Shown: positions 1-31,604 of the stretch, piece by piece
Position numbering within the stretch: position 1 is the stretch's first letter
Layout of the letters: each line of letters begins with the position of its first letter
Source: a virus
Reading direction: 5' to 3' (one strand)
Virus record (IMG/VR): IMGVR_UViG_3300030105_002676
Location: 5,414 to 37,017 of that record
Length of the DNA: 31,604 nucleotides
Made by a program: the position numbers and the translations under genes
The notes under the pieces: model-generated
Seen by the model: only the letters and a program-made list of their open reading frames with translations
Databases searched by the model: none
What the model was told of the DNA's origin: nothing

Positions 1-393
1 TGCCGCTAATATACATAGGGCGGGTTTCATATGTTCGTGTTTTATTTTACCAGAACCACGATCTGAGTCATCTGAAATTCTAATCACATCATCAACTTCA
101 GGGGTAGAAACTTCCTGTAAAATTATATCAGTGATCGCGATTACTCTATGTTTCTTTGGTGGTTCTACGGTGAAGAAGTCTCCAGCCTTCATTATTTTTT
201 TATCTACTACACCATCATCATTTTCCAACCAAACTTCCGCAGTACCTTCAATTATATAATTTGTTTCTAACTTTTGGTTATGGTATTGATAACTTGTCTT
301 TGTTCCGGCATTAATGTATATTCTCTTATAACAATACTTATCATTTAGTTCTAACCACTCTTCTCTTCCCCAAGGTTTATATATCGTTTTCAT
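1..393 (-). CDS. Cupin, mannose-6-phosphate isomerase-like (3' end beyond window)
   Basis: The frame is open from ATG at 393 to the window edge (131 codons), so the C-terminus is missing. The N-terminal KPWGREEW, the central HNQKLETNYIIEG segment and the later PPKKHR stretch look like the cupin half of mannose-1-phosphate guanylyltransferase / mannose-6-phosphate isomerase type II proteins. The fold and the two histidine patches suggest a metal-binding sugar-phosphate isomerase or epimerase. It overlaps the upstream HAD gene by 17 bases and is the last visible member of the glycan cassette, so a role in nucleotide-sugar supply is inferred. Exact substrate unknown; a stand-alone sugar-binding cupin is the alternative. 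Confidence 0.72.
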   Translation of the reverse strand, partial: MKTIYKPWGREEWLELNDKYCYKRIYINAGTKTSYQYHNQKLETNYIIEGTAEVWLENDDGVVDKKIMKAGDFFTVEPPKKHRVIAITDIILQEVSTPEVDDVIRISDDSDRGSGKIKHEHMKPALCILAA

Positions 394-739
394 CAAGTAA
401 CCCTTTATTTCTTTTTAAATTAATTGCATACGCGGTGTCTCTATCGCTATCACTTTTTCTGTCGTTAATGAGTATTCTATCTCCCCCACCAAACCCCATT
501 ATTAATTGGTCATAATTTATACCAGCTATTTGCATCTGTTTTATGGTTGCCTCTCTTGCACTCTCTTTTCTACCTGTAGTTATTATTAGTCTATAACCTT
601 TCGTGTCCCATTCAATTAACTTATCATGTACACCAGGTAAAACTTCTAATATTAAATTTGGATTTTGAACATCTATTGGATTTGAATGCTTTACCAACGT
701 ACCATCCAAATCACAAAATATAGTCTTTGGTCTACTCAT
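377..739 (-). CDS. HAD-family phosphatase, capsule-biosynthesis type
   Basis: A 120-residue HAD hydrolase without a large cap. Motif I is DLDGT (D10 nucleophile, D12 acid/base), motif II is the TTGR segment near 54-57, and motif IV is INDRKSDSD near 91-99. Short HADs of this form sit in capsule and LPS loci and remove phosphate from sugar phosphates. ATG at 739; its start overlaps the end of the preceding gene by 8 bases and its end overlaps the cupin gene by 17, so the three are probably co-translated. A nucleotide 5'-phosphatase or a polynucleotide 3'-phosphatase domain is a possible alternative, but the neighbours favour sugar phosphate. Confidence 0.75.
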   Translation of the reverse strand: MSRPKTIFCDLDGTLVKHSNPIDVQNPNLILEVLPGVHDKLIEWDTKGYRLIITTGRKESAREATIKQMQIAGINYDQLIMGFGGGDRILINDRKSDSDRDTAYAINLKRNKGLLDENDI

Positions 740-1580
740 AACTTAAAACCTCTTCTTTACTTAATTGTCTATATCTAAAAATATCATAATCTATACTATC
801 GTCTTTACTACCACCTATAATCTTGGGATTTAATTCATGCCAAGTAGCAAATGATCCTTCAATTGTGTCCTCTGTTAATAACCCAAGTTTTTTCAAATGC
901 CAAACCATTAAAAAATGATGTGATATAGTATTCCATTGTTCACATTGACCAGGTTTTGTATATGAGTCTAAAAGTTGGTACATCCTAGAAAACATTTTCA
1001 TGTAATCTGAGTTTGATGCGAATACATGATCTAACATTTCATTACTTTCATGAGGCCACCCATATGTTGGCATATCAGGATGTATAGGTATATGGAATTT
1101 ATTTGGATTTAAACTCTCAAAGTCAAATGGTTTATTCCAACACAAATCTAACCTAGCATTAACAACTAAATCATATTTAAAATTGTGTATTATTTCATAG
1201 GAATTAACTAATCTCATAACTTTTCTAAATCCATACCATCTACTCTTGTGATTTATCACCCTATTGATATTACCATCGGTAAATGTCTCTACTCCATTTA
1301 TAGCTGGAGCTTTAATTCTTCTTAAATGCTCTGGTATTTCAAAATTTATCTGTGGTACTAACGCAATCATTTTTGGTGATAAGTATTTTTGGAATTCTTC
1401 TCTAAAGTCTGTGTGCCAACTAAATACAAAAAAATCTACATCGTTATTTGGAACAATATACTTTTGTAATAAATTACTAACATACTTTAGTATTAAAAGT
1501 TGGTCATCACGTGTACTGCCACTTGAATTTTTACCAGTTAAACCACCAATTAGTCCATTTAATGTGTAAGCTATTTTCAT
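732..1580 (-). CDS. Glycan-cassette protein, glycosyltransferase-like, unknown
   Basis: 282 residues. I place the start at ATG 1580, which makes a 4-base ATGA overlap with the stop of the preceding gene; a TTG three codons earlier is less likely. Visible features are an N-terminal KIAYTLNGLIGG strand-loop, DVDFFVFSW near 50, NHKSRWYGF and KYDLVVNARLDLCW in the middle. The last resembles the acidic strand end of GT-A enzymes. Proteins of this appearance turn up in capsule/LPS loci and in phage glycan clusters, but I cannot assign a named family. Function inferred from context: sugar transfer or glycan assembly. Confidence 0.6.
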   Translation of the reverse strand: MKIAYTLNGLIGGLTGKNSSGSTRDDQLLILKYVSNLLQKYIVPNNDVDFFVFSWHTDFREEFQKYLSPKMIALVPQINFEIPEHLRRIKAPAINGVETFTDGNINRVINHKSRWYGFRKVMRLVNSYEIIHNFKYDLVVNARLDLCWNKPFDFESLNPNKFHIPIHPDMPTYGWPHESNEMLDHVFASNSDYMKMFSRMYQLLDSYTKPGQCEQWNTISHHFLMVWHLKKLGLLTEDTIEGSFATWHELNPKIIGGSKDDSIDYDIFRYRQLSKEEVLSYE

Positions 1581-2938
1581 ATTGTACAAATAACTCCTTC
1601 TCTATCAATCATTTTCCAACCAGATTTAGTTAAGAATCCAGCATCTTCTCCAATCAATGAGTCAACTTTAATCTTACCTTCTTTTATCTTATCATCTATT
1701 GAAGCTCTGATATTTCTATTGTTTGGGTTTCCATAATCATCTAATATTATTATTGGGCTGTCGAACATATCAATACATTTTTGTATGTCTATTGCAACTT
1801 GTGGATAATCATGACTAGCATCAACAAATACAACATCAACTTGTGGAAAATCCCAAGTGTCATTCGTTACATCCATTATTGAAGCCTCTACATTATCAAC
1901 ATCTTTACATTTTTGTTTTAGTATTTGAATGTTCTCTGGGTCTCTATCAACAGCATAAACTGTTTTAAATAACTCAGAAAAAATACGTGTAGTGTCTCCT
2001 TGACATGCTCCCAATTCTAAAACCTTCATTTTTTTATACTTTTCATCTTTAAAGTATTCAATCAAATCTGATTTAAATTTCTTTGATGTTGCATTCTTAA
2101 AAATATCTTTGTGATTTACCAAGTTTAATAACCTATCTGTTTCATTATAAGTATAATAATGTTTTACCAAATCCCAAGTTTTTTTCATTAGCTCAGTTCT
2201 TTGATCTTTTGGTATACCATTGAACATCCAGTTATTTGCATACTTAATAAAAAACGGAGTGGTATCTTCGTTTAATTGCCAATTATGAGAAAGCATTTCT
2301 TTTCTATGTGGGTGAGAACACATCCACAGCACATGAGGTAATATATTTAATTCTACATTATTTTTTTGAACCCAATAGTTTAATGGAGTTTGATCGTTTC
2401 CTTTACGAACAACTTCATCTTGCAACTTCATAAATGTTTCTTTATTGTCTATGTATAGTTGTTTAAGACCTTGAAAAACACCTTCATGACTTTCATTGAA
2501 TACCATAAAACCAGACCTAAAATACTTTGACGAGTCTAGTTTAAAGTCATCAAAAAATTCTTTATAACCTTGTATACTTTCATACACCCATCTCATATTA
2601 TCTATATCTCTAGTTACAGTAAATTTTCTATCAGTTAACTCAAAGAAATTAGGACAATCCCACTTCACCATTACCGTACTATCTATTAATGCTATCTGAT
2701 CATATTCTATGTTTCTACGTTTCAGTTCATCAAATACAAATATAGCTTTCTGCCAATTGATTCTGTAATCTTGTAGATTATTCTCTACTGGCTCTTCAAA
2801 TGGTACAAAGATAACATCATTTTTCTTACACCAATACTCCCAAGTTTTTTTGGAGTATTCAAAGTAATCAAAGTTTCCATATTTATCACTATGCTCTTTA
2901 TTTTTTACTGCTGGCCACCAAACAACGTTTTTCTTCAT
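1577..2938 (-). CDS. Fused glycosyltransferase (GT-A like) and SAM methyltransferase
   Basis: 453 residues in two parts. Residues about 1-250 look like a GT-A type nucleotide-sugar transferase: YDQIALIDSTVM near 80-90 carries the acidic strand end, and YFRSGFMVFN near 139-148 resembles the acceptor-side motif of GT8-like enzymes. Residues about 285-453 are a class I methyltransferase: VLELGACQGDTT (306-317) is the SAM-binding glycine-rich loop, VYAVDRDPENI the following acidic strand, and VVFVDASHDYPQ a Methyltransf_24-like motif. Translation couples to both neighbours by ATGA overlaps. A single enzyme that adds and O-methylates a sugar is inferred, not shown. Confidence 0.68.
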   Translation of the reverse strand: MKKNVVWWPAVKNKEHSDKYGNFDYFEYSKKTWEYWCKKNDVIFVPFEEPVENNLQDYRINWQKAIFVFDELKRRNIEYDQIALIDSTVMVKWDCPNFFELTDRKFTVTRDIDNMRWVYESIQGYKEFFDDFKLDSSKYFRSGFMVFNESHEGVFQGLKQLYIDNKETFMKLQDEVVRKGNDQTPLNYWVQKNNVELNILPHVLWMCSHPHRKEMLSHNWQLNEDTTPFFIKYANNWMFNGIPKDQRTELMKKTWDLVKHYYTYNETDRLLNLVNHKDIFKNATSKKFKSDLIEYFKDEKYKKMKVLELGACQGDTTRIFSELFKTVYAVDRDPENIQILKQKCKDVDNVEASIMDVTNDTWDFPQVDVVFVDASHDYPQVAIDIQKCIDMFDSPIIILDDYGNPNNRNIRASIDDKIKEGKIKVDSLIGEDAGFLTKSGWKMIDREGVICTI

Positions 2939-3843
2939 ACTAAAACAATTCCTTTTTTTAATCTCTTATCACATTCAAAATCTTTAACTAACAAAGTACC
3001 ATCAACTAATTTTAATATAAACTTACCATCAAAAAAATCTATTATTTCACCAACTTTATATGTACTAAAATCTAACTTAGTATCAAAGGGTACAGCATCC
3101 CACAAAATAACATTAGAGCCTTCATACACGAGAAATGAACCAGGAAAAGGTCGTGTAGTACCTCTGATTAAATTATAGATATCAATCATATCATGACTTA
3201 AATTTATCTTACCATCTTTTGGAGTCCGTTTAGGAAAAAAAGTTTCTTCAATATTGTTTTTCTGATTAAATAATTTTATACTATTAGTTTTATAGTCATT
3301 TATCAATTTAGATACTTCTGTTCTAGTGACTATTAAATCTTTCATCTTAATAGATTCCACACTATCCCAATTATTTATTTCAAACTTAACCGTAGAGTAC
3401 ATCATACCACTATCTGCTTTAGCAACATATTTAAACAGATTGAAGTAAACTTGATTAAAACCTCGTATGATTGACCAGTTCAATGGTGACCTACCTTTAC
3501 CATATGGTAATCCTAATGGACTAGCATGTGTTCCAAATACACCATTTTTAAATTTATCCAAAATATATTGAGGTATTAATCTTTGCCAACCATAACTTAT
3601 TCCTAGTTCAAATTCATTATTTTCAAAAAAATCACCACATGATTTTAAAGAGTAATCATCTGTACTATAACATTTTATATTATTTGTTTTAACAAACTCA
3701 GAAAAATCTCCCTCTCCAGCTATATGATTATTTTGTTTTATAGTATCATCAACTGTTACTATTAAATCTATATCGTTTTTAAACGTTTCCATTAAAGATA
3801 CAGTTGATTCCTTGACACCAAAAACTACTATTTTATATTTCAA
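2935..3843 (-). CDS. Formyltransferase, Fmt-like (probable sugar N-formyltransferase)
   Basis: 302 residues with an N-terminal Rossmann-type half, a THASPL segment holding the catalytic histidine (H106) and ADSGMMY holding the catalytic aspartate (D144), then a C-terminal OB-like half with TRPFPGSF. The family transfers a formyl group from 10-formyl-tetrahydrofolate. The asparagine normally two residues before the histidine is a glycine here (G104), an odd feature. The start is TTG at 3843 in a TTGA overlap with the preceding stop; it keeps the first beta strand, which the next ATG would remove. Neighbours are sugar enzymes, so N-formylation of an amino sugar is more likely than initiator-tRNA formylation. 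Confidence 0.72.
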   Translation of the reverse strand: MKYKIVVFGVKESTVSLMETFKNDIDLIVTVDDTIKQNNHIAGEGDFSEFVKTNNIKCYSTDDYSLKSCGDFFENNEFELGISYGWQRLIPQYILDKFKNGVFGTHASPLGLPYGKGRSPLNWSIIRGFNQVYFNLFKYVAKADSGMMYSTVKFEINNWDSVESIKMKDLIVTRTEVSKLINDYKTNSIKLFNQKNNIEETFFPKRTPKDGKINLSHDMIDIYNLIRGTTRPFPGSFLVYEGSNVILWDAVPFDTKLDFSTYKVGEIIDFFDGKFILKLVDGTLLVKDFECDKRLKKGIVLV

Positions 3844-4583
3844 GACAATAACTCAATTGGAAATGTTTTTGTCTCCGTATTCATAGAATGTATTAGTTCT
3901 ACATTTCTTTCCTCAATTAATTTGTTATAGTTTTTATAGTTATCTGGTATTCCCACATTGCTCCAAGAAAATGGGTGTGTTAATAATTGTAATTTATTAA
4001 TGTTATTAAAATCTAATGGGTGACCATATTTCCACATATGATTTGAATCTGCTAGATAATGTATTCGTAAATCTTCAGGTCGTTCTCCACTAAAATAGTG
4101 AAAAAATTCTTTAGCATAACAATTAATCTTATCAGGCACTTCAACATATTTTTTTAATAAAGTAGGATTACTCCCACATCTATGAAAAGCATACCTATCA
4201 ACTTCAAACCCATAATAATGTTCAAGGGTTTCTATATCTTTTAATATATAATCTGTTAATTCATCATCTGACATCGATGGTGGATTTTGATGTAATCCAA
4301 TATGATGGCCAAGGTTTTTGATTTCTTTAACTGCCTTGATATTTTTTTCTGAAAGGGCATTGTACGTATTGTTTCTCAATTGTACTGTATATGTAGAATT
4401 TACACCAAGTGAAGATTCAACATTTGCTAACTCTAAAGCTCTATCTACTGAAAATTCTATATCATGCCTTAAAACACAAAACTTCTCCGTATCAAATGTA
4501 ACATCTTTAAAATCAACAATTGGTAATTTACTATTTACTACGTTAATTATATTTTTATAATTTTTATAACTAAAATTATTCAT
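3840..4583 (-). CDS. Polysaccharide deacetylase-like (NodB fold)
   Basis: 247 residues. RHDIE (39-43) matches the shortened first NodB motif in which the second aspartate binds metal, and LGHHIGLHQ (91-99) matches the GHEIxxH histidine motif. YAFHRCG near 131-137 is a plausible third active-site motif. The family removes acetyl groups from N-acetyl sugars in an alpha/beta barrel. The gene sits directly before the formyltransferase with an overlapping stop and start. Deacetylation to a free amine followed by N-formylation is a sensible two-step modification, though this is inference. ATG at 4583 overlaps the preceding stop as ATGA. Confidence 0.7.
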   Translation of the reverse strand: MNNFSYKNYKNIINVVNSKLPIVDFKDVTFDTEKFCVLRHDIEFSVDRALELANVESSLGVNSTYTVQLRNNTYNALSEKNIKAVKEIKNLGHHIGLHQNPPSMSDDELTDYILKDIETLEHYYGFEVDRYAFHRCGSNPTLLKKYVEVPDKINCYAKEFFHYFSGERPEDLRIHYLADSNHMWKYGHPLDFNNINKLQLLTHPFSWSNVGIPDNYKNYNKLIEERNVELIHSMNTETKTFPIELLS

Positions 4584-5566
4584 ATCATATCCTCTATTTT
4601 TTTTCTAACAGCATTATAACTAAATACTTCATTTACTTTATCCCAAGCGTAATGTATAGCATCTAAGTGTTTTTTTGGATCGTTAATATAATCATCTACT
4701 TTATTTTCTAGGATTGACACATCACACGTTGCTGTTTCTGGAAATAAAATATGATGATAATCATTAACACCACCTATGTTTATAGTTCCTGTTGCTGCTA
4801 CTAATGAACATTGATTGCCTGGAAAATAGTCTACAGGGTCTAAATTAAAATGAAATGCGCATGATGACCAGTTCGTTATAAATTCTTTTTGTGACATATA
4901 ATCAAAGTTCTGACCATTTTGCATAGGTTTGAATCTAACTGGTATGTTATATTTATCTCCAATGTATTTTGAAAATTCATATGTATTTGACCTTCGTGCG
5001 ATTGGATTTGGTAAGTATGCCCAAATTGAAAGTTCTTTATCACCATAAAAATTATCATATAGATAATCAACATCAACTGGAATGGGAACAAAATTAAATG
5101 ATTTATCTATACTATCAGCTATCTGCTGATGTTCTTTTAGTTCTGGACGGTTTGTGACTACCACATCACATTCATTTAAAAACTTTATCCTAGCTTTATG
5201 TTTTGGGTGTTCATAGTCATATGGTGGCCCCACCCACAATTCCTTAATCCATCCAGCTATCTTTGCATTTGGATATTTTTTTCTAATTTTATCAACTGTA
5301 TAGTCAGGATTAAGTAAAAGTTTTTCCATAGATAACAATATCAAATCTAACTCCAAATCTGGTAAATCATCTCCATAATCATCCCATTTAATAAAACATC
5401 CATTTTCATATAGTTTGGGGTAATTCCACATACTTACATAAAATTCATTACTAATAGACTCTCCAATAAAACTATAAGGATTACCATTAAAATCATAACC
5501 TTTATTATCTTTTATTTGATAGGATTTTTTTCCACTAACGGTATCTAAAATCATTGCAAAATTCAT
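4580..5566 (-). CDS. Glycosyltransferase, GT-B-like
   Basis: 328 residues. The layout looks like a GT-B fold: an N-terminal half with LDLILLSMEKLL and CDVVVTNRPELKEH (a receptor-domain strand followed by helix), then VPIPVDVDYLY, the usual linker position, and a C-terminal half with CSLVAATGTINIGG and a late LFPETATCDV segment. It ends with a long helix packing back, as these enzymes do. I do not recognise a specific CAZy family and see no clear EX7E motif. ATG at 5566 shares one base with the stop of the preceding GT2 gene (TAATG). Role inferred: adds a sugar in the same glycan pathway. Confidence 0.6.
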   Translation of the reverse strand: MNFAMILDTVSGKKSYQIKDNKGYDFNGNPYSFIGESISNEFYVSMWNYPKLYENGCFIKWDDYGDDLPDLELDLILLSMEKLLLNPDYTVDKIRKKYPNAKIAGWIKELWVGPPYDYEHPKHKARIKFLNECDVVVTNRPELKEHQQIADSIDKSFNFVPIPVDVDYLYDNFYGDKELSIWAYLPNPIARRSNTYEFSKYIGDKYNIPVRFKPMQNGQNFDYMSQKEFITNWSSCAFHFNLDPVDYFPGNQCSLVAATGTINIGGVNDYHHILFPETATCDVSILENKVDDYINDPKKHLDAIHYAWDKVNEVFSYNAVRKKIEDMI

Positions 5567-6213
5567 TATGATTTCCTACTTAATAAATCTCTACTGAAAT
5601 TATCCATGTAGAATTGATTTTGTTGTTCTTGTTTTTCTTTAGTCTTTGGATGGTATAAACTTAGTTCTTGTTGTGGTGGTAAATGTGCATATGTTTTACA
5701 ACCTTTGATGTATTCATGTAATGGTCTTGTCCATCTTATAGACGCATCCCTTCTGAATACTCTTGCTTGATAATCAGGATAGTTTACCCACCCTTTATCT
5801 GATATTTTCCAACCCCATTTTTTAACATCTGCCTCTGTAAACCCATCTACAGTATTTACTCTTGGAATCCATATCAAATCAACACCATTGTTCATTTCTA
5901 TAATTTGTTTTAATTGTAACAATAAAAAATTGTGAGGATACTCATCCGCATCTATGTGAAATATGTAATCACCTGTTGATTTATCTATAATTGAATTTTT
6001 TTGGTCTGCAAAGTTACCATCAAGTTTTCTTTTGTAAACTATAGCTTTATTTTCAGATAGATATTCACCTAATACAGCCTCTACCTTTTCATCATCACCA
6101 TCAACACAAATAACTATCTCATCTTCTTCGTCTATCTTATCTAGTAATATATCTAATAACTTGTTTAGTTCATCTGATTCATTGTGAACTGTAATACCAT
6201 AACTAATTTTCAC
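5566..6213 (-). CDS. Glycosyltransferase family 2
   Basis: 215 residues, a short GT2. It opens with ISYGITVHNESDEL, the typical first strand and N-E loop, and the metal-binding DXD is HIDADEY at 87-92. IRWTRPLHEYI near 160-170 resembles the acceptor and catalytic region of WaaE/beta-glucosyl-type GT2 enzymes that act on LPS core. The start is GTG at 6213, overlapping the preceding gene by 11 bases. It should transfer a sugar from a nucleotide-sugar donor in the cytoplasm; there is no membrane segment. The family call is solid, the acceptor is unknown. Confidence 0.85.
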   Translation of the reverse strand: MKISYGITVHNESDELNKLLDILLDKIDEEDEIVICVDGDDEKVEAVLGEYLSENKAIVYKRKLDGNFADQKNSIIDKSTGDYIFHIDADEYPHNFLLLQLKQIIEMNNGVDLIWIPRVNTVDGFTEADVKKWGWKISDKGWVNYPDYQARVFRRDASIRWTRPLHEYIKGCKTYAHLPPQQELSLYHPKTKEKQEQQNQFYMDNFSRDLLSRKS

Positions 6214-6667
6214 TCAGTACCTCACTTAGTCCTCTTGGTAATTTTATTGGTTCTAAGAATACACCTGATTTTTTTGCTTCCGTATAATCATATGTTCTAT
6301 AAATCGAATGTGATTTTATATATTTTTTTATTCTAGTATACACAGCTTTAGTAGCACCACGATTTCCAACTCCCATCACCTCTACTCTATATATCTCATC
6401 ATCTCCACTTAAAACCTGTATTTCACCCATACTTTCTAATAGTTGTACAAGTTTTGGTTTATTTCTTATAGTTGGAATGTTACCACTTGTTTCTAATTTC
6501 AATCCTATCAGGTGAAATGTTTTAGAACCATCTTTTTTAGTATATGGCATTTTTGGATTCATAACCAATAAGGTGGTTAAAATTCCAACTGGTTTTTTAC
6601 CTTTATATCTAAATGATATAATATCACCGGCTTGTACTTTACCCCAAGTATATATCTGTTTAGGCAT
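6203..6667 (-). CDS. Conserved hypothetical protein
   Basis: 154 residues, soluble, basic. The N-terminus (WGKVQAGDIISFRYKGKKPVGIL) reads like a small beta-barrel of SH3 or KOW type, followed by a charged helical tail ending in a leucine-rich segment. No catalytic motif is visible. It is coupled to the zinc-ribbon gene before it (8-base overlap) and to the GT2 gene after it (11-base overlap). The pair between glycosyltransferases could be regulatory or structural; I cannot assign a function. Confidence 0.55.
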   Translation of the reverse strand: MPKQIYTWGKVQAGDIISFRYKGKKPVGILTTLLVMNPKMPYTKKDGSKTFHLIGLKLETSGNIPTIRNKPKLVQLLESMGEIQVLSGDDEIYRVEVMGVGNRGATKAVYTRIKKYIKSHSIYRTYDYTEAKKSGVFLEPIKLPRGLSEVLSEN

Positions 6668-7109
6668 TTTTACTCATATCCCTTGTTATTCCCATCAACT
6701 CACATGCTTTGATGAACTCATATTTACCAAATGTTTTCGCATTGTTAACATCTAGTCTTTGAGTGTGGTTGTCATACATAACACGCTCTTCTTTTGGTAT
6801 ATCTACGACTTCAGCGTATTTCCAAACATATGTATCAACTTCACCTTCTGGAAAAATCATTCCCAATTTACCCATATTAATTACCGATGGAAACCATACT
6901 ATGTTTCGTTCTGTATCTTCAAATTTAGAATCTCGTACTAACTTTGGTGATTTTTTAAGATTATCAATAAGTTTTAAACTTCCTATTTCGTAACGAGAAT
7001 CACTCATAAATCCACAATTAAAACATAAATACGAACTGAATGTTTCTTGCATTTCTTCAAAGCAATGATTTGTATCAAAACAAACTGGACAAGTTATTAT
7101 TTTTTCCAT
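6660..7109 (-). CDS. Zinc-ribbon protein of unknown function
   Basis: 149 residues with an N-terminal zinc ribbon made of CPVC (C7, C10) and CFNC (C29, C32). The rest has no recognisable motif beyond FGKYEFIKACELMG near the C-terminus. Zinc ribbons of this form bind nucleic acid or protein partners. It begins one base after the stop of the preceding GT4 gene region and overlaps the next gene by 8 bases. No function is assigned. Confidence 0.55.
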   Translation of the reverse strand: MEKIITCPVCFDTNHCFEEMQETFSSYLCFNCGFMSDSRYEIGSLKLIDNLKKSPKLVRDSKFEDTERNIVWFPSVINMGKLGMIFPEGEVDTYVWKYAEVVDIPKEERVMYDNHTQRLDVNNAKTFGKYEFIKACELMGITRDMSKNA

Positions 7110-7110
7110 A

Positions 7111-8442
7111 TTACACCTTCTTTAATTTTGGTAGTTTTATTTTTGGAGCCTCTACGTTATTAACTTTTGTTAACTTTGGCAACTTCAATTTTATTTCTTT
7201 AGGAAATTCAGGAACATATCTATCTAGTAATAGCCCAAATTCTCTAGTCATTGCATCTAAAGAAAATTTAGCTTTATTATAAATAGTTAATTTTTTAGCA
7301 GGAAGTGTATATTTTCTATAATTCTTGTATACATCTTTCATCATACGAGAAGCTTCATTATAATTAACTGTAAACCATTTCATACCATCTTGATGAAACT
7401 CATCTGGAAAAGAACCCCTTGCAACATCTGTTAATTCACCATTGAGTAAAACCGCATTTGGTCTTTTCAAGAAATCAGTATGACCACTCCAATTGGGTGC
7501 AATCACAGGTTTATTACTCAATGAAGCTTCTAGTAATGGTCTACCAAAACCTTCACCATGTGTCAATGATACATGAGCTTTTACTTTAGGATGATTGTAT
7601 AATTCATTAATTTCTGCATCCATAAAATCACCATGAAATAAATATACGTTAGGTAAGTCTCCATCAATTGAAACTTTGATTTCATCAATTTTAACCAACA
7701 GAGTTTGTCTATCTAATACAGAGTAACCGGCTCCACTAGTTTTCAGTATCAAAGCTGGTTTGTTTTTCATGTTCTTAAATGTTTCTAAAAATACCTTTAC
7801 TAACATACCCGTATCTTTTCTATCTTGTCCAAGTCCACCCTGCAACCAATGTCCTACATATAAAAAATTAAATTTTTCAGGTATTTTATCCATCTCAGCT
7901 AGAAGACTTTTTGAAAACTCATTAGTTATTTTATATATGTTGGTATCTGCACCCTCAAATAAAACTTCCATTGGTTTTTCTAATTTTAATTCACCAGTTT
8001 TTTGTTTTGTTCTATCATCTTCTATATCAAATTTAATGATTTTTAAATTATCTCTTACGAAGGTAGCTGGAACTATATTTAAATCCATTTTATTCATACC
8101 TTGTATCCAATGAGGATGACATAAAGTAGTTTCCAATCCAGCTGTAATACCTATATTATATTTTCCAACGGTTTGAAACTCAGTTGGTATAACAATATGT
8201 ATATGCAATTCTGGTTGATTTGGTAAGTTAGGTTCTGGTAATAACCTATCAATTATCATCTTATCATTTGGGTCATCGTAATGTAAAGCATTCATTGGTG
8301 TATTACCCCAACGAACCGGCCAAATTTTTATATCGTATTTATCTAATTTAATTAATGATCTACATATATCTCTACTATGTGCACCATAACCACTTCGGGT
8401 TGCAACTGGTGCTGTGACCAAACATACTGGTTTAGAACTCAT
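7111..8442 (-). CDS. Glycosyltransferase family 4
   Basis: 443 residues, full length for a GT-B enzyme. The N-terminus has the glycine-bearing loop RSGYGAHSRD that contacts the donor, and the C-terminal half contains HGEGFGRPLLEAS followed by NKPVIAPNWSGHTDF, the EX7E-type motif of GT4 enzymes. A lysine- and proline-rich tail with two copies of KLPKL ends the protein, which is unusual and may mediate binding. It lies 10 bases after the other GT4 gene. The target could be a surface glycan, virion protein or modified DNA; the downstream sugar-modifying genes favour a glycan. Confidence 0.85.
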   Translation of the reverse strand: MSSKPVCLVTAPVATRSGYGAHSRDICRSLIKLDKYDIKIWPVRWGNTPMNALHYDDPNDKMIIDRLLPEPNLPNQPELHIHIVIPTEFQTVGKYNIGITAGLETTLCHPHWIQGMNKMDLNIVPATFVRDNLKIIKFDIEDDRTKQKTGELKLEKPMEVLFEGADTNIYKITNEFSKSLLAEMDKIPEKFNFLYVGHWLQGGLGQDRKDTGMLVKVFLETFKNMKNKPALILKTSGAGYSVLDRQTLLVKIDEIKVSIDGDLPNVYLFHGDFMDAEINELYNHPKVKAHVSLTHGEGFGRPLLEASLSNKPVIAPNWSGHTDFLKRPNAVLLNGELTDVARGSFPDEFHQDGMKWFTVNYNEASRMMKDVYKNYRKYTLPAKKLTIYNKAKFSLDAMTREFGLLLDRYVPEFPKEIKLKLPKLTKVNNVEAPKIKLPKLKKV

Positions 8443-8452
8443 ATTTTACTCC

Positions 8453-9844
8453 TTATGCTTTATATATACTATAACGTTTTCTTGGTTTCCATTTATCAAA
8501 TGTAGTATCCATCTGATCGATAAAATTTTGTGACATGGCTGTAGCAGACATCATTGAATCAGTACTCATTACGAATTCATATCCCTTCATACCACACTCA
8601 TCTCTTTTATCCTTACCCATATCATACCATTTTTTGATAGCATCGGCCGCATCATCAAATCTACATCTATCATCCCAAATGTAAGGTGTTGGTATTGAAC
8701 CAGCCAATGATCTATTGGATGGCCATATTGGGTTTACCCACTCACCCCAAGTTAAATCAGGATTATCTTTCCATTTTCTATCATCATGTAATGAATGTAT
8801 TTCATCATAATCACCTGCAGTTAATAGTTTATCATTTAATTTAAAACCACATTGATCTTGTAATCCACCTGTAACATTTACCACAATTGGTGTTCCAGCC
8901 ATTAATGACTCACACGTTCCCAATCCAAACCCCTCATTGGATGCCATATTAATTGTAACGTCTGCCATGTTATATAAACAATTTAATTTGACTGGATCTA
9001 TTTTTTTAGCACTAAAGTATATTTTACATTCAGAAGCTAATCTACTAGCAACGACTGGTAAATCCGTACCATTTTCATCTCTTGGTTGTGTATGCATTAT
9101 AAGAGCACATTTATCAGCTTGTTCTTTCGGTAACATATCACAAAATGTTTTAAATGCCAATACAACATCACCAGGATTCTTACGGCGAATATTTCTGTTA
9201 TTGTAAAATACTATAAATTCAACTTTACTATCTATATTAAGTTGTCTCCTCATCTCCAACATAAGTTTTTGGTCATTATCATCATTGGCTATAGGTTTGA
9301 AGTGAGTATTACTTACACCATGTGGTAAATAAGTACAATCCCAATCTGTTCTCGGCTTTTGTTTTGCAACTTCTTTTACAATAGCTACAGTTTGTTTTGA
9401 TATATTCATTATTAAATCAGAACACTCGTAGAAAAATTCATTGTAATGTGGAGCTGGCCAATCATCCCAAATATTATAATAAAATATAGGAATATTTTGT
9501 CTGATTTCATGTTCCATTTCATATAACCATCCCCAAAATCTTGGATCGGTATAATGTAGGATTGCATCAGGATTTTCTCTTCTCATTACCTCTCTAACTA
9601 CTTCTTGACTACCATATCCATCTGTAGGATATATAGTTAGTGATGCATCCGTTACACCTGTTGTATTAACTGCAGCTTCGTTCATGTTTATAATTTTACC
9701 ATTGTCAGGATGTTTAATTGCACCACCAAGTTGAACCCAATCATAGTGATGTATAGTTCCCATGACAAATTCTTTTGACATCGTTCCAACACCAGATGAC
9801 ATTCTTAGATCATCTGATAATAATAGAATCTTTTTCTTAGCCAT
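8453..9844 (-). CDS. Glycosyltransferase family 4
   Basis: 463 residues with the GT-B layout. MSSGVGTMSKEF near 16-27 is the donor-side glycine loop, FIVFYNNRNIRRKNP begins the C-terminal domain, and NEGFGLGTCESLMAGTPIVV is the EX7E motif. ATG at 9844 overlaps the preceding small gene by 8 bases. The paired GT4 genes open the glycan cassette. Similar pairs occur in large marine myoviruses; here the following formyltransferase, deacetylase and methyltransferase make glycan assembly more likely than simple glucosylation of modified bases. Confidence 0.85.
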   Translation of the reverse strand: MAKKKILLLSDDLRMSSGVGTMSKEFVMGTIHHYDWVQLGGAIKHPDNGKIINMNEAAVNTTGVTDASLTIYPTDGYGSQEVVREVMRRENPDAILHYTDPRFWGWLYEMEHEIRQNIPIFYYNIWDDWPAPHYNEFFYECSDLIMNISKQTVAIVKEVAKQKPRTDWDCTYLPHGVSNTHFKPIANDDNDQKLMLEMRRQLNIDSKVEFIVFYNNRNIRRKNPGDVVLAFKTFCDMLPKEQADKCALIMHTQPRDENGTDLPVVASRLASECKIYFSAKKIDPVKLNCLYNMADVTINMASNEGFGLGTCESLMAGTPIVVNVTGGLQDQCGFKLNDKLLTAGDYDEIHSLHDDRKWKDNPDLTWGEWVNPIWPSNRSLAGSIPTPYIWDDRCRFDDAADAIKKWYDMGKDKRDECGMKGYEFVMSTDSMMSATAMSQNFIDQMDTTFDKWKPRKRYSIYKA

Positions 9845-10070
9845 TTAAAACCTCTTTTTTATTATGTGCTGTACCAAAATACTTTCTTAATACTTGTAAT
9901 TTATCTTCATATTCAGCAATCGAACCTAATTCCTTTTCTATAGTTTCAACGTGATCTGAATGTTCTGCGACCCCTACAGGATTATCTGCTTGTAATAGTA
10001 TGTTAGCACGATGTCTGTCTATGTTTCCAGTTAGATAACTTTCTAATGCTTTGTATAATACTTTTTTCAT
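9837..10070 (-). CDS. Small conserved hypothetical protein
   Basis: 77 residues, mostly helical by composition: an N-terminal KALESYL helix, a VGVAEHSDHVETIEKEL middle segment and a charged DKLQVLRKYFG helix. ATG at 10070 overlaps the stop of the preceding gene as ATGA, and the end overlaps the GT4 start by 8 bases. Similar small helical proteins occur in T4-like phages, but no function is known to me. Confidence 0.6.
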   Translation of the reverse strand: MKKVLYKALESYLTGNIDRHRANILLQADNPVGVAEHSDHVETIEKELGSIAEYEDKLQVLRKYFGTAHNKKEVLNG

Positions 10071-10258
10071 AATCTACTTCCACTCGCCCTTAAATTTGTA
10101 TACTCATGTATTTGTGATTTAAATTCATTATCCAATAGATATAAATCCATTGACCTATTTACCAATTTTTGTAACGTAAATTCATCTGACATTGCATTTA
10201 CCTTAAACTTCTTGTATAAATCTTGTAATATTTTTACTGATGTTAGTTTGTAATTCAT
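10067..10258 (-). CDS. Small protein, possibly a ribbon-helix-helix regulator
   Basis: 63 residues. The N-terminal KLTSVKILQDLYKKFK resembles a beta strand followed by helix, then FTLQKLVNRSMDLYLLD looks like the second helix of a CopG/MetJ-type ribbon-helix-helix fold. A strong ribosome binding site (AAGGGGAG) stands about 7 bases before ATG 10258, and an AT-rich motif repeated elsewhere lies just upstream. It heads the glycan transcription group, so a regulatory role is plausible but unproven. Confidence 0.5.
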   Translation of the reverse strand: MNYKLTSVKILQDLYKKFKVNAMSDEFTLQKLVNRSMDLYLLDNEFKSQIHEYTNLRASGSRL

Positions 10259-10270
10259 TAGAACTCCCCT

Positions 10271-10286
10271 TATATATACATATATA
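10271..10286. repeat. 16-base AT motif, copy 1
   Basis: TATATATACATATATA on the plus strand, exactly repeated at 16798-16813. Both copies lie in short intergenic gaps just upstream of a gene start. A promoter or protein-binding role is possible; in an AT-rich genome chance is also possible. Confidence 0.45.
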
Positions 10287-10294
10287 AATATATA

Positions 10295-10705
10295 CTAATT
10301 TAGTATTCGTGTCATTTTTTTTTCTTTTTCAGCATGTTTGATTGTATCCATTGTTCCTCTTGACTCAACTCCATCAGGAATAAAAGCTATGATCATGTCA
10401 CAATACTTAGCAATCTGTTTGTTTCGTTTAAAATAGTTACTGATATAATATGGTTTACTATAATGGTTAGCCGATAACTTACAATGCATATTATGCTGGT
10501 AATGTGATGGTGGAAATTCCACATACTCCATACCAAATTCAAGACTGTATTTTTTGGCTATATTATCAGCTCCATGTTTTTGACCACCACTAACAATTTC
10601 AACATCATCATGTTTTTGTTTTATTTTAAATAACAAATCTTTTATTTTTCTTTTGTCGGTATATCCTCTACTACCAACTATACCAATTTTAATCTTCGTA
10701 GTCAT
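10295..10705 (-). CDS. SLOG-family protein (DUF2493-like)
   Basis: 136 residues. It begins KIGIVGSRGYTD, the first strand and glycine loop of the SLOG Rossmann-like fold, followed by VSGGQKHGADNIAKKYS and CDMIIAFIPDGVESRGTMDTI, which match the nucleotide-binding GG.xxGAD and the late G..S.GT motifs of DUF2493/YspA-like proteins. SLOG domains bind nucleotides or nucleotide derivatives and are common in phages. It overlaps the upstream gene by 17 bases. A role in nucleotide sensing or processing is inferred. Confidence 0.75.
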   Translation of the reverse strand: MTTKIKIGIVGSRGYTDKRKIKDLLFKIKQKHDDVEIVSGGQKHGADNIAKKYSLEFGMEYVEFPPSHYQHNMHCKLSANHYSKPYYISNYFKRNKQIAKYCDMIIAFIPDGVESRGTMDTIKHAEKEKKMTRILN

Positions 10706-11111
10706 TTCTCTTCTGTCTCTTAGTTGGTCTATCAGTAGTAATGAATTTTACACATTTATATAATTCATCCAAACCATCTAGTATTTTATTATTGTCATTA
10801 TATGAATAACAAAATCTATAATGCCCACTCTTTGGTGTAGAAATTGGTAACACATCAAAAAATACAAATTCATCTGATTCTAATTTATGATTGTGTCTAA
10901 TTTTTGTTTTGAAACTTAATATATCTTCATATCTGATTATGAAATTATTTAAATCTTTTGGAGTAAGTTCATCGTTTTCATACCACAAATGTAATAAAAT
11001 AGTTGCTCTAAAATCTCTATGAGTTTTATTTATCATCTTCATAATAGAGTTTTCGTGTTCTGTATTTATAAAATCTGAAAGTTTTAGTCTTACTGTAATC
11101 TTAGATAACAT
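10689..11111 (-). CDS. Conserved hypothetical protein
   Basis: 140 residues, no recognised motif. The N-terminus is a strand-like KITVRLKLSDF, followed by RDFRATILLHLWYENDELTPKDL and a basic tail RPTKRQKRN that might contact nucleic acid. ATG at 11111 shares one base with the stop of the nuclease gene (TAATG), and its end overlaps the SLOG gene by 17 bases, so it belongs to the same translated unit. Confidence 0.5.
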   Translation of the reverse strand: MLSKITVRLKLSDFINTEHENSIMKMINKTHRDFRATILLHLWYENDELTPKDLNNFIIRYEDILSFKTKIRHNHKLESDEFVFFDVLPISTPKSGHYRFCYSYNDNNKILDGLDELYKCVKFITTDRPTKRQKRNDYED

Positions 11112-11974
11112 TACTTCACTCCCGAATCACAATGTTTAGTTTGATTGAATTCACACCATTTACAATTTTTCTTTGAAGGTCTTTTAATATATGTACGTTC
11201 TGTATTATATTCACCATTATCAAATGACTCATCGACAAACTGATTTAAGTTAGTTATAACTTTATTAACAGATGGTTTACCACTAGCAGGACTAAAGGTT
11301 TGAATTCTTCGCTGTGGAAAATCTAGCCCTTCATACAACTTTCTCTTAACAATAAAATATTCAACATCTATTTTATCCAATGAAATATTCTTTTCAGCTC
11401 CATAAAAATGTTTATACAATAGTAATTGGTCTGTTTTATGTTTATCAGCCTTCTGCCATTTGTTCCACCCCATAGTAGATGTCTTTATATCTATAATCTT
11501 ATATCTATCTCTAAACGTATCATATATTACAACATCCATATAGCCAATAAATTTAATGTCATTGGGTAAATCAAAATTTATAGGAACTTCAATACCAACT
11601 AATTCATAATTCTTCTTACTAAAGTAATTAGCTCTTTTTTTCTTAAACCACTCTAATATTAACAATCCATGTTGATAAAACTCTTCCATATCAGTTTGTT
11701 TACAAAACTCAACACCACCATTTTTTTTCATTATATTAGTGTAATTATGTTTCATTCGGTGTAATAACATTTCTTCCAATGGAAGTGCATCCGCCGTTTT
11801 TACAGTATCCTCGTACATAACTGTAAGATATGTTTGTAAGACCTCATGCATAGAAGTACCAAACATGGTGTGAATACTGTCTGTAAATTCACTTAATTTA
11901 TCAATGTACTTCAACTTCCATTTATATGGACAGGTTACCCATCCATTATATTGACTATAACTTATTCTTTTCAT
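11111..11974 (-). CDS. RecB-like PD-(D/E)XK nuclease with Fe-S cysteine pattern
   Basis: 287 residues from my chosen start. GYMDVVIYD followed by KIIDIKTS gives the D...(D/E)xK active site of the RecB/Cas4/AddB nuclease superfamily, and DQLLLYKHFYG is the conserved Q-L-Y helix. Four cysteines (C15, C271, C274, C282; C-Xn-CX2CX7C) match the iron-sulphur staple of AddB and Cas4. I place the start at ATG 11974, which forms TAATG with the stop of the small gene before it and begins right at the conserved SYSQYNGW segment. An ATG at 12010 in frame would add 12 residues but lacks a ribosome binding site. Probably an exonuclease for recombination or host DNA breakdown. Confidence 0.8.
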   Translation of the reverse strand: MKRISYSQYNGWVTCPYKWKLKYIDKLSEFTDSIHTMFGTSMHEVLQTYLTVMYEDTVKTADALPLEEMLLHRMKHNYTNIMKKNGGVEFCKQTDMEEFYQHGLLILEWFKKKRANYFSKKNYELVGIEVPINFDLPNDIKFIGYMDVVIYDTFRDRYKIIDIKTSTMGWNKWQKADKHKTDQLLLYKHFYGAEKNISLDKIDVEYFIVKRKLYEGLDFPQRRIQTFSPASGKPSVNKVITNLNQFVDESFDNGEYNTERTYIKRPSKKNCKWCEFNQTKHCDSGVK

Positions 11975-12093
11975 TAATCCATCCATTTTTCGTGATTGAT
12001 TAGATGCCATAGTCTATGTGTAAACATTTCCCATAACAAACCAACTAAGGTATCTGATTCATAGACACCAGCTTCACATTCGTATTTATACAC
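11974..12093 (-). CDS. Small 39-residue protein, GTG start
   Basis: This reading frame fills the apparent 82-base gap between the Nmad1 gene and the nuclease. GTG at 12093 shares its G with the upstream stop (TAGTG), and its own TAA shares a base with ATG 11974 of the nuclease (TAATG). The product begins MYKYECEAGVYESD and ends HLINHEKWMD, with three tryptophans and one cysteine, a composition typical of a small folded protein rather than chance reading. Both junctions show the coupling used by its neighbours. Function unknown. Confidence 0.65.
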   Translation of the reverse strand: MYKYECEAGVYESDTLVGLLWEMFTHRLWHLINHEKWMD

Positions 12094-12560
12094 TACTTAC
12101 CCCACTTACCATTCTTTACTATCGTAGCCATTATACCATAGTTACTGACATCTAAGTAAGCATCTTCCATTGGCTCACCAGCTACTGCATTATCTCTTTT
12201 ACTCATCAGTAAAGTCTTTAATCTCTGTATCTTATCATTCATTCTAAACCAAAGGCCCGTAAGTGATAAATGTATTTCGTCTTCAGTTTGTAATTGTGTA
12301 CCTACTGATATATTGCCTGGGCCATAATCATGTTGTTTGTGACAAAACAATTCATATTGTTCTCTTTGTAATCTAAGAAACTCGGTGGTCATCTCAGGCC
12401 ATTCTTGTTCCATCAATGTAACTATATCACCATTGACGCCTGTTGAATAAGAATTTACTTCGTGTTTATTCTTTGTTGACGTATTTTTAGTATCCTTTAT
12501 AATTTTTACTTTATTCATTTTAAAACCTCTTTTCAAATCCAAAAGACTTACATTGGACAT
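12093..12560 (-). CDS. DUF1599 / nucleotide-modification-associated domain 1 protein
   Basis: 155 residues. The core has KQHDYGPGNIS, LWFRMNDKIQRLKTLL and EDAYLDVSNYGIMATI, which match the HDYG..N, R.nDKi.RL and ED...D..NY pattern of DUF1599/Nmad1 proteins, a helical family tied by genomic context to nucleotide and DNA modification in phages. Two starts are possible: ATG 12560 with AGGAGA seven bases upstream, directly behind the promoter at 12586-12615, or ATG 12518 with GAGG upstream. I chose 12560 because of the better site. First gene of its transcription unit, so early expression is likely. Confidence 0.75.
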   Translation of the reverse strand: MSNVSLLDLKRGFKMNKVKIIKDTKNTSTKNKHEVNSYSTGVNGDIVTLMEQEWPEMTTEFLRLQREQYELFCHKQHDYGPGNISVGTQLQTEDEIHLSLTGLWFRMNDKIQRLKTLLMSKRDNAVAGEPMEDAYLDVSNYGIMATIVKNGKWGK

Positions 12561-12585
12561 TTATATTCTCCTATTTCGATGGTTA

Positions 12586-12615
12586 AATATACACATAAAA
12601 TTGCATATAAGTCAA
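12586..12615 (-). promoter_or_regulatory. Sigma70-like promoter, copy 1
   Basis: On the minus strand: TTGACT at 12615-12610, an 18-base spacer, then TATATT at 12591-12586. It sits about 25 bases before the ATG of the Nmad1 gene. The -35 box is preceded by an A-rich tract, and 17 bases across and upstream of the -35 box are identical to the promoter before DNA polymerase. Confidence 0.75.
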
Positions 12616-12623
12616 GTACTTTT

Positions 12624-13133
12624 TTATAAATTTCCACCAGGTGAACTACCTACAACATTGAGTCCAGCTTTATGTATCAACTTCTCGTCAACACCCCATT
12701 TTCTACAAAGTTCACCTAACTCAAGCATACCACCTTCAGTTAACATTAATATGTCAACATAGTCTCTAGCTTCTTTTCTACTAATCTGTTCATGATTTCT
12801 TACTATATTAATCAACCAATTTGGATAATCCATATCATTTTTTCCCTTTGTATATTTTAACCACCTTTTACTTTTTGGTAAAATATTTGTGTATACTTTA
12901 TACAACTCTTTTGGTTGTAATTTATACTTTTGTACTTCATTTACAAGCTCTATCCAATCAGGTTTCATAGATAAGAATCTATTGACCATATAATTAGACC
13001 AAGACTTCTTATCTTCTTTTGAAATATCTTCCCAATAATTAGGATTTTGAACCTTTGTTATTTGGGTTATATGATCAAATAGACTTTTTTTCTTTACTAC
13101 CTTACTTTTTTTCTTTACCACCTTACCCGACAT
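12624..13133 (-). CDS. 62: Clamp-loader small subunit, gp62-like
   Basis: 169 residues. SLFDHITQITK, WSNYMVNRFLSMKPDWIELVNEVQKY, LPKSKRWLKYTKGK and YPNWLINIVRNHEQISRKEARDYVDIL follow the order seen in T4-like gp62 proteins. The subunit joins four gp44 ATPases to open the gp45 clamp and load it on DNA. The position fits: gp44 is three genes upstream and gp45 further on. The N-terminus carries a lysine-rich extension from a tandem 21-base duplication. The ATG at 13133 overlaps the preceding gene by 11 bases. Family call rests on pattern and context, since gp62 diverges fast. Confidence 0.78.
   Translation of the reverse strand: MSGKVVKKKSKVVKKKSLFDHITQITKVQNPNYWEDISKEDKKSWSNYMVNRFLSMKPDWIELVNEVQKYKLQPKELYKVYTNILPKSKRWLKYTKGKNDMDYPNWLINIVRNHEQISRKEARDYVDILMLTEGGMLELGELCRKWGVDEKLIHKAGLNVVGSSPGGNL
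13084..13125 (-). repeat. Tandem 21-base duplication in the gp62 gene
   Basis: Two adjacent 21-base units, 13084-13104 and 13105-13125, differ at one base (13098 versus 13119). They encode two VVKKKSK heptads at the gp62 N-terminus, and the second unit also overlaps the stop of the preceding zinc-ribbon gene. Confidence 0.85.
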
Positions 13134-13359
13134 CAGGCATCATACTCTTTGGTACTGTACCACAATTACCACAACTGTATACCTGTATTGGCATCATAGT
13201 TTCTTTTCCATTCGGTGAAACAATTGGTGATATTCTTCTTATAAAAAAAGATTGTATGAAAGAATAATTACCACATTCCTCACATTTTACCGATTCAGTA
13301 TCATTTATGTTTATTTGTTTTTGTGGTTGTTTTATTGGTTTCAATGGCTTAGTGCTCAT
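13123..13359 (-). CDS. Small zinc-ribbon protein
   Basis: 78 residues. VKCEECGNYSF and YSCGNCGTVPK give a two-knuckle zinc ribbon (CxxC twice, about 36 residues apart). The N-terminus is proline- and lysine-rich and likely flexible. The gene lies between DUF4494 and gp62 in the replication group with 11-base overlaps at both ends, a position that suggests a replication or transcription accessory; I know of no demonstrated function. Confidence 0.65.
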   Translation of the reverse strand: MSTKPLKPIKQPQKQININDTESVKCEECGNYSFIQSFFIRRISPIVSPNGKETMMPIQVYSCGNCGTVPKSMMPDVG

Positions 13360-13561
13360 TCACTACCTCTACTATCCTTGACTCCTTTACAAGTTTTACT
13401 TCAAATGTATAAGGACTATCTTTTAGATATTTATTTATTTTTGTTTCAGCTACACTAACTGCGTCACAATCAACAAGATAATATCTCCGCACTCTTTTTT
13501 CTTTTGTACCATTTTTTGTCTGAATTTCTTCGACAAACATAACTTGAACTTCGTAATACAT
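13349..13561 (-). CDS. DUF4494 protein
   Basis: 70 residues. The order YYEVQVMFVEEI, KRVRRYYLVDCDAVSVAETKINKYLK and FEVKLVKESRIVEVV matches DUF4494, a small alpha/beta family found mainly in Bacteroidota genomes and their phages. AGGAG lies about seven bases before ATG 13561. Function is unknown; its occurrence supports an FCB-group host. It stands between the two clamp-loader subunit genes. Confidence 0.7.
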   Translation of the reverse strand: MYYEVQVMFVEEIQTKNGTKEKRVRRYYLVDCDAVSVAETKINKYLKDSPYTFEVKLVKESRIVEVVNEH

Positions 13562-13569
13562 TCGTACTC

Positions 13570-14496
13570 CTATTTTATTATTGTTAGTAATTCTATTAAC
13601 ATAGCCATAGCATTGATTTCTTTATCAACTACTTGACCATCTGATAACTCATACCTAGCTATCACTAAAATACACTCTGCTAGGTGACCTGCACCCCAAT
13701 CATCAACTTCATCATATAATAATCTGAACAAATCGTTAAAGTCTGTAATCTTATTATCTAATAATAACTGTCTGATACTTTGAAATGCATCTTTTTTGTT
13801 TTGTGTTTTTAAAATCTTTAGTAGTTTTAATTTGTAGTCATTTTGTATTATACTCGTAGTGTCCAATTTAAGTTTACCATTAACCACATTTCTTTGAGCA
13901 GCGTTCAAAACTCTACGAATATCAGGATATCCACTATCTATTAATATCTTCAAATCATCCATCTCATGAATTACATTTTCACTTATAAGGATATCGTGGA
14001 TGTGTTTTGCAACTTCACCCTTTGATGGTGGAACAATTTGAAATGATTGACATCTTGATTGTATTGGATCGATAATCCTTTCCACAAAATTACAAGTTAA
14101 GATGAACCTACAATGTTTACTAAATGTTTCCATTAAGTTACGAAGTGCAGCCTGGGCATTAGGGGAAATGTAATCACACTCATCTAAGATGACTACCTTC
14201 ATGTCCTTAAACCCCACAGTAGATGCAAAGTTCTTAATATTAATTCTAACGTTATCAACACCAGTTTCATCAGAAGCATTAATGTATATATGATCACATT
14301 CTATATTCTTAACAAGTAATTTAGCTAATGTTGTTTTACCAGTTCCAGCCTTACCATATAATAAAAGATGTGGTAAGTCTCCACTTTCCAAGTAAGCTTT
14401 GACTTTATCTCTTAAATGGTCATTTCCAATGTAAGTATCCATTGTACTAGGTCGATACTTTTCTACCCATAGTGTGTGTGATTTATTATTTATCAT
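13570..14496 (-). CDS. 44: Clamp-loader large subunit, gp44-like AAA+ ATPase
   Basis: 308 residues. Walker A is GKAGTGKTT (48-56), Walker B is VVILDECD (101-108, DECx form), and the arginine finger is in QSRC (146-149). WVEKYRP at the N-terminus is the signature of RFC small subunits and gp44. Four copies with gp62 load the gp45 clamp at primer ends using ATP. Length is close to T4 gp44 (319). The start overlaps the end of the denV gene by 11 bases, so clamp, repair and loader genes are translated together. Confidence 0.93.
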   Translation of the reverse strand: MINNKSHTLWVEKYRPSTMDTYIGNDHLRDKVKAYLESGDLPHLLLYGKAGTGKTTLAKLLVKNIECDHIYINASDETGVDNVRINIKNFASTVGFKDMKVVILDECDYISPNAQAALRNLMETFSKHCRFILTCNFVERIIDPIQSRCQSFQIVPPSKGEVAKHIHDILISENVIHEMDDLKILIDSGYPDIRRVLNAAQRNVVNGKLKLDTTSIIQNDYKLKLLKILKTQNKKDAFQSIRQLLLDNKITDFNDLFRLLYDEVDDWGAGHLAECILVIARYELSDGQVVDKEINAMAMLIELLTIIK

Positions 14497-14893
14497 TTGT
14501 TGTTAACCTATACCAATTTGGTTTTTGACTAATTCGTTCTTCTATTCGTTTTCTTACTATTTTTTGATCTTCAATAGTTGGCATCCAATCATTATACAAT
14601 CCATCGGGCCATTGATCTCTCTTGAAAACCCTTGTGTCGTCTGGTTTCATACCTCGGTCAATCATCTCTCCACGTAAAGCATCATATCTTTTAGATAGAT
14701 ATTTACCCTTATCATAAAAAAACATGACATGGCCTTTATTAAGTGTAAACTTATTAGGTATTCTATTGACATCCCAATTTGGAGATTTTAAACTTCTCTG
14801 TAACGATGAACCCACCATAAATAACTCTCTATACTCAGCTACTAGATGTTGATCTGTTAGTTCCGATGGGTTGATTATGTTTATTCTAGTCAT
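14486..14893 (-). CDS. denV: Pyrimidine-dimer DNA glycosylase (T4 endonuclease V type)
   Basis: 135 residues, nearly the T4 DenV length of 138. The N-terminus MTRINIINPSELTDQHLVAEYREL carries the catalytic T2 (its alpha-amine after Met removal) and E23; R3, R22 and the later KGHVMFFYDK and RPxWY-like QKPNWYRL segments are also conserved. The enzyme cleaves the 5' glycosyl bond at cyclobutane pyrimidine dimers and nicks the abasic site, starting repair of ultraviolet damage. ATG 14893 overlaps the methyltransferase stop as ATGA. This suits a phage of sunlit water. Confidence 0.93.
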   Translation of the reverse strand: MTRINIINPSELTDQHLVAEYRELFMVGSSLQRSLKSPNWDVNRIPNKFTLNKGHVMFFYDKGKYLSKRYDALRGEMIDRGMKPDDTRVFKRDQWPDGLYNDWMPTIEDQKIVRKRIEERISQKPNWYRLTTNDK

Positions 14894-16056
14894 TTAGTAT
14901 CCCAAAACTTACTAGCTTTATCTCGTGTTTTCTTTTCAACTATCTTAGGTTTCAATCTCTTTACAGAAATCTCTTCATAGTCTGAATTCAATTCAATACC
15001 AACCCAATCTTTATCTTGACTCATTGCTACTTGAGCTGTTGTACCACTACCAAAGAAAGGATCAAGTACAATACCAGGTTCAAACTCTGAATCATCTCTT
15101 CCATCTTGATATCCTTTATCATGATATGTTGTAACCTTATCTTGATTTTTTTCTATAACTCGTTCTCTTGGTTTACCAGTTTTCTTATCAACAAATTCAG
15201 GACAACTAGCATCAATAGGACTTTCTATCAAATCTACTGGATAGACAGCAAAGTGAGCATCTTTAAATGAAGCAGTGTTTATATGCCATACTGTTCTTTT
15301 ATTTCTTTGTAATGAATCTTTCGTTTCTTCAATCTGTTGTTTGAAATAATACTTAGGATTCTTTGTAAAGAAAAACATCTTTTCAAAATCAACTGTATAT
15401 CTATCTTGTACTGAAGCTGGTAGACAACTAGGTTTATGCCATATTATTTCATTTCTCAATATCCACCCACGATTGGTCATCTCAATACCAAATCTACTTG
15501 GTATCTGAACCAATGACTTTGCTTTGTAAGCCGAACCATAGTTTTTCTTGTGTTTGAAATTATAGTTATACTTAAATGTCTTGATACCTGTTTTTCCACT
15601 TTGATCTTGTTGACCAGGATTTCTACAATAAGAGTCTCCGAGATTTACATAACAACTACCATGTGGTCTTAACACTCGTTTAATCTCATCAAATATATCA
15701 CATAGATTACTGATGAACATTTCGGGTGTGGGTTCTAATCCCAACTCACCCTTCCAAGCTCCACACTTACCACAAGTCTTATCTTCAACTTCCCAATTCA
15801 ATATGGTAGCATTCTTTTGATGGGGTAAAGCATTATCTTTTTCACCCCAACTACCACTATGTAACTTTCTAGTTGATGATTTAAAGTCATGTTCACATTC
15901 ATCATCTCCACCCCAAATCTGACCTTCTGTTCCATAATCACGAAGGCCCCAATAAGGCGGAGATGTTATACACATATCTATTGATTCATCAGGAAATGTC
16001 TTTAAGACATCTAAGGAATTACCAGAATAGACTTTGTTTTTTTCCAAACTAGTCAT
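14890..16056 (-). CDS. DNA methyltransferase, beta-class, SPPY motif
   Basis: 388 residues. Motif IV TSPPYWGLRDYG comes first (31-42) and the SAM-binding motif I, LDPFFGSGTT, near residue 333, the beta-class order. SPPY points to N4-cytosine or N6-adenine methylation. Between them lies a cysteine insert (CEHDF, then CGKCGAW) that probably binds zinc. No restriction endonuclease gene is near, so it is an orphan enzyme that may protect phage DNA from host restriction or mark it. Recognition site cannot be read from sequence. The start overlaps the clamp gene by 8 bases. Confidence 0.9.
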   Translation of the reverse strand: MTSLEKNKVYSGNSLDVLKTFPDESIDMCITSPPYWGLRDYGTEGQIWGGDDECEHDFKSSTRKLHSGSWGEKDNALPHQKNATILNWEVEDKTCGKCGAWKGELGLEPTPEMFISNLCDIFDEIKRVLRPHGSCYVNLGDSYCRNPGQQDQSGKTGIKTFKYNYNFKHKKNYGSAYKAKSLVQIPSRFGIEMTNRGWILRNEIIWHKPSCLPASVQDRYTVDFEKMFFFTKNPKYYFKQQIEETKDSLQRNKRTVWHINTASFKDAHFAVYPVDLIESPIDASCPEFVDKKTGKPRERVIEKNQDKVTTYHDKGYQDGRDDSEFEPGIVLDPFFGSGTTAQVAMSQDKDWVGIELNSDYEEISVKRLKPKIVEKKTRDKASKFWDTK

Positions 16057-16768
16057 TATCTTGTATAGCTACCAAGTAATATGTAGATGAATAATCGTCT
16101 ACGTTAAATATTATCTTAGATAACCCCTCACTACTAACTTCAAATACAGCACTTTCACATTCTTTATTAGCACTTAATACTTCTTTAAAAATATTAGCAT
16201 TGAAAGTTATGTTATTAATATCAGTAGACTCTGTGGTTATAACTGGAATGGTAACTCTATTAGTACTTATAGAAGAATAACCAATTACTAGTTTAGTATC
16301 AGTACCGTTTGTTATTACTGTAAAGTTATCAGTTTCACTTAAAGCACCCTTACCTGAAATAAACTTATTCATGATTTGTGGTGTCATCTCAATCTTCAAC
16401 TGAAAATTGGGTATGTTTTTCATAACCGGTGGTTTACTAATAATTGATGTATCACTCAACATATAATTTACAGCTGATAATGCATCTGTTACTTTCAATG
16501 ATATTGATTTATCACCGGATTTTTTAATAGACACATTGATGTCATCGTCAAGTACACCCAATAATTTTAAAAATTGGTCTGTACTATAGATACCAACTTC
16601 AGCATCTTCAAATGGCCATTTATCCATTTCCAATTCACCCAACAAGGTTTTATCAGCTGATATAAATCTAGCAGCTATCTTGTTGGAATTACTATTTAAT
16701 ATTACTGAGTTAACAAATCCATTCAAATAGTATTTACTAATGAAACGTGTTAGTTTTTGTTTATTCAT
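16049..16768 (-). CDS. 45: Sliding clamp, gp45-like
   Basis: 239 residues (T4 gp45 has 228). The acidic surface strands and the ISKYYLNGFVNSVILN opening, the LGELEMDKWPF segment and the two-domain strand-rich layout fit the trimeric phage clamp. It tethers DNA polymerase and, in T4, also activates late transcription. It carries its own ribosome binding site (AGGAG about 10 bases before ATG 16768) and an AT-rich intergenic motif upstream. Clamps diverge, so the call relies partly on gp44, gp62 and polymerase next to it. Confidence 0.85.
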   Translation of the reverse strand: MNKQKLTRFISKYYLNGFVNSVILNSNSNKIAARFISADKTLLGELEMDKWPFEDAEVGIYSTDQFLKLLGVLDDDINVSIKKSGDKSISLKVTDALSAVNYMLSDTSIISKPPVMKNIPNFQLKIEMTPQIMNKFISGKGALSETDNFTVITNGTDTKLVIGYSSISTNRVTIPVITTESTDINNITFNANIFKEVLSANKECESAVFEVSSEGLSKIIFNVDDYSSTYYLVAIQDND

Positions 16769-16797
16769 ACTTCTACTTCTCCTGTTTAGTGTGATCG

Positions 16798-16813
16798 TAT
16801 ATATACATATATA
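16798..16813. repeat. 16-base AT motif, copy 2
   Basis: Same 16 bases as 10271-10286, in the 66-base gap between DNA polymerase and the sliding clamp gene, about 30 bases before the clamp start. A possible promoter element for a phage-modified RNA polymerase; chance cannot be excluded. Confidence 0.45.
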
Positions 16814-16834
16814 TAGTAAATTTATTTCTCAAAA

Positions 16835-19351
16835 TCAAAAAAATCTTTCTATTGTTTTAGTAGCATCTGTTGGTTCACTCCAACCAAGTGCTACATAGAA
16901 CATCATTAGTTTTTTATGTAAAGCTTGTCTATAAAGTTTATCTGGATTAATAAATTGTTTAATAAAATTTATTATTTCTATTGGGTCTTCGTGACCTTTA
17001 TAAGCCATTGTCTCCAACCCAAGTGGATTGTTCTTTAAATAAACCCATTTAATTTTTTCACCATTATATATTGGTGAATATCTCTTTGATATTTTTAAAT
17101 GTTTTAACATATCATTATAGAATAATGAACTCTTTACATGAATAGGTGTTCCCAACTTATAAGCCTTGAATATAACACCATCTTTAACCTTATATTTATC
17201 AACTTTTTTAACACCCGTTGGTATAGCTATTTTATCAAAATCCATCAACTTCATACTATTTCTAAAGTTTATTATAAATTTATCCAATTTTTCTTTTGGT
17301 ACATCCATTAAAATATCTTCTAGTAACTTACTCAACATATCTCTCATAGCAGTTGGAAAACTTGACCTAACAGTATCTAAACCCTTTACCATCATTTTAT
17401 TTACCATCTTACCATTATCATTTATAATTTTTAAACCATATCGTTTCTTGGTAACAAATAAACCACTCTTTGCAATAACCTCTTGTTTGATATCAAAACG
17501 ATGTGTATTTAAATTACAAAACTTTTTAGCGAAGAAATCATAACTATTATTTAAATATGTCTGAACTTCATCTGCTATATTTAAAATAGCCTTTGACATT
17601 TTTTCGTCATCACTAATTTTTATATCTGGAAATCTTTTTTGAACTATAGGTGTAGCAGAAAAGAAAACAGAATCTGTATCTATATAAATACAATGATCTT
17701 TGGTATCACCGAGTTCTTTATTGTAAAAGTTATTTGCAATCTTTTTAGTAAATTTAATTAATGATTGGCCTGTATAAGTTACAGCTTCAGCATTGTCTAA
17801 ATCATAAAATCTAAATGATGGTAATCCCAATACACCATATAAACTATTCAAGAGAATTTTTTGTAGATGTTGTCTCCTATCAAAGTAATCTGATTTTTCT
17901 TTATCACCATCCTCAAAAAACTTTTTAGATAGTTTTCTATACTCAACCCTCTCATCAAACCATTTTCTTAATAGAGCAGGTATTAATCCATCTTTATCTG
18001 TACGATACATTACTCCGTTTGTAGCAACACCGATTTCTTTATCAGATAAATAATCTTGTAATTCGGTTTCAGTAAACTTCCCCAATACCTTACCACTATT
18101 TGTTACTGAATATGTTTTTTTATTATCTTTTTTCAAAAACTCTTCAGGATTCCAACCTTCTAGTTTACCAATTTTTGTCTCAGGTGATATGTTTACGGAC
18201 ATAATACATGATGGGTACATAGAAGTAATGTCTAAATCAAATACCCAATTATGTTTTCCTTTTTGTGGGTCTTGAACATAAGCACCTACAAATTTATCAT
18301 CATTTAATCTGTTTAATTTTTTTGGTTTATTAGGTGCTATAATATTTTGTTTTTTTAGATAGGTTAAAATAGCTCCCTCTAAATAACGAGAACTCATAAA
18401 AATATCTTCATATGGACAATGACCAAGATGAGCTAGACCTCTTGCAACCTCAATAAAATCTAATTTATCATCTAATTTCTTAACTAACTTGACATCTTGT
18501 AAGTTATATTGTACAAACTTATCAATATCATTTTCATACAAATCGTTTAATGTTCCCTCATAGGCTACTTTTGTTTCACCAACTTCAATACTTCCAATAT
18601 TATCTAATCTATATGATGATTTTTCACTAAAAGTAAACTTTCTATATAATTGTAAATAATCTAAAATACTAACACCAGCTATTTTATATTTACCATTACC
18701 AAAATCACTCCAATGTACACGCATAATTGGTGATAATAAATTAGCTACATTTTTACCAACTACATTACAAGCCCTATTGTAAAGATATGGAACATCAAAA
18801 AACTCTACATTCCAACCTGTTAATATTGTTGGTTTTATTTCCATATACTTTTCAAAGAAAGCATTTATTAAATCATACTCATCAGTAAAGGATATTGTTG
18901 TCTCGTCACCATTTACTGATGTTTTGGTTTCATCTAAATTTAACTTGTTTGAAGTGTCTAGTACGTAACAAAAGTATTCATCTGTTCTCGGATCATTAAA
19001 TCCTATTGCAGTTATTCTATTCTCTGCTTTTACTACGTCTGGAAATCCTGTTGTAACCTCTACCTCGATATCAAATATCATCGTCTTATGACCAATAGAT
19101 ACATCATCTGAATCTGTATAATTATCTACTAAGACTCGAATTTCAGGATTGACATCGGACTCAAATAAATCTTTTTGTTCTTTTTCCCAACCAGTTATTC
19201 TTTTTAATTTGTCACCATATAAAGAAACGTAAGTACCAACGTTACTCTTTGTGTAAGCATATTTTTTATAACGAAATGTTTGGTGACCAAATTTATCATC
19301 CCATATATGCATCTTGTTTAATCTTCTATCGTAAAATATATTTTGAAACAA
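16835..19351 (-). CDS. 43: DNA polymerase, family B, gp43-like
   Basis: 838 residues, no intein. The 3'-5' exonuclease is intact: Exo I FDIEVE (93-98), Exo II NVEFFD (181-186), Exo III YNLQDVKLV (282-290). Polymerase motif A is DLDITSMYPS (372-381), motif B KILLNSLYG (498-506), motif C YIDTDS (556-561). It replicates the genome with gp45, gp44/62 and gp32. No ATG is available near the frame's beginning: a stop lies five codons before TTG 19351, which I take as start because the first strand is then complete; ATG 19312 would cut it. A strong promoter lies at 19412-19441. Confidence 0.95.
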   Translation of the reverse strand: MFQNIFYDRRLNKMHIWDDKFGHQTFRYKKYAYTKSNVGTYVSLYGDKLKRITGWEKEQKDLFESDVNPEIRVLVDNYTDSDDVSIGHKTMIFDIEVEVTTGFPDVVKAENRITAIGFNDPRTDEYFCYVLDTSNKLNLDETKTSVNGDETTISFTDEYDLINAFFEKYMEIKPTILTGWNVEFFDVPYLYNRACNVVGKNVANLLSPIMRVHWSDFGNGKYKIAGVSILDYLQLYRKFTFSEKSSYRLDNIGSIEVGETKVAYEGTLNDLYENDIDKFVQYNLQDVKLVKKLDDKLDFIEVARGLAHLGHCPYEDIFMSSRYLEGAILTYLKKQNIIAPNKPKKLNRLNDDKFVGAYVQDPQKGKHNWVFDLDITSMYPSCIMSVNISPETKIGKLEGWNPEEFLKKDNKKTYSVTNSGKVLGKFTETELQDYLSDKEIGVATNGVMYRTDKDGLIPALLRKWFDERVEYRKLSKKFFEDGDKEKSDYFDRRQHLQKILLNSLYGVLGLPSFRFYDLDNAEAVTYTGQSLIKFTKKIANNFYNKELGDTKDHCIYIDTDSVFFSATPIVQKRFPDIKISDDEKMSKAILNIADEVQTYLNNSYDFFAKKFCNLNTHRFDIKQEVIAKSGLFVTKKRYGLKIINDNGKMVNKMMVKGLDTVRSSFPTAMRDMLSKLLEDILMDVPKEKLDKFIINFRNSMKLMDFDKIAIPTGVKKVDKYKVKDGVIFKAYKLGTPIHVKSSLFYNDMLKHLKISKRYSPIYNGEKIKWVYLKNNPLGLETMAYKGHEDPIEIINFIKQFINPDKLYRQALHKKLMMFYVALGWSEPTDATKTIERFF

Positions 19352-19411
19352 ATTATAATTCTCTCATTTTAATGTGTGATGTGGTTGTAAAATACCCTAT
19401 TTCCATATGTA

Positions 19412-19441
19412 AATATACAACAAAAAACCTATACTTGTCAA
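19412..19441 (-). promoter_or_regulatory. Sigma70-like promoter, copy 2 (drives DNA polymerase)
   Basis: On the minus strand: TTGACA at 19441-19436, an 18-base spacer, TATATT at 19417-19412, leaving a leader of about 50 bases before the polymerase start. Immediately upstream is the A-rich tract shared with the promoter at 12586-12615. It lies just past the terminator of the receptor gene, so the two units are separated. Confidence 0.8.
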
Positions 19442-19461
19442 GTACTTTTTTATTTTATTTT

Positions 19462-19491
19462 AATAAAACGGGGGATATATTTCAATCCCCC
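19462..19491 (-). terminator. Intrinsic terminator after the receptor gene
   Basis: Minus-strand hairpin GGGGGAT (19491-19485), 8-base loop, ATCCCCC (19476-19470), followed by GTTTTATT and further T-rich sequence. It begins 12 bases past the receptor stop codon and lies in the correct orientation to end nrdJ-receptor transcripts. Confidence 0.85.
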
Positions 19492-19502
19492 AATTTTATA
19501 TT

Positions 19503-22235
19503 TTAGAAGTTAACCGATAGTCCTACGTTGTAGTGTCTTGGTGTTCCAAGAAATACTTCAGCGTTATGAGCAGCGTGAACTTTGTCACCATACCCATTGT
19601 ATTTACTATTGTCAACAGCATCTTGAACATATAGATTGTCAAGAGCATTAAAAACATGACCACTAATAGTCATATCCAATCCAGCAATTTCTGGTAGTTT
19701 GTATGATAGATGTAAGTCCAACTTTGAGTAGCCAGGAGCATTCCAAACTTGTGCCCTATCAGCATCACCATCGATCTCACGAGACTCTGGTGACCAATCA
19801 GCATAGTTATCATCATACATTCTGAAAAGTCCTTGTAGATTGAGTCCTTTGATTGGTTTAATAGTTAATCCACCAACATAAGCTGTTTGTGGCATATCAC
19901 CTACCATTAGTCCATCAAGTGCATATTCATATTCAGTAGTCATTGTTCCAACAATTTGACCTTCTTCATTATATTGCATTTCTTGATAATCACCTTTGGC
20001 GTCACCATCGAACTTCCAAGTACCCTTACTAAATGCTAAGTCCAAATCAATCATTTCGTGAAGAGCAACTTTCGCTTCTACTTCCCAACCTGTATGACTT
20101 TGAGCTACACCTGTTAGATAGATAATGTCCGTATCACCACTGTCACCAGCTCCGGTTTCAACCGATTTGGTAAGGTTTCTATCGTTCCATTGAGTATTAT
20201 AAGAACTCAACTTAACTCCAACCTTATCACTTGCATACTTACCACCAAACTCAAAACTTGTAAATTTTTCGTTATCAGGATTAGATGCAACACTACCATC
20301 TTCGGCAATTACATTATCAAGGATAGGTGGTTTTTCAACGTACCCGCCATTTACAAAAGCTGACATTCTATCATCAAGGTTATAGATACCACCACCTTTC
20401 ACTTGGAAAGTTGTAATAGCATCAGCCTCAATTTTTTTAGCATCAACAGCAAAATGGTCAATGAAAGAATATCCAATAGTAGATATTCCACCCATGCCAT
20501 ATAAATTGAATTTTCGTACATCATATTTACCTTGTACAAAAGCTCCAAACCAATCAACTGTGGTTTCATTGTGATAGGCAATTATATCACCTAACCCAAC
20601 CTTCTTACCATCAACAGCATTGTCATCAGCATAGTCAACATAATACTCACCACCTAATAAATCACGAACTTCACGAGCGTGTTCTATACCAGCAGTTCGC
20701 CAATCAATACCAACTTGAACCTCTAAGTCCTCGTTAACATCATAGTTTAATTTGGAAATCAAACCATAAGTGTTTTGTCTATTGATTGAATTACGAAGAA
20801 TACCCGTTGAACGATTTTCTGTATCAGAAAATGCTGAATCTACATTAGCAGAGTTCTGAGCAATCTCAGCATTCCAATCCCACATCCACGGAGAACTTGC
20901 ATACCAAGAGTTTCCTTCAACAGCAGGAGTTCTTGAAACACTACCATAAGTTCCTGTACCACCACCAGAACCACCACTCCAATAAAGAACAGAACTTAAT
21001 GTCATTTGTTCATTTAAAGTGTAGAAATGATTCATGTTAGCAAGTGGTTTATGAAAGAAATTTTCTCTTTCATTTAAGAAATTAGAACCAAACCTATCCG
21101 ATGTTTTATCACCATACATATACCAATATTGTTGGCCTGTGTATGAAGCATCAACCGGTGCAACGTTTTGATTAAAAAATCTACCACCTTCGGTTTCAAA
21201 CTTAGCACTATCTGCAAAAGCCATTGGATCATATCCATCGATATCACCAGCTAACTCTTGTGAGTAAGTAGCAATATTTTGTTTGTATAGATTTTGTCCA
21301 TGTCTCTGAGGAGCTCCGATCGCATATAACTCAAATCGCTGTTTGTCACTTACGGCATATGAACCACCGAAGTAGTATGCCCATGCGTCTGTCCAAGTTC
21401 CATCGATAAAACCATCACCAGTTTTACGAACTATCGTTCCACTTAATGCTAGTTTATCTTTGATTAGACCAGAGTTATAATTCAAAGTAGTTTTTAGAAA
21501 TCCACCTTCACCTACTTCTTGTTTAAACTTACCACCTTTATCGTGTGATGCTGGATCAGTAATAATATTCATAGTTCCACCAATAGAAGGTGTTGCTAGA
21601 TTTACAGCTGATAGTCCTCGTTGCATCTGAATTGATTGTGCAGCATCTCCCACACCATCCCAATTAGACCAATAAACCCATCCGTTTTCCATATCGTTCT
21701 GTGGAACACCGTTTATCATTACAGCAACGTTTCGTTGATTGAATCCACGAACATTGATACGAGCATCTCCTGCTCCACCACCCTGCTGTGTAGCGTAAAC
21801 ACTTGGAGTCATATTAAGTGCCATTGGAATATCTTGTGAACCAAGACGTATTTCCATTTCAGCCTTATCTATCGTAGTGTAAGCGACAGGTGTTTTTTCA
21901 TCAGCACGAGAAGCTAAAACTTCAAGAGCTGACATAGCTAAAACATCTTCATCTAATACAAAGTTTAATGTTCCAACTATATCGTTCACCACGACATCTA
22001 GTGTCTGTGATGTATATCCAATGAATGAAGCCGTTAATGTTTGTGTTCCTTCAGCTCCGATTTTGATGGAATACTTACCGTCAGTATCAGTTACTCCACC
22101 TTTATCAGTTCCAACAACAACCACATTAGCTCCAACCAATGGTTCAGTACCACCATTAACAACTCCGACAATAGTTTGTGCAAACACTCCTGTCGTCATT
22201 AATAATAATGTTATTAGATTACGTTTAATATTCAT
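19503..22235 (-). CDS. TonB-dependent outer-membrane receptor
   Basis: 910 residues, complete. The order is: signal peptide (1-19, basic start, hydrophobic LITLLLMTTGV, AQ cleavage site); carboxypeptidase-D regulatory-like domain (about 22-95, with GVVNGG and DTDGKYSI); a possible TonB box region at 100-120; plug domain (about 120-228, with INVRGFNQRNVAVMINGVP and NLATPSIGGTMNIIT); then a strand-rich barrel ending HYNVGLSVNF, the aromatic C-terminus used in outer-membrane assembly. Such proteins import large ligands using TonB energy. The start is ATG 22235, with AGGAGA seven bases upstream; upstream in-frame codons lack a site. It follows nrdJ by 66 bases and is closed by a terminator. Substrate unknown. 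No SusD-like or TonB/ExbBD gene is present. A host gene captured by a phage is inferred. Confidence 0.93.
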   Translation of the reverse strand: MNIKRNLITLLLMTTGVFAQTIVGVVNGGTEPLVGANVVVVGTDKGGVTDTDGKYSIKIGAEGTQTLTASFIGYTSQTLDVVVNDIVGTLNFVLDEDVLAMSALEVLASRADEKTPVAYTTIDKAEMEIRLGSQDIPMALNMTPSVYATQQGGGAGDARINVRGFNQRNVAVMINGVPQNDMENGWVYWSNWDGVGDAAQSIQMQRGLSAVNLATPSIGGTMNIITDPASHDKGGKFKQEVGEGGFLKTTLNYNSGLIKDKLALSGTIVRKTGDGFIDGTWTDAWAYYFGGSYAVSDKQRFELYAIGAPQRHGQNLYKQNIATYSQELAGDIDGYDPMAFADSAKFETEGGRFFNQNVAPVDASYTGQQYWYMYGDKTSDRFGSNFLNERENFFHKPLANMNHFYTLNEQMTLSSVLYWSGGSGGGTGTYGSVSRTPAVEGNSWYASSPWMWDWNAEIAQNSANVDSAFSDTENRSTGILRNSINRQNTYGLISKLNYDVNEDLEVQVGIDWRTAGIEHAREVRDLLGGEYYVDYADDNAVDGKKVGLGDIIAYHNETTVDWFGAFVQGKYDVRKFNLYGMGGISTIGYSFIDHFAVDAKKIEADAITTFQVKGGGIYNLDDRMSAFVNGGYVEKPPILDNVIAEDGSVASNPDNEKFTSFEFGGKYASDKVGVKLSSYNTQWNDRNLTKSVETGAGDSGDTDIIYLTGVAQSHTGWEVEAKVALHEMIDLDLAFSKGTWKFDGDAKGDYQEMQYNEEGQIVGTMTTEYEYALDGLMVGDMPQTAYVGGLTIKPIKGLNLQGLFRMYDDNYADWSPESREIDGDADRAQVWNAPGYSKLDLHLSYKLPEIAGLDMTISGHVFNALDNLYVQDAVDNSKYNGYGDKVHAAHNAEVFLGTPRHYNVGLSVNF

Positions 22236-22261
22236 TAACGTTCTCCTTGATTTACGATTAA

Positions 22262-22285
22262 GGCACATTTTTTATCAGGTGTGCC
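22262..22285 (-). other. Hairpin in the nrdJ-receptor spacer
   Basis: GGCACA and TGTGCC form a 6-base-pair stem around a 12-base A-rich loop, between the nrdJ stop and the receptor ribosome binding site. No T tract follows in the minus direction, so it looks more like a processing or stability element than a terminator. It contains a 10-base sequence also found in the gp32-uvsX hairpin. Confidence 0.5.
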
Positions 22286-22301
22286 GTCTGCCTGTTCGCA
22301 T

Positions 22302-24314
22302 TTAGTTTGCATAATCTTGGTCATCATTATCACCAGTCATCGGTACAATTTCACACGAATCATTGTTGCAGAATTTATCTATCTCTGCTTCTTCATTTTT
22401 TATTACACCAAAAGATAACTTACCAAGTTTTTTAACTTCTTCATTGTAAGTATCTTCATCAATAGCTTCATAAGGCATTTGTTTGTAAGCACCATAGTCA
22501 TGTCTAGGTAATAAACTAATACCCTTTAAATGGTATTGATAATAGTTTAGAGCAGGAGCAATTTGGTCTGCTTCTGTATCTGGATTGAATGTAACTGTAC
22601 AACTTACTTGGTTATCAGCCCAATGTCTTTGTAGGAATGCTGCTAAACTGAATTGTTCCCAAATAGAAAGTTCAGCTGCTGTTCTAATTCCCTCACCGAC
22701 ATCTACTGGAACTTCAACAACCATTGTTGTGTCCTCTGAACCAAATGCTGGTTCTAATTTATAGTTAGCCTTTTTTAATGGTTCAATTAACTCTGAATAT
22801 TTGGATAACCTTACTCTTCTTATGTAAAATCTTGATTCAGGATAATGAAGTCCTGGTGTAGCACCAGCTAAGAGTGATACTGTTCCACTTGGTTTAACCG
22901 AAGTAGTTTTAATTGACTTTGGTACAGCAAACCAATCACTATATTGATTATCCCATTCTTGGATTGTATCGTAGCCTGTTTCCAACCATTTTTGAAACTC
23001 ACCCAAACCACGATTAGTAACAAATTGAGCAACACCACTAACTGAACAACCAATTCGTCTGTTTCTCAACATAACTCGGTTTGTATCCGGCCAATGGGTT
23101 CTTCCCAATGTAACTGTTTTAGCATACAGATAAGCATACTTCAATGTTCGTTGATAATCTTCTAATGAATCATGATTATCTGGAAATGTTTCTACTAAAC
23201 AACATAACTCATATGATTCCAATGATTGTTCTAAACAAGGATTACCACCCATAACTCTGTGGTCTTTGTTATCCCCACCATTCTTCATACGAGAATATTT
23301 TCTCATGTTATCTAGCCAAGCAAAACCAGGCTCACCATTATCCACAATTCGTTCGGCAGCCGCTGTATAATCCATACCCAATTCTGCGAATATACTATTA
23401 TTAGATGTCCATCCATATTGATCCCTATGTGGGTTAACTTTATAATTTTTTAAATCTAAGTATTCTTCATCATACGGATCACCAAATACAATTTCAGCAG
23501 TTCGTCTAACGTTACCAGCCACTACACATTTGCCGATAAGATTCATTATATCTACGATTGTTGTTATTGTTATTGGTTCTCCACTATTTTTTTCCAATAC
23601 TTCTCTGATAGTAATATGCACTTCTTCTAATGGTTCATATCCACTTGAAACACCACCAAATCCAGCTATTGGAGCTCCTTCAGGTCTAACTAACGAATAA
23701 TCAAATTTTACAGAAGCAGTTCCATGAAAATATGACTCCAATAATACCTTTAAGGATTCAACCCAACCTTCTCGGTCATCAGGTACTACAAATGTGGTTT
23801 CATCACGAGATTCATCTACACCCTTAACAATAATTTCACCAGCACCCTTACAATCAAATCCTACACCGACACCTAACATACTTGCATCCATAAGGAAACA
23901 AAAAGGTTTTGCCATATCGTCTTTGAGTGTTTTAGTTGATACGAAAGCACAATTATTGAGGGCGGCGTATAAACCACGTTCTTCGGTTATGGCAGTTCCC
24001 ATAGCCCAAAGTCCGCGACCAGGTGGCAAGAACTTCATATTGAAGATACGCTCATACATCTCTTGTGCTGACTTTTGAGCTTGCCACGGATTCCACCCTA
24101 ATTGATGTGAGTCAATGTGATTTTTTTGCATAGAGTAAGTTCCCTCTACGACTCGTTGTACGGTTTCCCACCAACGTTCATTTTTTCCATCTGGTTTAAT
24201 TCTTGAATAGGTTCTCATGTAAACTAATTCACCTAATCCGTTAAAACCGAATGGTGCTTTTTTTCTTTTGTATTTTGCTATAAAATTGTCGGATAATAAA
24301 AACTTCTTACTCAT
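22302..24314 (-). CDS. nrdJ: Ribonucleoside-triphosphate reductase, B12-dependent class II, monomeric
   Basis: 670 residues. It has the features of the Lactobacillus-type adenosylcobalamin-dependent reductase: C122 in NNCAFVS, C359 and E361 in NPCLE, C370 eleven residues after C359, and a C-terminal redox pair C649/C654 (CNNDSC). KPSGTVSLLAGATPG and the early FLPPGRGLWAMGT are also conserved. It makes deoxyribonucleoside triphosphates without oxygen and needs adenosylcobalamin from the host. AGGA lies about 10 bases before ATG 24314. A thioredoxin-fold protein encoded near 30 kb could re-reduce the C-terminal cysteines. The next gene is the outer-membrane receptor. Confidence 0.95.
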   Translation of the reverse strand: MSKKFLLSDNFIAKYKRKKAPFGFNGLGELVYMRTYSRIKPDGKNERWWETVQRVVEGTYSMQKNHIDSHQLGWNPWQAQKSAQEMYERIFNMKFLPPGRGLWAMGTAITEERGLYAALNNCAFVSTKTLKDDMAKPFCFLMDASMLGVGVGFDCKGAGEIIVKGVDESRDETTFVVPDDREGWVESLKVLLESYFHGTASVKFDYSLVRPEGAPIAGFGGVSSGYEPLEEVHITIREVLEKNSGEPITITTIVDIMNLIGKCVVAGNVRRTAEIVFGDPYDEEYLDLKNYKVNPHRDQYGWTSNNSIFAELGMDYTAAAERIVDNGEPGFAWLDNMRKYSRMKNGGDNKDHRVMGGNPCLEQSLESYELCCLVETFPDNHDSLEDYQRTLKYAYLYAKTVTLGRTHWPDTNRVMLRNRRIGCSVSGVAQFVTNRGLGEFQKWLETGYDTIQEWDNQYSDWFAVPKSIKTTSVKPSGTVSLLAGATPGLHYPESRFYIRRVRLSKYSELIEPLKKANYKLEPAFGSEDTTMVVEVPVDVGEGIRTAAELSIWEQFSLAAFLQRHWADNQVSCTVTFNPDTEADQIAPALNYYQYHLKGISLLPRHDYGAYKQMPYEAIDEDTYNEEVKKLGKLSFGVIKNEEAEIDKFCNNDSCEIVPMTGDNDDQDYAN

Positions 24315-24400
24315 ATACTTAATTCCTGTTTAATTGTTAACGATTTTGTGTGGAGGTCTAACATAAATATTAGCTCAACTTATTCTTTTTCTTATAAATG

Positions 24401-25474
24401 TCATTTTTTAAAAACAAATATCGGTTCATACTTGTATCCAGCACCCATTATACTTGATAATGTTAATTCTATTGTTTGCTCTTGTTTAAAGCCCAATTCA
24501 GTTGCAATTCTTATTGTATCCTCTTCTATAAACTTATATTTTGGTGTATTTGCTATGTTAATCAACATATACTTATTACCTTTTAATCCGTTATAGCAGT
24601 TTCTAATTGTTTTGTATAAAAATCCATTTACCCATTCTTCCTTAGTTGGATATTTTTTAAAACTTTGGGTTTCCTCATCAGCGTATTTCTCTGTATCAAA
24701 ATAAGGTGGTGAGGTAAAACATAAGTCCAAAGATTCTTTATCTGGTTCAAATTCTTCACTACCTAATTTATGTAATTCTACTGACTTTGTCAAGTAATTA
24801 AAATCTTTTTTTATCTTTTGTAATCCTTCAAATGTTAAACTTGATGGTTCTGTTCCAATATACTTAGGTCTTGAACTTGCTAAAAATCCAATCAACCTAC
24901 CACCCCAACCACAACTCATATCCCAAATAGCATCACCACCAAACTTTTCATATATCATTTTAGCAGCAGTTGGTCTGAAATTAGATACTGCTTGTGTACC
25001 TGTATAGATTTTTAGGGATTGTCTAAGTCTGTTTTCACGAAATGTATTCTTTGTACCTTCATTTTCACCTTTATATGTGGTCGAACACCATCTCCAACAC
25101 TTTTTGATAACAGCTTTAAATTTATCATCATCTAAAAAGGTTTCCATCGGTGTTCTTGTAGCATTACCACATTGAACTTCCCAAAAATGTGGAAAATAAG
25201 TCCAAGCTAATCGTAAACCATGCATTGTCTGAACAATTTTATTATCTTTGAATATCGTATCTATATCAAACCTTTGCATCTTCCTCATATGCTGATGTTT
25301 TTCATCTTCTCGTATTTTATAATGTGGAAATCCATGTTTTCTGTAATAATTAAAAATAATTTCTACACCATCATCAACATCATGGTCATCAAGATTATTA
25401 ATAACCTTTTCAAATTCAACATCATTGTTATCATAACCAAAAACATCTGTTAATATAGTAGGATTGTTATTCAC
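24401..25474 (-). CDS. SAM-dependent methyltransferase with SPPY motif
   Basis: 357 residues. IWDMSCGWGGRLIGF (183-197) is motif I and LCFTSPPYFDTEKY (251-264) motif IV, so the order is opposite to the other methyltransferase in this window. SPPY indicates an exocyclic amine target, N4-cytosine or N6-adenine, or a modified base. About 180 N-terminal residues with HFWEVQCGNATRTP and several tryptophans precede the catalytic domain and may bind DNA. The start is GTG 25474, overlapping the helicase gene by 8 bases. An RNA target cannot be excluded. Confidence 0.8.
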   Translation of the reverse strand: MNNNPTILTDVFGYDNNDVEFEKVINNLDDHDVDDGVEIIFNYYRKHGFPHYKIREDEKHQHMRKMQRFDIDTIFKDNKIVQTMHGLRLAWTYFPHFWEVQCGNATRTPMETFLDDDKFKAVIKKCWRWCSTTYKGENEGTKNTFRENRLRQSLKIYTGTQAVSNFRPTAAKMIYEKFGGDAIWDMSCGWGGRLIGFLASSRPKYIGTEPSSLTFEGLQKIKKDFNYLTKSVELHKLGSEEFEPDKESLDLCFTSPPYFDTEKYADEETQSFKKYPTKEEWVNGFLYKTIRNCYNGLKGNKYMLINIANTPKYKFIEEDTIRIATELGFKQEQTIELTLSSIMGAGYKYEPIFVFKK

Positions 25475-26828
25475 TCATTAAATCTTCATAACGAGCAGAT
25501 AATATAGCCTTTGTTTGATTATCCCTATTATTAATTTTATGTTGAACACCCTTACCTTGAACCGAATTACTTTCAAATATTTCTATCTTACCAATGTTTG
25601 TATTGATTTTTGCTGGATAAGTTAACCCATCAGGACCAAACCTATTCTTAATAACATGAAATCTACCTGTATTACCTATCTTATCTTCTATCTTACGACT
25701 TAACGATATAACAAAATCTGCTGTCATTACTTTAGCATAGGATTCAGCAACTTTACTAGCTTCAATCACATCTTCATCCAAAGCACTTCTATTAGCTTGA
25801 CTTGCCGTCCATATTGGAATTTGCATCTCACCAGCCAAACCACGTAAGTCCTCATAGATACTCCCAAGAGCATGTCGCATCTCAGTATGTTTATTTACAT
25901 CTTTCATAATATCAGCGTAATCAACCAATACCATATCAACTTTTGTTCCAAATGTTGTTACTTTTTTCAAATGAGCAGAAAGAGTATTTACTGTACAAGC
26001 TTTTGTTGGATAATACTTAATGGTTAGGTTACCTTTAAGATCGTATAGTTTTTCCATCACCTCTTCTTTATGATATTTAAGATTTTGACTTTCTACGCCT
26101 GTAAAGATACTATCGTATCTCAAACCAACATAAGCTTCATTTAATTCTAATGTATAATGAACTACATTTAAACCTTGTGAGATAGCATATGCTCCCATAG
26201 AACTTAATACCCAAGATTTACCAATACCAGCAGGTGCAACAACCACACCCAATTCACCAGCACCTAATCCACCTTGCATCAATTCATTTATTATATCCCA
26301 TGGCGTAGGTGATGTAATACGGGCAGTTTCTGAATATCTTTCCTCTATATCTTGTAAATAATCATGTCCTAGGTTTCTTTCAACTCCAGCTTGCATAGCA
26401 GAGTCGATAAGTGATTTTATTTCATCAGTATTACCATCCACCTCTAATATTTGTGCTGATTGAATAACAGCATCCTTTAAAACTTGTGTTTTATGAAATT
26501 CTAATGCTTTATCTTTGATATATTCTAAATCTTCGGCTTCTATACTCTTAAAAATCTCTTTTAGTGAGTCTTTCACGGTAACCTGAAGTAATTCTGATTC
26601 TATTTCCTTTATTTTAATCTTAAATACTTCCATAGTAATGGTTGTCTTATATTCGTTGTAATATCCACGAATTTCTTTAACAATCCACTTAAATCCATCA
26701 TTATTAATGTATTTTTCATCTAATATATCAACAATTTGTTCCAAGAACAGCTTATCTGTTATTAAACATACAATAAACTTTACTTGAAAGCTATATCCAA
26801 ACTCCGAAATGTTTTTTGTCTTATTCAT
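25467..26828 (-). CDS. 41: Replicative DNA helicase, DnaB/gp41-like
   Basis: 453 residues. Walker A is APAGIGKS (198-205, preceded by the GGLGAGELGVV strand), a glutamate-bearing VVHYTLELNEA follows, and Walker B is MVLVDYAD. QANRS matches the DnaB motif H4 region that contacts DNA. The N-terminal helical part should mediate hexamer formation and primase contact. ATG 26828 overlaps the preceding stop as ATGA; a TTG five codons upstream is not needed. Hexameric 5'-3' unwinding at the fork is expected. No primase gene is visible in this window. Confidence 0.88.
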   Translation of the reverse strand: MNKTKNISEFGYSFQVKFIVCLITDKLFLEQIVDILDEKYINNDGFKWIVKEIRGYYNEYKTTITMEVFKIKIKEIESELLQVTVKDSLKEIFKSIEAEDLEYIKDKALEFHKTQVLKDAVIQSAQILEVDGNTDEIKSLIDSAMQAGVERNLGHDYLQDIEERYSETARITSPTPWDIINELMQGGLGAGELGVVVAPAGIGKSWVLSSMGAYAISQGLNVVHYTLELNEAYVGLRYDSIFTGVESQNLKYHKEEVMEKLYDLKGNLTIKYYPTKACTVNTLSAHLKKVTTFGTKVDMVLVDYADIMKDVNKHTEMRHALGSIYEDLRGLAGEMQIPIWTASQANRSALDEDVIEASKVAESYAKVMTADFVISLSRKIEDKIGNTGRFHVIKNRFGPDGLTYPAKINTNIGKIEIFESNSVQGKGVQHKINNRDNQTKAILSARYEDLMSE

Positions 26829-27895
26829 TTTTGATTTTTCCAATGATGGTCAAGTATATGAAACTCAGTTATCCAATTATCAAAATTAGGTATATGTCCC
26901 CATAATTTATCCTTTACTAACAGAGTTTGTAACTTATACTTTACCAACGATGGTGCCATTTGATTAACGGCGTCTCCTATTTTTAGTTTTATCTGATTTT
27001 TGATATCAGGATCACCCAATTGCATTAATAAATAATTCCTCATTATTATTAATTTATTATCCTGTATTAATTGGGATACTCTCGTAGATTTACCTTGTGC
27101 CATATCCAAAAGTTCTTTTGTATTAACTTCCTTATCTTCCGTTAGCAACGGGAACTCTTTTATTAAGGTCTTAACACCTACACCCCTTACTCCAGGTATA
27201 TCGTCTGATTTATCCCCATCTACCACCCTACAAGTTAATACATTTTGCGGGTATACTCCAAACTCTTTTTTTATTAAATCTCTATCATATAGAACTTTCT
27301 TGGTTGGAGAATAAAGTTTTACTCTTTCATCCACTAGCTGATAAAAATCTTTATCGGAAGACATTATGGTAAATCTACTATTTTTTAAAACTACAGTAGG
27401 TATATAACTCATAATATCATCTGCTTCTAAGTTATCAACTGAAATCATAGTCATAGGTAGGTGTTCTAAATATTCAACTAATCGTTTAAGTTGCATTCCC
27501 ATACTTTCTCGTTCATTTTGAGGTCCTCCACCCCAATCAACATTACGATTTAATCTACTTCTAACTTTACGACCAGATTTATATTGTGGGTATATTTTTT
27601 GTCGTGGTTTAGAAGAGTTTTTACCATCAAACACAATAATACAACGAGTTGGTTTAAACTTGTTAATTGTGTATCGTATAGATTTTAAAAACCCTACTAA
27701 ACCACCTACATGAGCACCATCTTCATTCAAAGAAGGATTGACGCTGAAACTACGAATAAATGTATTAAAACCATCAACCAATAAAACATGGTCGTTTAAA
27801 TCCTTAGTTTCTGGATTTACATCAATCTCTTCTTTAACTTCATAGAATCTTTTTGATAATAGATTCTTGTTGCCATCAATCATCCGCAAACTCAT
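26825..27895 (-). CDS. rnh: 5'-3' exonuclease / RNase H (FEN-type, T4 Rnh-like)
   Basis: 356 residues. The acidic metal-binding series is clear: LLVDGFN, VFDGKNS, DNLEADDIMSY, SSDKDFYQL and DGDKSDDIPGVRGVG (the helix-hairpin-helix with D-D-I-P-G-V). These define the FEN/5'-exonuclease superfamily, in T4 the enzyme that removes RNA primers and processes Okazaki fragments. ATG 27895 overlaps uvsX by 20 bases; ATG 27883 would overlap by 8 and keep all motifs, so the first four residues are uncertain. The position between recombinase and helicase fits a replication role. Confidence 0.88.
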   Translation of the reverse strand: MSLRMIDGNKNLLSKRFYEVKEEIDVNPETKDLNDHVLLVDGFNTFIRSFSVNPSLNEDGAHVGGLVGFLKSIRYTINKFKPTRCIIVFDGKNSSKPRQKIYPQYKSGRKVRSRLNRNVDWGGGPQNERESMGMQLKRLVEYLEHLPMTMISVDNLEADDIMSYIPTVVLKNSRFTIMSSDKDFYQLVDERVKLYSPTKKVLYDRDLIKKEFGVYPQNVLTCRVVDGDKSDDIPGVRGVGVKTLIKEFPLLTEDKEVNTKELLDMAQGKSTRVSQLIQDNKLIIMRNYLLMQLGDPDIKNQIKLKIGDAVNQMAPSLVKYKLQTLLVKDKLWGHIPNFDNWITEFHILDHHWKNQK

Positions 27896-28973
27896 CTTCT
27901 GTTGTTACATCATCAATTCCTAATTTATTAGAATCATATTTAAGAATTAATTTTTCACAGATAGAGTCATATATGTGTTTTTGTGTTTCCACATCGGAAA
28001 TTAAAGCACCAAAGTCTTTAGATTGGAACTTATGTTCTTTTTCGTTTTGGTCAGTATAACTATACCAAGCACCAGCTTGTTTAACTAGCTTGTGGTCTTT
28101 CATTATCCCCAACCAACTTCCATAATCATCAATACCTTTATCAAAAAATAATGGAAACTCGGCACTTCTTAAAGGTGGACCTAATCGATTCTTAATAACT
28201 TGAGCTTTAATCTTAATACCAATAGTATTCTTTTTAGCATCTTTGATTTGTCCCATGTTCTTTAATCGAATACGAGTAGAAGCGTGAAAAGGTAAAGCTT
28301 TACCACCACTTGTTGTCCAAGGATCACCAAACATTACACCCATCTTTTGGCGTAACTGATTGGTAAAGATTAAACATACTTTTTGACGAGCAGTTAATTG
28401 AGTTATTTTTCTCATAGCTTTTGATAAGACTATTGCCTTTGATGTAGCCCAACCATCTTTATCAAAGTCAGCTTCCATCTCTACTTTAGTAGAAGCAGCA
28501 GCTAAACTATCTACGAGAATTGTAACTAATCTATCTTTATCTGATTCTCTAACTTTAGTTACGATTGTTTCAATCGCATCAAAAATATCTTCTACAGTTT
28601 CTAAATGAATATACATCATCTTATCGGTATCAATACCAATAGATTGTAAAAATTCAGCAGAAACAGCAGACTCAGTATCTATGTAAACGGCTAATCCACC
28701 CTTCTTCTGTGTAGAAGCAAGAGCGTGAGCACCAATAAGTGATTTACCAGTACCTTCAAGTCCGTTTATTTCAGTAATCCTTCCAGCAGCTAAGCCACCG
28801 TGAGGTTTGTTTGATATCGCTAAATCTAATAAAGTTGAGCCAGTAGAAACCCAATCGGTAATATCAGTTGGTGTACTATCAACACCATCTAAAAAATATG
28901 CTACCTGATGAGATTTAAATTGTTTGTTTAATGATTCAGCAAGAATATCGGCTAATTCGTCTCTGTTTGACAT
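27876..28973 (-). CDS. uvsX: Recombinase, UvsX/RecA family
   Basis: 365 residues. Walker A is GLEGTGKS (71-78), Walker B VTILVDSLAA (150-159), and FTNQLRQKMGVMFGDPWTTSGGKALPFHAS carries the L2-type region with RecA-like TxGGxAL. It forms filaments on ssDNA and drives strand exchange for recombination-dependent replication and repair. It has a strong ribosome binding site (AGGAGA) six bases before ATG 28973, behind a long hairpin. The C-terminus is acidic (TTEDEFADD), as in T4 UvsX. Co-transcription with the gp32 gene is likely. Confidence 0.93.
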   Translation of the reverse strand: MSNRDELADILAESLNKQFKSHQVAYFLDGVDSTPTDITDWVSTGSTLLDLAISNKPHGGLAAGRITEINGLEGTGKSLIGAHALASTQKKGGLAVYIDTESAVSAEFLQSIGIDTDKMMYIHLETVEDIFDAIETIVTKVRESDKDRLVTILVDSLAAASTKVEMEADFDKDGWATSKAIVLSKAMRKITQLTARQKVCLIFTNQLRQKMGVMFGDPWTTSGGKALPFHASTRIRLKNMGQIKDAKKNTIGIKIKAQVIKNRLGPPLRSAEFPLFFDKGIDDYGSWLGIMKDHKLVKQAGAWYSYTDQNEKEHKFQSKDFGALISDVETQKHIYDSICEKLILKYDSNKLGIDDVTTEDEFADD

Positions 28974-28990
28974 GTAGTTCTCCTAAAAAT

Positions 28991-29027
28991 GAGGTGTGCC
29001 GGAAAAAGGAGGAAACCAGCACACCTC
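28991..29027 (-). promoter_or_regulatory. Long hairpin between gp32 and uvsX, possible pseudoknot or terminator
   Basis: Nine perfect base pairs (28991-28999 with 29019-29027) plus two further G-C pairs after a mismatch, then a 13-base loop. On the RNA the loop contains CUCCU, complementary to AGGAG of the uvsX ribosome binding site a few bases past the stem. AUUUUU follows the stem, so attenuation or weak termination is also possible. It sits directly after the gp32 stop and a CCGCGCGG palindrome. Confidence 0.7.
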
Positions 29028-29037
29028 GACCGCGCGG

Positions 29038-29778
29038 TTAAGAATTAAATAACTTATCGAAATCGTCTTCTACATTAGAAGATTTTTTCGTACTAACCAT
29101 TTCTGGTTCTTTTGCAGTTTCTGTTGTAGAATCTTGTGGATTCAAGAAACCTGAAAGATGTTCTTTTAATTCATCATAAGTCGGTTCAGAATATAACTCT
29201 GTCAAATTAGCTTGATTGTCCAAAAGTTTCTGAAGTATATCAGAATCATCGGAGAGTGCTGTTTGATTTGGTTTAACACGAATAGTAGTCTTACCATATT
29301 GGTTACCAGCTTCAGCAGGTGTTTGTCTTTCGACAACAATATCACGACCAGTTGTAGAGTCTGATATATCACCATAATCTGGATCAGCAATTATACTAAG
29401 AAGTTCTTGATAAACAGTTTTACCAAAACCCCAAAATTTAACACCATCACTTTCTTCGCCACGAGCTATAACAGGAACAAAAGTTCTCATTTTAGGTTCA
29501 ATTCTCTTACCTTGAATCCATTCATCTTTATTGCCAGAAGCTTTAAGCTTGTCAGCAAATTGTTGAACCGGATCAGGTCGTCCAAATGATAGTGGTGATA
29601 ATACCGTTTTGTTTGGTACTAGTGAATAGTGAAAAAATAATTCACTAAAAGGATTTGCTTTATCATGTAGATAAGGTACTATCCTAATTTGTGATTTTCC
29701 AGGTTGAGGTTTCCAAAAACTATTTGTAGTAGTATTCTGTAACTGATTAAGACGGCTTTTTATAGCATCTAAGTCCAT
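29038..29778 (-). CDS. 32: Single-stranded DNA-binding protein, gp32-like
   Basis: 246 residues. FWKPQPGKSQIRIVPY, FHYSLVPNKTVLSPLSFGRPDPVQQFADKL and KFWGFGKTVYQELLSI match the OB-fold core of gp32 of T4-like phages, and the tail ends in acidic VEDDFDKLF for partner binding. There is no cysteine at all, so the zinc site of T4 gp32 (H-C-C-C) is absent. It coats template ssDNA and organises the replisome. GGAGA lies about 8 bases before ATG 29778, after a leader of up to 120 bases that may hold its own promoter. Confidence 0.88.
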   Translation of the reverse strand: MDLDAIKSRLNQLQNTTTNSFWKPQPGKSQIRIVPYLHDKANPFSELFFHYSLVPNKTVLSPLSFGRPDPVQQFADKLKASGNKDEWIQGKRIEPKMRTFVPVIARGEESDGVKFWGFGKTVYQELLSIIADPDYGDISDSTTGRDIVVERQTPAEAGNQYGKTTIRVKPNQTALSDDSDILQKLLDNQANLTELYSEPTYDELKEHLSGFLNPQDSTTETAKEPEMVSTKKSSNVEDDFDKLFNS

Positions 29779-29866
29779 TATGTTTCTCCGTTATGTTTAG
29801 TTGTTATTGTTTAGTATTACGAGTATAAATATTTATTAAAAACATTTACTAGTAACCTATCCGTAT

Positions 29867-29895
29867 AATATACGAATTCTTTTATTAAAAAACAA
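29867..29895 (-). promoter_or_regulatory. Candidate promoter for gp32
   Basis: Minus strand: TTGTTT at 29895-29890, 17-base spacer, TATATT at 29872-29867. The -10 box is the same as in the two stronger promoters, but the -35 box is weaker and the A-rich shared tract is missing. It would give a leader of about 80-90 bases before the gp32 start. Confidence 0.35.
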
Positions 29896-29898
29896 GCT

Positions 29899-30510
29899 TT
29901 ATTTTAGTCTTCTTAACTTTTTTATTTGTAGCTTTAAGTTTTTCAATTCTTTATTCATCCTCTCACATTCTTCACGATAGTTTTGTGGTTCGTGTGATTG
30001 TTCCTCTAATTTACTTAATCTTTCTTCAATAGTCAAGGGTTTTGTTCGATATGCCATAAATTGTTTATAGACCATATCAATCATCCTCTCCTTATCTATA
30101 ACATTTGATGGAAGATTAGCTTTATTAATTTCATACCATAATATAACATCTTTTTTCCAATTATCCAAGTCTTTTCCTGAACTATTTTTTATATCAAAAT
30201 GAGGTAAAGGTGTTAATGGTTTTTTATAATCAATTGGTTCTGCTCTGAGAAACTTTCTGATGTCTTTTATATCCTTATAACCTAAAAGAGTTGTTCCTAT
30301 ATTTGAATTATACATTAGTGGAACAACATTCTGTAGCTTATTCATACGAATGATGTTATCGTATATTGTTTTTGATTTTTGTTCGTCAATAGAACGTATT
30401 TCTATTTTTTGCTCGTCATTTAATGTTTTATTTATTTTATCAATTGCCGGTTTCATTTTTTGACACCAGATGCAACCACTTCTGGTAAAAAAGTATATTG
30501 GTGATGCCAT
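29899..30510 (-). CDS. Thioredoxin/glutaredoxin-fold protein with C-terminal coiled coil
   Basis: 203 residues. IYFFTRSGCIWCQKMKP has a CxxC redox pair (CIWC) at the start of the first helix, and NVVPLMYN gives the cis-proline loop; together these define a thioredoxin fold over residues 1-95. Residues about 100-150 are an unassigned region and the end (about 160-203) is a charged coiled coil, SKLEEQ then MNKELKNLKLQIKKL. Plausible roles are electron donor for the class II reductase in this window or a redox assembly factor. The coiled coil is not usual in glutaredoxins. Confidence 0.7.
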   Translation of the reverse strand: MASPIYFFTRSGCIWCQKMKPAIDKINKTLNDEQKIEIRSIDEQKSKTIYDNIIRMNKLQNVVPLMYNSNIGTTLLGYKDIKDIRKFLRAEPIDYKKPLTPLPHFDIKNSSGKDLDNWKKDVILWYEINKANLPSNVIDKERMIDMVYKQFMAYRTKPLTIEERLSKLEEQSHEPQNYREECERMNKELKNLKLQIKKLRRLK

Positions 30511-30906
30511 TTATAAATCTATTATTTTAAGTATTCTTGTAGGTATTTTCTGTAACCCTTCCTTATTGGAAATCAATATCATATTTTTGTAATTATCCCA
30601 TTCAATCTGATAGCTTGTGTCTAAAACACCATTATTAATGGTCTTTATCAGTTCGTTTAGGGCGTTTATTGTATATAGTGTATTTGTAATTTTCTTTCTG
30701 TGTAAAGAGATGGTATTACTTACTGCATTAAAATCTATTTTTTCTTCTTTATCTACATTATAAGTACAAATTAACTCTTTTGTTTTTTCTTCGTTTTGTA
30801 ATACATAAATTTTGTCAAATACAATCTTAAAGTTTTTCGTTATATCACGAATTGATTGCTCAAGATTGTGTTGAGTTGTAAATGTACATAATAGTTGTGT
30901 TCTCAT
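30511..30906 (-). CDS. Conserved phage protein of unknown function
   Basis: 131 residues from ATG 30906, which shares a base with the preceding stop (TAATG) and has GAGGGG about 7 bases upstream. A GTG further upstream in frame is not needed. TQLLCTFTTQHNL, KIYVLQNEEKTKELICTYNVD and ISLHRKKITNTLYTINALNELIK form alternating strand-helix units. I recall similar proteins in marine T4-like phages, with no known role. No catalytic motif is visible. Confidence 0.6.
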   Translation of the reverse strand: MRTQLLCTFTTQHNLEQSIRDITKNFKIVFDKIYVLQNEEKTKELICTYNVDKEEKIDFNAVSNTISLHRKKITNTLYTINALNELIKTINNGVLDTSYQIEWDNYKNMILISNKEGLQKIPTRILKIIDL

Positions 30907-31604
30907 TATTTTTTCCCCTCTTTTGCAAAACACTCTCTCATATCTTTAGACCACTTGTAATCAGTTGATAATTTGCCTGTTTTTCCACTTTTTGTTCTCA
31001 TTGTTTTTTGGCCTATTTCAATTTTTTTACCACCAGCAGTTATAGCGTATACTATTCTTTTTCCACCTGTTGTTTTTCCTTTTTGTGTCCCACTAACTCC
31101 TTTTTGCTCTTCTATATCACCAACTTCTAAACTAGTTATAAAACTATTTTTATCTTTAACATCACCACCCATACATTTGGTTAATGTTTCACCATCAACT
31201 GCAAGTCCAGCGTGATTAGTTTCAAACATACCAGGATATTTATGCACACCCACCTCTGAATTGGGATTAGCTGCTTCTAAATGAAATTGCTTCCATATAG
31301 TTCCACCCTCTAAAAATGTTCCTAACCCTACCTCTTTACCATATAAATCTATTTTTATATCATCGTTATTTCTAGTAAAATCTCTTTGTGCTTCTAATGT
31401 TCTATTTCTTATATCTTCTAATTGAGAAAATATATCAGGTGCACCTTTTTCAATAAACCTTGAATTTAATCTTTCCATCAATGTTACTTGATCTTCTGTA
31501 GGTTCTTCTTCTTTATTCTCATCGGCCATAAATTTAAGAAAAGCATCTAATGCCTGTTCTTCAGTTACATTTTTATGATTTACTCCATCTGGTAAATATT
31601 TTCT
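30906..31604 (-). CDS. Hypothetical protein (5' end beyond window)
   Basis: The frame stays open from the stop at 30906 to the window edge, so the protein is at least 232 residues. An internal ATG at 31529 has no ribosome binding site, and the upstream translation (KYLPDGVNHKNVTEEQALDAF) looks like real protein, so the true start probably lies outside. The visible part contains LYGKEVGLGTFLEGGTIWKQFHLEAANPNSE, a histidine/asparagine-rich middle and a basic C-terminal third. No family recognised; a structural or nucleic-acid-binding role is conceivable. Confidence 0.6.
   Translation of the reverse strand, partial: RKYLPDGVNHKNVTEEQALDAFLKFMADENKEEEPTEDQVTLMERLNSRFIEKGAPDIFSQLEDIRNRTLEAQRDFTRNNDDIKIDLYGKEVGLGTFLEGGTIWKQFHLEAANPNSEVGVHKYPGMFETNHAGLAVDGETLTKCMGGDVKDKNSFITSLEVGDIEEQKGVSGTQKGKTTGGKRIVYAITAGGKKIEIGQKTMRTKSGKTGKLSTDYKWSKDMRECFAKEGKK

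Follow-up and report, generated by a model that had tools for sequence, protein, structure and literature searches.

What a phage would build with a long run of sugar-handling genes, and on which acceptor, is the question raised by the window analysed here, a stretch of 31,604 nucleotides corresponding to bases 5,414 – 37,017 of a 37,017-base viral contig (L004). Twelve consecutive minus-strand genes occupy positions 1 – 9844 of the window, and their co-translation is plausible because the intergenic gaps are only −20 to +10 b. The purpose of the large 'LPS' clusters of marine T4-like phages has been under discussion ever since the first cyanophage genomes, and both filler DNA and remodelling of the host surface have been put forward. 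A preliminary description of the window had proposed a cassette far beyond the one or two enzymes used for DNA glucosylation, and this was borne out.

Gene content and setting of the cassette

The contig carries T4-like replication genes (PolB, clamp, gp44, gp62, UvsX, gp41 and a gp32-like gene), a core common to Microcystis phage Mel-JY01. The sugar genes form an island within this replication module: the clamp-loader genes gp62 and gp44 (12,624 – 14,496, minus strand), which have the same order and homologues in Mel-JY01, where they are annotated as clamp loader, mark the module around it. Closer to the island lie a PD-(D/E)XK nuclease gene (11,111 – 12,010, minus strand), syntenic in at least 12 loci and so annotated in Mel-JY01 and in Flavobacterium phage immuto, and the gene for an SLOG (YspA-like) protein (10,295 – 10,705, minus strand; PF10686, E = 2e-11), by synteny a conserved neighbour upstream of the glycosyltransferases. 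DUF1599, whose Pfam name is nucleotide modification associated domain 1, is also found near the island, and two N6/N4 DNA methyltransferases are encoded. No tail or virion function was recognised among the genes distal to the island, neither a virion protein nor an acceptor was identified on the contig, and an Rfam search gave no match in the window.

The two GT4, the GT2 and the GT-B-like enzymes, the deacetylase, the formyltransferase-family protein, the glycosyltransferase-methyltransferase fusion, the HAD protein and the cupin named in the preliminary description were all confirmed, two of them by predicted folds and the others by Pfam or PHROGs; a phrog_13607 protein, a Zn ribbon and a small protein had been omitted from its list. 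The first glycosyltransferase, GT4a (8453 – 9844; PF00534, E = 9e-8, above cut-off), retains the EX7E motif and is 46 – 50% identical to proteins of the cultured phages immuto and Mel-JY01. GT4b (7111 – 8442; phrog_2170, E = 5e-19, with the Pfam score just under cut-off) also keeps EX7E and ends in a C-terminal KIxLPKLKKV tail. It is followed by the Zn-ribbon protein (6660 – 7109), with CxxC...CxxCG in most of 15 aligned copies, by the small conserved protein (6203 – 6667), which has relatives in 10 – 12 loci, and by the GT2 enzyme (5566 – 6213; PF00535, E = 3e-12), whose DxD is kept in 22 copies.

Structure prediction, proposed earlier as a check, resolved the two proteins that match no Pfam family. 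The protein at 4580 – 5566 was predicted as a GT-B-fold glycosyltransferase (AF2 pLDDT 83; best Foldseek match the GT4 enzyme BshA, E = 4e-7, probability 1.00) and that at 3840 – 4583 as a CE4/NodB-fold deacetylase (AF2 pLDDT 81.5; best matches CE4 deacetylases, E = 6e-7). A PDB sequence search with profiles of both gave nothing useful, so that the predicted folds alone were informative, and profile comparison of the GT-B enzyme with RXYLT-like glycosyltransferases of sister phages was not significant. The deacetylase motifs RHD, GH..GLH and AFHR are conserved in 16 phage copies.

The next gene encodes an ArnA-like protein of the sugar N-formyltransferase family (2935 – 3843; PF02911, Formyl_trans_C, E = 5e-10, and alignment to ArnA), which was found in full in four loci, directly preceded there by the deacetylase. 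This order would fit removal of an acetyl group and then acylation of the amine so exposed. The His and Asp of the catalytic Asn-His-Asp triad are kept; the Asn (N102 of ArnA) is Gly in 4/4 phage copies. The fusion protein (1577 – 2938; Methyltransf_24, E = 5e-7; 19 viral relatives) has a glycosyltransferase half akin to GT8-like proteins, with DST, DSS or DAT in place of DxD, and a SAM methyltransferase half that retains motif I. The N-formylation suggested before, which depends on an enzyme that lacks a catalytic residue, is therefore less secure. The phrog_13607 protein (732 – 1589; E = 2e-12), which adjoins the HAD and cupin genes in three other loci (L017, L024 and L028), is probably a GT-A-like transferase. 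The run closes with a HAD-superfamily phosphatase of PNK/IIIA-like type (377 – 739; PF08282; phrog_415, E = 4.5e-10), whose nucleophile motif DLDGT is kept in relatives, and a cupin of the mannose-6-phosphate-isomerase C-terminal type (1 – 396; MannoseP_isomer, PF01050, E = 3.5e-9, above cut-off), whose 3′ end reaches a 10-N gap immediately beyond the window. Catalytic motifs are mostly intact, and across many phage copies in the case of both GT4s, the GT2, the deacetylase and the HAD protein; the exceptions are the formyltransferase Asn and the degraded DxD of the fusion.

Extending the view along the contig, as had been advised, showed that the cassette continues across the gap (contig bases 5404 – 5413) for at least 5.4 kb beyond the window start. 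The order there is a nucleotidyltransferase-kinase, a shikimate-dehydrogenase-like N domain, an aldolase-like protein (contig bases 2352 – 3293) with no Pfam family and no convincing host match, a GT8-like protein, a GDP-fucose-synthase-like reductase and a truncated DegT-family protein. ColD is GDP-4-keto-6-deoxymannose 3-dehydratase, and the DegT-family protein (contig bases 1 – 720) aligned best to ColD (PDB 2gms, E = 9e-47, about 190 residues), with which it has the HHI.T.EGG motif in common. Because it is ColD-like and has His at the position of the aminotransferase PLP-lysine, no true sugar aminotransferase is shown on the contig. The adjoining reductase gene (contig bases 692 – 1585) is of the ColC/GDP-fucose-synthase type (GDPFucSynFcl, E = 6e-55, far below the equivalog cut-off). 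GMD, the supplier of GDP-4-keto-6-deoxymannose, is not on this incomplete contig; both sister phage L006 and the host locus described below have it. Our best guess from these genes is that one product of the cassette may be a colitose-like sugar. Sister phages encode other sugar genes, among them NeuB, CMP-sugar synthetases, UDP-glucose-type dehydrogenases and a metallo-lactamase-Rieske protein.

Conserved anchor and variable block in related phages

About 33 related loci were recovered from IMG/VR and from isolate phages, so that related clusters do exist in many phages. Their conserved anchor has the order gp44, gp62, DUF1599, PD-(D/E)XK, SLOG, GT4a, GT4b, Zn ribbon, small protein and GT2, with the nuclease gene at the upstream edge of the anchor and the GT2 gene as its last member, and a highly variable block comes after it. 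Immuto and Mel-JY01 likewise have a PD-(D/E)XK gene followed by the GT4-GT4-GT2 head. Where both ends were visible, the length of the island ranged from about 17 kb in G016 to about 37 kb in G004, and it ended near a conserved GT2-like gene. The 244 cassette genes fell into 109 families, and for phage pairs with a GT2 identity of 60 – 87% the median fraction of cassette families in common was only 16% (Jaccard 0.16).

The cassette is under purifying selection. By the Nei-Gojobori method, dN/dS was 0.02 – 0.28 for cassette and anchor genes and 0.06 – 0.18 for the replication genes and a TonB-dependent receptor gene of the same phages; several of the dS values were above 1 and are rough. The KIxLPKLKKV motif was found in 15 of 2,047 ORFs, all of them anchor proteins; it forms the C-terminus of GT4b in most loci and also occurs in GT4a (L019) and in the Zn ribbon (L002). 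This distribution suggests a putative docking peptide that may gather the core enzymes on a common partner.

Host assignment and membrane machinery

The cassette is carried by a T4-like phage of uncultured marine Marinimicrobia. The host was assigned from the TonB-dependent receptor encoded beside the island, because its cellular relatives are Neomarinimicrobiota; in the receptor tree the sampled phage copies all fell in one strongly supported clade nested among Neomarinimicrobiota, a clade that also takes in three sequences with cellular records, of which two are clearly phage contigs. The receptor is a core gene of this phage lineage. A role in B12 uptake was considered for it and rejected, there being no cobalamin riboswitch at 24 host-collection loci.

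Comparison with host O-antigen loci, another check suggested earlier, found a matching locus in Marinimicrobia genome G194. It is a complete Wzx/Wzy-type surface-polysaccharide locus, with flippase, polymerase, Wzz and initiating transferase, and contains an Epimerase-ColD-GMD run; the trio of sister phage L006 has the same order and is 66, 72 and 78% identical to it. The reductase of the contig studied here is 66% identical to its counterpart in the same locus. GT4a and the fusion protein, the two glycosyltransferases tested, were found in one Marinimicrobia genome out of 199, where the contig that carries them (G169:C19, L185) reads as phage; by this measure they appear to be phage-only. A single-sequence search with the deacetylase returned no homologue in 10 Marinimicrobia genomes; a homologue of 29% is present in G194.

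The membrane steps of such a host pathway were not found in the phages. None of 107 ORFs of at least 100 aa from four islands had three or more TM segments in a hydropathy scan, which found 3 such proteins among the 29 of the G194 locus. By TM content the islands hold no polymerase of the Wzx/Wzy type, and no multi-TM protein that could be the GtrA flippase or GtrB bactoprenol transferase of a serotype-conversion gtrABC system. The initiating transferase Bac_transf (PF02397) and the flippase Polysacc_synt (PF01943) were found in 0 of 25 phage records, all of which may be incomplete, by a search that recovered its positive controls. Because flippase, polymerase and initiating transferase were not found, a free-standing pathway for host LPS or capsule is not encoded.

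Acceptor of the glycan and comparison with known systems

The explanation we tentatively favour, at slightly less than even confidence, is that phage glycosyltransferases build a host-like glycan in the cytosol on an acceptor that the phage itself encodes, most likely a virion protein. A fixed phage core (GT4a, GT4b, GT2 and their Zn-ribbon partner) would work with terminal transferases and sugar-nucleotide enzymes drawn from an exchangeable block. The phage would make or divert nucleotide sugars of host type, of which a GDP-colitose-like 3,6-dideoxyhexose derived from host GDP-4-keto-6-deoxymannose is the most likely, and residues may be deacetylated, methylated and possibly acylated. The soluble glycosyltransferases would assemble a short glycan, and virions would gain a host-like, rapidly changing sugar coat, on the model of the glycosylated chlorovirus capsid. 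An acceptor of phage origin is more likely than one of host origin because the anchor glycosyltransferases are common to phages with hosts from three phyla (Marinimicrobia, Flavobacterium and Microcystis), and these hosts are expected to differ in their surface glycans. The phage-only glycosyltransferases contrast with the host-matching Epimerase, ColD and GMD, and no membrane export step was found, both of which speak for this explanation, as do the low dN/dS values, the KIxLPKLKKV tail that anchor proteins have in common and the small overlap of cassette families between close relatives. Against it, the island lies in the replication module with no late genes recognised beside it, on contigs that are incomplete, and host-like sugars would fit remodelling of host intermediates too. 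The identity of the sugar, the acceptor and the benefit to the phage are what we infer from these data, and sequence alone does not decide between a virion protein and the host surface. A literature search on phage capsid glycosylation returned little among the papers covered.

Remodelling of the LPS or capsule of the infected cell, one of the targets first suggested, is the main rival, a serious though somewhat doubtful one. Phage glycosyltransferases would act on lipid-linked intermediates of the host, host Wzx/Wzy or ligase would export the product, and rival phages would be blocked. Such remodelling has been proposed for cyanophage P-SSM2 (PMC2984593) and pelagimyophages (PMC7029224); the match of the sugar donors to a host O-antigen-type locus agrees with it, and an island among replication genes would fit early expression. 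However, neither an initiating transferase nor a flippase, polymerase or ligase was found, so the host would have to accept a foreign repeat unit; membrane proteins of the GtrA/GtrB type are lacking, and the core glycosyltransferases are conserved in phages of unrelated hosts. Non-functional filler that was taken from hosts and serves headful packaging is another suggestion, made before for the LPS clusters of cyanophages (PMC3037559), and it could draw on the fast turnover of cassette gene content. We regard it as very improbable. The cluster is under selection, with dN/dS values as low as those of replication genes; its phage glycosyltransferase core is fixed across unrelated hosts, it has sugar genes in common with a host locus, and the membrane machinery is missing. 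Catalytic motifs preserved in as many as 22 copies and unbroken operon spacing also count against filler.

Glycosylation of phage DNA bases, diversified against restriction, is an improbable reading, and modified bases, also listed in the preliminary description, are an unlikely target. The dCMP hydroxymethylase/thymidylate-synthase family (PF00303) is not on the contig and occurs in just 2 of 25 related records, which may be incomplete; TET/JBP was found in 0 of the 25 by a search that had no positive control, and two DNA methyltransferases are present instead. To our knowledge the number and variety of the sugar genes are far above those for any known DNA sugar, which also counts against it. 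In its favour are the place of the island in the replication module, near DUF1599 and the SLOG protein, and the nucleotidyltransferase-kinase, whose architecture resembles TH1_060 of phage Thanatos (PMC12838424). The DNA glycosylation of T4, RB69 and Thanatos likewise combines phage-encoded sugar activation with glycosyltransferases, but most of the relatives studied here have no hydroxymethylase and they have many more sugar genes.

Returning to a virion acceptor, a broader proposal, which we consider rather unlikely, is that T4-like phages of at least three phyla use a phage-specific core glycosyltransferase complex to coat the virion and swap its outer sugars from host surface-polysaccharide loci, forming a host-mimicking, serotype-like virion system.

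The cassette belongs, as a variant, with the 'LPS clusters' already known from marine T4-like phages: the genome is T4-like, it has several glycosyltransferase and sugar-nucleotide genes, and their content varies between relatives, as in the large glycosyltransferase and deoxysugar-gene clusters of cyanophages P-SSM2, S-SM2 and S-SSM7 and the host-recognition cluster of pelagimyophages (PMC3037559, PMC2984593, PMC7029224). It differs from them in its fixed place behind a GT4-GT4-Zn ribbon-GT2 anchor, within the replication module and neither beside tail fibres nor near hli03/phoH, and in having a counterpart in a host locus. Among bacterial O-antigen loci of the Wzx/Wzy type, those with GMD, ColD and ColC for a GDP-colitose-type pathway resemble it through the sister-phage trio, but the phages have no Wzx, Wzy, Wzz or initiating transferase. 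In chlorovirus PBCV-1 (A064R, GMD, GMER) the capsid glycan is made by soluble viral glycosyltransferases, including a glycosyltransferase-methyltransferase protein, with sugars supplied by viral GMD and GMER and without need of the host ER/Golgi (PMC5408694). PBCV-1 is a eukaryotic virus whose acceptor is known, whereas that of the phages is one we infer; the likeness, in soluble glycosyltransferases, a glycosyltransferase-methyltransferase protein, GMD and GDP-fucose-synthase-type enzymes, is one of gene functions. The glycan loci of immuto and Mel-JY01 have the same PD-(D/E)XK, GT4, GT4, GT2 order and, behind it, a variable sugar cassette whose genes differ from those of the window; immuto further has a family A polymerase and deazaguanine DNA-modification genes. 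In this cultured relative the question of the acceptor is directly testable.

A TonB-dependent receptor in the phage core genome

Position 19503-22268 encodes a TonB-dependent receptor of 921 aa, with a plug and a carboxypeptidase-regulatory-like domain, which is a core gene of the T4-like phage lineage of the window. An IMG/VR search matched it to 321 stretches; in the best 80 of these, the class II ribonucleotide reductase (RNR) gene was located immediately upstream of the receptor gene in 75 and PolB immediately downstream in 67. Receptor identity was 72-87% between phages whose PolB identity drops to 46-60%. In the phylogeny, all phage copies group in a single clade inside Neomarinimicrobiota, and the receptor was therefore likely gained from the host once, long ago. 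A TonB/SusC gene has been reported in marine megaphages (PMC9723777); no earlier report of a TonB-dependent receptor in the present lineage was found in the literature.

Since the receptor adjoins an adenosylcobalamin-dependent RNR (TIGR02505, above cut-off; the pair spans 19503-24314), uptake of B12 was suggested, but this is unsupported because no cobalamin riboswitch was found at any of the 24 loci carrying cellular receptor copies.

DNA methyltransferases and phage-like contigs in cellular genomes

The replication module contains two DNA methyltransferase genes of the N6/N4 type (14890-16056 and 24401-25474), one of which is flanked by clamp and clamp-loader genes. Three contigs deposited under Flavobacteriales (L118), Euryarchaeota (L161) and Marinimicrobia (L185, genome G169) read as T4-like phage DNA and are probably mis-binned.

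Anchor proteins and cassette enzymes

The short tail KIxLPKLKKV was found on different proteins of the conserved glycan anchor, including the C-terminus of GT4b (7111-8442), a Zn-ribbon copy (L002:7351-7842) and a GT4a copy (L019:4725-6275); among 2,047 ORFs, no protein outside the anchor carried it. In two related loci (L013:2355-2834 and L035:95-583), most of the cysteines of the Zn-ribbon protein (6660-7109 in the window) have disappeared, although the gene keeps its position.

The formyltransferase-family proteins of the window (2935-3843) and of related loci L005, L006 and L007 share an invariant GVFGTHASPLGLP, and the catalytic Asn is replaced by Gly in every copy. These proteins possibly catalyse a different acyl or one-carbon transfer.

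An aldolase-like protein of 313 aa (L004:2352-3293 on the window's own contig; also L017 and L028), to which no Pfam or NCBIfam family was assigned, belongs to a mini-module that also includes a HAD, a cupin and a nucleotidyltransferase-kinase. In the window's contig, a shikimate-dehydrogenase-like protein is present as well. The mini-module is possibly an undescribed sugar pathway.

Sister cassettes of related phages (L002:13750-15267, L009 and L015) encode a combined metallo-beta-lactamase and Rieske protein, alongside which L009 also encodes NeuB; the combined protein is reminiscent of CMP-sialic acid hydroxylase.

Follow-up and report, generated by a model that had tools for sequence, protein, structure and literature searches.

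A TonB-dependent receptor gene with a conserved RNA pseudoknot leader in marine T4-like phages

In a widespread lineage of uncultured T4-like phages from the sea, an intact gene for a TonB-dependent receptor (TBDR) sits among the replication genes, preceded by a conserved and covarying RNA pseudoknot. The gene was analyzed in a window of 31,604 nucleotides, which makes up most of a 37,017-base IMG/VR virus record; the TBDR gene, its leader, the two genes flanking it, and the elements between them lie on its minus strand. In the reading that we favor, with a probability of roughly 55%, these phages, which most likely infect SAR406 bacteria, took the TBDR from a host as an auxiliary transport gene, and it encodes a working importer whose synthesis is tuned by the pseudoknot.

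The TBDR gene spans positions 22235 to 19503, from its ATG start codon at 22235 to the end of its stop codon at 19503. Its product of 910 amino acids begins with a likely signal peptide (residues 1 to 19; 22179 to 22235), assigned by eye from the sequence rather than by a predictor. This is followed by a carboxypeptidase-D-like N-terminal domain (residues 25 to 102; 21930 to 22163; Pfam PF13715, CarbopepD_reg_2, 5.7e-16), a putative TonB box, SALEVLASRA (residues 102 to 111; 21903 to 21932), a plug domain (residues 113 to 221; 21573 to 21899; Pfam PF07715, 5.5e-14), and a beta barrel (residues 234 to 910; 19506 to 21536) delimited from predicted secondary structure and Foldseek. Both Pfam domains exceed their cut-offs, the plug with 53 bits against 23.9, and the C-terminal residue is phenylalanine. 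The TonB box was placed by its position before the plug and by its consensus, which is common to the phage proteins and their host counterparts; TonB binding is putative. An AlphaFold2 (AF2) model built on 58 aligned sequences forms a plugged beta barrel (mean pLDDT, 77.6; pTM, 0.74), in which the plug is the least confident region. When this model was compared with the PDB using Foldseek, all 50 matches listed were TonB-dependent transporters, with Fiu as the best (3e-31) and PqqU and FhuA next. The open reading frame (ORF), Pfam, AF2, and Foldseek therefore agree with the sequence-only reading, which had called a complete 910-residue TBDR with a carboxypeptidase-D-like domain, a plug, and a barrel ending in F. 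An identity as SusC/RagA was not found, since TIGR04056 reaches only 63 bits against a curated cut-off of 368. Consensus scans also marked a terminator-like hairpin directly 3' of the TBDR stop (19469 to 19492), a kind of match no commoner than chance, and a promoter-like site, TTGACA-18-TATATT, upstream of the DNA polymerase gene (19412 to 19441; 11/12), at counts not above chance.

The coordinates confirm that the TBDR is located between, and on the same strand as, two replication genes, as first described. Upstream lies nrdJ (22302 to 24314), whose product is a class II, B12-dependent ribonucleotide reductase of the monomeric type (Pfam RNR_Alpha and RNR-II insertion domain; best PDB match, 1l1l), and downstream lies the gene for a family B DNA polymerase, PolB (16835 to 19351; Pfam, PHROG 262). 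The same block holds homologs of uvsX, gp41, gp32, and the clamp loader. Relatives of the TBDR are encoded in 328 IMG/VR stretches, the best 80 of which are 100 to 73% identical to it. We distinguished 115 viral TBDR copies, 10 of which are cut by a contig end, leaving 105 that could be judged for nrdJ: the gene is found just upstream in 101 of them and is missing there in 4. In addition, polB lies downstream in 84 of the 115. The TBDR is a feature of a whole phage lineage and not a quirk of one contig. Its GC content, 38% against 30% for the window, could point to an assembly chimera or host contamination; the probability of this is negligible, given that an identical gene order recurs in hundreds of contigs and that the GC content at third codon positions (0.22) is similar to that of other phage genes. 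Because many independent metagenome contigs show the same order, a chimera is excluded for practical purposes, and the similar third-position GC content indicates that the raised overall value reflects protein composition and that the acquisition is old.

These phages are a genuine T4-like lineage. T4-type major head, tail sheath, and baseplate proteins are encoded on a 130-kb contig that carries the TBDR, and the nearest named phage, Microcystis phage Mel-JY01, shares only 45% (PolB) and 51% (head protein) identity. Because the viral sequences were retrieved as matches to the window and to one host ortholog, their diversity is under-sampled. Within this sample, the presence of the TBDR varies among sister phages, some of which have none, and the gene can also sit at other genome positions, away from nrdJ. 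Two near-syntenic sister phages (L164 and L178), in which polB follows nrdJ after approximately 74 nt, offer candidate empty sites for the TBDR and its leader.

Some further observations concern the surrounding genes. Across 112 loci, the identities of gp41 (left) and polB (right) of the replication block (16835 to 26843) to those of the window are uncorrelated (rho, −0.08). The median identity to the window is 86% for nrdJ and 78% for the TBDR, far above the values for gp41 (55%) and polB (59%), and one locus (L025) has identities of 100% for nrdJ, 79% for the TBDR, and 51% for polB. This pattern suggests that the block is mosaic, with exchange breakpoints around an nrdJ-TBDR cassette. The nrdJ match of another phage (G022:C1:15741-17714; open frame of 662 amino acids) contains one in-frame TAA in the search, and a related phage has a manA RNA upstream (RF01745, 73 bits; L032:2826-3026). 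The ORF inserted between nrdJ and the TBDR in two loci (L013 and L040) is glutamine synthetase-like by eye only. At the other end of the window, positions 1 to 9844 hold a cluster of glycosyltransferase, sugar, and formyl-transfer-like genes, assigned by eye and running past the window, which are possibly genes for surface-glycan or virion decoration.

Among the relatives of the phage TBDR, 58 loci came from prokaryote genomes, nearly all of them Neomarinimicrobiota (SAR406/Fidelibacterota). Loci L082 and L125, binned as Flavobacteriales and Euryarchaeota, respectively, were counted as viral despite these cellular labels; phage replication genes flank their TBDRs. In two quick trees, all viral TBDRs form one clade nested among Neomarinimicrobiota (SH-aLRT, 99 to 100), and the sister group of this clade differs between the trees. 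The clade includes one host-labeled sequence, L083, on a long branch and from a 4.3-kb metagenome-assembled genome contig. On this contig, from a Neomarinimicrobiota bin, a pair of tandem TBDR starts, of which one falls within the phage clade, adjoins an aminotransferase-like ORF; it may represent a host copy, a transfer, or misbinning. Every one of 16 host genomes contains a single ortholog, 58 to 68% identical to the phage protein over its full length, besides 7 to 19 weaker TBDR matches per genome; in G014, the ortholog is interrupted by one stop. Six host ortholog loci were read and have no obvious substrate operon, nor was a SusD partner noticed beside them, their neighbors being read by eye and not with a profile. 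The trees thus put the protein inside a host family of outer-membrane receptors and bear out the earlier proposal of an auxiliary gene taken from a host: the phage TBDR was apparently acquired once, from SAR406 bacteria. Judging from this ancestry, the phages most likely infect Neomarinimicrobiota. At the deep chlorophyll maximum, TBDRs of Marinisoma (SAR406) have been noted among abundant transcripts (PMC13096325), so this class of receptor matters to the presumed host.

The phage TBDR is intact, as the sequence-only reading had inferred, and it is under purifying selection. The median dN/dS ratio is 0.10 (285 pairs), compared to 0.06 to 0.07 for nrdJ, polB, gp41, and uvsX. The plug hardly varies among 104 phage TBDR sequences (mean entropy, 0.19), and the most variable folded part is the N-terminal domain. 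The long loops, as assigned from the AF2 model, have an entropy of 0.67, approximately that of the strands (0.64), and those of the host proteins are higher (1.11). TBDRs are common phage receptors, and a receptor made by the phage itself could serve in superinfection exclusion or as a decoy, by occupying, replacing, or absorbing the binding of rival phages or of bacteriocins. The structural matches listed include FhuA in complex with T5 pb5 and FhuA with Llp, an exclusion lipoprotein, and the varying presence of the gene among sister phages would also fit such a role. However, the long loops, which presumably face outward from the cell, do not exceed the strands in variability and vary less than their host counterparts, the most conserved parts (plug and TonB box) are dispensable for a decoy, and a full-length receptor would offer a binding site instead of hiding one. 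We consider this role quite unlikely. An importer fits better than a decoy because the plug and TonB box are conserved and the loops are not diversified. Four possible roles had been listed at the outset, namely, raised nutrient uptake, an altered cell surface, a decoy, and a block to superinfection; the conserved plug, TonB box, and substrate-side loops favor the first, and the decoy and the superinfection block have become less favored.

The neighboring nrdJ raises the possibility that the substrate is cobalamin, imported for the adjacent B12-dependent enzyme. NrdJ is of the monomeric adenosylcobalamin-dependent type, and its gene is just upstream of the TBDR in those 101 of 105 copies. The host genomes point elsewhere: 13 of the 16 have a cobalamin riboswitch, and these riboswitches adjoin other TBDRs, with plug domains in 7 of the 10 flanking ORFs scanned. 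These ORFs are cut by locus ends; four of the five tested resemble BtuB, with scores below the cut-off, and a single one matches the phage TBDR, at 18% only. No cobalamin riboswitch was detected within the window or near eight host orthologs, and no BtuB model (NCBIfam) is among the matches of the window TBDR (P0001). Moreover, there are phages with nrdJ that lack the TBDR, and the TBDR may be far from nrdJ, as in G021. The cobalamin idea is weakened by these results, and we regard it as very improbable.

Nearly every locus carries the sequence GCGGACAGGCAGNNGACACACCTGTNNAAAAATGTGTC, or a close variant of it, in the stretch that separates nrdJ from the TBDR start. This sequence can be folded into a 34-nt H-type RNA pseudoknot (22262 to 22295), with the interleaved helices ACAGG with CCTGT and GACACA with TGTGTC. 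Helix P1 joins 22295-22291 to 22279-22275, with four of its five pairs present in the window, and helix P2 joins 22285-22280 to 22267-22262, leaving an A-rich loop (22274-22268). A covariance model matches positions 22259 to 22299 with 60.2 bits. The pseudoknot ends 26 nt before the TBDR ATG in the window, and the corresponding linker is 24 to 39 nt long and A-rich (57% A) across phages. In 67 distinct variants of the element, 98.1% of the pair cells contain standard pairs, and 6 of the 11 pairs show changes on both sides. Double-change cells number 47, compared to 9.4 in shuffles, and controls with slid pairings collapse. Mapped on the TBDR tree, pair 18-37 changed from A-U to G-C or back no fewer than 10 times, with intermediates absent from the sample, and pair 6-24 alternated between C-G and U-A no fewer than 6 times. 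Since both show repeated compensatory changes, P1 and P2 are each supported independently; we infer from the geometry that they form simultaneously. Loop bases C10, A11, and five A residues are invariant.

The TBDR has its own ribosome binding site, AAGGAG (22248-22243), read directly from the sequence. The sequence-only reading was right about this site and had missed the structured RNA in front of it. Sequestration of the Shine-Dalgarno sequence was not found. In folding predictions, the TBDR initiation region is more stable than those of five of six control genes (median, −8.2 kcal/mol), with uvsX being similar (−8.0), and the AUG is mostly unpaired (0.73). In many phages, a weak hairpin is predicted whose loop holds the start codon, in registers that differ, and not clearly beyond what control genes show.

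The pseudoknot is tightly linked to the TBDR. Of 104 distinct viral TBDR genes, two start too near a contig end, and the element is present in all 102 testable leaders, including one with a shortened loop (L014) and one with Ns in the linker (L125). It stays with the TBDR where the gene sits at other loci (L071, L239, L251, and L254). It is also kept with the TBDR where an ORF has been inserted after nrdJ (L013 and L040), and in L040 it follows this ORF and adjoins the TBDR. A pattern scan of IMG/VR gave at least 119 matches; of the 80 kept, 75 precede a recognizable TBDR and the other five end at a locus edge. When 11 phage genomes with the TBDR were searched with the covariance model, each gave a single strong copy, and G028, which lacks the TBDR, gave none. 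The element was likewise not found in TBDR-less phages L164, L178, L182, L191, L194, L196-L198, L211, L213, and L215, nor upstream of the host orthologs. No significant E-value was obtained in the 16 host genomes, where the best 150 candidates per genome were scored with a model whose E-values are rough. Inheritance of the element from the host was rejected on these grounds. A frameshift element for nrdJ was also rejected, as the pseudoknot sits after the nrdJ stop at a variable distance and moves with the TBDR. Rfam scans with 4227 models, at gathering and permissive thresholds, returned no match to the leader and no relevant known riboswitch, with the sensitivity limited by covariance models that omit pseudoknots. 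As the element is tied to the TBDR and was not found in the hosts, TBDR-less phages, and Rfam models searched, it appears to have arisen, or to have been recruited, after the TBDR entered phages.

The pseudoknot probably controls TBDR production, although such a structure alone does not demonstrate regulation. One could also regard it as a mere mRNA stabilizer or a processing boundary between nrdJ and the TBDR, as it often lies only a few bases from the nrdJ stop. This is unlikely in view of its movement with the TBDR, away from nrdJ in four loci and past an inserted gene in L040, and of its absence after nrdJ in the TBDR-less phages searched. Two kinds of regulatory element were considered. 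Small pseudoknot riboswitches, such as preQ1-I, measure approximately 34 nt and have an A-rich loop, and the TBDR leader is alike in both respects, without an Rfam match even at permissive thresholds. As expected of a riboswitch, its conserved structure covaries and precedes a gene for a transporter. It is plausible that the leader is a new RNA class, and we tentatively suggest that it could be a phage-specific riboswitch sensing the nutrient imported by the TBDR or its product.

The other kind is an operator that controls translation when a phage protein binds it, for instance a gp32-like single-stranded DNA-binding protein. The precedent is T4 gene 32, in which a pseudoknot upstream of the initiation region nucleates gp32 binding (PMC3014915, PMC535899). 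Like that operator, the TBDR leader has an H-type pseudoknot ahead of the initiation region of a T4-like phage gene; the genes for gp32-like protein, UvsX, and gp41 share the TBDR block, and the linker is rich in A. It differs in gene and sequence, and its linker to the ATG is shorter than the T4 operator stretch. In addition, the copy at the TBDR is the only one found per phage genome, so the gp32 gene of the phage itself does not carry the element, and the invariant loop bases resemble a specific binding pocket more. An operator of this type is therefore possible, though doubtful. In many TBDR phages, the gp32 leader contains a short GGTTAC...GTAAC hairpin with A-rich sequence after it, possibly a separate operator.

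Our favored reading of a regulated importer would involve the following steps. During infection, host machinery would export the phage TBDR and insert it in the host outer membrane, where the host TonB-ExbBD complex would energize it. During replication of the phage DNA, the receptor would then take up whatever nutrient the single-copy ortholog of the host imports, and the pseudoknot would act post-transcriptionally, on the translation or stability of the TBDR message.

Phage-encoded TBDRs are known as such. A TBDR annotated as SusC occurs in the marine megaphage Mar_Mega_1 and in LR745206, where it was proposed to raise uptake during infection (Michniewski 2021, PMC9723777). Those phages resemble ours in being marine and encoding a TBDR; however, they belong to another phage family and carry another receptor (approximately 28% identity over 22% of the protein for LR745206), and we found no RNA leader described for it. 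In BFVD, the sole full-length TBDR-like match to the phage TBDR is 12% identical. The Neomarinimicrobiota orthologs are much closer and differ in lacking the pseudoknot leader and the surrounding phage replication genes. Among host-derived nutrient-uptake genes of T4-like marine phages, cyanophage pstS encodes a phosphate-binding protein (PMC10976474); this is a periplasmic protein under host PhoBR control, in contrast to an outer-membrane transporter with an RNA pseudoknot. We found no report of the SAR406-derived TBDR lineage or of its RNA leader in the open-access literature that was searched, and both are apparently unreported.

Annotated phage genomes almost never include an outer-membrane transporter, and a widespread marine lineage here keeps one. 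The ancestry of this gene suggests SAR406 as the host, a group with few known phages. The pairing of the TBDR with a private structured RNA makes phage steering of outer-membrane nutrient uptake directly testable, and the leader may offer a handle on which nutrient the TBDR imports. If the riboswitch reading is true, the phage would adjust the nutrient uptake of its host during replication.
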